Source: Granulicella sp. 5B5 (GTDB lineage Bacteria; Acidobacteriota; Terriglobia; Terriglobales; Acidobacteriaceae). From it: a stretch of DNA of 64,000 nucleotides. The stretch's first letter is position 1. Each line of letters opens with the position of its first letter. Shown here in pieces: positions 1-64,000 of this stretch. The position numbers were made by a program, and so were the translations under genes. The stretch lies in NCBI RefSeq assembly GCF_014083945.1, contig NZ_CP046444.1, positions 1,922,001-1,986,000 on the forward strand, given 5' to 3'. Under the pieces are notes generated by a model that worked only from the letters and a program-made list of their open reading frames with translations, did no database searches and had not been told where the DNA came from.

Positions 1-316
1 CCTGCAGCTCGAGCTCGTGCGCGATGTCCTGGCTCGTCACCGAACCGAACAGGTGATCGTTCTCGCCCGTCTTGCGCTCGAACGTCAGCACCAGCTCGTT
101 CAGCTTCGCCGCCAGTTCCTCGGCTCCGCCCTTCTCCGACGCCGACTTGCGGATCGCCGAAGCCTTCATCTGCTCGATGACAGCCTTGTTCGCCACCGTG
201 GCCTCAATGGCCAGCTTGTACGGCAGCAGGTAGTTGCGCCCGTAGCCGTCCGCGACCTTCACCACATCGCCGCGGTGGCCCAGCTTGTTTACATCTTCCT
301 TCAGAATCACTTCCAT
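1..316 (-). CDS. rplI: 50S ribosomal protein L9 (partial, C-terminus outside window)
   Basis: Component of the large ribosomal subunit that binds 23S rRNA near the L1 stalk. The minus-strand frame starts at the ATG at 314-316 and gives MEVILKEDVNKLGHRGDVV followed by the DGYGRNYLLP block, the standard L9 N-terminal 23S-binding domain. About 105 residues are visible, reaching into the helical linker; the C-terminal domain lies beyond position 1. It is the last gene seen of the rpsF-rpsR-rplI group, 134 bp after rpsR. The identification rests on the N-terminal domain alone, which is very characteristic. Confidence 0.95.
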   Translation of the reverse strand, partial: MEVILKEDVNKLGHRGDVVKVADGYGRNYLLPYKLAIEATVANKAVIEQMKASAIRKSASEKGGAEELAAKLNELVLTFERKTGENDHLFGSVTSQDIAHELELQ

Positions 317-450
317 GACACATCTCCGATTCTCACCTCGTCTAGGCACCGCAGCGAGGCACTCAATCTGTTCTTCGGAGTAGCCGTGGACTTCAGCCCA
401 CGGAACCCGAGCCGCAAACTCCTTGCCCTTCAGGGCTGGAGCTGCGCCAA

Positions 451-831
451 CTAGTACTTCGCCGCGTACGGCAGAAGCGCGATCGCGCGGGCCTGCTTGA
501 TGGCGCGCGTCAGCTTGCGCTGGAACGGAGCGCTCGTGCCGCTCAACCGGCGCGGAATGATCTTGCCGCGGTCGCTCACGAACTGCTGCAGCAGGCGCAC
601 ATCGCGGTAGCTGATCGTGTCGATCTTCTCCACCGTGAACTTGCAAACCTTCTTGCGGCGGAAGAACTTCCGGCCGCCGCCAGGACCGCCTGCTCCTGCA
701 CCCGCCGGGCGCGGAGGACGCGGTCCACTCGGGCGCGAACCCTGGTAGCCACCCGTACGCGGCGCCGGCGCGGCGCCCTCACCGGCAGCTGCCGCCGGAG
801 TTGCTGCTTGATTCACAATCTCATCAGCCAT
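451..831 (-). CDS. rpsR: 30S ribosomal protein S18
   Basis: Small-subunit protein that forms a heterodimer with S6 on the platform of the 30S subunit. From the ATG at 829-831 the product is 126 residues. The conserved core is the C-terminal half, beginning at [18 protein letters not shown] and containing the [13 protein letters not shown] motif. The first ~55 residues are an Ala/Gly/Pro-rich extension absent from short S18 proteins such as E. coli's (75 aa). The frame stays open upstream to 948, but the upstream residues do not resemble S18 and MADE is the natural start. It lies between rpsF and rplI on the same strand, the classic order. Confidence 0.95.
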
Positions 832-975
832 GTTGCTTGTCCTTTGTCTGCTCAGCGGCATTGCTCGCTGAACCGGTTCTGCTGCGCTTGCTCCAGACTC
901 GCATTGGAATCTCTGGACTCGGCCACTCTCTCTGACCTTCGGAAGCACTCTGCAGCGTTGCTCTCGTCCTCATCG

Positions 976-998
976 GCAGAGCGCGTTGAGCGCTCTGC
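976..998. promoter_or_regulatory. 9-bp perfect hairpin between rpsF and rpsR
   Basis: GCAGAGCGC and GCGCTCTGC form a perfect 9-bp stem around a 5-nt loop, 17 bp beyond the rpsF stop codon. There is no T-run on the minus-strand exit side, so it is not a canonical intrinsic terminator. An mRNA processing or stability hairpin inside the ribosomal-protein operon is the simplest reading. Confidence 0.5.
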
Positions 999-1014
999 GA
1001 AACTCTTGTTCTTG

Positions 1015-1500
1015 CTAGACCTGCGCGGCCACTGGCTCTGCGGCTTCAGCAGCGGCAGGCTCGGCAGCAACAGGTTCGGCAGCAACAGGCTCGGTCACAG
1101 CAGCCGGAACTTCCACCGCAGCCTCCGCGTTCACCTGCGGCAGCGCGCTACGCTTCACATGCGCATCGCGGTGGGCCTTGATCTTCGCCACGCGCTTGTT
1201 CTCCTCGTCCATGCGCACCGTGATGAACTTGATCACTGGCTCGCTTACGCGCAGACGACGCTCGATCTCCGAGACCAGCGACGCGGGCGCCTCAACGAGC
1301 AGCAGGATGTAAAAACCGTCGTTGAACTTGTTCACCGTGTATGCCAGGCGGCGACGGCCCATCTTCTGCTCGACGCGGCTGTTGGTCACAGCTCCACCGC
1401 CGTCCGTGATGTAGCCGCTGAAGGTGTCGATCAACTTGTCGATCTCGGCCTCTTCAACATCGGGCCGCACGATAAACATAATTTCGTAGGTGCGATTCAT
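1015..1500 (-). CDS. rpsF: 30S ribosomal protein S6
   Basis: Binds 16S rRNA together with S18. The product is 161 residues from the ATG at 1498-1500; the N-terminus MNRTYEIMFIVRPD and the core QKMGRRRLAYTVNKFNDGFY are typical of S6. The last ~35 residues form an Ala/Val/Pro/Glu tail with EPVAA-like repeats, reminiscent of the acidic tails on some S6 proteins but not the same sequence. It is first of the rpsF-rpsR-rplI group. The start was chosen by homology; an in-frame start 11 codons upstream would add residues foreign to S6. A 7-bp hairpin lies just upstream of the start. Confidence 0.95.
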   Translation of the reverse strand: MNRTYEIMFIVRPDVEEAEIDKLIDTFSGYITDGGGAVTNSRVEQKMGRRRLAYTVNKFNDGFYILLLVEAPASLVSEIERRLRVSEPVIKFITVRMDEENKRVAKIKAHRDAHVKRSALPQVNAEAAVEVPAAVTEPVAAEPVAAEPAAAEAAEPVAAQV

Positions 1501-1560
1501 GGGTACTTCTTTCTGCGGGGTTCTGCCCCGCACCGCTTCGGTTCTGCTTCCGACCGAAAC
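1501..1560 (-). promoter_or_regulatory. Structured rpsF 5' leader, candidate S6:S18 autoregulatory site
   Basis: Read on the minus strand, the leader ends with a perfect 7-bp hairpin (positions 1514-1520 pairing with 1526-1532) some 13 nt before the rpsF ATG. A second, GGTTTCGGT/ACCGAAGC-type pairing lies just upstream (about 1533-1560). Leaders of rpsF in several phyla carry an S6:S18-binding hairpin; that this is one is inference from position and structure only. Confidence 0.35.
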
Positions 1561-1636
1561 CGGTATGGAAGATCACTGCTGTCCTTAACGAGCAGAAAGT
1601 TCTGTTTCAAAGCCAGCGCAAATCTTTCGCGCTCTT

Positions 1637-1664
1637 CTCTACTCTCTACTCACTACTGTCTACT
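1637..1664. repeat. Heptanucleotide tandem repeat overlapping the pth stop codon
   Basis: Four consecutive heptads on the plus strand, CTCTACT, CTCTACT, CACTACT and GTCTACT. The pth stop codon (1660-1662) lies inside the last unit. The unit is of the same kind as the array at 2312-2339 and differs from the CTACTCC family found elsewhere in the window. Confidence 0.75.
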
Positions 1665-2262
1665 CACTGCCTTCAGGCCCAACCTTGCGGTTGAACTCAC
1701 TCATCGCCGCGCTGACACCCTTCGTCAACACAACCTCGACCGCGCGTACCGCCTCGTCGAGCACTTCATCCAACGCCGCCAGCTCCTTGTTTCTCATGGG
1801 AGCCAGCAGATAACTAGTACCGCCTGCCTTCACCTCGCGTCCGGATTCAAGCGGTGGTTTGCCCACTCCGATCCGGACCCGCGTCCACTCTTCCGTGCCC
1901 AGCACGCCGGAGATCGACTTCACTCCGTTGTGTCCTCCCGCCGAACCTCGCTCGCGTATCCGCAGCGTGCCCAACGGTATGGCCAGCTCATCGTAAAGGA
2001 CGATCAAATCCTCAACGCCAAGCTCCAGCTCTTCCAGCAGAGCGGCGACTGACAGCCCGCTCAGGTTCATGAACGTTCCCGGCTTCGCCAGCAGAACCTC
2101 ATGTCCCATCCACTTCGTCTTCGCGGTCATCGCACGGCCGCGAAAGTTACTCACCTGCACATTGCAAACTTCAGCAATGCGGTCGATCGCCAGGAACCCG
2201 GCATTGTGTGGCGTCGTCGCATACTCCGGACCAGGGTTCCCAAGACCGACAATCAGCTTCAA
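1660..2262 (-). CDS. pth: Peptidyl-tRNA hydrolase
   Basis: Releases tRNA from peptidyl-tRNAs that drop off the ribosome. The 200-residue product has the catalytic and binding residues of bacterial Pth in the right places: N9 (GLGNPG), H19 (TPHNAGF), N66 (TFMNLSG), D91 (YDELAIPLG) and N112 (GGHNGVKS). Translation starts at a TTG (2260-2262) preceded by AAGGTGA at SD distance; no ATG fits the N-terminus. It lies between rplY and rpsF on the minus strand. The stop codon sits within a heptanucleotide repeat array, so the last residues may be repeat-derived. Confidence 0.95.
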   Translation of the reverse strand: MKLIVGLGNPGPEYATTPHNAGFLAIDRIAEVCNVQVSNFRGRAMTAKTKWMGHEVLLAKPGTFMNLSGLSVAALLEELELGVEDLIVLYDELAIPLGTLRIRERGSAGGHNGVKSISGVLGTEEWTRVRIGVGKPPLESGREVKAGGTSYLLAPMRNKELAALDEVLDEAVRAVEVVLTKGVSAAMSEFNRKVGPEGSE

Positions 2263-2284
2263 GCGCGCTCACCTTCGGCGAGCC

Positions 2285-2339
2285 AGACAGTAGACAGCAG
2301 CAAGCAGTGATTTCTACTGTCTACTGTCTACTGTCTACT
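2285..2339. repeat. Heptanucleotide repeat array (GTCTACT family) with inverted partner
   Basis: TTCTACT followed by three perfect GTCTACT heptads occupies 2312-2339. An inverted partner, AGACAGTAGAC at 2285-2295, is perfectly complementary to 2319-2329 and would form an 11-bp stem in the transcript. The array lies just downstream of the rplY stop codon and just upstream of pth. Confidence 0.75.
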
Positions 2340-2352
2340 CACTGTTCCTCTA

Positions 2353-3024
2353 CTACTTCTTCGCAGCGCCGGCATCAGCCGTCGCATCCTGCTTGCCCTT
2401 CTTCGCGACCTCAGGCTCCGTCGCGCCGGCAACCGGCTCAGCCGCTGCCTCTTCCTTCAGCAAGGTCACATGCGCAACCATCGCGTGCTCGTCGCCAAGG
2501 AACTTCATCGACTTGTTGTGCGGCAGGTCGGAGACGTGGATCGCGCCATGCACCTCCAGGCCCGTCACATCCACGTCAATGTGGCTCGGGATGTCGTTCG
2601 GCAGGCACTCGATCTCGACCTCGTGCAGCACCTGGCTCAGCATGCCGCCGGAGTTCTTCACACCCGTCGGGACGCCCACCAACTGCACCGGCACGCTCAC
2701 GCGCATCATCTTGTCCATCGCAATGCGCTTCAGGTCGATGTGCAGCAGCTTGCCCTTGATCGGCTCATGCTGCCAGTCCACGATCATCGCCTTCGTCACA
2801 CCCGTGCCCTCAATGGCCAGGTCGAAAATCGTATTGTGACCCGACTCCGAGTACAGGATCTTCGTGATCACCTTCGGATCAACCGTAATCGCCATCGACT
2901 CCTGGCCGGCGCCATACACAACCGCAGGGATCAGCCCCTGCACGCGCACGCGGCGTGCGTGGTTCTTGTTGAAGGTGCCCGTACGGGGCGTTGCCGCTAC
3001 TGACTCAACCGTCTTGCTTGCCAT
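2353..3024 (-). CDS. rplY: 50S ribosomal protein L25 / general stress protein Ctc
   Basis: 5S rRNA-binding protein of the long Ctc (TL5) type, 223 residues from the ATG at 3022-3024. An N-terminal L25 domain (RRVRVQGLIPAVVYG) is followed by the C-terminal TL5 beta domain (DIPSHIDVDVTGLEVHGAIH) and a charged Ala/Lys tail. AAAGGAAG precedes the chosen start by 6 nt; an ATG two codons upstream would have no room for an SD. It lies between prs and pth on the minus strand, a conserved prs-rplY-pth arrangement that suggests co-transcription. Confidence 0.95.
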   Translation of the reverse strand: MASKTVESVAATPRTGTFNKNHARRVRVQGLIPAVVYGAGQESMAITVDPKVITKILYSESGHNTIFDLAIEGTGVTKAMIVDWQHEPIKGKLLHIDLKRIAMDKMMRVSVPVQLVGVPTGVKNSGGMLSQVLHEVEIECLPNDIPSHIDVDVTGLEVHGAIHVSDLPHNKSMKFLGDEHAMVAHVTLLKEEAAAEPVAGATEPEVAKKGKQDATADAGAAKK

Positions 3025-3113
3025 TGTCATCTTCCTTTCGGGCACGAGCCTCGCTCGCTCCCTTTGCAGCTCTTATGCTGCTCGATATCGAAATCTGGTC
3101 TCGGGGCGGGTTT

Positions 3114-3148
3114 CTATTCCCTGCGCCCTACTCCCTATTCCCTGCCTC
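3114..3148. repeat. Heptanucleotide repeat array (CTACTCC family) at the prs stop codon
   Basis: Five head-to-tail heptads: CTATTCC, CTGCGCC, CTACTCC, CTATTCC and CTGCCTC. The array fills the prs-rplY spacer up to and including the first bases of the prs stop codon (3147-3149). The same unit recurs in mnmG, after the phosphoesterase gene and at the TonB-receptor stop. Confidence 0.8.
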
Positions 3149-4265
3149 AGTTGAAGAGACTGCTGATGCTCGTCTCCATATGAATGCCCTCGATCGCCCT
3201 GCCCAGCAGGCCTGCAATCGAAAGCACCTTGATCTTGCCAACCTTCTGCGCGGCCTCCGACAAAGGAATGGTGTTGGTTACCACCAGCTCCTTCAGTCCG
3301 GAGTTCGCAATTCTCTCTACCGCCGGCCCGCTCAGCACCGCATGCGATGCGCATGCGTACACCTGTTCGGCGCCCTGCTTCAGCAGCGCATCTGCTGTCT
3401 TGCACAGCGTGCCTGCCGTATCCACAATGTCATCGAGGATCAGGCACGTCTTGCCCTTCACCTCACCGATCACGTTCATCACTTCTGTGACGTTGATGTC
3501 GGTTCGCCGCTTGTCCACGATCGCCAGCGGCACTTCAAGCTTCTGCGCAAAGAACCTTGCGCGCTCCACGCCACCTGCATCCGGGCTCACCACGGTCAGG
3601 TTCGGCAGGTTCAAATCCCGGAAGTACCCCACCAGCACCGGGCTGGCAAACAGATGGTCTACCGGAATATTGAAGAACCCCTGGATCTGCGCTGCATGCA
3701 AATCGACGAACAATGCGCGATTTGCACCCGCGGTCACCAGAAGGTCCGCAACCAGCTTCGACGTGATCGCCACGCGTGGCCGGTCTTTGCGATCTTGGCG
3801 CGCGTAGCCGTAATACGGCACCACCGCGGTGATTCTTCCTGCCGATGCGCGCCTGAGCGCGTCCATCATAATCAGCAGTTCGACCAGGTTCTGGTCCACC
3901 GGGTGGCATGTGGGCTGCACAACGAACACATCCACACCGCGCACATTTTCAAGGAGCTGAAAGTGGGTTTCGCCGTCGGAGAACCGTTGTAGCCGTGTCT
4001 CTCCGACGGGTACGCCCAGAAATTTGCCGACCTCCTCCGTCAACGGCCGGTTTGCCGAGCCGGAGAAGATCTTGAAGCGCTTATCTTCGGAAAGCTTCGA
4101 AGACTTCTTTTTCTCCGTAGGAGCTTTCCCTCCGGAAGCAGAGGTTGCCGGCGCATTCGCCTCAGCAGCTTGCTTCGCGGGGACCCCGCCGGCCTGGGCC
4201 GGTATCTTGGGGTCCTCTTGCGTAGAACTCGGGGAAGAAACCGCAGTCGTGTCTCGTTCACTCAC
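3147..4265 (-). CDS. prs: Ribose-phosphate pyrophosphokinase (PRPP synthetase)
   Basis: Makes PRPP from ribose 5-phosphate and ATP for nucleotide, His and Trp synthesis. The 372-residue product carries the family signatures DLHAAQIQGFF (metal/ATP site), the RRTDIN region and the PRPP-binding loop DDIVDTAGT. The first ~58 residues are a Pro/Ala/Lys extension not found in the usual ~315-aa enzyme; the catalytic core begins near KRFKIFSGSANR. It starts at a GTG (4263-4265) with GGAGG 9 nt upstream, which supports the long form. It is downstream of tRNA-Gln and upstream of rplY. Confidence 0.95.
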   Translation of the reverse strand: MSERDTTAVSSPSSTQEDPKIPAQAGGVPAKQAAEANAPATSASGGKAPTEKKKSSKLSEDKRFKIFSGSANRPLTEEVGKFLGVPVGETRLQRFSDGETHFQLLENVRGVDVFVVQPTCHPVDQNLVELLIMMDALRRASAGRITAVVPYYGYARQDRKDRPRVAITSKLVADLLVTAGANRALFVDLHAAQIQGFFNIPVDHLFASPVLVGYFRDLNLPNLTVVSPDAGGVERARFFAQKLEVPLAIVDKRRTDINVTEVMNVIGEVKGKTCLILDDIVDTAGTLCKTADALLKQGAEQVYACASHAVLSGPAVERIANSGLKELVVTNTIPLSEAAQKVGKIKVLSIAGLLGRAIEGIHMETSISSLFN

Positions 4266-4555
4266 GTTTTGAATCCTCCAGGCTGGTTGACCTTATGGAT
4301 GCTTCAACTACTGCTCGTCTTTACTGCGTTGTTGCTCTAAGACTTCGGCTTCTTCTTGGCGCCCGGCGGCCCTGTTGGCTCCGCTTGCTGCGCCGAAACT
4401 TCTTATGCTTGCTCCCGCTCTCCGGATCTTCCGGCACTTTTTGAGCGGGCCTTACAAATTCCCTGGCAGCACATTTGCGGCTGCCTAAAAAATCAAAGTT
4501 CCCTTCACTACTGGCTGCGCAGGAGTTGTTCCCAACTCAATCGACCGACTCAGGT
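4266..4555. other. Spacer between tRNA-Gln and prs
   Basis: No convincing gene. On the minus strand, a 6-bp GGCAGC/GCTGCC hairpin lies downstream of the tRNA, near 4480, after a short T-run. The prs SD lies at the low-coordinate end. The spacer probably holds the tRNA trailer and the prs leader. Confidence 0.4.
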
Positions 4556-4629
4556 TGGTTGGGCGACCAGGATTCGAACCTGGACTGAGTGCGTCAAAGG
4601 CACTTGACCTACCGTTAGTCGATCGCCCA
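4556..4629 (-). tRNA. tRNA-Gln (anticodon UUG)
   Basis: The minus strand folds into a cloverleaf with acceptor stem TGGGCGA/TCGCCCA, an anticodon stem AGTGC/GCACT around the 7-nt loop CTTTGAC (anticodon TTG), a T-arm with GGTTCGAATCC, discriminator A and an encoded CCA at 4556-4558. The U1-A72 pair is typical of tRNA-Gln. Its position beside prs and ispE is a common arrangement. Confidence 0.97.
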
Positions 4630-4700
4630 GTAATCCCGGTGCACTTCATCCAAACCGGCACAGCTCTCGCGAACTGCTACTCTGCGAACCTCATGTGCAG

Positions 4701-5921
4701 TTAGACGAACATGGTTCGCCAGTACTCCCGGCGAGGCAGGGTCTCCGTCAGGATCGCCCGCGTGCCGTTCGCCTGCACACGTTGTTGAGCCGCCTCCGCC
4801 GCTGCCCTGGTCTCATACAGACCAAACAACGCCGAGCCGCTGCCCGATAAAGCCGCATACACGCAGCCGTCACCGGAATCATCCGAACTTCCCAACAAAT
4901 CACGCTTGGTTGAACGCAAGGAGGGATGCTGTGAGAACACGACCTCTTCGAAGTCGTTCTCGATCCCGGTGCGGACAAGCGCGAGAAGAGGATTCTCGGC
5001 CAGATCGCCTTGACTGCCTGAACTCTCAGGCCGGGCGATACCGGAGGGGCCAGCCTCAGCGCCAGTCTGTGTCCAGACAGCTGCAAGGGCATAGCTCAAC
5101 TCTTTGAGTCTACCCTCCCCCTGTTGAAAAGTCAAAGCCTGCGTCGCCATCGGCACTTCCGTGCTTCCTGAAGCTAAGACTTTCTCGCCTTGAAAAGGAC
5201 GGCCTTCCTCTTGAAGGGGAGACTTTTCGCCTTGAACTTGAAGAGGACGGGCTTCGCTTTGAAGGGTACGGGCTTCAGCCCGTACGTTATGCCCGCCTGA
5301 AGATTCAAGGGGCTTTAGCCCCGGAGGAACCAATCCCATCCGGGCATCCAGCTCGCGAAACGCCAGCGCCGTCGACACCCCCACCCCCGGCACAGCCACC
5401 ACGCAATGCACAGGTTCCGACTCCGGCAGCGGATAAACCTCTTCACCGCGTCCCAGCCCCAGCACCGTCCCACCCAGCAAAAACAGCGGCACATCCGATC
5501 CCACCTCCGCCGCCAGCTTCAACCGCTCCGCCCCGTCCAGCGCGACACCCAGTTCCCGCTCCAGCCCCAGCAACGCGGCCGCCGCATTCGCAGACCCCGC
5601 ACCCAGCCCGCCCTGCACCGGCAGCTTCTTCTCGATCTCGATCTCCACCTCAGCGCTGATCCCCAATCGCTCTAGCGCGCCCGCCACCATCTTCCACGCC
5701 GTATTCCGTTCAGCGTTCCCCTCGGCCGTGCTCGGCACTCCTGGGTGCTCTGAGTGCAACCGCACCACAGTCTTCGCCGCACGCTGTGCCGACACCGTTA
5801 CCACATCATGCAGCCCCAGCGTCTGGTACACCGTCGTCAGCCCATGAAACCCATCAGCCCGCGCCGGACCCACCGCCAACCCCAGGTTGATCTTGCAAAA
5901 CGAACGCACTCGTGTCGACAT
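4701..5921 (-). CDS. ispE: 4-diphosphocytidyl-2-C-methyl-D-erythritol kinase with a large repeat-derived insertion
   Basis: Fourth enzyme of the MEP isoprenoid pathway; phosphorylates CDP-ME. It is 406 residues where the family is normally about 280-310. The GHMP fold is clear: RSFCKINLGL at the N-terminus, the ATP loop LPVQGGLGAGSANAAAAL, SDVPLFLLGG, and the C-terminal AALSGSGSALFG motif. The excess lies between residues ~195 and ~300 and is Glu/Gln/Pro-rich, with heptapeptide-like units such as SEARPLQ and EEGRPFQ. It is encoded by 21-bp direct repeats and palindromes like those flanking the RAYT at 33.3 kb. The frame is unbroken, so the gene is probably functional, with the insert in a surface loop. 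Confidence 0.92.
   Translation of the reverse strand: MSTRVRSFCKINLGLAVGPARADGFHGLTTVYQTLGLHDVVTVSAQRAAKTVVRLHSEHPGVPSTAEGNAERNTAWKMVAGALERLGISAEVEIEIEKKLPVQGGLGAGSANAAAALLGLERELGVALDGAERLKLAAEVGSDVPLFLLGGTVLGLGRGEEVYPLPESEPVHCVVAVPGVGVSTALAFRELDARMGLVPPGLKPLESSGGHNVRAEARTLQSEARPLQVQGEKSPLQEEGRPFQGEKVLASGSTEVPMATQALTFQQGEGRLKELSYALAAVWTQTGAEAGPSGIARPESSGSQGDLAENPLLALVRTGIENDFEEVVFSQHPSLRSTKRDLLGSSDDSGDGCVYAALSGSGSALFGLYETRAAAEAAQQRVQANGTRAILTETLPRREYWRTMFV
5190..5322. repeat. REP-like palindromes and 21-bp direct repeats inside ispE
   Basis: Direct repeats of the form TTGAAGAGGACGGGCTTC begin at 5190, 5211, 5238 and 5259. They are followed by a near-perfect palindrome at 5266-5285 (GTACGGGCT-TC-AGCCCGTAC) and by GGGGCTTTAGCCCC at 5309-5322. 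The last palindrome is identical to one flanking the RAYT gene. All lie in frame inside ispE. Confidence 0.8.
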
Positions 5922-6040
5922 CGCTCTGTCATTCTATCGACTCACCACCGCAAGTGCCGAAGCTCATGGCCACACAGCCTCGGCTTCCTGCAAAAAGGGC
6001 CATGTCGCATGACCCTACTACTCGACCGGCAAAACCCCGC

Positions 6041-6080
6041 TAAAAGCCGAAACGGCGTCCCCTCGGGACACCGTTTCAGC
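6041..6080 (-). terminator. Intrinsic terminator after the S10 peptidase gene
   Basis: On the minus strand a long hairpin, with GAAACGG-GTCCC pairing to GGGAC-CCGTTTC around a GAG loop, is followed directly by TTTT (plus-strand AAAA at 6042-6045). It lies 27 bp past the peptidase stop codon and upstream of ispE. Confidence 0.8.
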
Positions 6081-6106
6081 CTCTCTCAACTGCCTTGCCC
6101 GCCGGG

Positions 6107-7723
6107 CTATTGCCCCTTCTCATTCGCCCGGATAAACGCCGCTGTCCGCTCGTGCAGCCCCTTCAGCGCCTCTTCGTTCACATACACCATGTGCCCTGTC
6201 TCAAAGAACTTATAGTCGATGTTCTTCTCCAGCGACGCCGGAACCGCCAGGTGTTTCATCTCATACTCCGCCCCGAAGTACAGCGTCCCCAGGTCGTAGT
6301 AGCCGCCCATCAGCAGCACATGCAGCTTCGGGTTCTTGACCATCGTCTCCGCCAGGTCGTTCATCACGTTCACGCTCGCCTCCGGCCATCCCGCCCCCTG
6401 CACCCGATGCCGCAGCACCCAGTTAAAGTTCGGGTCACGTGCGCTCGGCTTGTACGTCATGTTCTCGCCATACTTCAAATCCTCGCGAGCATACGCATTG
6501 ATCCCCGCCTGGTACGCCGACGTAATCGACTGCGTAAACGCGTCATACCCTGCATCCGCCGCCATCGGGTTCACCGCCGGCCCTTCATACCGGGTATCCA
6601 GCCGCCCTGTCGTAATCGACTGGTCGCCCTGCAGCAGCTGTGCGAACTCCCCGCCCGAAAGCCGCAGGTCGGCCTTGATCCACGTCTTCGCCGGAACGCC
6701 CGTATAGCTCTCCAGCTTGCTCGCGATCTCCGCCTTCTTCGCCTCGCTTAAATCAGATCCTTGAATCAGCGCCGTCGCATACTCACCCAGCGCATACTGT
6801 TCCACCTCATGCAGCCAGGGCTCCAGCGTCGCCGGCGCATTCGGAACCTTGTGGTGATACCACGCCGTCGCCGCAAAGCTCGGCAGCGACAGGTAGAACC
6901 GGTTCTCCGTCCCCGGATTCACCAGCGCCCCATCCGCCGAGTCATCGAAGTTCAAAATCTGGCTCAGGAACACCACCCCGTTCACATCCACCCCATCGCT
7001 CGACAGGTCCTTCACCAGCACCGCATCGCGCGTCGTCCCATAGCTCTCGCCAAACAGGAACTTCGGGCTCTTCCAGCGGTCATACTTCGTCAAAAACCGC
7101 CGGATGAACCTATCGAACGCCTTGCCATCCGGATCCGTGCCATAGAACGCCTTGCCCGCGTCCTTACCCATCACCCGGCTGAACCCCGTCCCCGGCGCGT
7201 CGATAAACACCAGGTCGCTCGCATCCAGCAGGCTGTAGTTGTTGTTCACCAGCTTGTACGGTCCGCCCTCATCATGTTGCACGTCGGTCGTCACAATCCG
7301 CCTCGGCCCAAACGCGCCCATATGCAGATACATCGTCGCCGACCCCGGCCCGCCGTTATAGATAAACGTAATCGGACGCGTCCCCATGTCCGCGCCCTTC
7401 GCAAAGTATGCCGTATAGAACATCCGCGCCGTCGCCGGCTGGTCTTCCGGCTTCGTGGGCAGACCAACGCCGCTGTCCTTCAGCCACTTCCCATCCAGCC
7501 CCAGCATCGCGTCCTGCGTATCGGTCGCGCCCACGGTAAGCGTCCCGGCGACAGCCCTATAGTCAATCGCCTTCCCACTCACCTCCACCGATCCTGTCGT
7601 CACCGAGTCCGCTGGAGCCATCTCTACCGCAGGAGCAGCCGTCTTCTCTGCCGGCTTCTCTTGCGCCGCCATCACGCTCACGCAACCACATACCAACGCA
7701 GCCAACCACGCACGTCGCATCAT
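6107..7723 (-). CDS. Secreted serine carboxypeptidase, peptidase family S10
   Basis: Predicted secreted or periplasmic peptidase that removes C-terminal residues from peptides. From the ATG at 7721-7723 the product is 538 residues, with a signal peptide ending near VMAAQ. The S10 triad is visible: S227 in GESYGT, D477 in GGYYDLGT and H511 in ETGHMVY. The oxyanion region is YNGGPGSAT. A GTG two codons upstream is in frame, but GGAGGAG sits 7 nt before the chosen ATG. It is monocistronic, with its own terminator. Substrate preference cannot be read from the sequence. Confidence 0.92.
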   Translation of the reverse strand: MMRRAWLAALVCGCVSVMAAQEKPAEKTAAPAVEMAPADSVTTGSVEVSGKAIDYRAVAGTLTVGATDTQDAMLGLDGKWLKDSGVGLPTKPEDQPATARMFYTAYFAKGADMGTRPITFIYNGGPGSATMYLHMGAFGPRRIVTTDVQHDEGGPYKLVNNNYSLLDASDLVFIDAPGTGFSRVMGKDAGKAFYGTDPDGKAFDRFIRRFLTKYDRWKSPKFLFGESYGTTRDAVLVKDLSSDGVDVNGVVFLSQILNFDDSADGALVNPGTENRFYLSLPSFAATAWYHHKVPNAPATLEPWLHEVEQYALGEYATALIQGSDLSEAKKAEIASKLESYTGVPAKTWIKADLRLSGGEFAQLLQGDQSITTGRLDTRYEGPAVNPMAADAGYDAFTQSITSAYQAGINAYAREDLKYGENMTYKPSARDPNFNWVLRHRVQGAGWPEASVNVMNDLAETMVKNPKLHVLLMGGYYDLGTLYFGAEYEMKHLAVPASLEKNIDYKFFETGHMVYVNEEALKGLHERTAAFIRANEKGQ

Positions 7724-7796
7724 CCGCACTCTCCTCCATGTCGTTTAGAAAACTTCCCACCATCATAAGGACACAATCCCACCGCACAACAACAAT

Positions 7797-7945
7797 CTCG
7801 ATGCCCCATCTTCCTTACTGCCAAGTGCTCTACCTTCCTTACTGCTGGGTGCCCCATCTTCGCGACAGCCTCATCGTCGCTAAGGTGGGATGAACCATGC
7901 CGGGGTGCCCCAATCATGACGCGGCATCATCGCGGCATGATTGGG
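7797..7945. repeat. Palindromic intergenic repeat cluster (TGCCCCAT...TGGGA type)
   Basis: The spacer contains two TACCTTCCTTACTGC-like direct repeats. These are followed by a hairpin at 7853-7889 (CCCATCTT and inner GCGAC pairing with GTCGC and AAGGTGGG), then by a 10-bp perfect inverted repeat CCCAATCATG/CATGATTGGG at 7909-7945. It looks like an array of extragenic palindromes. The rest of 7724-8007 shows no gene. Confidence 0.65.
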
Positions 7946-8007
7946 ATGACGCCACCCGCATCACCATCGCGCTAAACTACCTCCAACACAGCAAGCAGGA
8001 GCCCCCG

Positions 8008-8637
8008 ATGGACGTCCACGCCCCCCACGAACCTGTCCACACCTGGCGCGACTTCGCCATCCACCTCACCATCGTCACCATCGGCCTCTTCATCGCGCTC
8101 TCCCTTGAGGCCCTCGTCGAGCACATCCACAACGTCCACCTCGTCCACGAAGCCCGCGAGAACATCCGCATCGAGCTCGAAGCCAACCACAAGGCCGCGC
8201 AGGACGACCTCAACCTCCTCGCCAAGAACATCCAGAACCAGCAGAACAACATCGACACCATCCACACCCTGCAGGCCCACCCCGACGCCCACCACCTCAG
8301 CGTCAACAACAGCATGGACTTCGAATCGCTCTCCGATGCCGCCTGGCGCACCGCCCGTGACACCGGAGCCCTCGGCTTCATGCCCTACAACGAGGTCCAG
8401 CGCTACTCCGACCTCTACATGCTCTCCAGCCTCGTCAACCAGAACGCCATCGAAACCGGCAAAGCGGATTTCCTCTCCGAAGTTCCCTTCGAAATGGGCA
8501 TCGACCCCAGCCATCTCCCCGCCGAGGAGTACACCCACCTCCTCCACGACAACGCCGCCGTCAAAATCCAGCTCTCAACGCTCAAGCAGTTCGTCCAGCA
8601 GTACGACGCCCAGTGCCTCGACGTCCTCAAGCACTAA
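8008..8637 (+). CDS. Membrane-anchored protein of unknown function
   Basis: Product of 209 residues that I do not recognise. A short cytoplasmic N-terminus is followed by one transmembrane helix at about residues 15-35 (IHLTIVTIGLFIALSLEAL). Then comes a polar, largely helical domain with likely coiled coil (residues ~45-85), rich in His, Asn and Gln. The ATG at 8008 has GGAG 6 nt upstream; the frame is open from 7897, but that part covers the palindromic repeats and is unlikely to be translated. It is isolated between repeat regions. A sensor-like or scaffold role is only a guess. Confidence 0.75.
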   Translation: MDVHAPHEPVHTWRDFAIHLTIVTIGLFIALSLEALVEHIHNVHLVHEARENIRIELEANHKAAQDDLNLLAKNIQNQQNNIDTIHTLQAHPDAHHLSVNNSMDFESLSDAAWRTARDTGALGFMPYNEVQRYSDLYMLSSLVNQNAIETGKADFLSEVPFEMGIDPSHLPAEEYTHLLHDNAAVKIQLSTLKQFVQQYDAQCLDVLKH

Positions 8638-8880
8638 CTCGCTTAGCCTCTTATTACTCTCGACTCGACTCCTCGTAGCTCTTATCTGAATATCTGAACA
8701 AAAACCTCTGTCAACCCCACATAACCTCCCCACCCCCTCAACCATCACAATCAAAACCACTTACACCCCAAAACCAAAAACACTTTTCCCACTCTCACCT
8801 TCTATACTGGAAGTAGGAACCAAACTGGCTCACTGGATAACTGGCAAACTGGCAACTGAAGCCACAAACCAATCACCGTT
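8638..8880. other. AT-richer spacer with short direct repeats
   Basis: No gene seen. The stretch 8826-8862 contains several AACTGGC/CACTGG direct repeats with ~7-8 bp spacing, again suggesting a short tandem repeat. Otherwise it is poly-A/C-rich and featureless. Confidence 0.4.
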
Positions 8881-9034
8881 CGCTCTATCCTCTATCCCCC
8901 TGTCCTCTATCCCCTTTATTTCCTATATCATACCCGTAACCATATACAGAATCAGCCACTTACCCTCGGGATCACCCCGTAAGTCGCTGATTCTGCTAGA
9001 TACCTCCGCTACATAGGGAGGGGGGAGGGGTATC
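8881..9034 (+). repeat. Dispersed 150-bp element, copy 1, upstream of serA
   Basis: Heptad-like CTCTATC repeats (8883-8916) lead into a 94-bp core (8925-9018) that matches the reverse complement of 18728-18821 at 88 of 94 positions. The core centre, 8947-8995, is an imperfect palindrome: CAGAATCAGC and ACTTAC pair with GTAAGT and GCTGATTCTG with one mismatch. A G-rich run follows. Its end lies about 90 bp upstream of the serA start. It is an uncharacterised mobile or regulatory repeat. Confidence 0.85.
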
Positions 9035-9124
9035 CCTCCACACCGCTGCGTCCGCCCAAGTACACTGTAGGTAAGTGTGCCTAGATCGCTGACCGCGACG
9101 TCAGAACCCTTTGGAGAAGCAGCC

Positions 9125-10789
9125 TTGAAGATCGTCCTCGCCGAAAAAGTCTCGCCCGCCACGCTCGCCATCCTGCAGAAGGAACCCGGCTGGAACTGCG
9201 TCACCGCCGACAAGATCACCGACCTGCCCGCCGAGCTGGCCGACGCCGACGCCCTCATCGTCCGCTCCGCCGTGCAGGCAGACGCCAAACTGCTCGCCGC
9301 CGCTCCGAAGCTCCGCATCATCGGCCGCGCCGGCGTCGGCGTGGACAACATCGACGCCGCCGAGGCCACCAAGCGCGGCATCGTGGTCATGAACACCCCC
9401 GGCGCCAACGCCGTCGCCGTCGCCGAACTCACCCTTGGTTTAATGATCTCCATGTGCCGCAAGATCCCGCAGGCCAACGCGGGCATGCACCAGGCCAAAT
9501 GGGACAAAAAGTCCCTGCAGGGCTCCGAGCTACGCGGCAAGACGCTCGGCATCATCGGCTGCGGCCGCATCGGCCTTGAGGTCGCCCGCCGCGCCAAGGC
9601 CTTCGGCATGGAGCTCCTCGGCTACGACCCCTTCATCGCGCCCGTCATCGCCCGCGAGAACGGCATCACGCTCGTTCCCATCGACGACATCTTCGGCCAG
9701 TCCGACTACCTCTCGCTGCACGTCGGCCTCACGCCGCAGACCGAAGGCCTCATCAACCAGACCTCGATCGCCATCATGAAGAAGGGCATCCGCATCATCA
9801 ACTGCGCCCGCGGCGAGCTCATCGTCGACGAGGCGCTCGCCGAGGCCATCAAGTCCGGCCACGTCGCCGGCGCGGCGCTCGACGTCTTCCGCCAGGAACC
9901 CCTCAAGGATTCGCCCTACTTCGGCCTCGACAACGTCCTTCTCTCCCCGCACATCGCCGGCTCCACCGACGAAGCGCAGGAGGCCATCGGCATCCAGCTC
10001 GCCAACCAGGTCCGCGACTACCTCAAGCTCGGCGTCGTCCAGAACGCCGTCAACGTCGCCTCCCTCACCGAGGAGGAGTACGCCGAGGTATCCCCCTACA
10101 TCGAGATGGCCAACCGCCTCGGCAAGCTCCTCGGCCACGCCGCCGGTTCCACCGGCAACACCAACACTGGCGGAAGCGCTGCGGCTACGGGTTCGGTAGA
10201 GAGCATCTCGCTCACTTTCAACGGCCGCCTCGCCCAGCTCAAGACCGACATGATCCGCAACGCCGCCATCGCCGGCGTGCTGCACGGCGCCGACGCCGTC
10301 AACCGCATCAACGCCTCCGCCGCTGCCGCCGAGCGCGGCATCCGCGTGCAGGAGGACAAGCGCGAGCACGTCTCCGGCGGCACCGGCTCCACGCTCCGCC
10401 TCGCTCTCCACTGGTCCCGCAAGGGCGAAGGCAGCAAGACCGACGAGGGCACCTGGAGCGGCGTCGCCACCGTCCTCCACGGCCACTCCCCGCGCCTGCT
10501 CTCCTACGACGGCATCGACGTCGAAGCCGAGCTCGCCGGAACCCTCGTCATCATCCGCAACCAGGATGTCCCCGGCGTCATCGGCCGCATCGGCACCATC
10601 CTCGGCGAGGCGAAGCTGAACATCGCCAACTTCGCGCTCGGCCGGAGCCGCAACACCCCCGGCGGCCAGGCCCTCGCCGTCGTCCAGCTGGACACACCCG
10701 CGCAGGCCGACCTAGACAAGGCCATCGCAGATCTCCGCAAGGTCGAGTCCATCACCAGCGTCCGCGTCGTCGAACTCGGCGCGCTGTAA
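9125..10789 (+). CDS. serA: D-3-phosphoglycerate dehydrogenase
   Basis: Catalyses the first step of serine synthesis, oxidising 3-phosphoglycerate with NAD+. The 554-residue product is of the long (Mycobacterium/Bacillus-like) type: an N-terminal substrate domain, NAD-binding domain (LGIIGCGRIGLEVARR), catalytic His in SPHIAGST, an intervening ASB domain and a C-terminal ACT domain (VPGVIGRIGTILGEAKLNIA) that senses serine. A Gly/Thr/Asn-rich linker separates catalytic and regulatory parts. The start is the TTG at 9125 (MKIVLAEKVSP) with GGAG 8 nt upstream. A terminator follows. Copy 1 of the dispersed element lies in its upstream region. Confidence 0.95.
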   Translation: MKIVLAEKVSPATLAILQKEPGWNCVTADKITDLPAELADADALIVRSAVQADAKLLAAAPKLRIIGRAGVGVDNIDAAEATKRGIVVMNTPGANAVAVAELTLGLMISMCRKIPQANAGMHQAKWDKKSLQGSELRGKTLGIIGCGRIGLEVARRAKAFGMELLGYDPFIAPVIARENGITLVPIDDIFGQSDYLSLHVGLTPQTEGLINQTSIAIMKKGIRIINCARGELIVDEALAEAIKSGHVAGAALDVFRQEPLKDSPYFGLDNVLLSPHIAGSTDEAQEAIGIQLANQVRDYLKLGVVQNAVNVASLTEEEYAEVSPYIEMANRLGKLLGHAAGSTGNTNTGGSAAATGSVESISLTFNGRLAQLKTDMIRNAAIAGVLHGADAVNRINASAAAAERGIRVQEDKREHVSGGTGSTLRLALHWSRKGEGSKTDEGTWSGVATVLHGHSPRLLSYDGIDVEAELAGTLVIIRNQDVPGVIGRIGTILGEAKLNIANFALGRSRNTPGGQALAVVQLDTPAQADLDKAIADLRKVESITSVRVVELGAL

Positions 10790-10810
10790 GCAATACGCTG
10801 TCCCACCAGG

Positions 10811-10845
10811 CACCTTCATGCAACCGCGTGAAGGTGTTTGCTTTT
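10811..10845 (+). terminator. Intrinsic terminator after serA
   Basis: CACCTTCA and TGAAGGTG form a perfect 8-bp stem with a 10-nt loop, followed by TTTGCTTTT. It ends the serA transcript 20 bp past the stop codon and argues against translation starts for the next gene before about 10850. Confidence 0.75.
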
Positions 10846-10888
10846 CCACCCATGTACGATTGACCCAACACCCACTGAGGTCTGTCGT

Positions 10889-12013
10889 TTGCCATCTGCC
10901 GCCTCAAAACCCAGCAGCTACATCCCCGGCCTCGACGGTATCCGCGCCATCGCCTTTCTTCTGGTTTTTTCCGCACATGCGCTCCTTGGCCTCAGCTACT
11001 ACATACCAGCAACGCTCGGCGTCACCATCTTCTTTTTTCTCAGCGGTTACCTCATCACCACGCTGCTCCGCCGCGAGTTCGCAGCAACCGGAACCATCGC
11101 CCTGCGCGACTTCTATCTTCGTCGCGTGCTCCGCATCTTCATCCCGCTCTACATCGTCTATGCCCTGGCTATGCTCGGCGCGCACTTCCTTACCCATCAA
11201 TCTCCGGGAAACCTCTTCGGCTTCGCCAGTGTTTATCTGTACTTCCACAACTACACAATTGCCCTCCGCGCCCATGCCTTCACCCCACCCGGCATGGAAC
11301 TCGTCTGGTCACTCTCGGTCGAAGAGCATTTCTACCTGCTCTTTCCACTCGCGTACTTTACTATGCTGCGTCGCGGCCTCTCGGCCCGTTCACAGGCACG
11401 CCTGCTCATCGGCTTTTGCCTGCTCGAACTTGCCTGGCGCGTTGTATTGATTGCATGGATCAAACCAGCTGGGCCGTGGACGTACGTTGCCACCGACGCT
11501 CGTCTGGACTCCATCCTTTGGGGTTCGGTGCTGGCAGTGCGCAACAACCCGGCCATCAGTACAGACCGCTCGATCCTTCCCAGGAACTACGAGCTGCTCT
11601 GCTTCCTGCTGGCCGTAGCTGGACTTGTTGCGACACTCATACCGCGGAGCGACCTTTATCGCGGAACTCTGCGTTACACGCTGCAGCCTCTCACGCTCTA
11701 TGTCATCTTCAGCTTTTTGATCCGCCACATTCGCCACCCGTTAGCCCGCTGGCTGGAGTGGCTACCATTGCGTTACATTGGCTGGACCTCTTACGTTCTT
11801 TACCTCTGCCACGACTTCTTCCTGTACGCGATTCAACCGCCTCTCGCCGCTCATCCCCTTCTAGTGGTGGTGTTCGGTTTTGCGGCGGCTCTGGGCTTTG
11901 CAACCCTGATGCGCTACACAGTGGAGCAGCCCGTCCAGCGACTGCGCGCGCGCCTGCGTCACCTCGTGCCGAACAATCCGGTCAACCTTGGACCAAGGGA
12001 GCAGACCACATGA
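10889..12013 (+). CDS. Acyltransferase 3 (OafA/YrhL-type membrane protein), first of a tandem pair
   Basis: Integral membrane acyltransferase that probably O-acylates a surface polysaccharide or lipid. The ~374-residue product shows the family's N-terminal GLDGIRAIAFLLVFSAH (Arg and catalytic-type His), FFFLSGYLI, RRVLRIFIPLY and WSLSVEEHFYLLFP motifs, and about ten hydrophobic helices. The preferred start is the TTG at 10889, 7 nt after GAGG; the frame is open to 10838, but that part overlaps the serA terminator. Its stop overlaps the start of the next gene by 4 bp (ATGA), so the two are translationally coupled. Substrate unknown. Confidence 0.9.
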   Translation: MPSAASKPSSYIPGLDGIRAIAFLLVFSAHALLGLSYYIPATLGVTIFFFLSGYLITTLLRREFAATGTIALRDFYLRRVLRIFIPLYIVYALAMLGAHFLTHQSPGNLFGFASVYLYFHNYTIALRAHAFTPPGMELVWSLSVEEHFYLLFPLAYFTMLRRGLSARSQARLLIGFCLLELAWRVVLIAWIKPAGPWTYVATDARLDSILWGSVLAVRNNPAISTDRSILPRNYELLCFLLAVAGLVATLIPRSDLYRGTLRYTLQPLTLYVIFSFLIRHIRHPLARWLEWLPLRYIGWTSYVLYLCHDFFLYAIQPPLAAHPLLVVVFGFAAALGFATLMRYTVEQPVQRLRARLRHLVPNNPVNLGPREQTT

Positions 12014-13167
12014 GCCGGGCAGATGCAGATACAGCAGACCAGGCTGTACGCAGAAGCTCGTACATCCCGGGCCTCGACGGCATCCGTGCCATTGCCTTCC
12101 TGCTGGTCTTCTGGGCCCATGCGCTCCCCGATGTCAGCTACTACATCCCGGCCACCCTCGGCGTTACTATCTTTTTTTTCCTCAGCGGCTACCTCATCAC
12201 CACGCTGCTCCGCCGCGAGCTAGAAGGCACAGGAACCATAGTCCTGCGCGACTTCTATCTGCGCCGCGTGCTCCGCATCTTCCTCCCGCTTTACGTCGTC
12301 TACGCGCTCGCCGCGGCCTACGCGCACTTCGTCCAGCACGACTCGATGGGAAACCTCAGCGGCTTCTTCTCCATGCTCTTCTACTACTACAACTATGCGA
12401 TGGCGCTCGGCGTCAAAGCCTGGGTCCCGCTGGGCATGAACGTCATCTGGTCGCTCTCGGTCGAGGAACACTTCTACATCCTCTTCCCATTGCTGTACCT
12501 GGCTCTCGTCCGCTCCCGGCTCGCGAAGGCTACTCAAACCCGGCTCCTCATCGGCTTCTGCCTGCTGGAGCTCGCCTGGCGCTTCTTCCTCGTCACCACC
12601 CACCACAACCAGCACCTCTGGACCTACTACGCCACCGACGCCCGTCTCGACTCCATCCTCTGGGGCTCAGTCCTGGCCCTTACCCACAACCCAGTCTTCT
12701 CCCGCTCCAACGGCGGCACCGACCGCTCCATCCTCCCGATCCGCCACACTACCCTGGCCTTCGCCGGCTGCGTGCTTCTGCTGCTGGCAACCCTCGTTCC
12801 ACGTAGCTTCCTCTACCGCGAGAGCCTGCGATACACCGTCCAGGCCCTGGCTCTGTACGGCATCTTCAGCTTCGTCATCCCCAACATCCAGCACCCGTCG
12901 GTCGCCTGGTTGGAGTGGAAGCCCCTGCGCTACCTCGGCTGGATCTCCTATGTTCTGTATCTCAGCCACGACTTCATCCTGAACGTCCTCACCCGCATCT
13001 GGCCGCACCGCTTTGCCCTCACGGGGTCCCTCAGCTTTGCCCTCGCCATCGCCTTCGCGACGCTGTTGCGCTACACCCTTGAGCTCCCCTTGCAACGCTT
13101 GCGTGGCCGTCTGCGCCACACGCCGGCAGAGCCACGGCTCCCCCAACAACCCTCCCAAATCCTGTAG
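12010..13167 (+). CDS. Acyltransferase 3, second of a tandem pair
   Basis: A 385-residue paralogue of the preceding protein, sharing long near-identical stretches such as SSYIPGLDGIRAIAFLLVF, ATLGVTIFFFLSGYLITTLL and the ATDARLDSILWGSVLA block. The family motifs are intact (DGIRAIAFLLVFWAH, WSLSVEEHFYILFP), so both copies look active. It starts at the ATG at 12010, overlapping the upstream stop, with GGGAG 8 nt before. Loop regions and the C-termini differ most. The pair appears to be a local tandem duplication; the two may have diverged in acyl acceptor. Confidence 0.92.
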   Translation: MSRADADTADQAVRRSSYIPGLDGIRAIAFLLVFWAHALPDVSYYIPATLGVTIFFFLSGYLITTLLRRELEGTGTIVLRDFYLRRVLRIFLPLYVVYALAAAYAHFVQHDSMGNLSGFFSMLFYYYNYAMALGVKAWVPLGMNVIWSLSVEEHFYILFPLLYLALVRSRLAKATQTRLLIGFCLLELAWRFFLVTTHHNQHLWTYYATDARLDSILWGSVLALTHNPVFSRSNGGTDRSILPIRHTTLAFAGCVLLLLATLVPRSFLYRESLRYTVQALALYGIFSFVIPNIQHPSVAWLEWKPLRYLGWISYVLYLSHDFILNVLTRIWPHRFALTGSLSFALAIAFATLLRYTLELPLQRLRGRLRHTPAEPRLPQQPSQIL

Positions 13168-13250
13168 ACTTGCTGCAGGTAAAACGAGGTAGCAACTCAG
13201 CCTCACCTCATTCTGTCTCACCGCTGTTGGTTAGGAAGAACCCTCCCCTC

Positions 13251-14303
13251 ATGGTCAAGATGCGCCGTAACGCCTCCCTTCTGCTTCTGTCATCCTCTCT
13301 GCTGTTCGCGGGCTGCCACAAGGGCCCCCAGGACGGCGTCGTCGCCACCGTCAACGGTCATCCCATCCTCCAGACCGAGGTCGACAAGATCTACACGCAG
13401 CAGCTGGCGAACAACCCGCAGCAACAGCAACCCTCGCCCGACCAGGCCGATTCGCTCAAACTCAACATCCTTCATGAGCTGATCGTCGAAGAGATCGTCG
13501 AGCAGCGCGCCGCCAAGGAAAACCTCACCGCCAGCGACGCCGATGTCGACGCCAAGCTCGTCGAGATGAAGGCCCCTTACACCGAGGAGCAGTTCCAGAC
13601 GCGTCTCAAAGCCTCCAACCTCACCATGGATGAGCTCCGTCATGATCTGCGCCGGTCGCTCACCCAGAGCAAGCTCCTGAACAAGGAGATCAACTCGCGC
13701 ATTACCGTCACCGACGCCGAAGTGACGAGCTACTACAACGCGCATAAGGCAGAGTTCAACCTGATCGAGCCGCAGTATCATCTCGCGCAAATCCAGGTCA
13801 CTGATCAGGGCGCAGCCCAGGCCGGCAACCTGCAGAACAACAAAGCGAGTGGTGACGAAGAGGCGCGCAAGAAGATCCAGGCCATCAAGAACCGTATCGA
13901 CACGGGTGACGACTTCGGCACATTGGCAGCGAACTTCTCTGAACGGCAGGATACTGCTCCCAACGGCGGCGATATGGGCTTCATTCCCGAGTCGCAGATG
14001 AAAGGCGACCCCGCGACCTATGCGGCGATCGTGAAGCTGAAGCCCGGCGAAACCACCGACATCCTTCCACTGCTCGACGCCCAGACCCATAAAGTCGCTG
14101 GTTACTCCATCTACAAGCTCATCAGCAGGGAGGCCGCCGGACAACGCGACCTCTCCGACCCGCGTGTCCAACAGAACATCCGCCAGCAACTCCACGACAG
14201 CCGCGCGCAGTTGCTCAAGGCAGCTTACTTCGAGATGCTCCGCGATCAGACCAAGGTAGAAAACTTCCTGGCTGAAAAGATCTTCAAGGACGTCGCGAAG
14301 TAG
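13251..14303 (+). CDS. PpiC/SurA-type peptidyl-prolyl isomerase lipoprotein
   Basis: Probable periplasmic chaperone. The 350-residue product has a signal peptide with lipobox (LLFAGC) and a SurA-like N-domain opening with VVATVNGHPILQTEVDKI. A rotamase core follows, with the blocks FNLIEPQYHLAQIQV and FSERQDTAPNGGDMGFIP. The helical C-terminus swaps back onto the N-domain in SurA relatives. ATG at 13251 was chosen with AGGAAG upstream; the ATG at 13260 is an alternative. It is followed without gap by the cytochrome c gene. Confidence 0.9.
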   Translation: MVKMRRNASLLLLSSSLLFAGCHKGPQDGVVATVNGHPILQTEVDKIYTQQLANNPQQQQPSPDQADSLKLNILHELIVEEIVEQRAAKENLTASDADVDAKLVEMKAPYTEEQFQTRLKASNLTMDELRHDLRRSLTQSKLLNKEINSRITVTDAEVTSYYNAHKAEFNLIEPQYHLAQIQVTDQGAAQAGNLQNNKASGDEEARKKIQAIKNRIDTGDDFGTLAANFSERQDTAPNGGDMGFIPESQMKGDPATYAAIVKLKPGETTDILPLLDAQTHKVAGYSIYKLISREAAGQRDLSDPRVQQNIRQQLHDSRAQLLKAAYFEMLRDQTKVENFLAEKIFKDVAK

Positions 14304-14330
14304 GTGACCGTGCCCCGAGGACCAAGAGCC

Positions 14331-14708
14331 GTGAAGCTTAGTTACGTCGAACGCCTTCGCTCGATGGCCGCCGCAGGCAGCTCCACCGTCGTCTGTCTGC
14401 TAGGCCTCACAGGCTGCCACTCGTACCCGCCGCCAACGCCCCTCGATCAGCTCACGGCGCAGCAGACACGCGGCCACGAGGTCTTCGAGCAGCACTGTTC
14501 ACTCTGCCATTACGACCGCAGCGACGGATCACTGCACGGCCCATCGCTCCTCAGCATGTACAAAAAGCCGTACCTGCACTCAGGCGCCCCCGCCAACGAC
14601 GACCGCGTCACCGAGACCATCCTGCACGGCCACAACCTGATGCCCGCCCAGCCCAACATGGACCCCGAAGATCTCAACGATCTGCTCGCGTACCTTCACA
14701 CGCTCTAA
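14331..14708 (+). CDS. Small cytochrome c lipoprotein
   Basis: Monoheme c-type cytochrome of about 125 residues. A hydrophobic N-terminus with lipobox LLGLTGC suggests outer-membrane or periplasmic anchoring. The heme motif CSLCH follows, with a downstream LMPAQPNM supplying the likely axial Met. It starts at a GTG (14331) with GAGG 10 nt upstream; further in-frame GTGs at 14304 and 14310 are possible. It sits between the PpiC lipoprotein and a small membrane protein in one plus-strand run. Likely electron-transfer role; the partner is unknown. Confidence 0.85.
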   Translation: MKLSYVERLRSMAAAGSSTVVCLLGLTGCHSYPPPTPLDQLTAQQTRGHEVFEQHCSLCHYDRSDGSLHGPSLLSMYKKPYLHSGAPANDDRVTETILHGHNLMPAQPNMDPEDLNDLLAYLHTL

Positions 14709-14724
14709 CCCAGGCCCGAACGCA

Positions 14725-15096
14725 ATGTCCCACTCCACGCAAACTCCCCCCGGCGCCCGTCCCCCACTGCTGCCAGGCATGGCCATGGTCGCGATGTACC
14801 TGTTGCTGATCGCGATGCTCAACGCCTTCGCGGCAATGCGCGGCACCTTTGGCACAGGAGCAGCGCGCTACAGCATCTTCGGCGTCTGCACCCTGATGGT
14901 CATCGGCGTCTTCGGCCTTCTGCGACAGGCACGCTGGGGTTGGTCGATCGTGACCGCTGGCTGCCTGCTGATGGCCGCTGGCTACTTCTACGGCTTCCAC
15001 CGGGCCCACGCCACGCCATATATCATTCAGGGCTTCTTCGACCTGCTCTTCTTCCTCTATCTGGTCCGCCCCGAAGTCCGCGAACGGCTGCGCTGA
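14725..15096 (+). CDS. Four-helix membrane protein of unknown function
   Basis: Small integral membrane protein (123 residues) with four predicted transmembrane segments (about residues 19-38, 47-65, 72-90 and 97-115). No family was recognised. It starts at the ATG at 14725, 16 bp after the cytochrome gene, so the two are probably co-transcribed. It has no conserved polar motif that would suggest catalysis. Confidence 0.75.
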   Translation: MSHSTQTPPGARPPLLPGMAMVAMYLLLIAMLNAFAAMRGTFGTGAARYSIFGVCTLMVIGVFGLLRQARWGWSIVTAGCLLMAAGYFYGFHRAHATPYIIQGFFDLLFFLYLVRPEVRERLR

Positions 15097-15197
15097 CCGC
15101 TGCCATCGGGAGCTCCGTCCAACGTCAGTTGCCCCGGCGGGCCTGCGCCAGCAAGCCTCTATACTTGTAGCTGACGGTCAACGATACGAATCCCACT

Positions 15198-16481
15198 ATG
15201 TCTACAGAAACAGCATCCGCTTTTGCTCCCGTCGCCGAGCAGCTCGACCTCATCACCAAGGGCGCAGCCGAGATTATTCCGCCTGCCGCGGCCTCCGCTG
15301 CCGACGCCCTCGCCGCGCGCCTCGAAGACTCGCGCAAAACCGGCGTCCCTCTCCGCATCAAGGCTGGCTTCGACCCCACCGCGCCGGACCTGCACCTCGG
15401 TCACACCGTGCTGATGCGCAAGCTCAAGCACTTCCAGCAACTCGGTCACACCGTCATCTTCCTCATCGGCGACTCCACCGCTCTCATCGGCGACCCCACC
15501 GGGAAAAACGTCACGCGCAAGCCGCTCACCCGCGAGGAGATCGACGCCAACGCCGAGACCTACAAAGAGCAGGTCTTCAAGATCCTCGACAAGGATAAGA
15601 CCGAAGTCCGCTACAACTCCGAGTGGCTCGACAAGCTCGGCTATGCGGGCATGGTGAAACTCGCCGCCAAGTTCACCGTCTCGCAGATGCTCGAGCGCGA
15701 AGACTTCCACAAGCGCTTCCAGGACGAGCAGCCCATCCATGTGCATGAGCTGCTGTACCCGATGGCGCAGGGCTACGACTCCGTCGCACTCGAGTGCGAT
15801 GTCGAGCTCGGTGGCACGGACCAGAAGTTCAACCTAATGCGTGGCCGCGACCTGCAGCGCGACGCCGGCCAGAAGCCACAGATCATCCTGATGACGCCGA
15901 TCCTCGAAGGTCTCGACGGCGTACAGAAGATGTCCAAGTCGCTCGGCAACGCCATCGGCATCAAGGAACCGCCAACAGAGATGTACGGCAAGCTGATGAG
16001 CATCAATGACGAGTTGATGTGGAAGTACTGGACCTTCCTTACCGACCTGCCGCAGTCGCAGATCGATGCCATGCGCGCCTCAGTGGCCGAAGGCAAGCTG
16101 CATCCGATGCAGGCCAAGAAGGACCTCGCGCACTCCATCACCGCAGACTTCCACTCGAAGGCCGAAGCTGATGCTGCCGCCGAAAGTTGGGCCACGCAGT
16201 TCCAGCAGAAGGGCGTGACAGAGGACGTCCCTGAAGTCACCGTCTCGCTCTCGTCGGAAGGGCTCCCTGCGGCGGATGGTTCCGGCCTCCGCATTGCGAA
16301 GCTGCTACAGCTTGCAGGCCTCGCGGCATCGGCCGGTGAAGCTACACGCAAGCTCGCGGAGAACGCCGTCTCCATCAATGGGGACAAGTTCACAGGCAAG
16401 ACGCTCACGCAGGAAGAACTCGGCAAGACACCGACTCTGCGGCTCGGTAAGAAGGCCGTGCGCGTGAACTGGGCTGCGTAG
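15198..16481 (+). CDS. tyrS: Tyrosyl-tRNA synthetase
   Basis: Charges tRNA-Tyr. The 427-residue class I synthetase has the HIGH-type motif HLGH (66-69, in [12 protein letters not shown]), the KMSKS loop (244-248) and a C-terminal S4 RNA-binding domain ([20 protein letters not shown]). The KMSKS form and the overall length place it in the TyrZ/TyrRS2 subgroup rather than the E. coli TyrS type. ATG start at 15198. Its neighbours are not translation genes, so it probably has its own promoter. Confidence 0.96.
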
Positions 16482-16508
16482 CGAGATCTTTGGTACACGG
16501 AGCGGCGC

Positions 16509-17954
16509 ATGGCGTTACGCACGGCCAACATCATCGGCTCCGGACCCAACGGCTTAGCAGCGGCCATCACCCTCGCGCAACGCGGCGTCGCGGTCACGGT
16601 CTACGAACGCAACGACCGCATCGGCGGGGCCTGCTCCAGCGCTGAGATCACGCTGCCTGGCTTCGTGCATGACCTCGGCTCGTCGGCGTATCCGCTCGGC
16701 ATCGCCAGCCCCTTCTTCCGCTCGCTGCCGTTGGAGCAGCACGGCCTGCGCTGGGTACAGCCCAATGCTCCTGTAGCGCACCCTCTCGACAACGGCGAGG
16801 CCGTGGTGCTGGAGCCATCGCTCGACCGAATGGGTGAGCAACTCTCCACGCATGATGCCAAAGCCTGGCGCGCACTCTTCGGACCGTGCGTCGCCCACTG
16901 GGATGCACTGCTGGACGACGTGATGCAGCCACTGCTTCGCCTGCCGAGTCATCCTTTCATCACCGCACGCTTCGGCCTGCCTGCATTGCTGTCTGCCGCC
17001 ACACTCGCCAGTCTGCTCTTCCGTGACGAGCGCACGAAAGCCCTCTTCGCCGGCATCGCGGCGCACTCCGTACTGCCACTGACAAACATTGCAAGCGCAT
17101 CCGCAAGCATGCTGCTCGGCACAGCAGGACACGCGAGCGGCTGGCCTATTGCCGCAGGCGGCGCGCAGTCGCTAACCAACGCACTTGCCGCGTATCTCCG
17201 CTCGCTCGGTGGAACGATCATCACTGGCGTCGAGGTGCGCGCGCTGAGCCAACTGCCACCAGCCGATGCAACCCTCTTCGACACCAGCGCGACAGTGATG
17301 GCCACCATCGCGCACGACGCTCTCGACGCAGGCTACCTGCGCAAGCTGCGAGCCTACAGGCTCGGCCCCGGAGCCTTCAAGATTGACTACGCACTCAGCG
17401 CGCCGATTCCCTGGAAGAACCCACAGTGCCTGCGTGCAGCGACAGTACACGTCGGCGGCACGCTCGCGGAGATCGCCGCCTCCGAGGACGCAGCCTTCTA
17501 TGGACACCTCAGCGACAAGCCCTACGTCCTCGTCGTCCAACCGAGCCTCTTCGACGCCTCTCGTGCACCCGAGGGCAAGCACACGGCCTGGGCCTACTGT
17601 CACGTGCCCAGCGGCTCCGACATGGACCGCACCGCAGCCATCGAGGCACAGATCGAACGCTTCGCTCCGGGATTCCGCGACTGTGTGCTGGCACGGCGAG
17701 CCAGTAACGCCTCGGCCCTCACCGTATGGGACCCGAACCTCGCCGGCGGGGACATCTCCGGCGGCGCGTTGACGCTGAAACAGATCGTTGCGCGGCCGAC
17801 GCTCAGCGCCTACCGCACCAGCAATCCGGCACTCTATCTGTGCAGCGCGTTCACGCCGCCGGGCGGTGGCGTGCATGGCATGTGCGGACACAACGCCGCG
17901 CTTGAGGCACTGCGCATACTCAACCACCCGCGAGATGGCTCGCGGGTGGTTTGA
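16509..17954 (+). CDS. Phytoene dehydrogenase-like FAD oxidoreductase
   Basis: FAD-dependent amine-oxidase-fold protein of 481 residues. The N-terminal dinucleotide motif GSGPNGLAAAITLAQRGVAV is followed by the second FAD motif YERNDRIGGACSS, and the C-terminal FAD-contact block GGGVHGMCGHNAA is present. It resembles CrtI/PDH-like proteins of unassigned substrate (the human PYROXD2 group), not a desaturase in a carotenoid cluster: no crt genes are nearby. It starts 27 bp after tyrS. The last codons form one arm of the terminator shared with infC. Confidence 0.88.
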   Translation: MALRTANIIGSGPNGLAAAITLAQRGVAVTVYERNDRIGGACSSAEITLPGFVHDLGSSAYPLGIASPFFRSLPLEQHGLRWVQPNAPVAHPLDNGEAVVLEPSLDRMGEQLSTHDAKAWRALFGPCVAHWDALLDDVMQPLLRLPSHPFITARFGLPALLSAATLASLLFRDERTKALFAGIAAHSVLPLTNIASASASMLLGTAGHASGWPIAAGGAQSLTNALAAYLRSLGGTIITGVEVRALSQLPPADATLFDTSATVMATIAHDALDAGYLRKLRAYRLGPGAFKIDYALSAPIPWKNPQCLRAATVHVGGTLAEIAASEDAAFYGHLSDKPYVLVVQPSLFDASRAPEGKHTAWAYCHVPSGSDMDRTAAIEAQIERFAPGFRDCVLARRASNASALTVWDPNLAGGDISGGALTLKQIVARPTLSAYRTSNPALYLCSAFTPPGGGVHGMCGHNAALEALRILNHPRDGSRVV

Positions 17955-17957
17955 TTT
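17922..17957. terminator. Strong bidirectional hairpin between convergent genes
   Basis: A perfect 13-bp stem (17922-17934 with 17939-17951) around the loop ATGG. The left arm and loop are coding sequence, and the stop codon of the flavoprotein gene (17952-17954) follows immediately. A short T-rich stretch follows on the plus strand. It probably separates the convergent flavoprotein and infC transcripts. Confidence 0.7.
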
Positions 17958-17966
17958 GCAGCAGAG

Positions 17967-18575
17967 TTACTTGGCTGCGGGCGGGGTGGCCGGGGCTGCG
18001 GGCTCTGGGGCCTTGGGTTTGGGAGGTGCCGGGGCCTCGGCCTTCTTGGAGGGGGCGAGGATGGCGTGCAGCGTGGTGCCTTCCATGCGGGGCATGAACT
18101 CCACCGTGCCGGCATCGCCGATGTCCATGATGAGGCGGTTGATGATCTTGTAGCCGAGATCGCGGTGCGCCATCTGGCGGCCCTTGAAGCGGAGGCTCGC
18201 CTTCACCTTGTCGCCTTCACCGAGGAAGCGGACAGCCTGGTTCTTCTTGGTCTGGTAGTCGTGCTCGTCCACGGTGACCGAGAACTTGACTTCCTTGATG
18301 ACGATGACCTTCTGCTTCTTGCGGGCGGCGCGCTCGGACTTGTCCTTCTCGTAGAGGAACTTACCGTAGTCCTGGATCTTGCAGACGGGCGGGACGGCGT
18401 TGGGCGAGATCTCGACCAGATCGAGGGAGCGCTCGCGGGCCATCTTCAGCGCCTCAAACGGCGCCATCACGCCGAGCTGTTCGCCGTTCTCGTCAATCAC
18501 GCGCACCTCGCGTGCGCGAATGCGTTCGTTGGTACGAATAAAGGACTTTGCGGAGCGTTTATCTAACGGTGGAAT
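17967..18575 (-). CDS. infC: Translation initiation factor IF-3 (AUU start)
   Basis: Keeps 30S subunits free and proofreads the initiator codon. The IF3 domains are clear (N-domain RTNERIRAREVRVI, C-domain KEVKFSVTVDEHDYQTK), and an Ala/Pro/Lys-rich tail extends the C-terminus. The proposed start is ATT at 18573-18575: a perfect GGAGG (18582-18586) sits exactly 6 nt upstream, and infC is the classic gene with AUU/AUC/AUA starts used for autoregulation. A TTG at 18629 is in frame, but the 18 extra codons do not resemble IF3. The product would be 202 residues. Confidence 0.93.
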   Translation of the reverse strand: MPPLDKRSAKSFIRTNERIRAREVRVIDENGEQLGVMAPFEALKMARERSLDLVEISPNAVPPVCKIQDYGKFLYEKDKSERAARKKQKVIVIKEVKFSVTVDEHDYQTKKNQAVRFLGEGDKVKASLRFKGRQMAHRDLGYKIINRLIMDIGDAGTVEFMPRMEGTTLHAILAPSKKAEAPAPPKPKAPEPAAPATPPAAK

Positions 18576-18699
18576 AAGCAGCCTCCACGGCGCGCTTGCG
18601 CAGCGGCCATGTTTTTCTTGGGGATTCAATTGGCTGGGTACGCAAAAACCATTACCTCAGCAATGGCGAGTATAGCATCCGCAGCGAAAACGGCGATCT

Positions 18700-18863
18700 G
18701 GCGATACCCCCTACCCCCTCCCCCCTACCCTATGTAGCGGAGGTATACAGCAGAATCAGCGACTTACGGGGTGATCCCGGAGGTATGTGGCTGATTCTTT
18801 ATATGGTTACGGGTATGATATTGCCAGCAAAGGGGATAGAGGACAGGGGCAGAGGATAGAGCG
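18700..18863 (-). repeat. Dispersed 150-bp element, copy 2, upstream of infC
   Basis: The inverted copy of the element at 8881-9034. The 94-bp core spans 18728-18821. The CTCTATC-type repeats lie at the high-coordinate end, and a longer G-rich run (minus strand, 18707-18730, four runs of three or more G) lies at the infC side. It ends about 125 bp upstream of the infC start and has the same orientation toward infC as copy 1 has toward serA. Confidence 0.85.
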
Positions 18864-19201
18864 GGCTGGGACGGGTTTGCAGCTCTCAGTTCTCCGTGAG
18901 TCCCTTTGCTCCCCTACTTCCAGTATAGCGGACACAGAAGAAAAATCTTCAATCCCTTCAGGCTCTAAAACGATTTGATTTCAGTAAGTTACAGCCTCAC
19001 AAGCAACAGGCAGGCTTGACATCGCGATTTCAGGGGGTTTCAGCCTGCAAGAAAACATCTGTTGGTGGCAACGAAAGGTTTGTTAGCAGGCCACATCGTA
19101 TGCCGCCAGAATTCATACCCGCTTCAACGGGTGTTCACAGGGCTGGCTTATTCCAGAGACTGCACTGCCAAAAAATCTCCTCGATCGAGGCCGATACCTG
19201 T
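18864..19201. other. Spacer upstream of the phosphoesterase gene
   Basis: No gene supported. It lies between the element copy and the phosphoesterase start, with GC content lower than in the coding regions. The frame of the next gene is open here, but the translation lacks any signal peptide or family similarity. Confidence 0.4.
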
Positions 19202-20899
19202 ATGTTTCGCAAATGCTGCGCTGTAGCGTCCCTTTACGCCCTGGTCCTGACCGGGTGCGGTGGCACCAGCAACCTCTCCACCCCCGGCACGTACACCCCT
19301 CCCGCGACGACGCCGACGCCAGTTGCGATTTCGGCTTCGGCAGCGATCAAGCACATTGTGGTGATCTACGGCGAGAACGTCTCGTTCGACCACTACTTCG
19401 GCGCTTACCCGAACGCGGCGAATGTGGATGGCACAACGTTCACAGCCGCCTCAGGCACGCCCACGCCGGCGAACTATGTCTCAACCCCGGCGCTGTTGAC
19501 CTCCAACCCGAACCTGAACGCCGCCAACGGCGTGGGTGCCACAAACCCGTTCCGCCTCGGCCACGGTCAGGCCGCCACGGGCGACCAGGACCACAACTAC
19601 AACCCTGAACAGCTGGCATTCGACAACGGCAAGATGGACCTGTTCCCGATGTCGGTCGGAACCGCGGATGGTTCGCTGACTGCCTCCACGGGCGCACCCG
19701 CCATCACCAACACGACCGGCCTGACGATGGGCTACTACGACGGCAACACCGTGACGGCGATGTGGAACTACGCACAGCACTATGCGATCAACGACCACTC
19801 CTTCGGCAGCGCCTTCGGGCCTTCGACGCCGGGCGCGCTGGAGCTGGCCGCCGGCCAGACCAACGGCGTGACCTACACGGTGCCCTACGCGAACATCGCT
19901 TCGGGCGTGATTCCTGACGGCCAGGGCGGCTACACGGACATCAACGACGAAGATCCCGCGGGTGACGTCTGCTCTTCCCCGACGGCGAACTTCTCGATGA
20001 CCGGCAAGAACATCGGCGACCTGATGAACACGGCGGGCATCACCTGGGGCTTCTTCGAAGGCGGCTTCAACCTGAGCACGACGAACTCCAACGGCACGAC
20101 GGGCTGCGCCCGCAGCACCGTGGCGACGTACTACCCCGGCACGAAGGCTGACTACATTCCGCACCACCAGCCCTTCCAGTACTATGCGAGCACGGCGAAC
20201 CCGAACCACAACCGTCCGACGCCGGGTGTGGCGATTGGTGCCGCCGACACGGCCGGCGCCAACCACGAGTACGACACGGCGGACTTCAACGCGGCCCTCA
20301 CCGCGTCGACGCCGACCATGCCGCAGGTCGCCTTCCTGAAGGCACCGGGCTACCAGGATGCACACGCCGGCTACTCCGACCCGCTGGACGAACAGACGTT
20401 TGTGGTGAACGAGATCAACCTGATCGAGAGCTCGCCGTTCTGGCAGAACACGGCGATCATCATCGCATATGACGACTCGGACGGCTGGTACGACCACCTG
20501 ACGGACATCACCAACGGCTCGCAAAGCTCGTCCGATGCGGCGGTCTGCAACAACACGCTGACGGGCAGCACGGCCCCCGCGGCCGGCCTGCCTGGCCCGG
20601 GCTCCAACGGAGCGCCGGTACAGGGCCGCTGCGGCAAGGGCCCGCGTCTGCCGCTGATCGTGATCTCACCCTACGCGAAGAAGAACTACATCGACAGCAC
20701 GCCAACTGAACAGGCTTCGATCCCCCGGTTCATCGAGGACATCTTCCTGGGCAGCCAGCGCATGGGCACCGGTTCGTTCGATGCCACAGCCGGCACGCTG
20801 ATGAATATGTTCAACTTCACGACGACGGCCGGCGTTGCGCCGAACCCGAACGTGGTGCTGCTGAATGCGACGACCGGCGCGGTGACAAGCGGCAACTAA
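19202..20899 (+). CDS. Secreted phosphoesterase lipoprotein (phospholipase C / acid phosphatase family)
   Basis: Predicted exported phosphoesterase of the bacterial phospholipase C/AcpA superfamily, 565 residues from the ATG at 19202. A signal peptide with lipobox ALVLTGC precedes a Thr/Pro linker. Family motifs follow: IKHIVVIYGENVSFDHYFG, YAINDHSFGSAFGPSTPG, IAYDDSDGWYDH and the RLPLIVISPYAKKNYID block near the end. The conserved Asn/Asp/Glu/His residues that bind the metals are present in these motifs. It acts in the periplasm or on the cell surface; the substrate (phospholipid or phosphomonoester) is not decided. A terminator follows. Confidence 0.88.
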   Translation: MFRKCCAVASLYALVLTGCGGTSNLSTPGTYTPPATTPTPVAISASAAIKHIVVIYGENVSFDHYFGAYPNAANVDGTTFTAASGTPTPANYVSTPALLTSNPNLNAANGVGATNPFRLGHGQAATGDQDHNYNPEQLAFDNGKMDLFPMSVGTADGSLTASTGAPAITNTTGLTMGYYDGNTVTAMWNYAQHYAINDHSFGSAFGPSTPGALELAAGQTNGVTYTVPYANIASGVIPDGQGGYTDINDEDPAGDVCSSPTANFSMTGKNIGDLMNTAGITWGFFEGGFNLSTTNSNGTTGCARSTVATYYPGTKADYIPHHQPFQYYASTANPNHNRPTPGVAIGAADTAGANHEYDTADFNAALTASTPTMPQVAFLKAPGYQDAHAGYSDPLDEQTFVVNEINLIESSPFWQNTAIIIAYDDSDGWYDHLTDITNGSQSSSDAAVCNNTLTGSTAPAAGLPGPGSNGAPVQGRCGKGPRLPLIVISPYAKKNYIDSTPTEQASIPRFIEDIFLGSQRMGTGSFDATAGTLMNMFNFTTTAGVAPNPNVVLLNATTGAVTSGN

Positions 20900-20904
20900 G
20901 AACA

Positions 20905-20932
20905 GGGAGTAGGGAATAGGAAGTAGGAAGTA
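20905..20932. repeat. Heptanucleotide repeat array after the phosphoesterase gene
   Basis: GGGAGTA, GGGAATA, GGAAGTA and GGAAGTA in tandem, starting 6 bp after the stop codon. This is the reverse complement of the CTACTCC family seen at prs, mnmG and the TonB receptor. Confidence 0.8.
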
Positions 20933-20972
20933 GATTCCTGTTCACAGCAGCTTCATCTTGAAGACATAACCT

Positions 20973-21010
20973 AAAGGCACGCACTTCCAACCCGGAGTGC
21001 GTGCCTTTTC
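20973..21010 (+). terminator. Intrinsic terminator after the phosphoesterase gene
   Basis: GGCACGCACT pairs perfectly with AGTGCGTGCC (10 bp, 10-nt loop) and is followed by TTTTCTC; AAA precedes the stem. It ends just before the multicopper oxidase start, so that gene must use a promoter overlapping or within this region. Confidence 0.85.
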
Positions 21011-21027
21011 TCTATCCCTCTGGAACT

Positions 21028-22623
21028 ATGAAACCTATCACCTTGCCCCGTACCCGCCGACAATTCCTGATGCAGGCCTCCGCCGCCGGAGTAACGGCGT
21101 TGGCGCAGCGCAGCCTACCCGCGCAGATGACGATGCCGAAGGCAGCAAAGCCTGAGGACATGCTGCACTCGCTGCAACTGCCGCCGTTTGTGGATGAACT
21201 GCCGTTGCCGGAGCGGCTGATCCCTCCGCATGGCGCGCATGCAAAACCTCTGCGCATCACCATGCGCGAGATCCATGCCAAAGTGCATCGCGATGTGCCG
21301 CCGACGCGGATGTGGAGCTATGGCAGCACACCGCTCGCACCCCTGATTGAGGCGCGCAGCGGCGAGGCGACGCAGGTGGAGTGGATCAACGAGCTGCCCA
21401 CGAAACACTTTCTTCCCGTGGACTACAGCCTGCACGGCTGCGGGCACGATGTGCCGGAGGTGCGCGCCTGTGTGCATCTGCATGGCGGCCGCCAGCCGAG
21501 CGCCGACGATGGCTATCCTGACGACTGGTTTGTGCCCGGCAAGAGCCGTGTGTGCCACTACCCGCTGCAGCAGGAGGCGGCAACGCTTTGGTATCACGAC
21601 CACGCGATGGGGCTGAACCGGCTGAACATCTACGCCGGGCTGGCGGGCATGTGCCTGGTGCGCGATGATGCGGAGGAGGCGCTGCAACTGCCTTCCGGCA
21701 AGTACGAGCTGCCGCTTACGTTTTACGATCGCAACTTCACCAACGATGGCCAGCTGCTGTACCTGGTCTCCGGCGACCCGGACCACCCGTGGGTGCCGGA
21801 GTTCGACGGCGACGCGATCCTGATCAACGGAAAGATTCGTCCGTTTGTGCAGGTAGAGCCGCGTGTGTACCGGCTGCGGATGTTGAATGCGGCCAACAGC
21901 CGGTTCTTTGCGCTGTCGTTCGCGGACGGCGTGACCGCGCACCAGATCGGCAGCGATCAGGGCCTGCTGGCCGCGCCGGTGCCGATGCACCAGCTGAACC
22001 TGGCCCCGGCGGAGCGCGCGGATGTGCTGGTGGACTTCTCGCAGGCCGCGGGAAAGACCGTACACCTGAAGAACGCCGCGCTGGAGGTGCTGGAGTTTCG
22101 CGTGGCTGCGGCCAATGCATCCGTACGCTCGTTTGCGGTACCCACCGCACTGCGGCCCGTGGAGCGCATGCCGGAGTCGGAGGCAACAACGACGCGCACC
22201 ATCACGCTGAACGAGTACCTCGACAAGATCGGGAACTCGATGCTGATGCTGCTGAACCGGAAGTACTGGCACGAGCCGGTGACGGAGACGCCGAAGCTGA
22301 ACGCAACCGAGATATGGGAGTTCGTGAACCTGACCGAGGACACGCACCCCATGCACCTGCATATGGTGCGGTTCCAGGTGATCGACCGGCGGCTGTTCGA
22401 CGTCTTTGCGTATCGCAACAACAAGGGGCTGCGCTACCTGCGCGAGCCGCTGCAGCCCGAACCCAACGAGATGGGCTGGAAGGACGTGGTGCAGTGCCCG
22501 CCGGGCCTGATCACACGCATCATCGTGAAGTTCGATGGCTATGCGGGCAAGTATCTATACCACTGCCACATCCTGGAGCACGAATCGAACGACATGATGC
22601 GACCGTTTGAGGTCGTGGCGTAG
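21028..22623 (+). CDS. Tat-exported multicopper oxidase (CotA/bilirubin oxidase type)
   Basis: Copper enzyme that oxidises phenols, bilirubin-like compounds or metal ions with O2. The product is 531 residues from the ATG at 21028 and has a twin-arginine signal (TRRQFLMQASAAG). All four copper-binding blocks are present: HLHGG (150), HDH (190-192), HPMHLH (440-445) and HCHILEH (512-518), with M523 near the T1 site. It has three cupredoxin domains. The long spacing between the first and third motifs fits the CotA group more than CueO. Natural substrate unknown. Confidence 0.92.
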   Translation: MKPITLPRTRRQFLMQASAAGVTALAQRSLPAQMTMPKAAKPEDMLHSLQLPPFVDELPLPERLIPPHGAHAKPLRITMREIHAKVHRDVPPTRMWSYGSTPLAPLIEARSGEATQVEWINELPTKHFLPVDYSLHGCGHDVPEVRACVHLHGGRQPSADDGYPDDWFVPGKSRVCHYPLQQEAATLWYHDHAMGLNRLNIYAGLAGMCLVRDDAEEALQLPSGKYELPLTFYDRNFTNDGQLLYLVSGDPDHPWVPEFDGDAILINGKIRPFVQVEPRVYRLRMLNAANSRFFALSFADGVTAHQIGSDQGLLAAPVPMHQLNLAPAERADVLVDFSQAAGKTVHLKNAALEVLEFRVAAANASVRSFAVPTALRPVERMPESEATTTRTITLNEYLDKIGNSMLMLLNRKYWHEPVTETPKLNATEIWEFVNLTEDTHPMHLHMVRFQVIDRRLFDVFAYRNNKGLRYLREPLQPEPNEMGWKDVVQCPPGLITRIIVKFDGYAGKYLYHCHILEHESNDMMRPFEVVA

Positions 22624-22656
22624 GGAAGCCTGAAGAAGTGTGCGAGCATTCCCTCC

Positions 22657-22713
22657 GCGGCTAAAGCCGCATTGATTCAGGGGGGGGATTTACGGCGGGA
22701 CTGAAGTCCCGCC
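22657..22713. repeat. Pair of REP-like palindromes after the oxidase gene
   Basis: GCGGCTAAAGCCGC (22657-22670) and a 9-bp stem GGCGGGACT/AGTCCCGCC with a 2-nt loop (22694-22713), in the 148-bp gap between two convergent genes. The GGCT-AA-AGCC core is shared with the palindromes flanking the RAYT gene. It may also act as a bidirectional terminator. Confidence 0.65.
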
Positions 22714-22771
22714 CCCTTCAAAACAAGATTCCTGTTCAGAGGTTTCTTAGGCTGCCTTTTGTTCGATGCGG

Positions 22772-23167
22772 CTACGAGGTCTTTGCCTTGTAGGTGAAGA
22801 TACCGGCAAAGTACTCGCGATAGCCGTAGATCAGCACGATTTCGAAGATGGCTGCAGTGATCGCGGGCGCGATGCCCTGTCCGCCGGCGAGCAGGATGTG
22901 GAAGAGCAGCGCATTCACGATGATGGGCCCAAGGATGACGAGGCCCAGCGGCGCGGTGCCGCCGTAGAGCACCAGCAGGCCGCCGATCACTTCTAGAAGG
23001 GCGACGTGGTGCAGCCAGCCGGTGGGCATCATGACGGCCATGAACTTGCCGGGGAGGGAGTCCGCGGGCGGCATGGCAGCGTGCATGAACGGATGCAGGC
23101 CGTTGGCACCGAAGACGACGAAGATAAGTCCGAGAAGGATACGAAGGATGAGATAGAGATATTTCAT
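22772..23167 (-). CDS. DoxX-family membrane protein
   Basis: Small integral membrane protein (131 residues) with four transmembrane helices. It opens with MKYLYLILRILLGLIFVVFG and contains the conserved ALLEVIGGLLVL helix, typical of DoxX-like proteins, whose functions are mostly undefined (some couple to quinone or thiosulfate oxidation or to oxidative-stress complexes). The ATG at 23165-23167 was chosen because the frame upstream encodes no plausible N-terminus and overlaps the divergent promoter. It is divergent from the SDR gene with a 120-bp spacer. Confidence 0.85.
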   Translation of the reverse strand: MKYLYLILRILLGLIFVVFGANGLHPFMHAAMPPADSLPGKFMAVMMPTGWLHHVALLEVIGGLLVLYGGTAPLGLVILGPIIVNALLFHILLAGGQGIAPAITAAIFEIVLIYGYREYFAGIFTYKAKTS

Positions 23168-23287
23168 GGCGAAGACGACACTCCTTGAGGACAAGTCGGT
23201 GCAGCTGGCCAAGCGTGTGCTCCAGAGTACCAGCGGAGGCGCGGTGTGCATAGTGCCGACCACAACTTTCCTGCTACAACTTCAGAG

Positions 23288-24094
23288 ATGAGTCTTTTAC
23301 AGAAACAGAATGGCGTGACGCTCTCACTGGAGGGCAAGGTGGCCCTCGTAACCGGGGGTTCGCGAGGCATTGGGGCCGCGACGGTGCGGTTGTTTCGGCA
23401 GGCGGGGGCGCGGGTGGTCTTCAGCTATCGCAGCGCGGAGGCGCAGGCCAAGGCGCTGGTGGCCGAGTGCGGCGGCGAGGACGTTTGCCGCGCCGTGAAG
23501 CAGGAGCTGGCGTCGATCGAAGACGGTCAGACGCTGGTCGCGGCGGCGGCGGCTGTCTGGGGAAGGCTGGACTGTCTGGTGATCAACCACGGTGTTTGGC
23601 CGCCGCATGATCAGCCGATTGCAACCATGCCCGCGGCGCAGTGGCGCGGCACGCTCGGGGTCAACCTCGATAGCGTGTTTGGGTTGGTGCAGGCGGGTGC
23701 CGCGGTGATGCAGAAGCAGGCGCCGGAGAATGGCGTTCGGGGGCACATCGTGCTTGTTGCGTCCACGGCGGCGCAGCGCGGCGAGGCCTTCCATGCGGAC
23801 TATGCGGCGAGCAAGGGCGCGCTGCTGTCGCTGACCAAGAGCCTGTCGAGCGAGCTGGCGCGTGAGGGCATCCTGTGCAACTGCGTCGCGCCGGGCTGGG
23901 TGGTGACGGAGATGTCGGCTGGAACCCTGAGCGACCCGGAAGCGTCCAAAAGAGCATTGGGGTTGATTCCGCTGGGCCGTGCTGCGGACCCGGATGAGAT
24001 CGCCGGGCCGATCCTGTTCCTGTGTACGCCGTGGGCAGGGTTCATCAGCGGCGAGATCTTCAACGTGAATGGCGGCGCGGTGCTGGTTGGTTAG
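23288..24094 (+). CDS. Short-chain dehydrogenase/reductase (FabG-like)
   Basis: NAD(P)-dependent oxidoreductase, 268 residues from the ATG at 23288. The cofactor motif VTGGSRGIGAA, the NHG motif (N100) and the catalytic S159, Y172 and K176 are all present, as is the C-terminal GEIFNVNGG block. It resembles 3-oxoacyl-ACP reductases and other classical SDRs. Its location just upstream of fabZ and lpxA hints at lipid metabolism, but a true FabG role cannot be concluded. The next gene starts 20 bp downstream. Confidence 0.88.
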   Translation: MSLLQKQNGVTLSLEGKVALVTGGSRGIGAATVRLFRQAGARVVFSYRSAEAQAKALVAECGGEDVCRAVKQELASIEDGQTLVAAAAAVWGRLDCLVINHGVWPPHDQPIATMPAAQWRGTLGVNLDSVFGLVQAGAAVMQKQAPENGVRGHIVLVASTAAQRGEAFHADYAASKGALLSLTKSLSSELAREGILCNCVAPGWVVTEMSAGTLSDPEASKRALGLIPLGRAADPDEIAGPILFLCTPWAGFISGEIFNVNGGAVLVG

Positions 24095-24114
24095 CTGGCG
24101 GTGAAGGACGTGCA

Positions 24115-24969
24115 ATGAAGCTACGAATCTTGATAGCAGCGGTGGCATTAAGTGCGGCAACCGCGCAGCTACAGGCGCAGGCGTACGCCATACCCAGCGC
24201 GCAGGCCGGCCCGGAGGCGCAACCCCCCAGCGGCCAGTTGAGCAAAGGCCGCGCGCTGATGAAGGAGATGGTGCAGGCGCTGGGCGGCGATGCCTGGCTG
24301 AACCGGAAGAACTGGGTCTTCGAGGGCCGCGCCGCCACGTTTTACAAGGGCCAGCCGCATGAGGGCGCGCCGCAGTTCGAGGAGTACTACCGCGCCAAAC
24401 CGTTTGCAGAACGCGTCATCGTCATCACGCACTCCGGCGTTTTTATTGCGACCAACCACAGGGACATCGCGGAGATCTGGACACCGGACAACGGCTATGA
24501 GCTGACCTACAAGGGCAAAAAGCCGCTGCCCGAAAAAGATGTGCAGGACTACATGCGCCGTCGCGCGCACTCGCTGGACGCCATCGTGCGCGACTGGCTA
24601 TCGAAGCCCGACACCATTGTGACCTACGAGGGCACCAACATGGTGAACCGCCGGCTCGCCGAGCAGGTCAGCCTGATCACCGCGCAGGACGATGCGGTGA
24701 CGATGGAGCTGGAGGAGTCGACCCACCTGCCGCTGAGCATCAGCTTTAAATGGCACGACCCCGTTTACCAGGACTTCAATACTGACGAGATCCAATACGA
24801 CGACTACCACGAGGTGCAGGGCATCCAGACGCCCTACGCCGTGACCTACCTGCACAACGGCGACATGACGCAGCAGCGGTTCTTCACCAAGATCGCCTAC
24901 AACCAGGACCTGCCGGACGAGCTGTTCAACCCGGACGCTCCGCTGAACGTGAAGACGAAGGGCAAGTAG
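24115..24969 (+). CDS. Secreted LolA-like (outer-membrane lipoprotein-sorting fold) protein
   Basis: Exported protein of 284 residues with a clear signal peptide (LRILIAAVALSAATAQLQAQA). The mature part has the all-beta, LolA/LppX-like pattern (GGDAWLNRKNWVFEGRAATF near the start, repeated beta strands with acidic residues). Members of this loose family bind lipids or lipoproteins in the periplasm. ATG at 24115 has AAGGA 6 nt upstream. It follows the SDR gene closely and precedes fabZ by 39 bp, consistent with an envelope-lipid operon. The specific ligand is unknown. Confidence 0.7.
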   Translation: MKLRILIAAVALSAATAQLQAQAYAIPSAQAGPEAQPPSGQLSKGRALMKEMVQALGGDAWLNRKNWVFEGRAATFYKGQPHEGAPQFEEYYRAKPFAERVIVITHSGVFIATNHRDIAEIWTPDNGYELTYKGKKPLPEKDVQDYMRRRAHSLDAIVRDWLSKPDTIVTYEGTNMVNRRLAEQVSLITAQDDAVTMELEESTHLPLSISFKWHDPVYQDFNTDEIQYDDYHEVQGIQTPYAVTYLHNGDMTQQRFFTKIAYNQDLPDELFNPDAPLNVKTKGK

Positions 24970-25008
24970 CGCGGAGAGACAGGCGGCAGTGATATTCTGA
25001 CCCTCGCT

Positions 25009-25560
25009 ATGAGTGAATCCACTGCCCCCGCCGCGGTTGAGACCGCAGAACCCACTAATGCTCCCGACCCGAAGCTGCTCGCCATGGACATTCAGCAGAT
25101 CATGGCGCTGATCCCGCACCGCTATCCGTTCCTGCTGATCGACCGCATCGTCGAGATGGAGCGTAAGGTGCGCCTGGTCGCCATCAAGAATGTGACAGCC
25201 AACGAGCCGCAGTTCACCGGCCACTTTCCCGACCATCCGATCATGCCGGGCGTGCTGACGATCGAGGCGATGGCGCAGGCTGGCGCGGTGCTGCTGCTCA
25301 GCGAGATCGCCGACCGCGAGAATAAGCTGGTACTGTTTACCGGCATCGACGAGGCGAAGTTCCGCCGCCCGGTGACGCCGGGGGACCAGCTACGGATTGA
25401 AGTCGAGACGATCCAGTGGAGTTCCCGGATGTCGAAGATGAAGGGCACTTGTCTGGTGAATGGCAAGGTCGCGGCGCAGGCCATCATCACCTGCCAGATT
25501 GTGCCGCGGGCGCGCAAAGGCGCCGAAGGCACAACGGAACCAGCCGGAAGCGGAGAGTAG
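25009..25560 (+). CDS. fabZ: 3-hydroxyacyl-[ACP] dehydratase FabZ
   Basis: Dehydrates 3-hydroxyacyl-ACP in fatty acid synthesis and competes with LpxA for 3-hydroxyacyl-ACP. The 183-residue product has the hot-dog core with catalytic H72 ([12 protein letters not shown]) and E86 ([11 protein letters not shown]), at the same spacing as in E. coli. N- and C-terminal tails (~20 residues each) lengthen it over the ~150-aa norm. It is followed after 3 bp by lpxA, the widespread fabZ-lpxA arrangement. Confidence 0.95.
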
Positions 25561-25563
25561 CGC

Positions 25564-26367
25564 GTGAGTATCCACTCCTCGGCGAGCATCCATCCAACGG
25601 CGATTGTGTCCGAAGGCGCGGAGATCGCGCCGGGCTGCGTGATTGGCCCCTACTGCACGGTGGGGCCGAACGTGGTGCTGAATGAGGGCTGCGAACTGGT
25701 CTCGCATGTGGTGCTGGACGGCCACACCACGTTTGGCAAGCGCAACAAGGTCTGGTCGTTCGCGTGCCTGGGCATTGCGCCGCAGGACCTGAAGTATGCC
25801 GGTGAGCCGACGCGGCTGGAGGTCGGCGATGAGAACCAGATCCGTGAGTACGTCACGATCTCGCGCGGGACGGCGGGCGGTGGCGGTGTAACGAAGATCG
25901 GCAGCGGCTGCCTGATTATGGCCTACGTGCACATCGGGCATGATTCCGTGATCGGCAACGGCTGCATTCTGCCGAACGGCGCTACGCTGGCAGGCCATGT
26001 CACAGTAGAGGACTACGCCACGTTGAGCGCCAACGCCCCCGTGCACCAGTTCTGCACGATTGGGCGCTATGCGTACATCGGCGGTGGGACGACGATCACG
26101 CAGGACGTTCTGCCCTACTCGCTGACCAGCGTAGAGCGCAACAACCATGCCTACGGTATCAACAAGGTGGGCCTGGCGCGCAAGGGCTTTACGCCCGAAG
26201 AGCTGCGCGAGCTGAACGTCGCGATGCGCCTGCTGACCAGCGGCAAACGCAACACCACCCAGGCGCTGGAAGAGATCAACGACATGTTGGAGAGCGGCGG
26301 GGGCAGTGAGCATGTGCGCTACCTGGCGGAGTTCGTGAAGAAGAGCGAGCGGGGCGTGGTGAAGTAG
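25564..26367 (+). CDS. lpxA: Acyl-[ACP]-UDP-N-acetylglucosamine O-acyltransferase
   Basis: First step of lipid A synthesis: transfers a 3-hydroxyacyl chain to UDP-GlcNAc. The 267-residue protein starts at the GTG at 25564. It consists of a left-handed beta-helix built of hexapeptide repeats, then a helical C-domain ([12 protein letters not shown] region). H123 and H126 ([13 protein letters not shown]) match the catalytic His region (H122/H125) of E. coli LpxA. It shares a transcript with fabZ, and the cell is therefore expected to make lipid A. Confidence 0.95.
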
Positions 26368-26377
26368 ACTGGCTGCA

Positions 26378-26614
26378 ATGCCTACCGTGTTGAGAATTGG
26401 GCCCTACAGGTTCTTCTTTTACGCCGACGAACGACAGGAACCGCCACATATCCATGTGGTAGCTGCCGAAAAGGAAGCCAAGTACTGGCTGACGCCGATA
26501 CACCTTTCATGGAACGACGGCTTTCGATCCGGCGAGCTCAAGAGCGTTGAAGATATCATTGAAGCGAACCTAGAATTGTTCCTAGAGGTGTGGCATGGCT
26601 TCTTCCATTCTTGA
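26378..26614 (+). CDS. DUF4160 family protein
   Basis: A 78-residue protein with the DUF4160 signature: an N-terminal beta strand leading to FFFYADERQEPPHIHVV (the E-P-x-H-x-H motif). It starts 10 bp after lpxA and overlaps the DUF2442 gene by 20 bp, the usual pairing for this family. DUF4160/DUF2442 pairs occur in plasmids and genomic islands and have been suggested to be toxin-antitoxin-like; no biochemical role is established. Codon use is clearly less GC-biased than in the flanking lpx genes, suggesting later acquisition. Confidence 0.85.
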   Translation: MPTVLRIGPYRFFFYADERQEPPHIHVVAAEKEAKYWLTPIHLSWNDGFRSGELKSVEDIIEANLELFLEVWHGFFHS

Positions 26615-26873
26615 TGATCGACTCATCCCGGTTGAGGTCGAGGTTAATGAAGTCACGATTCACGTTCGCTTCAGCGGCGGCCTTCAGATCGATGCCCCTG
26701 TCTCACCCTTCCCTCGGCTCGCCAACGCTCAACCTGAACAACGTCTTCGATGGCAACTAAATGGGCGTGGTTACGGCATTCATTGGCCCGATGTTGACGA
26801 AGATATATCTGTGCCGGGGCTGTTGAAGCTTGTTGGCAAAGAGTACGGATCTGCACTCTCCGATGTCGCCTAG
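26595..26873 (+). CDS. DUF2442 family protein
   Basis: Partner of the preceding DUF4160 gene, 92 residues. The DUF2442 pattern is visible: a strand-rich N-terminus, then the FSGGLQIDAPVSPFPRL region and IHWPDVDEDISVPGLL near the C-terminus. The start overlaps DUF4160 and the end overlaps lpxI, so the pair is translationally embedded in the lipid A operon. Function unknown; a DNA-binding antitoxin-like role is only inferred from pairing. Confidence 0.85.
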   Translation: MASSILDDRLIPVEVEVNEVTIHVRFSGGLQIDAPVSPFPRLANAQPEQRLRWQLNGRGYGIHWPDVDEDISVPGLLKLVGKEYGSALSDVA

Positions 26874-27735
26874 CCTCGGTCTCATCGCCGGTAACGGGCG
26901 CTTCCCGTTTCTGCTGCTGGACGCGGCGCGGGCGCATGGGTTGCGCGTTGTCGTCGCCGCGATCAAGGAAGAGACCGATCCAGAGATGGATGCGCGCGCT
27001 GCCGCCGATCCGGAGCACATTCGCGTGCACTGGCTTTCGCTTGGCGAGCTCTCCAAACTCATCGAGACTTTTCAGCGCGAGGACGTGACGCGGGCCGTGA
27101 TGGCCGGGCAGGTGAAGCACAAGCAGATTTTTTCGAGCATACGGCCGGACTGGCGGCTCGCGAAGCTGCTGCTGAACCTGCGCACTCGCAATACCGACAT
27201 GCTGCTGGGCGCGATAGCCAGGGTGCTCGAAGACGAGGGCATCACGCTGATCTCCTCGACGGCTTATCTTGAGCCGATGCTCGCACCCGCAGGCGTGCTG
27301 ACGCAGCGCGCGCCCGACGAGACCGAGCGCGCCGATATCGAGTATGGCCTGCGCGTGGCGCGCGGTGTCGCGGGGTTCGATCTCGGGCAGACGGTCGTCG
27401 TTGCCGCCGGAGCCTGCGTCGCCGTAGAGGCCATGGAGGGTACCGACGCCACCATCGCGCGCGCCGGGGCGCTCTTTCGCACGCTGGAGGACGCCGGAGA
27501 CACCACGCTCGCCCGCAGGCTGACCGTGGTGAAGGTCGCCAAGCCCAACCAGGACATGCGCTTCGACGTGCCGGTCGTCGGTGTGCCCACGATCGCGGCC
27601 ATGCGCGAGGCCGGCGCCACCTGCCTGTGCATTGAGGCCGGACGCACGCTGCTCTTCGACCGCGAGGCGATGGTCACCGCCGCCGATGCTGCCGGAGTTG
27701 CGGTGCTTGGCGCAGCGATTGTCACCAAATTGTAA
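26863..27735 (+). CDS. lpxI: UDP-2,3-diacylglucosamine hydrolase, LpxI type
   Basis: Cleaves UDP-2,3-diacylglucosamine to lipid X; the LpxI family replaces LpxH in many bacteria. It was formerly called DUF1009. The 290-residue product begins SPSLGLIAGNGRFPFLLLDAA, the standard LpxI opening, and carries the conserved C-terminal block PNQDMRFDVPVVGVPTI. Start at the ATG at 26863, which overlaps the DUF2442 stop. In other genomes lpxI usually follows lpxA directly, so the DUF pair looks inserted. Confidence 0.93.
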   Translation: MSPSLGLIAGNGRFPFLLLDAARAHGLRVVVAAIKEETDPEMDARAAADPEHIRVHWLSLGELSKLIETFQREDVTRAVMAGQVKHKQIFSSIRPDWRLAKLLLNLRTRNTDMLLGAIARVLEDEGITLISSTAYLEPMLAPAGVLTQRAPDETERADIEYGLRVARGVAGFDLGQTVVVAAGACVAVEAMEGTDATIARAGALFRTLEDAGDTTLARRLTVVKVAKPNQDMRFDVPVVGVPTIAAMREAGATCLCIEAGRTLLFDREAMVTAADAAGVAVLGAAIVTKL

Positions 27736-27838
27736 AAACCCGGCGTCTCGTAAAGATACGGATGCCCGCCATAACGCGCCGCGCGTAGGATGAGAGACGA
27801 TAGCTGTAACGCATACTGAACGACCAAGGAGATTTCGG

Positions 27839-28393
27839 ATGACTCGTACTCGCGCAATTGCAATGGGCATGGCTGGCACGCTGGCGGGCGCGCTGGCGCT
27901 CTCGCTTCCAATGGCCGCCGCAGCTCCCGCGCCGGAGATGGCCGCCATCGGCGCGAAGGCACCGAACTTTTCGCTGCCCTCGCAGGAGGACAAGCTCGTC
28001 AGCCTGAAGGACTACAAGGGCAAGTGGGTCGTGCTCTACTTCTATCCCAAGGACATGACCACAGGCTGCACCATCGAGGCCCACAACTTCCAGCGCGACC
28101 TGCCGAAGTATGACGCGGCCAACGCGGTGGTGCTCGGTGTCTCGTTCGACACGGTTGAGAGCCACAAGACGTTCTGCACGAAGGACTCGCTGACGTTCAA
28201 GCTGCTGGCCGATCCGGACCACAAGGCGATCGACGCCTATGGCGTGCCCTTCAAGGGCATGGGCGACAACCACTATGCGCAGCGCACCACCTTCCTCATC
28301 TCGCCCAAAGGCAAGATCGTGAAAGAGTGGGACGTGAAGGACATCCAGGACCACAGCGCCGAGGTGCTGGCCGCCATCGACTCGATGAAGTAG
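27839..28393 (+). CDS. bcp: Exported peroxiredoxin (BCP/PrxQ type)
   Basis: Thiol peroxidase that reduces peroxides using thioredoxin-like donors. Unlike cytoplasmic BCP, it has an N-terminal signal peptide (about residues 1-28), so it acts outside the cytoplasm. The AhpC/TSA fold is evident: FSLPSQEDKLVSLKDYKGK, then peroxidatic C77 in TTGCTIEAHNF, and a second Cys, C113, that may resolve. ATG at 27839 with AGGAG upstream. It has its own terminator downstream. Confidence 0.9.
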   Translation: MTRTRAIAMGMAGTLAGALALSLPMAAAAPAPEMAAIGAKAPNFSLPSQEDKLVSLKDYKGKWVVLYFYPKDMTTGCTIEAHNFQRDLPKYDAANAVVLGVSFDTVESHKTFCTKDSLTFKLLADPDHKAIDAYGVPFKGMGDNHYAQRTTFLISPKGKIVKEWDVKDIQDHSAEVLAAIDSMK

Positions 28394-28425
28394 AACGTCT
28401 ACAGGCTCTGCTCGTTTTCAACCGC

Positions 28426-28466
28426 AAAAATGCCCGGGCCTCCGAAGAGGGTACCGGGCACTTTTG
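28426..28466. terminator. Bidirectional intrinsic terminator
   Basis: TGCCCGG (28431-28437) pairs with CCGGGCA (28454-28460); AAAAA precedes and CTTTT follows the hairpin. It separates the convergent peroxiredoxin and histone-like genes. Confidence 0.8.
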
Positions 28467-28494
28467 CTTGCCTAATGGTTGAGGGCTAAGAAAA

Positions 28495-29217
28495 CTACTT
28501 CTTTGCCGGAGCCTTCTTGACGGCCTTCTTCACAACAGCCTTCTTGACGGCCTTCTTCGCGGGAGCCTTCTTGACGGCCTTCTTCACAACAGCCTTCTTG
28601 ACGGCCTTCTTCGCAGGAGCCTTCTTTACAGCTTTCTTTACAGCTTTCTTGGTTGCCAAGGTCTTACCTCTCATAGTTGATTTTTTACTGCTGGTGCCCT
28701 TGTTGCCGACTGCCTTTTTCTTGGCAGACTTACCGCCGCGCAGAGCACCGGACTTCTTCGCGGCAGAACTTGAAACCTTCTTCGCAACCGCCTTCTTGGC
28801 GGGCGATTTCTTTACAGCCTTCTTGGCCGGAACCTTCTTCGCAGCTTTCTTGGTTGTGACCGCCTTTGCCACGGTCTTTTTCGCGGGAGCTTTCTTTGCA
28901 GGAGCTTTTTTCACGGCTTTCTTTGCGGGAGCTTTTTTCACAGCCTTCTTTGCAGGAGCTTTCTTGGCAGGGGCCGGAGGTGCGGGTGCCGGCTCGGGCG
29001 GCACGGAGAGATGCGTGGGCGGCTCGTACGGCTCGGCGGGGGTCGAGGGCGGCGCGTAGAGCTCAGCCTGCTCGGAGTGTTCTACGACGGCCAGCGTGAA
29101 CTCCTCCTCTTCATCCTCGTCGTCGTCGATGCCTTCATCGAACTCACGGGCGTCGTCAAAGGCATCGTCATCGAATCCGGCGGCGTACATCTTGATTGTC
29201 TCTTCGTCGTGAAGCAT
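28495..29217 (-). CDS. Histone H1-like Lys/Ala/Pro-rich protein with acidic N-terminus
   Basis: 240-residue protein of strikingly biased composition. Residues ~10-45 are strongly acidic (runs of Asp and Glu), ~50-90 are Pro/Glu-rich, and ~90-240 are almost entirely KKAPAKK/KKAVKK-type repeats. These resemble the C-terminus of eukaryotic histone H1 and bacterial AlgP/HctB-like proteins. It probably binds DNA or RNA, with the acidic arm modulating that binding. It starts at the ATG at 29215-29217 with GGAGAG 8 nt upstream. The repeated codons make the locus prone to slippage and length polymorphism. Confidence 0.85.
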   Translation of the reverse strand: MLHDEETIKMYAAGFDDDAFDDAREFDEGIDDDEDEEEEFTLAVVEHSEQAELYAPPSTPAEPYEPPTHLSVPPEPAPAPPAPAKKAPAKKAVKKAPAKKAVKKAPAKKAPAKKTVAKAVTTKKAAKKVPAKKAVKKSPAKKAVAKKVSSSAAKKSGALRGGKSAKKKAVGNKGTSSKKSTMRGKTLATKKAVKKAVKKAPAKKAVKKAVVKKAVKKAPAKKAVKKAVVKKAVKKAPAKK

Positions 29218-29456
29218 GAATGTTCTCTCCGAGCTTGCTATCGATTTCGGTCCCCGTAGTGCCTGATCAACAACCTTTACTCTTTGCTCGGTGCGTTGCG
29301 CGCTCAACTGCTAGCGCACACTGCGCACGGATGTTAGAGACAGAATTACGCCGCGCGCGTGGAAATAGCAAGCATCTTTTTTGGTGCAACGTAGTTTTTT
29401 TTGTAGCGCACGATTCGATATCTGTGCTCGCATCATCCGTTCGTCCATGTCGGCTC

Positions 29457-31253
29457 TCAACGCGCACGCTTCTTCCCGCTCGATCGCTTCGCTGCACCAC
29501 TGCGTTTCGCGCTTGTGTGATCCTTCGACGAGCCGCTATGCACGCTGGTGTGCGAGCTTCTACGGCTATGTCTTCCACGGGCCGCGCGGCTGGTGGGCGC
29601 CAGCCGGATCGGCTCGGATACATACAGCGAATGCCCCGGCGCAACGCGGCTGGACTTAAGGTGGTTCCACTCGCGCAGCTGCTCCACCGTTACGCCGAAG
29701 CGGTCCGCGACCGTGACCAGCGTATCGTTGCGGCGCAGCGTGTAGCGTTGCGATCCGCGGAATGTCGGGCTGGCCGCCACCGGCACCACCAGCTCGTCGC
29801 CTTCTTCAATTGGCTGGGCTGGCTTCAGTTCGTTGAACTCCGCGATCTCGCTGGCGTGCGAGTGCATCGTGTCCGCGATCTGGTCCAGCGTCTCGCCGGC
29901 CTTCACCACATGGAACCGCCAGCTCGCGCGGTGCTCCTCCGGGATGTTCTGCAACCGGTCCTTGTACTCCTGCAGTGTGCCGGAAGGGATATGCAGGTCA
30001 TACGGAATATCGTTCGGCGTGGAGAGCCGCAGCAGCGCCGGGTTCAGCGCCACGATGTCGGCCACGGTCGAACCGGTAAGGTCCGCCACCAGCCTCAGGT
30101 CGATCGCGTAGTCAGTCGTGACCGTATCGAAGGTGACGGCCGGGTCCGGCGTCACATCGGTGAGTCCGTATTGCTGCGGGTTGTGCGCCATGATGACGGC
30201 GGCGATCACGCTGGGGATGTAGGCCTTGGTCTCAGCCGGCAGGTCGGCGCGGCGATACAGCTCCCAGTAGTCGGCGTACCCGGTGCGGGCCACTACGTGC
30301 TGCACACGGCCCGGACCCCAGTCATAAGCCGCCATCGCCAGGTACCAGTCGCCGAACTGCGAGTAGAGATACTTCATGTACTTCGCGTAGGCGATCGTGG
30401 ACTTGACCGGGTCGAAGCGCTCATCGAAGTAGCCATTGCGCGCCAGGCCATAGTTGCCGAACGGCATGAACTGCCACATACCACCCGCGCCGGAGCGGCG
30501 ATTGAGCACCTGTGGCTGAAAGCCGGACTCCGTAATGGCCTGGTAGATGAGGTCCTGCGGCACACCGTTGTCGGCGAGGATCTTCTGGATCATCGCCTTG
30601 TACTTGCCGGCGCGCTCCAGCGAGTGGACAAGGTGCGCATGCAGGGTCGGCTTGTTAGCGAAGGCGTCGATCCAGCCGCTCACATACTCGTTGTTCACCA
30701 GGGGCAGGTCGGAGGTGGTCGTCTTCAGCTCGGCGGTGACCCTGCTGACCAGCGCGGCATCGGGCGCGAAGGTGACGTCGTTGGCGGCATCGACCGGCGC
30801 CTCTTCCACCTTGGGCGAGAAGCCGTTGCCCTGCTTGAGCGCCACCAGCTCCAGCGAGTTGATCCGCGAGAGCAGTTGATCGAACTCATCGGCCAGCTGC
30901 GGATCGTTTTTCAGGTCCATGCCGCTGGAGAGCATGCCGTCCACGGCGGAGTCGAAGTCCATGCGCGCGGCGTCGAGCTTGTTCGCGTTGTAGTCGTCCA
31001 CACCAGCGTGATAACTGGCCTCAGTCTTGTTGATGAGGTCCTGCACCTTCTGCGCGTAATCCGCTGCGGCCTGCTGCTGCGCGGCGTCCTGCACAGTCTG
31101 CGACACGCTCTGCGGCGTGCCGCCGAGAAACGTCTTGGCCTGCGCGCGCGGAGTGGCTGCCGCAGCAACCAATACAAGCGCCGCCAGACCCAATCCAGGC
31201 CCGCCGCGATGAAATAGGGAGGTGTTTTCGCGTCTCGACATCAACCCTTTCAT
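29457..31253 (-). CDS. LysM-containing membrane-bound lytic transglycosylase (MltD type)
   Basis: Peptidoglycan lyase of 598 residues. Order: signal peptide (to about residue 39), helical region, SLT domain with catalytic Glu in AITESGFQPQ followed by GAGGMWQFMPFGNYGL, then two LysM domains (WRFHVVKAGETLDQIA and QRYTLRRNDTLVTVA) that bind glycan. The C-terminal tail is Ser/Arg/Lys-rich. The start at 31253 is not supported by a good SD; an ATG four codons downstream is possible. It is separated from lepA by a ~215-bp divergent spacer. Confidence 0.92.
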   Translation of the reverse strand: MKGLMSRRENTSLFHRGGPGLGLAALVLVAAAATPRAQAKTFLGGTPQSVSQTVQDAAQQQAAADYAQKVQDLINKTEASYHAGVDDYNANKLDAARMDFDSAVDGMLSSGMDLKNDPQLADEFDQLLSRINSLELVALKQGNGFSPKVEEAPVDAANDVTFAPDAALVSRVTAELKTTTSDLPLVNNEYVSGWIDAFANKPTLHAHLVHSLERAGKYKAMIQKILADNGVPQDLIYQAITESGFQPQVLNRRSGAGGMWQFMPFGNYGLARNGYFDERFDPVKSTIAYAKYMKYLYSQFGDWYLAMAAYDWGPGRVQHVVARTGYADYWELYRRADLPAETKAYIPSVIAAVIMAHNPQQYGLTDVTPDPAVTFDTVTTDYAIDLRLVADLTGSTVADIVALNPALLRLSTPNDIPYDLHIPSGTLQEYKDRLQNIPEEHRASWRFHVVKAGETLDQIADTMHSHASEIAEFNELKPAQPIEEGDELVVPVAASPTFRGSQRYTLRRNDTLVTVADRFGVTVEQLREWNHLKSSRVAPGHSLYVSEPIRLAPTSRAARGRHSRRSSHTSVHSGSSKDHTSAKRSGAAKRSSGKKRAR

Positions 31254-31468
31254 TGTACGGGTTGGACGGACGCCAACACAGCTTTGTCTGCCGATGGTCG
31301 AGCACAGCCACGTACTGTTTCCTCATGCAGATGCGAAATCCACTTGAGGGTATATCGACGGCGGTTGATCAAAACGAGAGCGGCGGCAACGGCCTTCGCG
31401 CCCCGCACAGGGTGTTAGCCTAGTGGTTGAAGGATTTTTCGCCTTAACGGAACGTAGAACCCCCAAGC

Positions 31469-33271
<1,803 letters not shown>

Positions 33272-33298
33272 GCATCCCTCGCGCCCCATTCCAAAATG

Positions 33299-33881
33299 GG
33301 AGGGAGCAGGGGCCTTAAGGCCCCTGACTTCAGGCAGTGGAAGATGGGGCTTTAGCCCCGGGCCTTATGCTGAACACCATGCACCGTGCCCCCCAAGAGC
33401 TACGCACTTATTTCCTCACTATCGTCACCGCCCAACGCCGCCGCCTGTTCCAAGTCACTGCCACCGCAGAGCTCATGCGCGACACCCTCTTCCATTACCG
33501 CGACGAGGGCAAGTATGCACTCCACGCCTACGTCGTTATGCCGGACCATATCCATCTCTGCCTAACGCCTGCTCCGGACATCTCCCTCGAAAAGTCAATG
33601 CAATTCATCAAGGGCGGCTTTTCCTTTCGACTAAAGAGCAAACTCGATGTCTGGATGCGTGGCTACAACGAAGCCCAGATTCGTACTCCTGAAAAATTTT
33701 CGGCTTGCCGCCGCTATATCGAAGACAACCCTGTCCGCAAACATCTTTGCGAAGCGCCTCTTCTATACCTGTATTCGTCGGCCGATGATCTACGCATTGA
33801 TCCTGCACCCGAACACCTCCGGGGCTAAAGCCCGATCCTGGGCGCGGCTAGTTCAGGGGCCTGAAGGCCCCTGCTCCCTCC
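33299..33881. mobile_element. REP-flanked RAYT element with 29-bp inverted ends
   Basis: The ends 33299-33327 and 33853-33881 are inverted repeats matching at 28 of 29 positions, each containing a GGGGCC-type palindrome. Inside them lies a second inverted pair, 33346-33362 and 33819-33833, built on GGGGCTTTAGCCCC. The transposase gene fills the centre and uses the right inner repeat for its stop codon. The arrangement (REP-transposase-REP, about 583 bp) matches the REPtron concept for RAYTs. Confidence 0.85.
33367..33828 (+). CDS. REP-associated tyrosine transposase (RAYT, Y1 family)
   Basis: 153-residue Y1-type HUH single-stranded DNA transposase related to IS200/IS605 TnpA, thought to mobilise REP palindromes. 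The HUH motif is H61-I-H63 in VVMPDHIHLCL. The family features RTYFLTIVTAQRRRLF near the N-terminus and ACRRYIEDNPVRK near the C-terminus are present. The catalytic Tyr cannot be assigned with certainty; Y100 is a candidate. The start is the ATG at 33367, right after the left inner palindrome, and the TAA stop lies within the right one. It is probably intact. Confidence 0.85.
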   Translation: MLNTMHRAPQELRTYFLTIVTAQRRRLFQVTATAELMRDTLFHYRDEGKYALHAYVVMPDHIHLCLTPAPDISLEKSMQFIKGGFSFRLKSKLDVWMRGYNEAQIRTPEKFSACRRYIEDNPVRKHLCEAPLLYLYSSADDLRIDPAPEHLRG

Positions 33882-34006
33882 GTGAACCTCAAACAGTCGT
33901 GCCATCGGCGTCACGTATGCGTGGAAACGGAAACTCCACCACTTCGGAGAACCCTCATGCCCTGCGTCCTCCAACCTGTACCGCTGGGATCGTTGTCGTG
34001 ATCGCT

Positions 34007-35188
34007 CTACTTTGGTGGCGCTGCTCCACGCAGTCTGCGGTTCATCGGCTCGGAGAAGAACCTCGCCGTCACCCAGCCCAGAACCGCGCAGCCTAGCAGT
34101 AGCGCGGCCAGCCATAAGCCCAGCGGCCCGCGGTGCCACTTGAAGTACAGCGCCGTGAAGCCGATCACCAGAAACTCGTGCGTCAGATACACCTCATAGC
34201 TGTGTCTTCCGAACCAGCGCACCGGCGCCGTCCACAGGCTGCCCTTGGCACTATGCGGACCGGCTCCATGCAATCCCGCACCCAGCATCACCAGGCACGT
34301 GCCCACCGGCAGAACCGTGTTGTAAAGCCCAGTGTGCGCGATGAACCGCATGAAGTGCCACGGCGGCCACACCGCGATCAGCAGCATCATCGCAGCGCCC
34401 ACCACCTGCAACGCAACGGCGAGCGCAAGGGTCTGCCTGCCACTCCCGCGCCGCCACAGCCAGTCGGCCAGCAGAGCCGTCAGGCATCCCAGCGCAATCG
34501 CATCCATGCCGCCGAGGTACGACTTCTCGCGCCATATCGGATGCCCCGCCGTCCAGATCGTCCGCGCGAACGGCCCCATCGCAACGAACGCCAACAGCAG
34601 CGCAATGAAGACCGGCCGCCCGCGCCGCCGGTGCAACAGTGCCACGCACACCAGCGGGAAGAAGAGGTAGAACATCTCCTCCACCGAGAGCGACCACAGC
34701 ACGTCCCAGTTAGCTGCCAGGTAGCCGTGCATGCCTTCGAGCCAGTTCAGATGAAACGTCAGCGCCGCAAACAGTGCGCGCGGCAGCGTCGCCACCTTAG
34801 CCGGGATGACAAACCCCGGCACGCGCGCCAGGTGCAGCACACTCAGCACCGCCAGCTCTAACAGCAGCAGCGGAGCAATCCTCGCAAACCGTATGCGATA
34901 GAAGCGCCCCGGCTGCATCGCACCCAGCGATCCGAAGCGTCGCAGCGAGGTCAGCGTAATCAGGAAGCCCGAGATCGCGAAGAAGACCGTAACGCCTTCG
35001 TCGCCGTTTCTGAACAGGAAGTCGAACAGCCGCTCCGGCATCCACGGAAACTGCAACAGCGACACCTTGCCATCGTGCATCCGTATCCAGAAGTGCAGCA
35101 GGATCACCGACAGGATCGAGACGCCGCGCAGGATGTCGACACCATCCATGCGGCGCACTACAGGCTTGGGCTGTTCACTGGAAAGCAC
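34007..35188 (-). CDS. Acyltransferase 3 family membrane protein
   Basis: Integral membrane O-acyltransferase of the OafA/NodX type, 393 residues and about ten transmembrane helices. The family Arg-His motif is VDILRGVSILSVILLHF, followed by FFAISGFLITL, RFYRIRFARIAPLLLLE and WSLSVEEMFYLFFP. It starts at a GTG (35186-35188) with GGAG a few bases upstream. It is only distantly similar to the tandem pair at 10.9-13.2 kb. It probably modifies a cell-surface glycan; the substrate is unknown. Confidence 0.88.
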   Translation of the reverse strand: MLSSEQPKPVVRRMDGVDILRGVSILSVILLHFWIRMHDGKVSLLQFPWMPERLFDFLFRNGDEGVTVFFAISGFLITLTSLRRFGSLGAMQPGRFYRIRFARIAPLLLLELAVLSVLHLARVPGFVIPAKVATLPRALFAALTFHLNWLEGMHGYLAANWDVLWSLSVEEMFYLFFPLVCVALLHRRRGRPVFIALLLAFVAMGPFARTIWTAGHPIWREKSYLGGMDAIALGCLTALLADWLWRRGSGRQTLALAVALQVVGAAMMLLIAVWPPWHFMRFIAHTGLYNTVLPVGTCLVMLGAGLHGAGPHSAKGSLWTAPVRWFGRHSYEVYLTHEFLVIGFTALYFKWHRGPLGLWLAALLLGCAVLGWVTARFFSEPMNRRLRGAAPPK

Positions 35189-35236
35189 AGGTCTCCATGC
35201 TACCCGCGCGAAGTTCCTGCAACGATAACGACACAG

Positions 35237-35294
35237 GTTCTCACCAAAGAGCAGTTCTCACCAAAGAACAACGGAGGCCCGAAGGCCTCCGTTG
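35237..35294 (-). terminator. Intrinsic terminator of the Skp gene with adjacent direct repeat
   Basis: An 11-bp stem (35269-35279 with 35284-35294, loop CGAA) lies 23 bp past the Skp stop codon. On the minus strand it is followed by a T-rich stretch. That stretch is part of a 14-bp direct repeat, GTTCTCACCAAAGA, present at 35237-35250 and 35254-35267. Confidence 0.65.
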
Positions 35295-35316
35295 CTGTCT
35301 TCCATCTGCCCTGTTC

Positions 35317-35961
35317 TTACTTGGAGGGCGGCGTGGCCGGGCGGCGCGCTGGCACCGGGGCCGACGGCGGCGGGGCCGCAATGCCGGACACCTTGTTGTA
35401 CGCATTCACCACAGCCTGCGTGATGTCCGTCTCCGGCAGCGCCCACAGGACGGGGTTGGCGGCCTGCTGGTTGCCGCCCACGTTCAGCAGCAGCGTAAAG
35501 CCGTTGGCCTGCACATACTTCACAGCCTCGCCACCGACCTTCTGCGCCACCTTGCCGTACGCTTCCTGCAAGTCGCTCTGGTAGGAGTTCTGCGCATCTT
35601 CCGCATCGCGCTGCAGGTTCTTCTCCTTAGTGTCGATGTTCTTGATCAGCGTCGCGCGCTGGTCGTCGGGAGCGTTCGCCGGCAGCGCCTGCAGCTGCGC
35701 CTTCAGCGTATCCACTTCCTTGGCCTGCGTATCGATCTGGCTCTTCTTCGGCTCGTACTTCTTCTGGATGTCGGCCACAGCTCGCTGGCCTTCATTGGTG
35801 CGGACCACCGCCTCCTCAAAGGCGATGATGGCGATCTTGGCGGGTACAGCCTGGGGAGCAACAGCGGCCGCGGCAGGTGCTGCAGCCGGAGCCTGAGCTG
35901 CGAGGGTGGACGTAGCGAGGCCTGCGGCCAACGCCGTAGCAAATACAAAGATGCGCTTCAT
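35317..35961 (-). CDS. OmpH/Skp family periplasmic chaperone
   Basis: Periplasmic holdase that escorts outer-membrane proteins, 214 residues from the ATG at 35959-35961. Signal peptide (MKRIFVFATALAAGLATSTLAAQA), an Ala/Pro linker, then the Skp core: a strand (AKIAIIAFEEAVVRTNEG), a long coiled-coil hairpin with many Lys/Gln/Asp, and a returning strand (GFTLLLNVGGNQQAANPVLW). A Pro-rich tail ends the protein. An in-frame ATG nine codons upstream exists, but the signal peptide argues for this one. It lies opposite the long spacer and leader region. Confidence 0.87.
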   Translation of the reverse strand: MKRIFVFATALAAGLATSTLAAQAPAAAPAAAAVAPQAVPAKIAIIAFEEAVVRTNEGQRAVADIQKKYEPKKSQIDTQAKEVDTLKAQLQALPANAPDDQRATLIKNIDTKEKNLQRDAEDAQNSYQSDLQEAYGKVAQKVGGEAVKYVQANGFTLLLNVGGNQQAANPVLWALPETDITQAVVNAYNKVSGIAAPPPSAPVPARRPATPPSK

Positions 35962-36750
35962 TGGGTGTGTGAGACTCCTTACAAGCATCCGGCTTTCCGG
36001 AATAAAAGATTTCGGCTAGGTCGCTTCACTGCACAGGTAACGTTTCGCCAACGTAGACCATCTATATAGACGGTCTGCATCCAACGATGTCTGTCCGTGC
36101 CGAAACGAATACGGCCGCACCTTCCTCCGCCCGAGGTACAGTGCCTGCGGCTCTTTTCCTTAGTTTTGAGACAAAGGTAGAAGTGCAGGCGCGAGAGGAC
36201 AGTCGGCTAGCTGCGATTATAGGAAAGCCCCGTTAGACGGTCAATGCGGTCAAGCTGGCTCCCGGCCGGCAACAACCCAACCTCAACATCACAAAGCCGC
36301 TCTGACTTCTTCAAAAATCCGGAGAGCGGCACATACAATCCTCCATATTTTGGGGACACCACCCGTCTGTCCGGTGGCTTTTCGCTGAAAACAAAGCATT
36401 CCCAGTTTGGTACGGAGATTGCTCTATGTATCTGTGTTCGAGCTTTGGTCAGTCCCCGAAAGGGAAGCCTGGCGAGAATCCTCGGTTTTGAGGGCGTCTG
36501 TAAATCTTTCGATAAGGTTTGCAAATCGACGCTCCTGGTGACAGACGCGTCCCAAGAGACGCGCTCCCTTCTCAACCGGGCGAGGTACGACTCAGGAGGC
36601 CAGTGACTGGCCATTCAAGCTGCTGAGGGCCATCTTCCGGGGAGGGGAGATGGCCCATCGGCTCGTTCAGGGGCAAAATTTCGGGCGCGGACTTCTTAAA
36701 ACACCCCCGCTTTACTCTCCCTGGAACCAGCGCCGGTGCGATGCCTCAAG
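35962..36750. other. Large intergenic region without a supported gene
   Basis: Lower GC than its neighbours. Both strands are open around 36207-36614, but neither translation resembles a protein family, has a convincing SD or shows the third-position GC bias of real genes here. A perfect 9-bp hairpin GGGCCATCT/AGATGGCCC lies at 36627-36656. The low-coordinate end presumably carries the Skp promoter. Confidence 0.5.
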
Positions 36751-36758
36751 ACATTTGC

Positions 36759-36787
36759 TTGCACTTCCCCCCTGCCGGGCGTACTAT
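36759..36787 (+). promoter_or_regulatory. Strong sigma70-type promoter for the structured leader
   Basis: TTGCAC (36759-36764) and TACTAT (36782-36787) are separated by 17 bp, close to the housekeeping consensus. The expected start of transcription is near 36794, which would give a leader of about 660 nt before the ATG at 37452. Confidence 0.6.
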
Positions 36788-36793
36788 CAGGTT

Positions 36794-37451
36794 GTTCGGC
36801 AGCCAGCGTTTCGCTTCAGGCCGTGAGTCGTCCGGCGAGGTGAGCGAACGCAGAAGCCCCGAATCAACCGCTTGAAACGGTGTCGCAGACAGATTGAGTT
36901 GGGGCTGTAGCGCCTTCAAGACCAAGCTTCTCCGCTGTCCACAGTTGACGAGACGACCATGACCGCAGGTAGTTAGAGGACACGCTCCACCGCACCGGCT
37001 TAGCTGGTACAGTGTTGGCTATCCTGCAAAACAACCGGCGGCGGATACTGGGGCGCAGCGGCAATGGCTCTATGCAGAGTAGGCATTTCGTACCGGTTGC
37101 AGGGATGAAGTTCGTTTGCAGGGACCAGGAGCCGCCAGAGTCCTGCCCGCAGACGCAGTACGAACAAGGCACGTAAGCAGGCCGTGCGCGGGGTGCAGCG
37201 GACGGGCCGTGACAACAGGGAACTCCACGCCGGCGGCTTGCCGGGGAAGAGTTTCTACCCAACCCGGCAACAGGCAGCAAGGCTGCGCCGGAGACCGATG
37301 TACCCAAAACTTTGAGCCAACGCTTGAGAGTGCAATTGACTGGATCGCTTCGAGAGATACACCGTTCGCAGACGCTGGGCGTCGCGACGCGGTTGCTCCT
37401 TTGTCGCGAAACCGTCTCAGGCACCCAATTGCAAGGGGAAACCACAGCACC
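36794..37451 (+). ncRNA. Candidate structured 5' leader or noncoding RNA
   Basis: Downstream of the promoter the sequence has strong pairing potential. GCGTTTCGCT (36807) pairs with AGCGAACGC (about 36844). AGCCCC pairs with GGGGCT around 36855-36908, extended by TCAA/TTGA. Further GC-rich hairpins lie around 37160-37300. I looked for RNase P, tmRNA, SRP RNA and known riboswitch signatures and found none. It is either a long leader of the downstream gene or an independent RNA. Confidence 0.4.
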
Positions 37452-38633
37452 ATGTCAGAGCAGAATGCAGTAGAGACGCCGTCGTACAACGCGGCGGAGG
37501 ATTTTGACGGAGCCAGTTACGGCGACGGAGACTACAACAACGCGGAGTTCGACTCCGGCGATAGCGACGGCCCGCCTGCCCCAGGCACTGGGCAGAGCAA
37601 GAGCAGCCGCCGCCGTCGGCGCAAGCGCAAGAACAAGCTCGCCGGAGACAGCGCTCCCGCAGCCGATGGCGCATCGGCCGCCGCACCCGTTGTGATGGAA
37701 GGCGAGAGCCTAGCCCTGGCTGCCTCCGCTGCACCTCAGAGCAACAATCAGGCCAGCAATCCGACCAACAATCAGCCCCGCAAGCAGGCCAACAACCAGC
37801 AGGGACAGCAGAACGGCCAACCGCAGGGACAGGGCGGCAAGCGCTGGAAGAAGAAGTTCCGTGACCGGGAGCGTCGTCCCGGCGGCGGCGGTGGCCGCAA
37901 CGAGAACCCTGGCAACGACTTCCGCGCCGACAACAACAACGGCAGCAATGGCAGCGGCTACAACGGCGGCTATCGCCAGAACTCGCTGCCCGACAACTTC
38001 GGCAACCAGATCAACGGCTTCAAGCGCAAGAACAAGGGCGGCCAGCAGAAGGACCGCGGCTTCGTGGGCCCCATGGATCACAGCTACCGCGATGCCTCGG
38101 CTGACTTCAACGGCGCGCCTCCGTCGACGATCCAGCTGCACGGCAGCGGCCGTCGCGGCGGGCACCGCCACCACGGCGACTCGCAGCCAATCGACCACTC
38201 CATGCCGCGCCCTGTACCCATCCCTGAAGGCGCGCAGACCCACATCTACTTCTTCATCGAAGAGCTCTTCTTCCAGGCAAAAATTCAGGAGACCGCGAAG
38301 AAACTCGGCGTGAAGGTGGCCTTCATCAAGAACGACAAGGACGCCGTCGCCGAGCTCATCGACAGCGAAGAGAACAGGCCCGCGCTCATCGTCTTCGACC
38401 TGAACAACGCGAACGCCAAGCCCATGACGCTGATCCCGAAGCTCAAGTCCAAGCTGAAGAAGTCGGCCTCCATTATCGGCTTCCTCTCGCACCTGCAGGG
38501 AGACCTGAAGGCCAAGGCCACCGAAGCCGGTTGCGACGTCGTGATGCCCCGCGCCGCCTTCAGCCAAAACCTCCCCAACCTCCTGCGCCGCTACGGCGTG
38601 GAGGAGGCGGAAGAGATCAACTACAACTACTAG
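37452..38633 (+). CDS. Asn/Gly/Arg-rich protein with C-terminal receiver-like domain
   Basis: 393-residue protein in two parts. Residues 1-260 are low complexity: an acidic start, a Lys/Arg patch (SSRRRRRKRKNKLAG), then Gln/Asn- and Gly/Arg-rich segments with RGG-like and NNNGSNG stretches. Such composition is typical of RNA-binding or condensate-forming proteins. Residues ~265-393 form an alpha/beta domain resembling a response-regulator receiver (FFIEELFFQAKIQETAKKLG, then RPALIVFDLNN with an Asp at the usual position). The start at the ATG at 37452 removes a long upstream open frame that overlaps the leader. Function unknown. Confidence 0.8.
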   Translation: MSEQNAVETPSYNAAEDFDGASYGDGDYNNAEFDSGDSDGPPAPGTGQSKSSRRRRRKRKNKLAGDSAPAADGASAAAPVVMEGESLALAASAAPQSNNQASNPTNNQPRKQANNQQGQQNGQPQGQGGKRWKKKFRDRERRPGGGGGRNENPGNDFRADNNNGSNGSGYNGGYRQNSLPDNFGNQINGFKRKNKGGQQKDRGFVGPMDHSYRDASADFNGAPPSTIQLHGSGRRGGHRHHGDSQPIDHSMPRPVPIPEGAQTHIYFFIEELFFQAKIQETAKKLGVKVAFIKNDKDAVAELIDSEENRPALIVFDLNNANAKPMTLIPKLKSKLKKSASIIGFLSHLQGDLKAKATEAGCDVVMPRAAFSQNLPNLLRRYGVEEAEEINYNY

Positions 38634-38653
38634 TGCGTCTCGTCACAAACCAG

Positions 38654-38693
38654 AGAGCGCCTGTTCGGTCATCGAATAGGCGCTCTTTCTCTT
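38654..38693 (+). terminator. Intrinsic terminator
   Basis: AGAGCGCCT (38654-38662) pairs perfectly with AGGCGCTCT (38678-38686), followed by TTCTCTT. It ends the transcript of the receiver-like protein gene, 21 bp past its stop. Confidence 0.75.
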
Positions 38694-38734
38694 CGGGCCC
38701 TCTCTCTGCATCCAAACAAGTGAGGTACGAAACC

Positions 38735-38938
38735 ATGCCAACCACTCATCACTCCGCCGCCGCTGAACGCCATCTGCAGGCGGCCCACGCTCACGAGGCC
38801 GCTGCCGCTTCGCACAACATGAACGACCATTTGCGCGCACATGAGCAATCGAAGCTCGCCTACGAGCACTCGATCGAGGCCCATCGGCAGACCGAGCACA
38901 TCGCAGAAGAAGAGGCTAAGGCAGCCGCTAAGAAGTAG
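38735..38938 (+). CDS. Small His/Ala-rich helical protein
   Basis: 67 residues, His- and Ala-rich and predicted to be almost entirely helical (MPTTHHSAAAERHLQAAHAH...), with regularly spaced His and Glu. It has a good GAGG SD 9 nt before the ATG at 38735 and is bracketed by two intrinsic terminators, so it is its own transcription unit. No family recognised; similar short His/Ala-rich proteins are sometimes stress- or metal-related, which here is a guess. Confidence 0.7.
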   Translation: MPTTHHSAAAERHLQAAHAHEAAAASHNMNDHLRAHEQSKLAYEHSIEAHRQTEHIAEEEAKAAAKK

Positions 38939-38951
38939 CGAACTGCAACAC

Positions 38952-38985
38952 AAAGGGAGCGGCGATGCATTCGCCGCTCCCTTTT
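38952..38985. terminator. Bidirectional intrinsic terminator
   Basis: A perfect 11-bp stem (GGGAGCGGCGA/TCGCCGCTCCC, loop TGCAT) with TTTT following and AAA preceding, between the convergent small protein gene and the oxidase gene. Confidence 0.85.
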
Positions 38986-38999
38986 ATGTTGCACTCAGC

Positions 39000-40346
39000 T
39001 CAGGCGCCAAAAACCTCGTGGTCCATGTAAGCGTTGCGGAACTTCCCTTGCGGGTCGTACTCCTTCACCATGGCTTTGAAGGCGCCAAGCTTCGGGTACT
39101 CCGCATCGAGCGTCGCAGGCGGCATCGTATACACCTTCGCCCAGTGTGGCCGCGGATGGAACGGCGCGAGCTTCGCTTCGATCAGTGGCAGCACCGCATG
39201 CACCGCGTCCGGCTCAGGCTTCCACGTAAAGTGGATCGCCATGGATTCGCGCCCATGCGCCATGCTGAGCCAAAGGTCATCGGCGGCAATTGTGCGCAGC
39301 TCTGTGATGAACAGGTGCGGCGAGATGTGATCGCGCAGCTCCTCTACCGCGCGGATCGCCGCGTATCCATGCTCGCGCCCCACGAAGTATTCGGTCTGGA
39401 TCTCGCGCCCGCTTGACGGCGTGAAGTTCATGCGGAAGTGCGGCATCCGCTCATACCACGGCCCCGGGATGCCCATTTGCTCCGTGCACGGCTCCGCGTC
39501 ATGGCCCGGCACAGGATGCAGCTTCTTGGTCTGCACCGTCGCACCGTAGAACTCCTTCGGCAGCGTCGCCGGATCATCCGGATGCACGCGGCTCTTGATC
39601 CACACCTGCCCGATGCGATGGTGCTGCCAGTCGGTGAACAGGCTCGTGCTGTAGCCACTCGCAAAGATCGCGTCGAGGTTGTGCTCCAGCTGGTCCATCG
39701 ACAGGTTCTCGTACACCACCTGCCGCATCTGGAACGTCGGCTCCACGCGCAGCGTCACCTTCGTCGCCACGCCCAGCGCGCCCAGGTTCACCACCGCGCC
39801 GAGAAACCTGTCGCCATCCCTCTCGTGCGACAGCGTCACCACCTTGCCGTCGGCCGTCACCATCTCCAGCCCCACCATCGCCGTTGAAAGGTTCCCATTG
39901 CGCGGCCCTGACCCATGCGTCGCCGTCGCGCACGCGCCCATCACCGAGATGTGCGGCAGCGACGCCAGGTTGTGCAGCGCATACCCCTGCGCATCGAGCC
40001 ACGGAGCCAGCTTGCCATACGTCACACCCGCGCCCACGGTCACCGTCTTCGCGGCCTTATCCACGGTCATGGTATCCAGCGCCTTCACCGAGATCTGCGC
40101 GTCATAGCTGTCCGCGATGCCGTTGAACGAGTGCCGCGACCCCAGCGCCCGCAGCTTCGCATGGCTCATCACCGCGTGCTGTACCTCCTCGACGGTCTTC
40201 GGCTCCAGCAGCTCCTTCGCGTGAAACGTGTAGTTACCCGCCCAGTTCGTGCGCGGCTCCGCACTGCCCTGCGCGAACGCAAGGTCGCCGACGAGGCTCG
40301 ATGCCAGAAATGCACCCGTAGTCTTCAAGAACTCCCTCTTGTTCAT
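39000..40346 (-). CDS. FAD-linked alditol/xylitol oxidase-like protein
   Basis: Flavoenzyme of the VAO/aldonolactone-oxidase family, 448 residues from the ATG at 40344-40346 (GGAG 6 nt upstream). An N-terminal Tat-like leader (KREFLKTTGAFLASSLVG, with KR in place of RR) suggests export. The order fits alditol oxidases: NWAGNYTF, the FAD loop GSRHSFNGI (His for covalent flavin), ATATHGSG, and the C-terminal ELRTIAADDLWLS block. It would oxidise polyols or aldonolactones and yield H2O2. The substrate is not fixed. Confidence 0.88.
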   Translation of the reverse strand: MNKREFLKTTGAFLASSLVGDLAFAQGSAEPRTNWAGNYTFHAKELLEPKTVEEVQHAVMSHAKLRALGSRHSFNGIADSYDAQISVKALDTMTVDKAAKTVTVGAGVTYGKLAPWLDAQGYALHNLASLPHISVMGACATATHGSGPRNGNLSTAMVGLEMVTADGKVVTLSHERDGDRFLGAVVNLGALGVATKVTLRVEPTFQMRQVVYENLSMDQLEHNLDAIFASGYSTSLFTDWQHHRIGQVWIKSRVHPDDPATLPKEFYGATVQTKKLHPVPGHDAEPCTEQMGIPGPWYERMPHFRMNFTPSSGREIQTEYFVGREHGYAAIRAVEELRDHISPHLFITELRTIAADDLWLSMAHGRESMAIHFTWKPEPDAVHAVLPLIEAKLAPFHPRPHWAKVYTMPPATLDAEYPKLGAFKAMVKEYDPQGKFRNAYMDHEVFGA

Positions 40347-40462
40347 CGTAATCTCCGCGACCGCGATGGCCACTGCTTGGCGGTCGGGGAAGTGTAAACG
40401 ATTCGCGCGCACGCTTGTCATCGTCGCTGGCGGACCGGCCTCGCCTGCTGCACAATGGAACC

Positions 40463-41071
40463 GTGACCACCGCGAAGAAATCGCCCGACGCCACCTCCCT
40501 GCCCCGCTGCACCTGGGCCCAAAACGACCCCATGATGCGCCACTACCATGACGCCGAGTGGGGCGTGCCCGAGCACGACAGCCGCGCGCTATGGGAACTG
40601 TTGATGCTCGAAGGCTTTCAGGCCGGGCTCTCTTGGTCCATCATCCTGCGCAAGCGCGAGGGCTTTCGCAAAGCGTTCAAAGGATTCGACCCAAAGAAAG
40701 TCGCGCGCTTCACCGAGGCAGACATCGAGCGCCTGATGCAGGACGAGGGCATCGTCCGCGCCCGCGCCAAGATCGTAGCCACCATCGCCGGCGCGCGGAT
40801 CTACCTCGCCATGCAGAAGGCCGACGAAGACTTCGCCGATTATGTCTGGAGCTTCACCAAGGGCAAGTCCGTGCACGACTCCTGGGACCAGACCGGCCCC
40901 ATCCCCGCCAAAACTCCGCTTGCCGAGATCGTCTCCAAAGACCTGAAGAAGCGTGGCTTCAAGTTCTGCGGCCCGGTCATCGTCTACTCCTGGCTGCAGG
41001 CAGCGGGCATCGTCAACGACCACGCAACAGCGTGCTTTCGCCGCAAGGCCGTCAAGCGCAGCCCGCTCTAG
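40463..41071 (+). CDS. tag: DNA-3-methyladenine glycosylase I
   Basis: Excises 3-methyladenine from alkylated DNA. The 202-residue product has all four zinc-snap ligands: C16 and H29 (13 apart, as C4 and H17 in E. coli), and H187 and C191 near the C-terminus. The opening block RCTWAQNDPMMRHYHDAEWG is the Tag signature. The start is the GTG at 40463; the frame is open for 16 more codons upstream, without a good SD. The stop overlaps that of the convergent SPFH gene. Confidence 0.93.
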   Translation: MTTAKKSPDATSLPRCTWAQNDPMMRHYHDAEWGVPEHDSRALWELLMLEGFQAGLSWSIILRKREGFRKAFKGFDPKKVARFTEADIERLMQDEGIVRARAKIVATIAGARIYLAMQKADEDFADYVWSFTKGKSVHDSWDQTGPIPAKTPLAEIVSKDLKKRGFKFCGPVIVYSWLQAAGIVNDHATACFRRKAVKRSPL

Positions 41072-42069
41072 CTGCCCACATAGGGGTTCGGCGTACCCGG
41101 CGTTCCGACGGGGGGCGGCGGCGGATTCTCCGGCCGCTCCGGCAACACAACGCGTGGCGCGTCGACACCGTGCATGGGAATCTGCCCGCCGCGAAGCCCG
41201 GCAAGAATCTGCGTCTGGAAGTCATTCGATGCACCCGGGTTGTTGGGCAGGAAGAGCGTATTGGTTCCCCCACGCGTTCCGATATCGCGCAGCGTGTCGA
41301 AGTACTGCGTCAGCAGCACCAGCGCCATAACCTCGCCGGCAGAGGTGTTCGGAACGCCCTGCTGGAAGTGCTCGATCGAGGCGGAGAGGCCGTCGATGAT
41401 CGCCTGCCGCTCGCGCGCGATACCGTTGCCCTGCAGCGCCTTCGACTCCGCTTCGGCCTCAGCCTGCTTTACCTTCAGGATCTTCTCTGCCTCGCCGCGC
41501 GCCTGCGCCGCAACCTGCGCGCGCTGCGCCGCGTTGATGTCGTTCATCGCGGTCTTCACCTTGATGTCCGGGATGATGTCCGTCACCAGCGCGGTAAGAA
41601 TGTTGAAGCCGAACCCGCTCATGATCTGGTCCAGCTCGTTCTTCACCGCCACTGAAATCCCCGACTGCTGCTCGAACGTCTCATCCAGCGTCAGCTTCGG
41701 CACATGCCCCAGGATCGAGTTGAACACGAAGCTCTCAATCTGCTTCTGCGGGCTCGACAGCTTGTAAAACGCATCGGCAATCTTGTCATCCAGCACCTGG
41801 TATTGCACGCTCACCGGGATCTGAACGAACACGTTGTCGTGCGTCTTGGTCTCCACCGAGAACTGCGCCTGCTTCACCATCAGGTCGACAAAGTACACGC
41901 GCTCGGCGAATGGCATCAGCAGATGCAGCCCCGGCCGCGTGATGCGAACGAACTTGCCAAAGCGTTCCACCACACCCGCTGTAGCGGTGCGCACGGTATA
42001 GTACGTCTTCGCAATCAGAATCAGAACAAACAGCGCAGCGACAAGCAGCAACAACAAAACCGGCGTCAT
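41068..42069 (-). CDS. SPFH/Band 7 (stomatin-like) membrane protein
   Basis: 333-residue protein with one N-terminal membrane helix (LLLLLVAALFVLILIA) and an SPFH domain (VVERFGKFVRITRPGLHLLMPF, FVQIPVSVQYQV). A long Ala/Glu/Gln coiled coil follows (QRAQVAAQARGEAEKILKVK), then a Pro-rich tail. It resembles paraslipin/HflK-like scaffolds that organise membrane microdomains or modulate proteases. No NfeD partner is adjacent. The stop codon shares the CTAG palindrome with the tag stop. Confidence 0.92.
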   Translation of the reverse strand: MTPVLLLLLVAALFVLILIAKTYYTVRTATAGVVERFGKFVRITRPGLHLLMPFAERVYFVDLMVKQAQFSVETKTHDNVFVQIPVSVQYQVLDDKIADAFYKLSSPQKQIESFVFNSILGHVPKLTLDETFEQQSGISVAVKNELDQIMSGFGFNILTALVTDIIPDIKVKTAMNDINAAQRAQVAAQARGEAEKILKVKQAEAEAESKALQGNGIARERQAIIDGLSASIEHFQQGVPNTSAGEVMALVLLTQYFDTLRDIGTRGGTNTLFLPNNPGASNDFQTQILAGLRGGQIPMHGVDAPRVVLPERPENPPPPPVGTPGTPNPYVGS

Positions 42070-42225
42070 AGATGCGTCTCCAATACGAGCCTAAGCATAT
42101 ACCGCCGCCGCGCACGGCCTGCATGAATTCGAGAAATCTCGCTAACCGCACACGCACTGCTGCTCATCTGCGCCAAAATCATTGATAGCAACGTCTCCCA
42201 AGTACAGCCTACACAGGAGCCCTCC

Positions 42226-43926
42226 ATGCAGCGTCTCAGCCGTCTCGCGCAAGCCAGCTTCGCCGTCTCTCTCTGCCTCGCCGCCCCGCTCCTCGCGCAG
42301 ACGCCCTCGCAGCCCACGCCGCCCGTCTCGCTCCCCGCAAATCTCCCTGTACTCTCCGCAGCCGAGCAGGCGCGGCTCGACCCGCTGCTCATGGAAATCG
42401 ACATCCCGCGCCTTCGCGCGCTCTACGCCGCGCACAAGCTCACCGTCACGCAGGTCACGCGCTGGTACATCACCCGCATCGCGCGTTACGACGGCATCTA
42501 TCGCGACGTGCAGACCGTCGACGCCACCGGCGCGCTCGCCATCGCCAAACACGAAGACGCCAACCACTCCACCCCGCATGGCCCGCTCTGGGGCGTCCCC
42601 ATGGTCATCAAAGCCAACACCGCCATCCAGGGCCTCCCCGACACCGACGGCTGGGCCGGCTTCGCCATCCCCGGCCATGAGTTCATCGCGCCCCGCGATG
42701 CCACCGTCGTCGCCCGCCTCCGTGCCGCAGGAGTCGTTATTCTCGGCATCACCAACATGCCCGACTTTGCCGCCAGCGACACCAACCGCTCCACCGCCTT
42801 TGGCCGCACCGGCAACGCGTATGACGTCCGCTTTTCTCCCGGCGGCTCCTCCGGGGGCACCGTCACGGCAGTCACCTCGAACGAAGCCGTGCTTGGCACC
42901 GGCACCGATACTGCCAACTCCATCCGCATGCCGTCGGGCACCAGCTCCGTCGTCGGCCTGCTGCCCACGCGCGGCCTCACCTCCATCGCCGGCATCGCGC
43001 CGCTCGACTGGCTCCGCGACAACACCGGCCCCATCTCCCGCAACGTCACCGACGTCGCCATAGCCCTCGGTGTGATGGCCGGTGAAGACCCGCTCGACTT
43101 CCGCACAGAAGGCTCCGCGCAGAAAGCCCAACCCGGTCCCTACACGCAGTACCTCAAGAAGGACGCGCTCAAAGGCAAACGTTTCGGCGTCCCCGCCTTC
43201 ATCCTCGCCACAGCTACCAGCGACTACCGTGGCCGCTCCAACGGCATGCAGCCCGAGACACGCGCCATGCTGATGCAGACACTCGACCAGCTCCGCGCCG
43301 CCGGCGCCACCATCGTCATCGACGACAACCTGCTGCCTGCATCCTTCCTCGAGCTCATCCGCAAGGTCGACACACAGCCCTATCGCAAGGACGGAGCCGA
43401 CCAGTGGCTCGCCGCCTTCGGCCCCGCCGAATACCACACCGGCGCCGAGTACGAAAAAGCCACCGGCCAGCCCATGCCGCCCGTCTTCACCGGCGCGCCG
43501 CGCAGGCCGTCACCTGACACGCCTCCACAGACCGTCCTCAAGACTGACCCCAACGCCGACAAAAACTTCTTCGGCCCGCAGCGCGAAGCCCTCGCCGCCT
43601 ACAACGACACCCTCACAAAGTTCCACCTCGACGGCCTCGTCTACCCCAGCGCCCAGATGCCTCCGCCCGACGAGACCATGCCGCAAAACGGCCAGCTCTC
43701 CGGCGGCCCACACTCCGCCACCGGCTGGGTCAACAGTATCGGCATCCCGGCCATCGTGGTGCCCGCAGGCTACTATCCCAACGGCCTGCCCTTCGGCCTC
43801 GAAATCGACACACGCCAGTGGCACGACGGCGACCTGCTCGGCTACGCGTATGCCTATGAGCAGGCCACCCACCTCCGCAAACCACCCGTGCTTGTAGAAA
43901 AGGGCCTGCTGCCGATCCCGCAGTAG
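42226..43926 (+). CDS. Secreted amidase, amidase signature family
   Basis: 566-residue hydrolase with a signal peptide (ASFAVSLCLAAPLLAQ). The Ser-Ser-Lys catalytic triad of the amidase signature family is visible: K129 (VIKANT), S208/S209 (GGSSGGT) and S232 in GTDTANSIRMPS. It cleaves an amide or ester of unknown structure outside the cytoplasm. Its start has AGGAG upstream. It ends 26 bp before the convergent fucosidase gene; a functional link is not established. Confidence 0.9.
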   Translation: MQRLSRLAQASFAVSLCLAAPLLAQTPSQPTPPVSLPANLPVLSAAEQARLDPLLMEIDIPRLRALYAAHKLTVTQVTRWYITRIARYDGIYRDVQTVDATGALAIAKHEDANHSTPHGPLWGVPMVIKANTAIQGLPDTDGWAGFAIPGHEFIAPRDATVVARLRAAGVVILGITNMPDFAASDTNRSTAFGRTGNAYDVRFSPGGSSGGTVTAVTSNEAVLGTGTDTANSIRMPSGTSSVVGLLPTRGLTSIAGIAPLDWLRDNTGPISRNVTDVAIALGVMAGEDPLDFRTEGSAQKAQPGPYTQYLKKDALKGKRFGVPAFILATATSDYRGRSNGMQPETRAMLMQTLDQLRAAGATIVIDDNLLPASFLELIRKVDTQPYRKDGADQWLAAFGPAEYHTGAEYEKATGQPMPPVFTGAPRRPSPDTPPQTVLKTDPNADKNFFGPQREALAAYNDTLTKFHLDGLVYPSAQMPPPDETMPQNGQLSGGPHSATGWVNSIGIPAIVVPAGYYPNGLPFGLEIDTRQWHDGDLLGYAYAYEQATHLRKPPVLVEKGLLPIPQ

Positions 43927-43952
43927 ACCCTTCCCTTCAACACAAACAGCCG

Positions 43953-45548
43953 CTACACAAACCGCACGCGTAGCGCCACGCCAATCGCCGCCGTCGCCGG
44001 CTTCTCGCCCTTCAGCGTCACGCGCAAGCCGCTGCCGTCGTGGACAAACTTCAGCGGCTCCTCCTGCCCCAGCATGCGTACATCCATGGCCTTCATCGGC
44101 TTCTGCGGCCCATCCAGCGCCAGCGACGCGATCTTCGCCACGCCGTCCTCCGGCCATCCCATCACGAACGCATACAGCGTCTCGCCCTTCGTCGTAAACC
44201 TCACGTCCGTTGCACCAAGGTCCGGCTTCTTGCCCTCATTCGGATCGAACTTCGTCGGGTCCGTCTTGATGACCACCTTCGTCGAAGGCCCTTCGCCGTA
44301 CACCTTCCACGGCCGCGTCGCATAGATCCCCTCGCCGTTCGTGCGCGTCCACGCCGTAATGCCCTCCAGGATCTTGAACTCCTCAGCATCCGGCATGCCC
44401 GTCGCCGGCAGTGGGATATTCAGCATCAGGTTGCCGTTCTTGCTCACAATGTCCACCAGCATGTCGATCACCTTCTTCGGCGACTTGTACTTCGCACCCA
44501 GCTTGTAGTGCCACTGGCCGATGCACGTGTCCGTCTGCCACGGGTTCGGATCGATATCGCCCAGCACGCTGCGCTCATGGTCCATCGTGCAGCTCGCGCC
44601 GTTGATGCAGTCCGACTCCGTCTTGCTGAAGTACACCGTGCCCGGCTGCCCATGCGGAGTCTTCGGGCCCACGTTGTACAACTCCGCCACGGTGCCCAGC
44701 CCATACTGGTCGAACGGAATCCCGCCATCCGTATACAGCAGATCCGGCTGGTGCTGATCGATCAGGTCCTTCACGCGATTGAAGTACTGCTGCTTCCACC
44801 AATCGGGCGCATCGCGTCCCATCGGGTCTTTCAGAATCGTCTTCGCAAAGTCCGCGGGCTCGCCCGAGTAGTCGTGATACAGGTCCGCATACGCCTTATC
44901 CTGCCCGTCATACGGCACACCCGCATACGGCCCCTTCGTGTCCGCCAAGTGCGACGGCGCAAACCAGTCAAAGCTGTTCGAGAGGTGCTCGCTCACGCCG
45001 AACCGTATCCCGCGCTTGCGCGCCGCCGCCGCCCACAGCCCCACGATGTCCTTCTTCGGGCCACTCGCCACCGCGTTCCACCGCGGCTGATACTTCGAGT
45101 CCCACATGTCGTAGCCGTCATGATGCACGCCCATCGAGAAGAAGTACTTCGCCCCGGCCTTCTGATACAGATCCATCAGGTGTTCCGGGTCCCACTCGCT
45201 CGCCGTAAACAGATGGATCAGGTCCTTGTATCCCACCTTCGACTGCGGCCCGAACCGCTTCAGGTGGTACTCATACTGCGGGGACCCCTCCATGTACATG
45301 TTGCGCGCATACCAGTCGCCATCACCCACCGCCGACTGCGGCCCCCAGTGCGCCCATATGCCGAACTTCGCATCTGCAAACCACTCCGGAATCCGGTAGC
45401 TCTCCAGCGATGCCCGCGCATCTGTAAACCTTCCCGGCGTCACACTCTGCGCCAGCGCACCCACGCCCCGCGTTGCCAGCGCGCCGGCCGCAGCCACCCC
45501 GCCCATCATTCTCAGTGCCTGCCGACGCGTCGTCTTCATCTCTGCCAT
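43953..45548 (-). CDS. Alpha-L-fucosidase, glycoside hydrolase family 29
   Basis: Exported glycosidase of 531 residues with a Tat signal (TTRRQALRMMGGVAAAG). The GH29 barrel is recognisable: ADAKFGIWAHWGPQSA, YFFSMGVHHDGYDMWDS and FGVSEHLSNSFDWF. The nucleophile is D274 in LYTDGGIP. A C-terminal beta domain follows. It would release fucose from glycans in the periplasm or outside. GGGAGAG lies 8 nt before the ATG at 45546-45548. It is monocistronic. Confidence 0.92.
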   Translation of the reverse strand: MAEMKTTRRQALRMMGGVAAAGALATRGVGALAQSVTPGRFTDARASLESYRIPEWFADAKFGIWAHWGPQSAVGDGDWYARNMYMEGSPQYEYHLKRFGPQSKVGYKDLIHLFTASEWDPEHLMDLYQKAGAKYFFSMGVHHDGYDMWDSKYQPRWNAVASGPKKDIVGLWAAAARKRGIRFGVSEHLSNSFDWFAPSHLADTKGPYAGVPYDGQDKAYADLYHDYSGEPADFAKTILKDPMGRDAPDWWKQQYFNRVKDLIDQHQPDLLYTDGGIPFDQYGLGTVAELYNVGPKTPHGQPGTVYFSKTESDCINGASCTMDHERSVLGDIDPNPWQTDTCIGQWHYKLGAKYKSPKKVIDMLVDIVSKNGNLMLNIPLPATGMPDAEEFKILEGITAWTRTNGEGIYATRPWKVYGEGPSTKVVIKTDPTKFDPNEGKKPDLGATDVRFTTKGETLYAFVMGWPEDGVAKIASLALDGPQKPMKAMDVRMLGQEEPLKFVHDGSGLRVTLKGEKPATAAIGVALRVRFV

Positions 45549-45642
45549 GCCGAATTCTCTCCCTGAAAGTAAGCGCTAACTGCGAACCGCCTGAGCGACC
45601 ACTATAGTGCCTCACCGCACGCTTAGGGAAGGAATCTGAAAA

Positions 45643-47685
45643 TTAAGCCGTGCGCCCCCGCGCCTGCAGCTCCAGAAAGCACTGGATCAAGCTCACCGCC
45701 GCCGGCGTCACACCCGCAATCCGGCTCGCCTGCCCCAGCGTCGACGGCCGCACTCGATCAAGCTTTTCGACCATCTCGCGCGAAAGCCCACTGCATCCTC
45801 GATAGTCGAACCACTCTGGAATGGCGCGTGCCTCATCCCGCCGCAGTCGCTCCATGCTCCGCTGCTGCTGTGCGAGATATCCTGCAAACTTGATGCCCGT
45901 CTCCACGGTCTTCATCTCGTTCCGCACCCACGCCGGCACGCGAGCAAACTCCACAGCCTCCATCGCCGCAATCCACGGAGCCAGTTCGACGACAGCACGC
46001 ATGCGCTCCGTCAACACCAGCAGCAACGACTCAATCGTCACCTCAGGCCGCTTCAACAACTGCCCATAGCGCTCGCCCTTCACAAAGCTGAAGCCCGCTT
46101 CTGCCAGCAACGGCAAGTCAGCCTCACTGACCTTCGCGCTCTCGATCATCGCCGCAAACGCCGCACCCCGCGCCTGCTTGGCCTCGAACGCAGCCCACGC
46201 CGCATCGTCAATCAGCCCCAGACTGCGTCCATGCGGACTCAGCCGCGCATCGGCGTTATCAATCCGCAGATGCAGCCGGAACTCCGCCCGCGACGTAAAC
46301 ATCCGGTACGGCTCGTCGGTCCCCTTCGAGATCAGATCATCAATCAGGATGCCCGTGTAAGCCTCCGTCCGATCGAGCGTGAACTCCTCACGCCCAGCAG
46401 CATCTTCTATTCCCTGCTCCCTACTCCCTACTCCCTGCAGCGCACGCGCAGCGAGCGCTGCATTGATCCCCGCCATCAATCCCTGGCACGCAGCCTCTTC
46501 ATACCCGCTCGTGCCGTTGATCTGCCCGGCCAGATACAGCCCATCAAATTTCTTGACGCGCAGCGTGCGGTCCAGCTCCGTCGGGTCGATCGCGTCATAC
46601 TCAATCGCATATCCCGGCCGCAGCATCTCCGCATTCTCCAGCCCTGGGATCGACCGCACCATCGCCGCCTGCACCTCCATCGGCAGGCTCGTGCTCATGC
46701 CGTTGATGTAGACCTCATGCGTGTTCAACCCTTCAGGCTCCAGAAAGAACTGATGCGAAGTCTTGTCCGGAAAGCGCACGATCTTGTCCTCAATCGAAGG
46801 ACAGTACCGCGGCCCAATCCCTTCAATCTGCCCCGTGTACATCGGCGACCGGTGCACGTTCTCGCGAATCAGTTGCAGCGTTTTTGGCGTCGTCGTCGCA
46901 ATGTGGCAGCTGATCTGCCGCAGCGGCGGCGTCCATGTAGCCTCGCCATTCTTCGGCGCGCTCCTAAAACTGAACGGCGTCGGGTCGTCATCCCCCGGCT
47001 GCGCTTCAAACCTCTCCCAGTCAATCGTGCGTCCATCCAGCCGAGGCGGCGTCCCGGTCTTCAGCCGCGTCTCGCGCAACCCCAGCTTCTTCAGGCTCTC
47101 GCCCAGCAGCACGCTCGCGGGCTCACCACTTCGCCCGGCTGTGTACTGCTGCTCACCGCAATGGATCAGCCCATTTAAAAACGTTCCCGTCGTCACCACG
47201 ACAGCCTTCGCCCCAATCACGCGCCCATCGCGCAACTTCACGCCAACAATGCGAGGCCTCTCTACTCCCTGCTCCCTATTCCCTACTCCCTCGTCGATCG
47301 CCAGATCGACAACCTCCGCCTGCTTGATAAACAGGTTCGCAATCGACTCCAGCTTCTCGCGCATCTTCGTCCGGTAGAGCGCCTTGTCGCACTGCGCCCG
47401 CGGAGACCACACCGCTGGCCCGCGCGACGTATTCAGCAGCCGAAACTGGATGCCGCAGCTATCGGCTACCTCGCCCATAATGCCACCCAACGCATCCACC
47501 TCGCGCACCAGGTGCCCCTTCGCCACACCACCAATCGCCGGATTGCAAGACATCTGCGCAATCAGATCGAGGTTCAGCGTAAACAGCGCCGTCCGCAGTC
47601 CCATGCGCGCAGCAGCAGCCGCGGCCTCGCACCCCGCATGCCCCGCACCGACTACCAGCACATCGAACTGTTCTGAATACGCCAT
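45643..47685 (-). CDS. mnmG: tRNA uridine-5-carboxymethylaminomethyl modification enzyme MnmG
   Basis: With MnmE, installs the cmnm5 group on U34 of several tRNAs. The FAD-dependent protein is 680 residues, longer than the usual ~620-630. The motifs are typical: [12 protein letters not shown], the [23 protein letters not shown] block, the [10 protein letters not shown] block and the C-terminal helical MnmE-binding domain. Two short stretches are foreign: [12 protein letters not shown] (about 132-143) and [12 protein letters not shown] (about 417-428), both encoded by heptanucleotide repeat arrays. The frame stays open, so activity is probably kept. Confidence 0.95.
46407..46434. repeat. Heptanucleotide repeat array inside mnmG (second insertion)
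   Basis: CTATTCC, CTGCTCC, CTACTCC and CTACTCC in tandem, encoding part of the [10 protein letters not shown] insertion on the minus strand. It is the same family as the arrays at prs and the phosphoesterase gene. Confidence 0.85.
47262..47289. repeat. Heptanucleotide repeat array inside mnmG (first insertion)
   Basis: CTACTCC, CTGCTCC, CTATTCC and CTACTCC in tandem, encoding the GVGNREQGV stretch. The two mnmG arrays are in the same orientation and 828 bp apart. Confidence 0.85.
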
Positions 47686-47729
47686 CCCTTCTATTCTAGC
47701 GATTCACAGCCTTCCGCTACCATGAATCC

Positions 47730-48374
47730 ATGCTCGAACTCTCCCTCACCGAAGCCCGCGTCCTCGGCTGTCTCATTGAAAAAGAGATCACCACGCCGGA
47801 GTACTACCCGCTCTCGCTCAATGCCACGCTGAATGCCTGCAACCAGAAGACCAACCGCGAGCCCGTCATGGAGCTCACGGAAGCCGACGTCCGCACAGCG
47901 ATCTTCGACCTCGAAGGTCTCGGCCTCGTCCGCACCGACGCCTCCTCACGCGTCTCCAAGTTCGAGCACCGCATCCGCGACATCCTCAACCTCCGCCGCG
48001 ACGAGGTCGCCGTCCTCTGTCTCCTCCTACTGCGTGGCCCGCAGACACCCGCCGAGATCCGCGCCCGCGCCGAACGCCTCCACGCCTTCGACGACAACGC
48101 CGCCGTCACCTCCACCCTCGAGCGCCTCAGCCAGCGCGATGAACCGCTCACCCTCCATCTGCAGCGCCAGCCCGGCGCACGCGAGACCCGCTGGATGCAC
48201 CTGCTTTCCGGCACCGTCGCGCAGGAGGTCGCACCGCTTGCAACCGCCCAACGCTCCTCCATCGCGCCCAACCTCCTCGACCAGCTCGCCGCCCTGGAAG
48301 CGCGTGTCGCCGCTCTGGAAGCGCGCCTGGACACCCTCGAACCACTCACCGCGCCAGTCGCCTCTATTGAATAG
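47730..48374 (+). CDS. YceH/DUF480 family protein
   Basis: 214-residue protein made of two winged-helix domains. It begins LSLTEARVLGCLIEKEITTPEYYPLSLNA, the standard DUF480 signature, and contains TNREPVMELTEADVR and RWMHLL. A short leucine-zipper-like coiled coil ends the protein (LEARVAALEARLDTLE). Its function is not established; the fold suggests DNA binding. It is divergent from mnmG with a 44-bp spacer that must hold both promoters or overlapping signals. Confidence 0.88.
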   Translation: MLELSLTEARVLGCLIEKEITTPEYYPLSLNATLNACNQKTNREPVMELTEADVRTAIFDLEGLGLVRTDASSRVSKFEHRIRDILNLRRDEVAVLCLLLLRGPQTPAEIRARAERLHAFDDNAAVTSTLERLSQRDEPLTLHLQRQPGARETRWMHLLSGTVAQEVAPLATAQRSSIAPNLLDQLAALEARVAALEARLDTLEPLTAPVASIE

Positions 48375-48481
48375 CCGCACGGAAAAACCGGCCCCGCCAC
48401 CGCTCTCGCCGTACTATTCTTGTCCCACAGCGTCAAGACGCCATCATTCGCAACAGCCTCTTCCTTTAGGAGTGCCATCGC

Positions 48482-51310
48482 ATGAACACCCTGAGCCGCA
48501 TCGCCGCGACCTCTGCTGCCCTTCTGTTCGCCGTCACCGCCGCCGCGCAGACGCACAAGCCCTCCGCTACCAAGCTGCCCACCATCGCCTACCAGACCTA
48601 CACGCTGCCCAACGGTCTCAAGGTCATCACGCATGAGGACCACCGCCTGCCGCTGGTCTCCGTCGATCTCTGGTACCACGTCGGCCCGCTCAACGAGCGC
48701 CCCGGCCGCACCGGCTTCGCGCACCTCTTCGAACACATGATGTTCGAAGGCTCCGAGCACGTCGGCGAAAAGGCGCACATCAAGTACGTCCAGTCCGCCG
48801 GCGCCACAGACGTCAACGGCACCACCGACTTCGACCGCACCAACTACTTCGAGACCATGCCCGCCAACCAGCTCGAGCTCGCTCTTTGGCTCGAGTCCGA
48901 CCGCATGGGCTTCCTCATGGAGGGTCTCGACCGCAAACTCCTCGCCAACCAGCGCGACGTCGTCCGCAACGAGCGCCGCCAGGGTGAAGGCCGTCCCTAC
49001 GAGGTCGCGCAGGAAGAGCTCTTCCATTTGCTCTTTCCCAAGGGCCATCCTTACTACGGCAACGTCATCGGCTCGCACGCGGATATCGAAGCCGCGCGCA
49101 TCGCCGACATCCGCGACTTCCACCAGCAGTTCTATACGCCTAACAACGCTTCCATCGCCATCGCCGGCGACTTCGATCCCGTCAAGCTCAAGGAGATGCT
49201 GACGAAGTACTTCGACCCCATCCCGCGCGGCCCTAACGTCGAGCCCGTCCACGTCATCACGCCGCCCATCACCGCACAGAAGCGAGCCACCGTCACCGAC
49301 ACCGTGCAGCTGCCGCAGATGCAGGTCGGCTGGCTCACACCCGCCGCCTTCACGCCCGGCTCCTACAACATCGACGCCGACATGTTCGCGCTCGGCGGCT
49401 CCAAGGCCAGCCGTCTCGACGAAGCCCTCGTGCTCAAGACGCAGGTCGCGCAGTCCGTCTCCTGCTTCACCGACCCGCTTAAGCTCACCGGCCTCACCGG
49501 CTGCACCCTCACAGCCAAACCAGGCGTCAAGCTTGAAGACCTCGAAAAAACCTTCTGGGAGCAGCTCGCCAAACTCCAATCCGAAGGCCCCACGGCTGAA
49601 GAAGTAGAAGCCGCAAAGGCGCAGGCACTCACCGAAAAGATCACAGGGCTTGAGCGCCTCGGCGGCTTCGGTGGCGTGGCCGACACACTCGACCGCTACA
49701 ACCAGTACACCGGCGATCCCGGCTACCTGCCCAAGGACGTCGCCGCCGAAGAGGCCGTCACCATCGCCAGCGCGAAGGAAGCCGCGACAAAGTACCTCAC
49801 CAAGGACGCCGCCGTCGTCGTCTACTGCATCCCCGGCAAGAAGGTCCTCGACGACGTACCGCGCAGCCCCGACGACACCGACGCCAACGTCAAGATCACC
49901 AACCCCTACACACCCCAGTTTGAAGCCTCGCAGGAGTGGCGCAAGCAGGTCCCCAAGGCCGGCCCGCCCGTCACCGTACACCTGCCCGTGCCGCAGACCT
50001 TCACCCTCGCCAACGGCCTCAAGGTCTACGTCGTCGAGCAGACCTCGCTGCCCGTTCTCTCCGCATCGCTCATCACGCGCGCCGGCGGCGTCAACAACAC
50101 CGTCGACAAGGCAGGCCTCGCCTCGCTCACCGCGCAGGTCATGGCCGAAGCCACCGCCGACAAGGACGTCACCCAGCTCGCTGAGTCGCAGGAGCGCATC
50201 GGCACCCGCATCTACGTCAACGCCACCATGGACGGCGCCACCACCGGCATGACCCTGCTCACGCAGTACCTCAAGCCCGGCCTGTCGCTCTTCAGCGACG
50301 TCGTCCAGCACCCCGCCTTCTCGCCTTCAGATCTCGATCGCCTGCGTAAGCAGCGCCTCATCGGCATCCAGCAACAGACCGACAACGTCTCCGCGATGGC
50401 CAACCGCGTCGGCCCCAAACTCGTCTTCGGCGACTCGCCCTACGGCATCCCGCCCGCCGGCACCACCGAGAGCATCTCCGCCATCACCCGCGACGACGTG
50501 ACCGGCTTCTATAAGGACCACTTCGCTCCGTCCGACTCCGCCCTCGTCCTCGTCGGCGACGTCTCACTCCCCGAGGCACACCACCTCGCCGACGAGTACT
50601 TCGGCAAGTGGTCCGGCACTGCCGCGGTGCAGCCCGCCGTACCCGCCACGCCCGAGCCTGCCGCCACACACATCGTCATCGTCGACAAGCCCGGCGCGCC
50701 GCAGACCGCACTCTTCGCCTTCGGCACCGGCGTTCCCGTCAGCACGCCGGACCTGCAGGCCCTGCAGGTGATGAACTACACCCTCGGCGGGGCCTTCGCC
50801 AGCCGCATCAATATGAACCTCCGCGAACAGCACGGCTACACCTACGGCGCGCGGTCGGAGTACTCCTTCTACCGCGACGGCGGCGCGTTCTCCGCCGGCG
50901 GCCTCGTCCGCACCAACGTCACCGGCGACGCCGCCAAACAGCTCATGGCCGAGATCAGCGGCTTCCCCACTCACCCCTCCACCCCGGAAGAGCTCAAGCA
51001 GGCCAAGGAGGCGCGCATCCAGTCGCTCCCCGGCGCCTTTGAGACCACTTACTCCGTCGCAGGCTCCATCGCTGGCATCTTCCTCGACGGCCGCCCGCTC
51101 GACTACTTCGCCACATTGCCCGCCAAATACGAGGCAGTCACCGCCGAAGACGTCGCCCGCGTCGCGAAGCGGGATATCCACCCCAACCACCTCATCATCG
51201 TCGCCGCCGGCGACCGCGCCAAAATAGAGCAGCAGCTCAAGGACGCCGACCTCAGCCCCATCGAAGTCCGCGACATCAACGGCAACCTCGTCACCAACGA
51301 CAAAAAGTAA
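48482..51310 (+). CDS. M16 family zinc metallopeptidase (two-domain, exported)
   Basis: Insulinase-type peptidase of 942 residues with signal peptide (about 1-22). The N-terminal half is the catalytic unit: inverted zinc motif H81-L-F-E84-H85, followed by the downstream Glu region in VVRNERRQGEGRPYE. The C-terminal half is an M16 domain lacking HxxEH (FTLANGLKVYVVEQTS onward) and closes the chamber. Related proteins degrade peptides in the periplasm. AGGAG precedes the ATG. A strong terminator follows. Confidence 0.92.
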   Translation: MNTLSRIAATSAALLFAVTAAAQTHKPSATKLPTIAYQTYTLPNGLKVITHEDHRLPLVSVDLWYHVGPLNERPGRTGFAHLFEHMMFEGSEHVGEKAHIKYVQSAGATDVNGTTDFDRTNYFETMPANQLELALWLESDRMGFLMEGLDRKLLANQRDVVRNERRQGEGRPYEVAQEELFHLLFPKGHPYYGNVIGSHADIEAARIADIRDFHQQFYTPNNASIAIAGDFDPVKLKEMLTKYFDPIPRGPNVEPVHVITPPITAQKRATVTDTVQLPQMQVGWLTPAAFTPGSYNIDADMFALGGSKASRLDEALVLKTQVAQSVSCFTDPLKLTGLTGCTLTAKPGVKLEDLEKTFWEQLAKLQSEGPTAEEVEAAKAQALTEKITGLERLGGFGGVADTLDRYNQYTGDPGYLPKDVAAEEAVTIASAKEAATKYLTKDAAVVVYCIPGKKVLDDVPRSPDDTDANVKITNPYTPQFEASQEWRKQVPKAGPPVTVHLPVPQTFTLANGLKVYVVEQTSLPVLSASLITRAGGVNNTVDKAGLASLTAQVMAEATADKDVTQLAESQERIGTRIYVNATMDGATTGMTLLTQYLKPGLSLFSDVVQHPAFSPSDLDRLRKQRLIGIQQQTDNVSAMANRVGPKLVFGDSPYGIPPAGTTESISAITRDDVTGFYKDHFAPSDSALVLVGDVSLPEAHHLADEYFGKWSGTAAVQPAVPATPEPAATHIVIVDKPGAPQTALFAFGTGVPVSTPDLQALQVMNYTLGGAFASRINMNLREQHGYTYGARSEYSFYRDGGAFSAGGLVRTNVTGDAAKQLMAEISGFPTHPSTPEELKQAKEARIQSLPGAFETTYSVAGSIAGIFLDGRPLDYFATLPAKYEAVTAEDVARVAKRDIHPNHLIIVAAGDRAKIEQQLKDADLSPIEVRDINGNLVTNDKK

Positions 51311-51330
51311 TCCTCACTCGCAATAACAAT

Positions 51331-51367
51331 GAGGCGCGACCGCAAGGTTGCGCCTCCTGTTTTTTTC
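51331..51367 (+). terminator. Intrinsic terminator after the M16 peptidase gene
   Basis: GAGGCGC-G-ACC pairs with GGT-T-GCGCCTC around GCAA, then CTG and a run of seven T. It lies 20 bp past the stop codon. Confidence 0.85.
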
Positions 51368-51432
51368 TCGCGACCGCAAATCTCCGCCATCCTTCGCGCT
51401 TCCACCAACATCCCATGTGCAGAAGGCCACTA

Positions 51433-51891
51433 ATGCCCACCTGCACCGTCGCACTCGAAGCCATCGCAGCCAGCGGCGCACTCGCCGGGCTGCTCGACAT
51501 CCTCGCCACCTCCGCCCTCATGCGCGCGCAAGGCGTTCCGCTGCAACGCCTCCTGCAGTTCATCGCCAGCGGTGCATTCGGCGCTACGGCATTTGAAGGA
51601 CGCAATCGCACTGCGACTCTCGGCATCGTTCTTCACTTCTTCATCGCATTTGCGCTCGCGGCTGTCTTCTATGCGCTCACCCTGCCGTTGCCCATGATCC
51701 TGCGACACCCATGGTTCTGTGGTGCCCTCTTCGGTGCAGTCGTGCACCTCGCTATGAGCTTCATCATCGTGCCACTCTCACGCGCTGCCAAACGCACCTT
51801 CAACCTGAAGGCCTGGATCACACAACTCGCGGTCCACATCCTCTGCGTCGGCATGCCCATCGCCCTCGTGCAGCACACCATCCTGCAATAG
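51433..51891 (+). CDS. Multi-pass membrane protein of unknown function
   Basis: 152 residues, with four predicted transmembrane helices at about 9-30, 58-78, 88-110 and 123-146. The first helix contains GALAGLLDILATSALM, a pattern seen in small conserved membrane proteins of unknown role (a DUF1440/YagU-like relationship is possible but unproven). The ATG at 51433 lies 6 codons into the frame. It converges with the VOC gene, only 7 bp apart. Confidence 0.7.
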   Translation: MPTCTVALEAIAASGALAGLLDILATSALMRAQGVPLQRLLQFIASGAFGATAFEGRNRTATLGIVLHFFIAFALAAVFYALTLPLPMILRHPWFCGALFGAVVHLAMSFIIVPLSRAAKRTFNLKAWITQLAVHILCVGMPIALVQHTILQ

Positions 51892-51898
51892 ACAGCGC

Positions 51899-52309
51899 CT
51901 ACAACTCCACCGCTTCGCCGCCCCACGCCGCAGGATCGACATCCTCCACCGTCTGCGTCAGCGTCCATCGGTGTCCGGCGAAGTCCTCCAGCGTGGCCTG
52001 CCGCTCGCCATACATATGCGTCTGCGGTTCGTGCGTCACGCTCGCCCCATGCTCCCGCGCCCGGGCACACACGGCATCGACATCCTCCACGCGCAGCATC
52101 GTCGAGCTCTTCGTCCCCCACTGCTTATCGGGCCCCTGCTCACCCACAATCACGCAGGCCTTGCCATGCCACATCTGCACCCGATGGCTCGCAATCCGCA
52201 ACCGCACGCGAAGCCCGAACGCAGCCTGCAGCCATGTCACCGCCGCATCCACATCCGGATACGCCACCACCGGAATCACCCCACAAGGCGGAGCCGACCG
52301 GTTCACCAC
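51899..52309 (-). CDS. VOC (glyoxalase/bleomycin-resistance fold) protein
   Basis: 136-residue metal-binding-fold protein with two beta-alpha-beta-beta-beta units: GVIPVVAYPDVDAAVTWLQAAFGL at the N-terminus and DVDAVCARAREHGASVTHEP in the second half, ending in the DFAGHRWTLTQ strand. Members include glyoxalases, dioxygenases and resistance proteins; the exact activity cannot be told. The start is uncertain (three in-frame GTG codons); GTG at 52307-52309 is preferred because AGGGAGG lies 5 nt upstream, supplied by a heptad repeat. It is downstream of the TonB receptor. Confidence 0.82.
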   Translation of the reverse strand: MVNRSAPPCGVIPVVAYPDVDAAVTWLQAAFGLRVRLRIASHRVQMWHGKACVIVGEQGPDKQWGTKSSTMLRVEDVDAVCARAREHGASVTHEPQTHMYGERQATLEDFAGHRWTLTQTVEDVDPAAWGGEAVEL

Positions 52310-52314
52310 AGCCA

Positions 52315-52328
52315 CCTCCCTACTCCCT
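52315..52328. repeat. Heptad repeat overlapping the TonB-receptor stop and the VOC SD
   Basis: CCTCCCT and ACTCCCT in tandem. Read on the minus strand it contributes the AGGGAG ribosome-binding sequence of the VOC gene, and its end overlaps the stop codon (52327-52329) of the upstream receptor gene. Confidence 0.6.
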
Positions 52329-55083
52329 AAAAACTATACCGCGCCCCCATCTCAATCCGCCGCCCATTGTCTGCGGCATAAGGAACCCCAAACGTAGGCG
52401 ACCCCAGCACACCGCCCACCGACGTCACATTCAGGTGGTTCAGCGCATTCGCCGACCGCACATTCAGCGTCAGCGACTGCGGATGGTCCGCCTTCGCGTT
52501 CCTCGTCAGCGCAAACGTCCGCTGCACGTTCAGGTTCAAGTAGTAGGTCCAGGGCATCACGCCAACGTTGCGCGGCAGCACACCCGTGCCGCCGCTCGCC
52601 ACCAGCAGGCCATACGGCGTCTGGACGGCTCCAGCCTGCCCCGGCAGCGCATACTGCGGCCTGTCATTGAAGTTGCCATCGCCATTGTTGTCGAATCCTG
52701 TCGTCACGTTGTAGTGCGCATCACCGCCGCCATGGAAGTCGGCACTCAGCTGCACCTTCTCCGGCAGCTTCAGGCTCGCATTGCCAAAGATGTTCCACTC
52801 CGGTTGGCCGGTGCGGTGCGCATACTCACCCGTCTCCACGCCCGTCGTCTGCGGAGTCGAGAGCTCATTGTCGTCCGTGTCGTCGATCAGGTTCACGCGC
52901 ACGCCGCCGAAGAAAAACTGGAAGCGCTTCAGTGTATGGTTCTCCACCCCGACAAACGTCGCGTTCACGCGTCCCTGCCCGCTGTTGTTCATCTGCAGGA
53001 TGTTCGTGTTCGCCGGCCCCGGCCGCGGCCCGGTAGGTTCACCATTCAGCGGCGAGTTGATGTTCTCCGTCCGCGAGTAGTTCCAGATCCGCCCAACGTA
53101 CCAGTCAGCCGAAAGGTTGAACCCCGCAGGCAGCGCGCGCGTGCCGCCAACATTCTCCGCGCCCCACGTCAGGTTTGAGATGTGCGGATCGAACTGCCGC
53201 AAGCTATAGATCGGCGTCCCGCCCGCCTCCGGATTGCACGTAGCCGCACCATTGCAGAACACAGCGTTGTACACCGTGCTCGTCACGCGCTTCGTACCGT
53301 CCTCGCGCAGTACCTCAGCGATATCGCTTGTGCCATACCGCCCTGCAAACAAGCCTGCGTGCGCATGCAGCGTCCAGCGGCCCTTCTTGTCTGGAGACCA
53401 CAGCACGCCAGCACGCGGCGTAAACGAGCTCAGCACCGTCGGGTCATTCTGCCAGTAGTATCGCGCACCGCTTGCGATATGCACACCACGTCCCACGTTC
53501 CAATCGTCCTGGATAAACACCGCATTCTGAAACTGAGTAAAGCTCACCTTCGGCGTGCCGGTCACAACGGAATACGCCGTCGGCGCCCCGCCAGCCTGTC
53601 CCTGCAGCGCCCGCTGATACTGCTGCAATCCGGTGATCGTCTCCGTCGCGCCAGTCGGGTTCCCACTCGCATCCAACACCGGAGCCGAGCCGCCGCCAAA
53701 CGTGTACACGCCGTTGAAGTTCGTCGTCAGCTGCTGCGTGTCATGCGCCATCAGCTCCTGCACGCCAAACTTGATCGTGTGGTTCTTCGGAGTCAGGATC
53801 GCGTCATCGTCCACTTCGAGCTTGAACTCGCGCACCGTCTGCGGCCCGAACGTGCTGCCGCCGCCACTGAACGCGCCAGCTACCTGCACCTGCGGTGTAT
53901 TCGTCACAGGCGTCTCCGTCGAGCCGTCCCAGCGCAGACTCACCCGCGCCTCATGCATTGCCTTCGCGTTGATCGTCGTAATGTCGCTCAGGTGCAACAG
54001 GTGGTCATACTCCGCATTGTCATATCCCGTCGACGCCAGCGACGTCCCACCCACACCCACATTCAGCAGGTGGTTCACATTCGGACTGTAGCTCGCGATG
54101 AACGTGTTCTTAGGCCCGAGCTGCCAGTCCACGCGGGCCTCGCCCACCCACAGCGCCTGCGTCGTCGGCACGTTCTGTATCGTCGACACGGGATTGAAGT
54201 TGCTGTCCAGCGTCGTCGCGTTCACCACCGCAAAGTTATTGATCGCGCGGTGCTCCAGCGTCAGCGAAAAGTCGCTGCCCTTCTTCGTGATCGGCCCTGT
54301 CAGCTCAAACCCATAGCGTTGTTTGCCGAGCGCCGCCTTGCTCGTCGAAAACGGATCGCGCGCATTCTCCCACGGGCTGCCGTTCGTCATGAACAGCGCA
54401 CCGTGATACGTCGGCTGCCCCGGCTTCGTATAGATCTCCACGCGCCCGCCATCGAACGGCGGCTCACGGTACTCTGCCGAGAACTGGTCCGGGTTCACCT
54501 TGATGTACGCAATCGAGCTCTTCGGCGGCAGCTTGCTCGAGTCCTGAAATCCATCCACCGAGATCGTCGTGTTCGACGGGTTCCCACCGGCCGCCGCCGC
54601 TAGCTGCTGCAATTGCTGTTGCAGGTCATCCGGGTCATCCGCCAGCGACTGCAGCCGGTCGCCCGCAATCGTCTGCGTCGGCCCGGCCGCACTCGAGTCC
54701 ACCGCAGCACCCTCGCCGGCATCAACCGACACCTCGCTCTGCACCTCCGCCGGCGCCAGCACCACATCCAGCGCGCCATGCGGCACCTTCACCGCCAGGA
54801 CCTTCGCCGTGAACCCCGGCATCGTCACGACCAGCTTGTGCTCGCCGCGCGTCACACAGCTAAAGTGATACCGCCCATCCGACCCGCTCGTAATCGGCGC
54901 AGCACCATCCATCGACAGCATTGCGCCAGGAATCAGCGCCTGCGTCGTATCGCGCACCGTGCCGTTCAGCGCGTCTCCGTGGCAGGTCGCCGGGGTCGCT
55001 TCGGCGGGGATCTCGGCAGGGGCCGCAGCAAAGGCATACGGCATCGCAAGCGCCAGCACACTGGCGGCAGCGAGGAATCTCAT
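52327..55083 (-). CDS. TonB-dependent receptor with carboxypeptidase-regulatory N-domain (Oar-like)
   Basis: Outer-membrane beta-barrel receptor, 918 residues from the ATG at 55081-55083 (GAGGAG 6 nt upstream). Signal peptide, then a carboxypeptidase-regulatory-like domain (GTVRDTTQALIPGAMLSMDG ... YHFSCVTRGEHKLVV), a plug region (TTISVDGFQDSSKLPPKSSI) and a long barrel ending in the aromatic terminus GARYSF. Such Oar-like receptors are abundant in Acidobacteriota and usually import oligosaccharides or peptides; the ligand is unknown. It is divergent from the multiheme cytochrome gene across 239 bp. Confidence 0.9.
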   Translation of the reverse strand: MRFLAAASVLALAMPYAFAAAPAEIPAEATPATCHGDALNGTVRDTTQALIPGAMLSMDGAAPITSGSDGRYHFSCVTRGEHKLVVTMPGFTAKVLAVKVPHGALDVVLAPAEVQSEVSVDAGEGAAVDSSAAGPTQTIAGDRLQSLADDPDDLQQQLQQLAAAAGGNPSNTTISVDGFQDSSKLPPKSSIAYIKVNPDQFSAEYREPPFDGGRVEIYTKPGQPTYHGALFMTNGSPWENARDPFSTSKAALGKQRYGFELTGPITKKGSDFSLTLEHRAINNFAVVNATTLDSNFNPVSTIQNVPTTQALWVGEARVDWQLGPKNTFIASYSPNVNHLLNVGVGGTSLASTGYDNAEYDHLLHLSDITTINAKAMHEARVSLRWDGSTETPVTNTPQVQVAGAFSGGGSTFGPQTVREFKLEVDDDAILTPKNHTIKFGVQELMAHDTQQLTTNFNGVYTFGGGSAPVLDASGNPTGATETITGLQQYQRALQGQAGGAPTAYSVVTGTPKVSFTQFQNAVFIQDDWNVGRGVHIASGARYYWQNDPTVLSSFTPRAGVLWSPDKKGRWTLHAHAGLFAGRYGTSDIAEVLREDGTKRVTSTVYNAVFCNGAATCNPEAGGTPIYSLRQFDPHISNLTWGAENVGGTRALPAGFNLSADWYVGRIWNYSRTENINSPLNGEPTGPRPGPANTNILQMNNSGQGRVNATFVGVENHTLKRFQFFFGGVRVNLIDDTDDNELSTPQTTGVETGEYAHRTGQPEWNIFGNASLKLPEKVQLSADFHGGGDAHYNVTTGFDNNGDGNFNDRPQYALPGQAGAVQTPYGLLVASGGTGVLPRNVGVMPWTYYLNLNVQRTFALTRNAKADHPQSLTLNVRSANALNHLNVTSVGGVLGSPTFGVPYAADNGRRIEMGARYSF

Positions 55084-55322
55084 GGTCTTCTCCTCAGGGA
55101 GAGTGCGTGCACAAACCGGCATCCGCATGCACCATGCATGTCCGGCAGGCCCGTCACCCTCGTTCAATCACTTCTACGCAAACCCGTAGACTGAAGTTCC
55201 CCGCGAAAGTTTCATGCACGAACGAATACCGCCCCCGCGACTCACCTGCATCGAAGCTGTTACCTTCCTATTCGAGCACTCCTTAATTACGATCAGCATC
55301 ACTCACGACTTTGGATCACCCG

Positions 55323-57638
55323 ATGTTCTCCTCGAAGACAAAGAGGCTAGCCGCCGCTGCAGCAATAGCAACCCTCATAGCAGCCGCAGCGTTCCTCTGG
55401 CTGCGCCCGCACGGCTCCAGCGCCACACCCGCCACGGTCCACGCAGCAGCGTACGCTGACGCCTCCACCTGCATTCAGTGCCATCAAGGCGAGGCCGCAG
55501 GATACGACCGCACCGGCATGGCCCACGCCTTCGCCGTCGCCACCGCCGCCAACACCGTGCAGAGCCCCGCACCCGGCACGCAGTTCTTCCATCCCGCCTC
55601 CGCCACCTACTACAGCATGACCCAGCACGACGGCCGCTTCTATCAGCGCCGCTGGCAGCTCGGCTACAACGCCAAACCCGCCAACATCGAGGAGCTCACC
55701 ATCGACTACGTCATGGGCTCCGGCAACCACGTTCGCACCTACCTGCACCGCGAAGACGACGGCACCCTCATCGAGCTGCCACTCGCCTGGTACGCAGAAA
55801 GCGGCGGCCACTGGGGCATGAACCCCGGCTTCGACAACGACCACCCCATGACCCGCCGGCTCATCGCCTACGAGTGCATGTTCTGCCACAACGCCTACCC
55901 CGAGGTCCCCGCCACCGCCCATCGCGACCTCAGCGCCAATCCCGTCTACACCGGCACGCTGCCCACCGGCATCGACTGCCAGCGTTGCCACGGCCCCGGC
56001 GCGGAGCACGTCAAGCTCGCGCGCACCAAGGGCGAGTCCATGCAGGCCATCCGCGCCTCCATCCTCAATCCCTCCAGCCTCTCCAATGCCCGCCAGATGC
56101 AGGTCTGCGAGCAGTGCCATCTCGAAACCACCAGCAGCAACCTGCCCGACCGCATCCGCCACTACGACCGCGAGCCCTTCAGTTACGAGGCCGGTCAGCC
56201 GCTTGAAGACTTCAACGCTTACTTCGCACGCGACCCCGCCAAGGGCAACACCGCCAACTTCGAGATCGTCAACGGCCCCTATCGCCTTCGCCAGTCGCAG
56301 TGCTACCTCCAGAGCAAAGGCGCGCTCACCTGCGAAACCTGCCACGACCCCCACGACCTGCACAAAGGCCCCAGCTCCACGGCCTACTACACGGCCATCT
56401 GCCTCAACTGCCACGCCAAAACACTGGACACACACGTCGCCGCGCACCTGCATCCCGCCACGCAGAACTGCGTCTCCTGCCACATGCCCAAGCGCCGCAC
56501 GGAGGACGTCGTGCACGCCATCATGACCGACCACCTCATCCAGCGCAACGCGCCGCCCGCGCAGCGACTCCTGGCCGCGCGGCAGGAGATTCCCGACACC
56601 CCCGCCAACGCCTATCACGGCCCCGTCCGCCGCTACCTCCTCGACGGCGAGAAGCCCACCGCCGTCGACGCGCTCTACGACGCCGCCGCCCAGCTCGTCG
56701 ATAGCAGCAACCTCGACGAAGGCATCCCTGCGCTCTCGCAACTGCTCCAGCAGAAGCACCCCAGCCAGCCCAGCTTCTACATCGAGCTCGGCGACGCCAT
56801 GCGCCACAACAAGGACCTCACCGGCGCCATCGCAGCTTACCGCCAGGCCGTGCAGCTCGATCCGCAATCCTCGCGCGGCCTGCGTCGGCTCGGCGTCGCT
56901 CTCGGTGAAAACGGCTCGACCGCCGAAGCTCTCTCCACGCTCCAGACCGCCATCAACCTCGAACCCCGCAACGCAACTCTCTGGTACGAGCGCGCGCTCA
57001 TCGAAGCCAAATCCGGCGACCTCGACAAGGCCATCGCCGACCTCCGCCAGAGCACCGCCATCAAGCCCGACTTCGCCGACGCGCAGAACAACCTCGGCTC
57101 CATGCTCGCGCAGTCCGGAGACGCCAACGGCGCCGAAGCTGCCCTCCGCTCTGCCATGACCACCAACCCCTACGACGGCGGCATCCGCTCCAACCTCGCC
57201 CGCGTTCTCGCCGGTGAAGGCAACTGGAACGAAGCCGCCTTCCAACTGCAACGCGCCGCCGCACTAGAGCCCGACAGCGCCACCGTCCACCAGGACTACG
57301 CCGTAGCCCTGCTCCAATTGAAGCGCGTGCCCGACGCTCAGCGCGAAGCCGAGGCCGCCATCAAGGCGAACCCCACCTCCGCCGCTCCCCACGACCTCCT
57401 CGGCCAGATACTCAGCGTCCGCAACCAATCCGCCCAGGCTCGCAAGGAGTTCGAAGCCGCACTACAACTCAACCCCCACTTCGCCCCTGCGGAGCTCGAC
57501 CTCGCCGAAACCATGCTGGAGCAAAACCAGCTGCAACCCGCCATCCCCCTGCTGCAGGACGCCGCCCAATCCACCAACCCCGCCATCGCCACCCAGGCCC
57601 GCCAGCTCCTCCAACAACTCAACGCCCCTCATCCATAA
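55323..57638 (+). CDS. Heptaheme cytochrome c fused to a TPR domain
   Basis: 771-residue membrane-anchored protein: one N-terminal helix (AAAAAIATLIAAAAFLWL), then a cytochrome part with seven CxxCH heme sites (CIQCH, CMFCH, CQRCH, CEQCH, CETCH, CLNCH, CVSCH) over residues ~50-405. About seven TPR-like repeats follow (~475-765). The arrangement resembles tetraheme/multiheme proteins of the cytochrome c554/NapC-like world joined to a TPR scaffold, as seen in other Acidobacteriota and Planctomycetes. A role in periplasmic electron transfer with protein-protein docking is inferred. The start is uncertain (ATG 55323 or TTG 55311). Confidence 0.88.
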   Translation: MFSSKTKRLAAAAAIATLIAAAAFLWLRPHGSSATPATVHAAAYADASTCIQCHQGEAAGYDRTGMAHAFAVATAANTVQSPAPGTQFFHPASATYYSMTQHDGRFYQRRWQLGYNAKPANIEELTIDYVMGSGNHVRTYLHREDDGTLIELPLAWYAESGGHWGMNPGFDNDHPMTRRLIAYECMFCHNAYPEVPATAHRDLSANPVYTGTLPTGIDCQRCHGPGAEHVKLARTKGESMQAIRASILNPSSLSNARQMQVCEQCHLETTSSNLPDRIRHYDREPFSYEAGQPLEDFNAYFARDPAKGNTANFEIVNGPYRLRQSQCYLQSKGALTCETCHDPHDLHKGPSSTAYYTAICLNCHAKTLDTHVAAHLHPATQNCVSCHMPKRRTEDVVHAIMTDHLIQRNAPPAQRLLAARQEIPDTPANAYHGPVRRYLLDGEKPTAVDALYDAAAQLVDSSNLDEGIPALSQLLQQKHPSQPSFYIELGDAMRHNKDLTGAIAAYRQAVQLDPQSSRGLRRLGVALGENGSTAEALSTLQTAINLEPRNATLWYERALIEAKSGDLDKAIADLRQSTAIKPDFADAQNNLGSMLAQSGDANGAEAALRSAMTTNPYDGGIRSNLARVLAGEGNWNEAAFQLQRAAALEPDSATVHQDYAVALLQLKRVPDAQREAEAAIKANPTSAAPHDLLGQILSVRNQSAQARKEFEAALQLNPHFAPAELDLAETMLEQNQLQPAIPLLQDAAQSTNPAIATQARQLLQQLNAPHP

Positions 57639-57646
57639 GCGAGAAG

Positions 57647-57680
57647 GGGAGGTGCGGCCCACCTTCGCCGCACCTCCCCT
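57647..57680. terminator. Hairpin between convergent cytochrome and hydrolase genes
   Basis: A perfect 13-bp stem GGGGAGGTGCGGC/GCCGCACCTCCCC with an 8-nt loop. T-runs are weak on both sides, so termination efficiency is uncertain. Confidence 0.6.
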
Positions 57681-57690
57681 CCCTGTGTTC

Positions 57691-59133
57691 TTACGCCGTC
57701 TTCGCCTCCTCTTTGAAGTCATCGTCAATCGCTACCCGCGACAGATGCGCCACCGTGTTCGCCAGCGTCTTGGCACCCGCGGCCATGGCAATCGCCACCG
57801 CCGCGCGCTTGTCGTAGCCGGCGGACGTCAACGCATTCACATCGCTGTCGGAGACCTGCGTACGCTTCGTAGCAATCGCATCCGCAAAGCGTCGCACTGC
57901 CTCCAGCTTCACGTCCTTGAACGCTCCACCGTGGCGAATCGTCTCCACCACATCAGCGGGCGCGCCAAGCTTCTGCGCCAGCGTCGCGTGTACGGCGACG
58001 GCGTACTCCGCCGCGTTGGCGCGGCTCGCCGCACCCAGCGCCACCTGCTGCGCAATCGGGTCCAGCGTCGTCTTGCCCAGCGACTGCAGCACCGTAAGGT
58101 ACGCACTCAGCACGACGGGCTCAACGGCGAGCGCATAGCCCAGGTTTGGCACAAAGCCAAACAAGCCGCTCATGCCCTCGACCATCTCCTTCGCCTCGGC
58201 AGGCACCGATGCCGCATTCAGCTCCCCGAACAACGCCTCACCCTGCGCCACATCCAGCGTCCGGGCAAGGAACGCGCGGATGATGCCGGCAACCTCGTCC
58301 AGGTGTGCTTCGAGAACAAAATGCCCGCCGTCGACGAAGTGGACCTCCGCGTCAGGAATGTCGCGCCGAAACGCCTCCGCGCCCTGCGGCAGAAAGAAGG
58401 GATCGTTCCTGCCCCACACAGCCAGCGTCGCCGGCTGGTGCTTCTGGAAGTACTCGTGGAACCGTGGATACGCGGCCACGTTGTTCTTGTAATCGCCAAA
58501 CAAGTCGAGCTGTATCTCGTCATTGCCCGGGCGGTCCAGGAAGTACTGGTCCAGCGTGTAGCTCTCCGGAGCGGTGCGCGTCGCGTCCGTCTCGCCATGC
58601 GTGTACTGGAACTGCGTCGTTCCGGCCTGCAAAAACGCGCGCAGGTTGTTGCGGTTCTCCTCGCTCGGGCTCTCCCAGTACGCACGAATGGGGTTCCAGC
58701 CATCGCTCAGGCCTTCTTCATACGCGTTGCCGTTCTGCGAGATCAGCGCCGTCACGCGCTCTGGCCGCGACGCGGCCAGCCGAAACCCTACCGGCGCACC
58801 GTAGTCGAACACATAGATTGCATAACGGTTCAGGCCTACCGCATCGGTAAAACTCTCGATCACCTCGGCCAGGTGGTCAAAGTTGTAACCGAAGCTCTTC
58901 GCCTCCGGCGCATCGGAAAACCCAAAGCCCGGCAGGTCCGGCGCAATCACCCGGTACTTGTCGGAGAGCCGGTCGATCAAGCCGCGATATTGATGGCTCG
59001 AAGTAGGAAAGCCATGCAGCAACAACACGGCAGGCGCGTCCTTGGGGCCGGCTTCCCGATAGAAGATGTTGAGCGCCGGGCCTGTGCGGCCATCGGCAAC
59101 TGATACGGTCTGGTAAGTATTGATCGCTGACAT
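57691..59133 (-). CDS. Alpha/beta hydrolase fused to a carboxymuconolactone decarboxylase-like domain
   Basis: 480 residues. Residues ~1-300 are an alpha/beta hydrolase close to epoxide hydrolases and haloalkane dehalogenases: HGFPTSSHQYRG with the oxyanion region, nucleophile D110 in YVFDYGAPVG (Asp, not Ser), and catalytic His in VDGGHFVLEAH. Residues ~315-480 are an AhpD/CMD-like helical domain (MSGLFGFVPNLGYALA, AEYAVAVHATLAQKLG), but the redox CxxC of AhpD is replaced by AxxA. AGGAG lies 7 nt before the ATG. It is divergent from a CGNR regulator. Substrate unknown. Confidence 0.87.
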   Translation of the reverse strand: MSAINTYQTVSVADGRTGPALNIFYREAGPKDAPAVLLLHGFPTSSHQYRGLIDRLSDKYRVIAPDLPGFGFSDAPEAKSFGYNFDHLAEVIESFTDAVGLNRYAIYVFDYGAPVGFRLAASRPERVTALISQNGNAYEEGLSDGWNPIRAYWESPSEENRNNLRAFLQAGTTQFQYTHGETDATRTAPESYTLDQYFLDRPGNDEIQLDLFGDYKNNVAAYPRFHEYFQKHQPATLAVWGRNDPFFLPQGAEAFRRDIPDAEVHFVDGGHFVLEAHLDEVAGIIRAFLARTLDVAQGEALFGELNAASVPAEAKEMVEGMSGLFGFVPNLGYALAVEPVVLSAYLTVLQSLGKTTLDPIAQQVALGAASRANAAEYAVAVHATLAQKLGAPADVVETIRHGGAFKDVKLEAVRRFADAIATKRTQVSDSDVNALTSAGYDKRAAVAIAMAAGAKTLANTVAHLSRVAIDDDFKEEAKTA

Positions 59134-59288
59134 TGAAGATCTCCTGAAGTACAAAATGAATTCGGTCTAAGTCCGTTACCGCAGTTCCATCGGGCGGTGC
59201 AGCCCTCCCGGTGTCGCTCTGAACCTTGGACTCGCAGACACCGATAAAAGATTCAATAGTGGTGTTATATTTAAGGAGAGGTAACAAT

Positions 59289-59900
59289 ATGGAATCGTCC
59301 CGGGACTGGAGCGATGGCTTTCTCGTGGTTGGCAATCAACCCGCACTCGATCTGTTGAACACACAACTCTTGCTGGACGATCGGCTGCAGGAGTTGCTGC
59401 CGGACACCTCCGCGCTGGTGCGTTGGCTGCTCGTTTCGGGCATCGCCCTCACAGCTGACGCAAAAAGTCAGCTCAAAACCTGGAGCCACACAGCCGAGGC
59501 AAAGACATTTCTGCGTCAGCTTCTCGCCTTCCGCGAAGAACTGCGCGAAGCCCTTCTGCGGCTGGAGAACGACAAACAGCCCAGCGCCGCATTCCTGGAG
59601 GATTTGAACGCACGCCTCTTTGCCCATCCCCTGCGCAAGGCCGTCGTCCTGCGGGGCGGAATGCTGCAGAGCGCCCAGGCAAACGGCACTTCTCTGGCCG
59701 ACACTCTATGGGCATCGCTGTTGCACGAAATCGGACAACTGCTCACAGCGACAGACCTCGCAAGGGTACGCAAGTGCGAGCACTGCGTCGTGCACTACCT
59801 CGATGTCAGCAAGAAGAATGCACGCCGCTGGTGCAGCATGCGGCTCTGCGGAAACAAGATCAAAGTCGCCGCTTACCAGCAGCGCCAGCGGCAAGCCTGA
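59289..59900 (+). CDS. CGNR zinc-finger (ABATE domain) putative transcriptional regulator
   Basis: 203 residues. An N-terminal ABATE domain (GNQPALDLLNTQLLLDDRL) is followed by a C-terminal CGNR zinc finger: CEHC, a spacer, then C-SMRL-C with GNK in place of GNR. These proteins are thought to bind DNA and are often beside genes they control. Here the divergent hydrolase-CMD gene is the likely target (155-bp spacer). AAGGAGAGG gives a strong SD for the ATG at 59289; an upstream start at 59226 is in frame but lacks one. Confidence 0.88.
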   Translation: MESSRDWSDGFLVVGNQPALDLLNTQLLLDDRLQELLPDTSALVRWLLVSGIALTADAKSQLKTWSHTAEAKTFLRQLLAFREELREALLRLENDKQPSAAFLEDLNARLFAHPLRKAVVLRGGMLQSAQANGTSLADTLWASLLHEIGQLLTATDLARVRKCEHCVVHYLDVSKKNARRWCSMRLCGNKIKVAAYQQRQRQA

Positions 59901-59948
59901 CCCCAGCCCAGCCCCTTGACACGGGATTTACAATAAGAGAGCAAGACA

Positions 59949-59973
59949 AAACCCGGCCCAGGCCGGGTTTCGC
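59949..59973 (+). terminator. Terminator-like hairpin after the CGNR gene
   Basis: AAACCCGGCC pairs perfectly with GGCCGGGTTT (2-nt tip, probably 4-nt loop in practice). The T-run is short. It lies 49 bp past the stop codon. The remaining 150 bp up to fabD hold no gene. Confidence 0.5.
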
Positions 59974-60124
59974 CGTCTCACCGCTCTTTCAAAACTCGCA
60001 TCTCGGATCTGGCCTCTCGCCTCTGGCCCCACCTCAGCGATCGAGGTAACCACAAAAATGGTTACGAGCTTAACTCCAATCCGCTGCGGATCATAGCCCC
60101 AAAAACCGGGGGGAGGGTGCCCGG

Positions 60125-61222
60125 TTAGCTCGCCGCCGAAAAAGCAGCCAGCGTCTTCTCCAGGCTCGCCGGATCATCCACATTCGTCGTCGCCAGCGCC
60201 CGGTCTATCTGCCGATTGAGGCCACAAAGCACCTTGCCCGGCCCGACCTCAATAAACTGCGTCGCCCCGCTCGCCGCCAGAAGCTGGATGCACTCCACCC
60301 AGCGCACCGCGCCAGTCACCTGCCGCACCAGCGCATCGCGCACCGCCGCACCGCGAGTCATCAGCAGGGCGTCCACGTTGCTCGCCACCGGAAACGCCGG
60401 ATCATGGAAGCTCACCGTCTCCAGCTGCTGCTGCAGCTTCAACTGCGCCGGCAGCATCAGCCCGCAGTGGAACGGCGCGCTTACCGGCAGCATCACCGTG
60501 CGCTTGGCCCCGGCCTCCTTGCACCGCTCCGCCGCCTGCTCCACGGCCTCCTTCGTCCCGGAGATCACCGTCTGCTCCGGCGAGTTCATGTTCGCTGGCG
60601 CCACCACCGCATTCACCCGCGAGGCCACCTCCACCGGAGTGCTAGCCCCGTTGTTCGGATCGGCCATTGCATCCAGCACCGCATGAGCCCGCACCGTCGG
60701 ATGCGGCGACACCGGCTCCTTCGTCAGCGCATCGGAGACCTCCGCGCAGATGTCGTTGATCGTATACACCGGCAGCCCCAGGATCGCAGCCATCGCGCCT
60801 TCACCCGCTGGCACCGCCGTCTGCATGAACTGCCCGCGCGCGCGCACCGTCCGCACCGCATCGGCAAAGCTGAACGTCCCCGCCGCCACATGCGCCGAGT
60901 ACTCACCCAGGGAGTGCCCCGCCGCAAACGAAACTTTCAGCCCGCGCGCTGCAAGCTCCGGCTCCAGTACCCGCAGCGCCGCAATCGACATCGTAAGGAT
61001 AGCTGGCTGCGTATGCTCGGTCAGCTTCAGCTGCTCCTCCGGCCCCTCGAAGATCAGCTTCGACAGCGCAAACCCCAGCGCGTCATCAGCCTCGTCGAAC
61101 ACGGCCTTCGCAGCAGCGGAGCCGTCATAGAACGCGCGCCCCATGCCCACGGTCTGCGAGCCCTGGCCCGGAAAAAGAAGTGCAATCGTCGGAGAAGTTG
61201 TCGTGATCGTGTCAGTACTCAT
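60125..61222 (-). CDS. fabD: Malonyl-CoA:ACP transacylase
   Basis: Loads malonyl onto ACP for fatty acid synthesis. The 365-residue product has FPGQGSQTVGM, nucleophile S104 in AGHSLGEYSA, catalytic H252 in PVSAPFHCG and the C-terminal EVGPGKVLCGL block. S-to-H spacing is 148 residues against about 109 in E. coli FabD, so ~35-40 residues are inserted between them (around 165-203, Pro/Ala/Asn-rich). ATG start. It probably shares a transcript with the upstream hypothetical gene (42-bp gap). Confidence 0.94.
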   Translation of the reverse strand: MSTDTITTTSPTIALLFPGQGSQTVGMGRAFYDGSAAAKAVFDEADDALGFALSKLIFEGPEEQLKLTEHTQPAILTMSIAALRVLEPELAARGLKVSFAAGHSLGEYSAHVAAGTFSFADAVRTVRARGQFMQTAVPAGEGAMAAILGLPVYTINDICAEVSDALTKEPVSPHPTVRAHAVLDAMADPNNGASTPVEVASRVNAVVAPANMNSPEQTVISGTKEAVEQAAERCKEAGAKRTVMLPVSAPFHCGLMLPAQLKLQQQLETVSFHDPAFPVASNVDALLMTRGAAVRDALVRQVTGAVRWVECIQLLAASGATQFIEVGPGKVLCGLNRQIDRALATTNVDDPASLEKTLAAFSAAS

Positions 61223-61264
61223 CGCCTAACAGTTTAGACGAACGCCGCCATCATCCAGCGCGCG

Positions 61265-62737
61265 CTACTCGATCACAGCCGTCACGAACTGCTGCTCAGC
61301 CTTCGCCGTCACCAGGCTGTACAGCGCAAACTGCCGGCTCGAAGGCCCGCGCAGCTCCATCAGTAGGCTCGCGCGATGGCTTCCATCCGGATCGACAACA
61401 TCCACCGGCCGCATCCAGGGCACGCGGTTCAGGTGCGTCGCATCGGTCACATTGGTCAACGCCACCTGCATCTCACCCGAGGGCAGCTGCTGCGTCACCA
61501 TCGTCAGGTACACCGGCCCGCCCTCAGCCACCGGTGTCTCCGCCGTGTAGACGAACGTTGGCAGGCCACCGTAACTGAGCTCGTAGCCGCGGATGTCCTC
61601 ATCCGTCAGCGCAAGCGGCACCACGGCAGCCGCCTTCTTCGCCACCGCGCGCTTATGCGTTGCCGTGCTCTTCGAGTTAGGCGGCGTGTTGACCGGCGCA
61701 CTCCGCGGCGTCAACCGGGGCGGCCCCTCAGGCGCGCTGGCAGGCGTGTTGGCAAACGAAGGTCCGCTGCTGCTCCGCGCCACCGCAGCAGCAACAGGCT
61801 GCAACTTGTTCGCCGCAAGATACGCCGCAACCAGCGGCCGTGCCAACACCTCAACAGCCTTCAGTGTATCGGCCCGCTCAACCGAAGACTCCCACTCGCG
61901 CGTAAACACGTGAGGATCGTTGCCCGAAGCGTCCGACACAGCAACCGCCTGCTGCATATCGGCAGGAATCCCGGTCAACGCCTTCGGCAGCTCATCCTCT
62001 TCCGGCGTCCCGCGGTGCAGGATCGGGCGGTCTGGATCGTCATTCAACGAAGTCCCCAACGGAATCACGCTGCCGCCGTCCTTCTGCTTCTTCTCGTGCT
62101 TCGTATCCGGCCTGGGATCGCGGTGCCGCAGAGTTGGCCGATCTGGATCATCATCCGGTGCAGGGCTCGTCGTAGTGCCTGTCCGAGTCGAACCGCTAGA
62201 GCTGGAAGTGCCGCTCTTGCTGTTATCGCCAGTTGAACTGCCGTTATCTTCTGCTCCCGCCCTGACGGCGAAGTGCGGCTGGTCGTCGTCTCCTCCACCA
62301 AAGATCCTCGGTTCTTTCGCTGAAGCCTTCAGGTTGCTCTTCTTCTTCGGCGGCGGCAGCTCAAACTTGCCGTACCCGTACCAAGCGCCTACAGGATCGT
62401 CGTCCACCATAGAACGCCGTGTCACCACATCGCGGGCGAACTCAATATCGAACAACCCAAGACTCTGCCCTGCGCGTTCAATCGAGTACTCATCGCCGGT
62501 CTCCAACGTAAACGGCACCGGCCGCGCCAGGTAGAGATCGCCATCCTCAAAGTGGCTGTTGATGAACAGCGACACCGGAATCAGCCTCGACGCACTCGGC
62601 TTCTTCAGATCACCTGTCCACTCGTAGACTCCGATCGAACGCGTCACGCGCTCCGGCTTCTCCACTTTGTGCATCTGGGCGCAGAACGGTGCTGCCAGCA
62701 GCAACATCACAGCGGCTGTTCCCAGCTTGACCGTCAT
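61265..62737 (-). CDS. Exported protein of unknown function
   Basis: About 490 residues with a signal peptide (LGTAAVMLLLAAPFCAQ). Order: a compact N-terminal domain (to ~130), a disordered Ser/Thr/Pro/Lys-rich middle with two DDDPDRPxL motifs (DDDPDRPTLRHRD and NDDPDRPILHRGT), and a C-terminal domain from ~310 with a Pro-rich lead-in. It is not recognised; I infer a periplasmic or surface protein. The start is uncertain: ATG at 62735-62737 or an in-frame GTG 8 codons upstream. It is upstream of fabD in the same direction. Confidence 0.7.
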   Translation of the reverse strand: MTVKLGTAAVMLLLAAPFCAQMHKVEKPERVTRSIGVYEWTGDLKKPSASRLIPVSLFINSHFEDGDLYLARPVPFTLETGDEYSIERAGQSLGLFDIEFARDVVTRRSMVDDDPVGAWYGYGKFELPPPKKKSNLKASAKEPRIFGGGDDDQPHFAVRAGAEDNGSSTGDNSKSGTSSSSGSTRTGTTTSPAPDDDPDRPTLRHRDPRPDTKHEKKQKDGGSVIPLGTSLNDDPDRPILHRGTPEEDELPKALTGIPADMQQAVAVSDASGNDPHVFTREWESSVERADTLKAVEVLARPLVAAYLAANKLQPVAAAVARSSSGPSFANTPASAPEGPPRLTPRSAPVNTPPNSKSTATHKRAVAKKAAAVVPLALTDEDIRGYELSYGGLPTFVYTAETPVAEGGPVYLTMVTQQLPSGEMQVALTNVTDATHLNRVPWMRPVDVVDPDGSHRASLLMELRGPSSRQFALYSLVTAKAEQQFVTAVIE

Positions 62738-62821
62738 CGCAAGCGAACCCGTACGCACCACACCAGTTTAGACGTCTCACAGCGCAGTCTGGGCTACCGG
62801 CCTCAGTCAGCCGCAGCGTGG

Positions 62822-62976
62822 TCAGCTGCTGCCCTCCCAACTTCCCAGTCCGGCGGCTTTCAATGCCGCCCGCCGCCACCGCGGCAACGTCAGCCGCGGC
62901 CTGTCGAAGAACAGATAGATCACAGGAGTCGTGAATAGAGTGAGGCATTGGCTAACCACCAGCCCGCCAATGCCCC
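62822..62976 (-). pseudogene. C-terminal remnant of an RND efflux pump (AcrB/MdtC family)
   Basis: The minus-strand frame ends with [24 protein letters not shown], the last transmembrane helix of HAE1-type RND pumps, then a stop codon. Sequence upstream (above ~62980) no longer resembles the family, so only about 50 codons remain of a ~1,040-codon gene. It is a degraded remnant, not a functional gene. Confidence 0.75.
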
Positions 62977-63279
62977 CTCTGCCTGCCCAGCGTTGGAGAC
63001 CTGAAGATCTGCCTGCTCCTCCGCACGACTGGTCCTCAATCGAACACACCTGCCCTGAGTCGATATGCGCCACCTGTGCGCATCCTATTTATCTATTTAT
63101 TCTGAGACGGAGAGGGCCCTGCAAATATATTGCATACATTCCAGTTCAATCGTTTATTTCGTCCCTCATACTGAGGGTATATTGAGCGCAACCGTCTCGA
63201 ACTCACACGCCGGAAAACAGTTCGACCTCAGACAGACTAAACCCAAGCCGGGAATAGCAGGCTAATACTTATTGACCAG
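62977..63279. other. AT-rich spacer upstream of the HAD-UbiA gene
   Basis: No gene supported. The AT content rises sharply (for example around 63085-63110), unlike the rest of the window, and probably includes the promoter of the next gene and a possible acquisition boundary. Nothing else is recognised. Confidence 0.4.
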
Positions 63280-64000
63280 ATGCAGACAAAGACTACGGAA
63301 CTTCAAAACATCGTTGGGATAGAGGTCACAGGACAACCATTGCCCGCATCGGATTGTCCGCTCTGCGTCGATCTCGATGGGACCCTTGTCAAATCTGATA
63401 CGTTGATCGACTCGGTGCTCTATCTTGCGCGCCATCGCCCGGGCGATCTTGTGCGAATTCCTAGGTGGCTTGCGCAGGGTAAGGCCGCGTTTAAGCGTCA
63501 CGTCACGAACTCCGTCACGCTTGATGTCGAGACACTTCCATACAATCAACCACTGCTAGCCTATCTGCAAGAGCAGCACGCCACGGGCCGAACGTTGTAT
63601 CTTGCCACAGCAGCAGATACTGCTCTCGCCGAACGGATTGCGGCACACCTCGGAATCTTCCAAGGTGTCCTCGCATCGGACGGCTCCACGAACCTTGCCG
63701 GGGGCAACAAGCTCGCCGCGTTCCGCGAGGCCTTCGGTGAGAACTTCAGCTACATCGGCAACGCCAGTCCCGATGGGCCCATTCTTATCTCATGCCAGTT
63801 GCCGATGGTCGCCAATCCAGACCGCGCGCTGTTGAGTCAGCTACGCGAGGCTCGTATTACTCCGGCGGAGACCTTCACGGACCGTTCTTCCCCGTTGCGA
63901 GGCTGGCTACGTGCCATACGTCTGCACCAGTGGGCCAAGAACACTCTTATCTTCGTCCCGATGCTGTTGGCGCATCAGTGGGCGCTTCCCACGCTGGTAG
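63280..64000 (+). CDS. HAD-like phosphatase fused to UbiA-type prenyltransferase (partial, 3' end outside window)
   Basis: Open from the ATG at 63280 to the window end without a stop (~240 codons seen). Residues ~25-190 form a HAD domain with motif I DLDGTL (VDLDGTLVKSDTLID) and a later motif YLATAADTALAERIAAHLG. From ~210 the UbiA start is visible (LRGWLRAIRLHQWAKNTLIFVPMLLAH). Fusions like this occur next to polysaccharide or lipid-glycan clusters and are thought to make prenyl-phosphate sugars. The SD is not obvious. Base use is less GC-biased than in neighbours. Confidence 0.8.
   Translation, partial: MQTKTTELQNIVGIEVTGQPLPASDCPLCVDLDGTLVKSDTLIDSVLYLARHRPGDLVRIPRWLAQGKAAFKRHVTNSVTLDVETLPYNQPLLAYLQEQHATGRTLYLATAADTALAERIAAHLGIFQGVLASDGSTNLAGGNKLAAFREAFGENFSYIGNASPDGPILISCQLPMVANPDRALLSQLREARITPAETFTDRSSPLRGWLRAIRLHQWAKNTLIFVPMLLAHQWALPTLV

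What the first reader, a model, noticed from the sequence alone, without database searches (positions are those of the whole stretch)
8881..18863. A 94-bp palindromic element sits upstream of both serA and infC in the same relative orientation
Positions 8925-9018 (plus) and 18728-18821 (minus) match at 88 of 94 positions. Each has a central imperfect palindrome (cagaatcagc...gctgattctg with inner acttac/gtaagt), flanking CTCTATC-type repeats and a G-rich run. Copy 1 ends ~90 bp before serA and copy 2 ~125 bp before infC, both facing their gene. This suggests a mobile element with preferred insertion upstream of genes, or a shared 5' regulatory RNA/operator. The two copies also form an inverted pair across 9.8 kb, so they could support inversion of the serA-infC segment.
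Basis: partly seen in the sequence, partly recalled or inferred. Interest (0 to 1): 0.78.

Follow-up and report, generated by a model that had tools for sequence, protein, structure and literature searches.

The report
Dispersed elements that send strand bias
The repeat beside serA and infC is one of about fifty fixed, one-directional DNA elements in this soil bacterium, and from one end of most of them a strong bias in DNA-strand composition runs outward for tens of thousands of bases, as if each were a small starting point for DNA copying or repair.

Summary
In detail: 88 of 94 positions match. The element is larger (about 330 bp) and occurs about 48 times in this 3.93-Mb genome. None of 46 copies lies inside a called gene. 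Related elements were found in 44 of 120 sampled genomes of the same family. It is not a 5' regulator of serA and infC: only 20 of 46 copies face a gene start. Its unexpected property is polarity. On the element's own strand C exceeds G, most strongly just outside its left end (four-fold-site skew -0.65), and the bias weakens over tens of kb. The sign follows orientation in 42 of 46 own copies. Written down as a prediction and tested in other genera, it held in 20 of 21 (16 of 16 in the best genome; weak in three others). Close neighbours are nearly always convergent (11 of 13 gaps under 20 kb, none divergent), and 5 of 6 sharp origin-type skew flips lie between convergent copies. The segment between convergent copies, serA-infC included, is inverted in a relative at 3 of 9 pairs. 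Best reading: dispersed, origin-like start sites of one-way, strand-asymmetric DNA synthesis; this mechanism is inferred. Window copy 2 is one of four copies without the bias.

The parts
8709..9034 (+). Element copy 1 (full unit, left box to right end)
   Evidence: The stretch from about 8664 to 9024 is identical to the copy at 2147262.
8709..8718 (+). Left box TGTCAACCCC of copy 1
   Evidence: Conserved in the alignment of 46 own copies; seen also in other genera
8803..8808 (+). TATACT box of copy 1 (like a -10 promoter hexamer, reading right)
   Evidence: Conserved; TATACT or TATAAT at the same place in many G137 copies. Transcription not tested.
8947..8995 (+). Palindrome of copy 1
   Evidence: stem covaries across the genus, not significantly between own and G025 alone
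9016..9030 (+). G-run GGGAGGGGGGAGGGG of copy 1
18703..19021 (-). Element copy 2 (full unit)
19012..19021 (-). Left box TGTCAAGCCT of copy 2
18922..18927 (-). TATACT box of copy 2
18751..18799 (-). Palindrome of copy 2
18707..18730 (-). G-run of copy 2
9035..18702 (.). Segment between the convergent copies (serA to infC), inverted relative to its right flank in G025
   Evidence: contig C51
5000..8708 (.). Outward side of copy 1: GC skew -0.26 to -0.42 per kb
   Evidence: The outward side of copy 2 (19-28 kb) shows only -0.11 to +0.20.

Best explanation
Each element is a fixed, polar start site for a one-way, strand-asymmetric DNA process, most likely DNA synthesis by strand displacement, that is, a small dispersed origin-like site. 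The process leaves from the element's left end and runs outward for tens of kb, with the strand opposite to the element's own strand in the leading or displaced role. SHOWN by computation: anatomy, copy number, polarity, one-sided and weakening skew, convergent pairing, inversions and concerted sequence change. INFERRED: that the cause is DNA synthesis; that the repeated GTAA..TTAC units bind an initiator; that the TATACT box makes a short RNA or opens the DNA; that the exposed or newly made strand gains C through error-prone or biased repair.
For: Left-side third-position skew negative in 42 of 46 own copies, mean -0.42; right side 37 of 46, mean -0.29; left more negative than right in 36 of 46. 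On 800 kb an outward-from-left model gives R2 0.588, a symmetric one 0.543, a bidirectional origin at each element 0.363; 0 of 2000 orientation shuffles and 0 of 2000 shifts reach it. Twelve kb left against right of 15 elements: -0.214 and -0.056, Wilcoxon p = 1.8e-4. Four-fold-site skew falls outward from -0.65 (0-2.5 kb) to -0.34 (40-60 kb). Equal in genes of both strands. G012: -0.38 and +0.38 just outside a convergent pair, near 0 between. Prediction written and tested: left negative in 20 of 21, one of them at -0.000; G137 16 of 16, mean -0.204 against -0.075 on the right. G025 27 of 29. Gaps under 20 kb: 11 convergent, 2 same, 0 divergent; 4 of 20000 permutations.
Against: The mechanism is not observed. 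The symmetric model is nearly as good (0.543) and the best orientation shuffle reached 0.572. Four own copies lack the left bias: 1940751- (window copy 2), 2035149+, 1603131+, 1608052+. In G137 the left is more negative than the right in only 10 of 16; effects in G054, G099 and G047 are weak or absent. The decay is not clean: 2.848-2.936 Mb stays at 0.04 to 0.34 for about 90 kb without a recognised copy inside, the 60-90 kb bin is -0.38, and a small 90-150 kb bin (647 sites) is -0.71. One sharp flip (2.808-2.812 Mb) and the negative stretch at window 42-57 kb have no matching element. At 3258143 the G025 copy is reversed, yet the local skew pattern is the same as in the own genome. The spectrum is C for G with no matching change of AT skew, unlike plain cytosine deamination. 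The TATACT box reads right while the bias runs left. No DnaA-box cluster was found near the pairs examined.
Confidence: 0.4

Rival explanations
1. Recombination-initiating site (directed hot spot): breaks or nicks are processed outward from the element, and biased repair or conversion raises C on one strand.
For: GC at four-fold sites rises toward the element (0.76 at 40-60 kb to 0.86 at 0-2.5 kb). Inversions between inverted copies at 3 of 9 pairs. Copies change in concert: orthologous 66.0%, non-orthologous between species 65.6%, within species 75.6%, 14 pairs.
Against: No break or nick was observed. By ordinary 5'-end resection from a break at the element the exposed strand would be the other one, if C is lost by deamination (inference). 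Concerted change can also come from a shared binding protein.
Confidence: 0.22
2. Nick-initiated strand transfer or rolling-circle start (oriT-like or HUH-like): one strand is nicked at the element and displaced or transferred outward, with distance-limited run.
For: One-sidedness, hairpin and repeated units, and distance decay fit. Y1_Tnp-type HUH genes occur in 12 of 12 genomes checked.
Against: Y1_Tnp also occurs where no element was found, for example G001 and G003. None of the three own Y1_Tnp genes is within 14 kb of a copy. Relaxases were not searched.
Confidence: 0.15
3. True multiple origins: full chromosomal forks start at convergent pairs and replicate the chromosome, with the elements as their parts.
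For: Five of 6 sharp minus-to-plus flips in 800 kb lie between convergent copies, and 5 of 6 plus-to-minus changes are gradual, by eye. dnaA lies 7 kb from one pair.
Against: 3.324-3.444 Mb has skew within 0.08 in 28 of 30 bins although forks must cross it. In G012 the skew starts at the elements, not in the middle. DnaA-box clusters not seen in the stretches scanned.
Confidence: 0.1
4. Ordinary miniature mobile element or shared 5' regulatory RNA; the link to skew is a by-product, for example insertion by strand into DNA that already had the bias.
For: Many copies; one copy identical over about 360 bp at a distant place; no target-site analysis was conclusive.
Against: The skew begins at the element and weakens away from it. 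Positions are shared with G025 in 16 of 23 placeable cases. Only 20 of 46 copies precede a gene start. In the window Rfam finds only a tRNA at gathering scores.
Confidence: 0.08
5. Polar replication-fork trap (Tus/Ter-like).
For: Polar orientation and palindromic protein-site look.
Against: A trap should leave the stronger bias on the other side (inference); the right-end model fits only with the opposite sign.
Confidence: 0.03

Closest known systems
Bacterial oriC and its GC-skew switch (recalled)
   Same: Minus-to-plus skew flip between convergent copies; bias runs outward
   Different: About fifty sites; each single element acts one way; no DnaA-box cluster in the stretches scanned; far background near zero
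Iteron-type plasmid origins (recalled)
   Same: Repeated units next to a promoter-like box; one-way action
   Different: Chromosomal, dispersed, no linked initiator gene recognised; Rep_3 initiator family absent in 12 of 12 genomes
Mitochondrial light-strand promoter with conserved sequence block II (recalled)
   Same: Promoter-like box followed by a GGGGGG-A-GGGG-like run; strong strand asymmetry
   Different: There synthesis runs with the transcript; here the bias runs against the direction of the TATACT box
Run-off replication linked to Bartonella gene transfer agents (PMC2697382, seen only in a search listing)
   Same: Local chromosomal DNA synthesis outside oriC
   Different: A phage-linked region there (details recalled); about fifty non-coding sites here
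Chi and KOPS polar sequences (recalled)
   Same: Orientation follows strand polarity
   Different: Those are 8-base motifs; here a 330-bp unit with the bias starting at the unit
REP/BIME elements with RAYT transposases (recalled)
   Same: Repeated intergenic palindromes
   Different: Much longer unit, polar skew, no own RAYT gene within 14 kb of a copy

Membership tests
5' regulatory RNA / riboswitch | Lies in sense upstream of the regulated gene | tested here: not met
   20 of 46 copies
5' regulatory RNA / riboswitch | Match to a described RNA family | tested here: not met
   Only a tRNA in the window at gathering scores; permissive search not run
REP/BIME with RAYT | Cognate transposase gene flanked by the repeat | tested here: not met
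   Three own Y1_Tnp genes, none within 14 kb of a copy. In G025 one lies about 0.3 kb from an element and in G012 about 1.8 kb.
MITE | Terminal inverted repeats and target-site duplications | tested here: inconclusive
   Only short GATA-CCCC / GGGG-TATC ends seen by eye; no duplication established
Replication origin (oriC type) | Cluster of DnaA boxes | tested here: not met
   At most 3 near-boxes per 500 bp in 800 kb, 1 near dnaA; 900 kb scanned of 3.93 Mb, TTATCCACA with one mismatch only
Replication origin (oriC type) | Minus-to-plus skew switch | tested here: met
   Between convergent copies in 5 of 6 flips in 800 kb; not at single elements
Dispersed start site of DNA synthesis | Strand starts or copy-number excess at the site in living cells | not testable with these tools
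   No sequencing reads available
Iteron-type plasmid origin | Tandem initiator-binding repeats | tested here: inconclusive
   Repeated units read by eye in G099, G012 and G137 copies; binding unknown
Iteron-type plasmid origin | Rep_3 initiator protein | tested here: not met
   0 of 12 genomes; other initiator families not searched
Tus/Ter-like fork trap | Bias stronger on the side shielded by the trap | tested here: not met
   Right-end model fits only with the opposite sign; -0.214 left, -0.056 right
oriT / rolling-circle origin | Strand-specific nick and relaxase or HUH protein | not testable with these tools
   Only Y1_Tnp was searched

The most novel reading that the evidence does not exclude
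Bacteria of this family carry about fifty dispersed, mostly vertically inherited, one-way DNA-synthesis start sites per chromosome, arranged so that close neighbours never run head-on. Beside oriC the chromosome would then be served by many local origins with a mutation process of their own, which rewrites codon usage for tens of kb around each site.
Probability: 0.3. Interest if true: 0.96.

Novelty: categorically new. Interest (0 to 1): 0.86.

Why it matters
Bacterial GC skew is usually read as the mark of one origin and one terminus. Here a non-coding element family sets skew locally: within 5 kb outside an element, four-fold sites carry four to five times more C than G on one strand, while a 120-kb element-free stretch has almost none. 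If the elements start DNA synthesis, single-origin replication is not the whole story in a major soil lineage. If they start recombination, they are a bacterial counterpart of directed hot spots. Either way a defined 330-bp sequence can be deleted or turned round, and its effect on strands, mutations and inversions measured.

Tried and rejected
5' regulator of serA and infC: rejected on gene context. REP/RAYT: rejected on location in the own genome; presence of Y1_Tnp does not tell genomes apart (12 of 12). Gene-end function: the right end lies within 12 bp of a stop codon in 17 of 26 cases, but 20 of 46 copies face gene starts; a terminator role alone does not fit. Transcription as cause of the skew: rejected, the four-fold-site skew is alike in genes of both strands. 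Inversions of a once single-origin chromosome: disfavoured, since 5 of 6 plus-to-minus changes are gradual while minus-to-plus flips are sharp (by eye), and relatives share the pairs. Fork trap: disfavoured on side. Rep_3 initiator: 0 of 12 genomes. A matS-like terminus role was considered because only 3 of 46 copies lie outside 0.96-3.48 Mb; set aside once dnaA mapped to 2.14 Mb. Model R1 had only 6 base pairs and R2 none, so both act as sequence models. Papers: searches listed nothing that describes these elements; I saw listings with the starts of abstracts, and passages of PMC4148992, where GC skew appears only in figure legends. Most subscription papers are not in that library.
Full report
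1. The observation. The two stretches match at 88 of 94 positions. In the own genome (one contig, 3,928,701 bases; the window is 1922001-1986000) BLAST with 180 bases finds 40 strong copies (72 candidates, 40 scored) and a core pattern finds 44 sites with 0 in the control. The union is 46. A covariance model adds the pair 2219035+/2222650- and a weak hit at 2316533-. The 46 are used for context, 48 for spacing; the weak hit was left out.

2. Anatomy. Alignment of the 46 copies shows a unit of about 330 bp: left box TGTCAASCCC; a stretch poor in G; CTATACTGGAAGTAGG; about 100 variable bases; then CTAACCCC..ATATCATACCCGTAACC, the palindrome, and GGGAGGGGGGAGGGG. Most copies fetched from another genus (G137) keep the left box, a GTGGCGTATnAGTTA box and a TATACT/TATAAT box; several then have a terminator-like hairpin with a T-run, followed by repeated GTAAC..TTTTGC units and the G-run (read by eye; G054 and G047 copies show little of the left part). 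The stem covaries across the genus: 34 doubly changed cells against 16.0 with sd 3.1 in shuffles, 0 of 500. Between own and G025 alone it does not (71 of 500).

3. Gene context. With a home-made gene caller 0 of 46 copies lie inside genes. Left/right neighbours in element orientation: convergent 17, ++ 13, -- 9, divergent 7. Where the right gene ends at the element (26), the stop codon lies within 12 bp of the assumed right end in 17 and within 30 bp in 22; where it starts away from it (20), the distance is 21-319 bp. This does not fit a regulator of downstream genes.

4. Age. Of 29 whose surroundings were fetched, 16 map onto an own element (15 in the same orientation, 1 reversed, at 3258143), 7 map to own DNA without one, and 6 have no match in the own DNA fetched. 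For 14 pairs taken as orthologous, copies at one place are no more alike (66.0%) than copies at different places in the two species (65.6%), while copies within a species are 75.6% alike (one of these pairs, L065, did not pass the later mapping test and one, L081, is the reversed copy). Positions are kept; sequences change in concert. In a sample of 120 genomes of the family, 44 match a sequence model at E <= 1e-4 (29 of 62 genera). In an order-wide sample 41 of 120 match at E <= 1e-6; those listed are all of the same family, but whether other families were drawn is not shown.

5. Strand bias in the own genome. Loci around the copies have strong GC skew whose sign follows element orientation. 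In the 4 kb left of the element the third-position skew is negative in 42 of 46 (mean -0.42); on the right in 37 of 46 (mean -0.29); the left is the more negative in 36 of 46. The four exceptions on the left are 1940751- (window copy 2), 2035149+, 1603131+ and 1608052+. A contiguous 400 kb and the next 400 kb (parts of it had been seen around elements before) show 6 sharp minus-to-plus flips, 5 of them between convergent copies, and 6 plus-to-minus changes, 5 gradual and 1 (near 3.084 Mb) fairly sharp, by eye. In 3.324-3.444 Mb, without elements, 28 of 30 bins of 4 kb lie within 0.08 of zero. Against this, 2.848-2.936 Mb keeps a skew of 0.04-0.34 over about 90 kb with no recognised copy inside. 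On the 800 kb an outward-from-left model gives R2 0.588 at 40 kb decay, a symmetric model 0.543, a bidirectional origin at each element 0.363; a right-end model fits only with the opposite sign. Shuffled orientations or shifted positions reached the observed value 0 of 2000 times each, with a best orientation shuffle of 0.572. Twelve kb on each side of 15 elements: -0.214 against -0.056, Wilcoxon p = 1.8e-4.

6. What changes. At four-fold sites in negative domains C is 0.64-0.69 and G 0.15-0.19; in positive domains C is 0.13-0.18 and G 0.64-0.71; elsewhere C and G are about equal. AT skew follows gene strand, not domain. Outward the skew goes from -0.65 to -0.34 and GC from 0.86 to 0.76 between 0-2.5 and 40-60 kb. 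The 60-90 kb bin is -0.38, and a small 90-150 kb bin (647 sites) is -0.71, so the decline does not continue; copies not recognised may be the reason. Right of the element inside convergent pairs it is -0.38, -0.13, -0.09, +0.12 in successive bins up to 15 kb, then -0.27 on 78 sites.

7. Other genomes. In G012, a genus relative with diverged copies, the skew is about -0.38 just outside the left element, near 0 between, +0.38 just outside the right one, and weakens outward. In G003, where no element was found, 27 of 30 bins of a 120-kb sample lie within 0.10 of zero, with one flip from -0.19 to +0.14. A prediction was written down. Then 21 elements were tested: all 16 shown of 26 in G137, 3 of 20 in G054, 1 of 10 in G099, 1 of 18 in G047. 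The left 8 kb are below zero in 20 of 21 (one of these at -0.000), mean -0.167; the right in 12 of 21, mean -0.053. By genome: G137 left 16 of 16 (mean -0.204), right 10 of 16 (mean -0.075), left more negative than right in 10 of 16; G054, G099 and G047 weak or absent. In G025 the left is negative in 27 of 29.

8. Arrangement. Of 13 gaps under 20 kb, 11 are convergent, 2 same-direction, 0 divergent. Convergent gaps are 3.6-31 kb, divergent 27-550 kb (12 each); Mann-Whitney p = 4.7e-5; 4 of 20000 orientation permutations reach the ratio of medians. dnaA is 7 kb from one pair, and three parS-like palindromes (two mismatches to the recalled consensus) lie about 31 kb from it; suggestive only.

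9. Inversions. In G025 the segment between convergent copies is inverted relative to a flank at the window pair (C51, right flank), at 2219035+/2222650- (C130, both flanks; G025 has an element at only one junction) and at 3462053+/3478141- (C149, right flank). No inversion is seen, on the sides covered, at 2840/2847, 3119/3130, 2723/2737, 408/413, 3040/3051 and 3258/3289 (left side): 3 of 9. The other three of 12 pairs were not covered. At 3258143 the G025 copy itself is reversed and lacks the left box nearby, while the local skew is as in the own genome; an older pair that lost one member in each species would explain both, but this was not tested.

10. Reading. The side of the bias, its start at the element and its weakening with distance fit a source better than a passive marker or a barrier. 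Leftward one-way synthesis or strand displacement gives the right strand. The C-for-G spectrum and the rise of GC leave room for recombination with biased repair. The promoter-like box points the other way, so priming by its transcript in the usual sense is unlikely. I hold the mechanism at 0.4, and that element orientation and local strand bias are linked at well above 0.9.

Noticed in passing
window 42000-57000: GC skew of -0.15 to -0.30 per kb, as strong as around copy 1, with no recognised element.
   Followed up: partly
window 33367-33828: A Y1_Tnp-type (RAYT-like) gene, one of three in the genome.
   Followed up: partly
G025 contig C46 25234-25518; G012 contig C61 109590-109811: Y1_Tnp-type genes about 0.3 kb and 1.8 kb from an element.
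   Followed up: no
L110 (G012), left of the match: Three tandem copies of a CTAACCCCAATGAATG.AATATCTTACC unit ahead of the palindrome, iteron-like.
   Followed up: no
own genome 1162243 (-) and 2081583 (-): GGGGGGTATC sites outside the known copies; possible diverged elements.
   Followed up: no
own copies whose right neighbour ends at the element: Stop codon is TAG in 20 of 26, against 119 of 273 called genes overall.
   Followed up: no
own genome 2.808-2.812 Mb: A sharp minus-to-plus skew flip with no minus-strand partner copy.
   Followed up: no
own 3258143 and G025 L081: Same place, opposite element orientation, same skew pattern.
   Followed up: partly
left flanks of many copies (listing): Other repeats: GTGGCGAAACTTGGC.., TCATTTCGACCGGAGC.., and ACTCCCTATTCCC tandems.
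   Followed up: no
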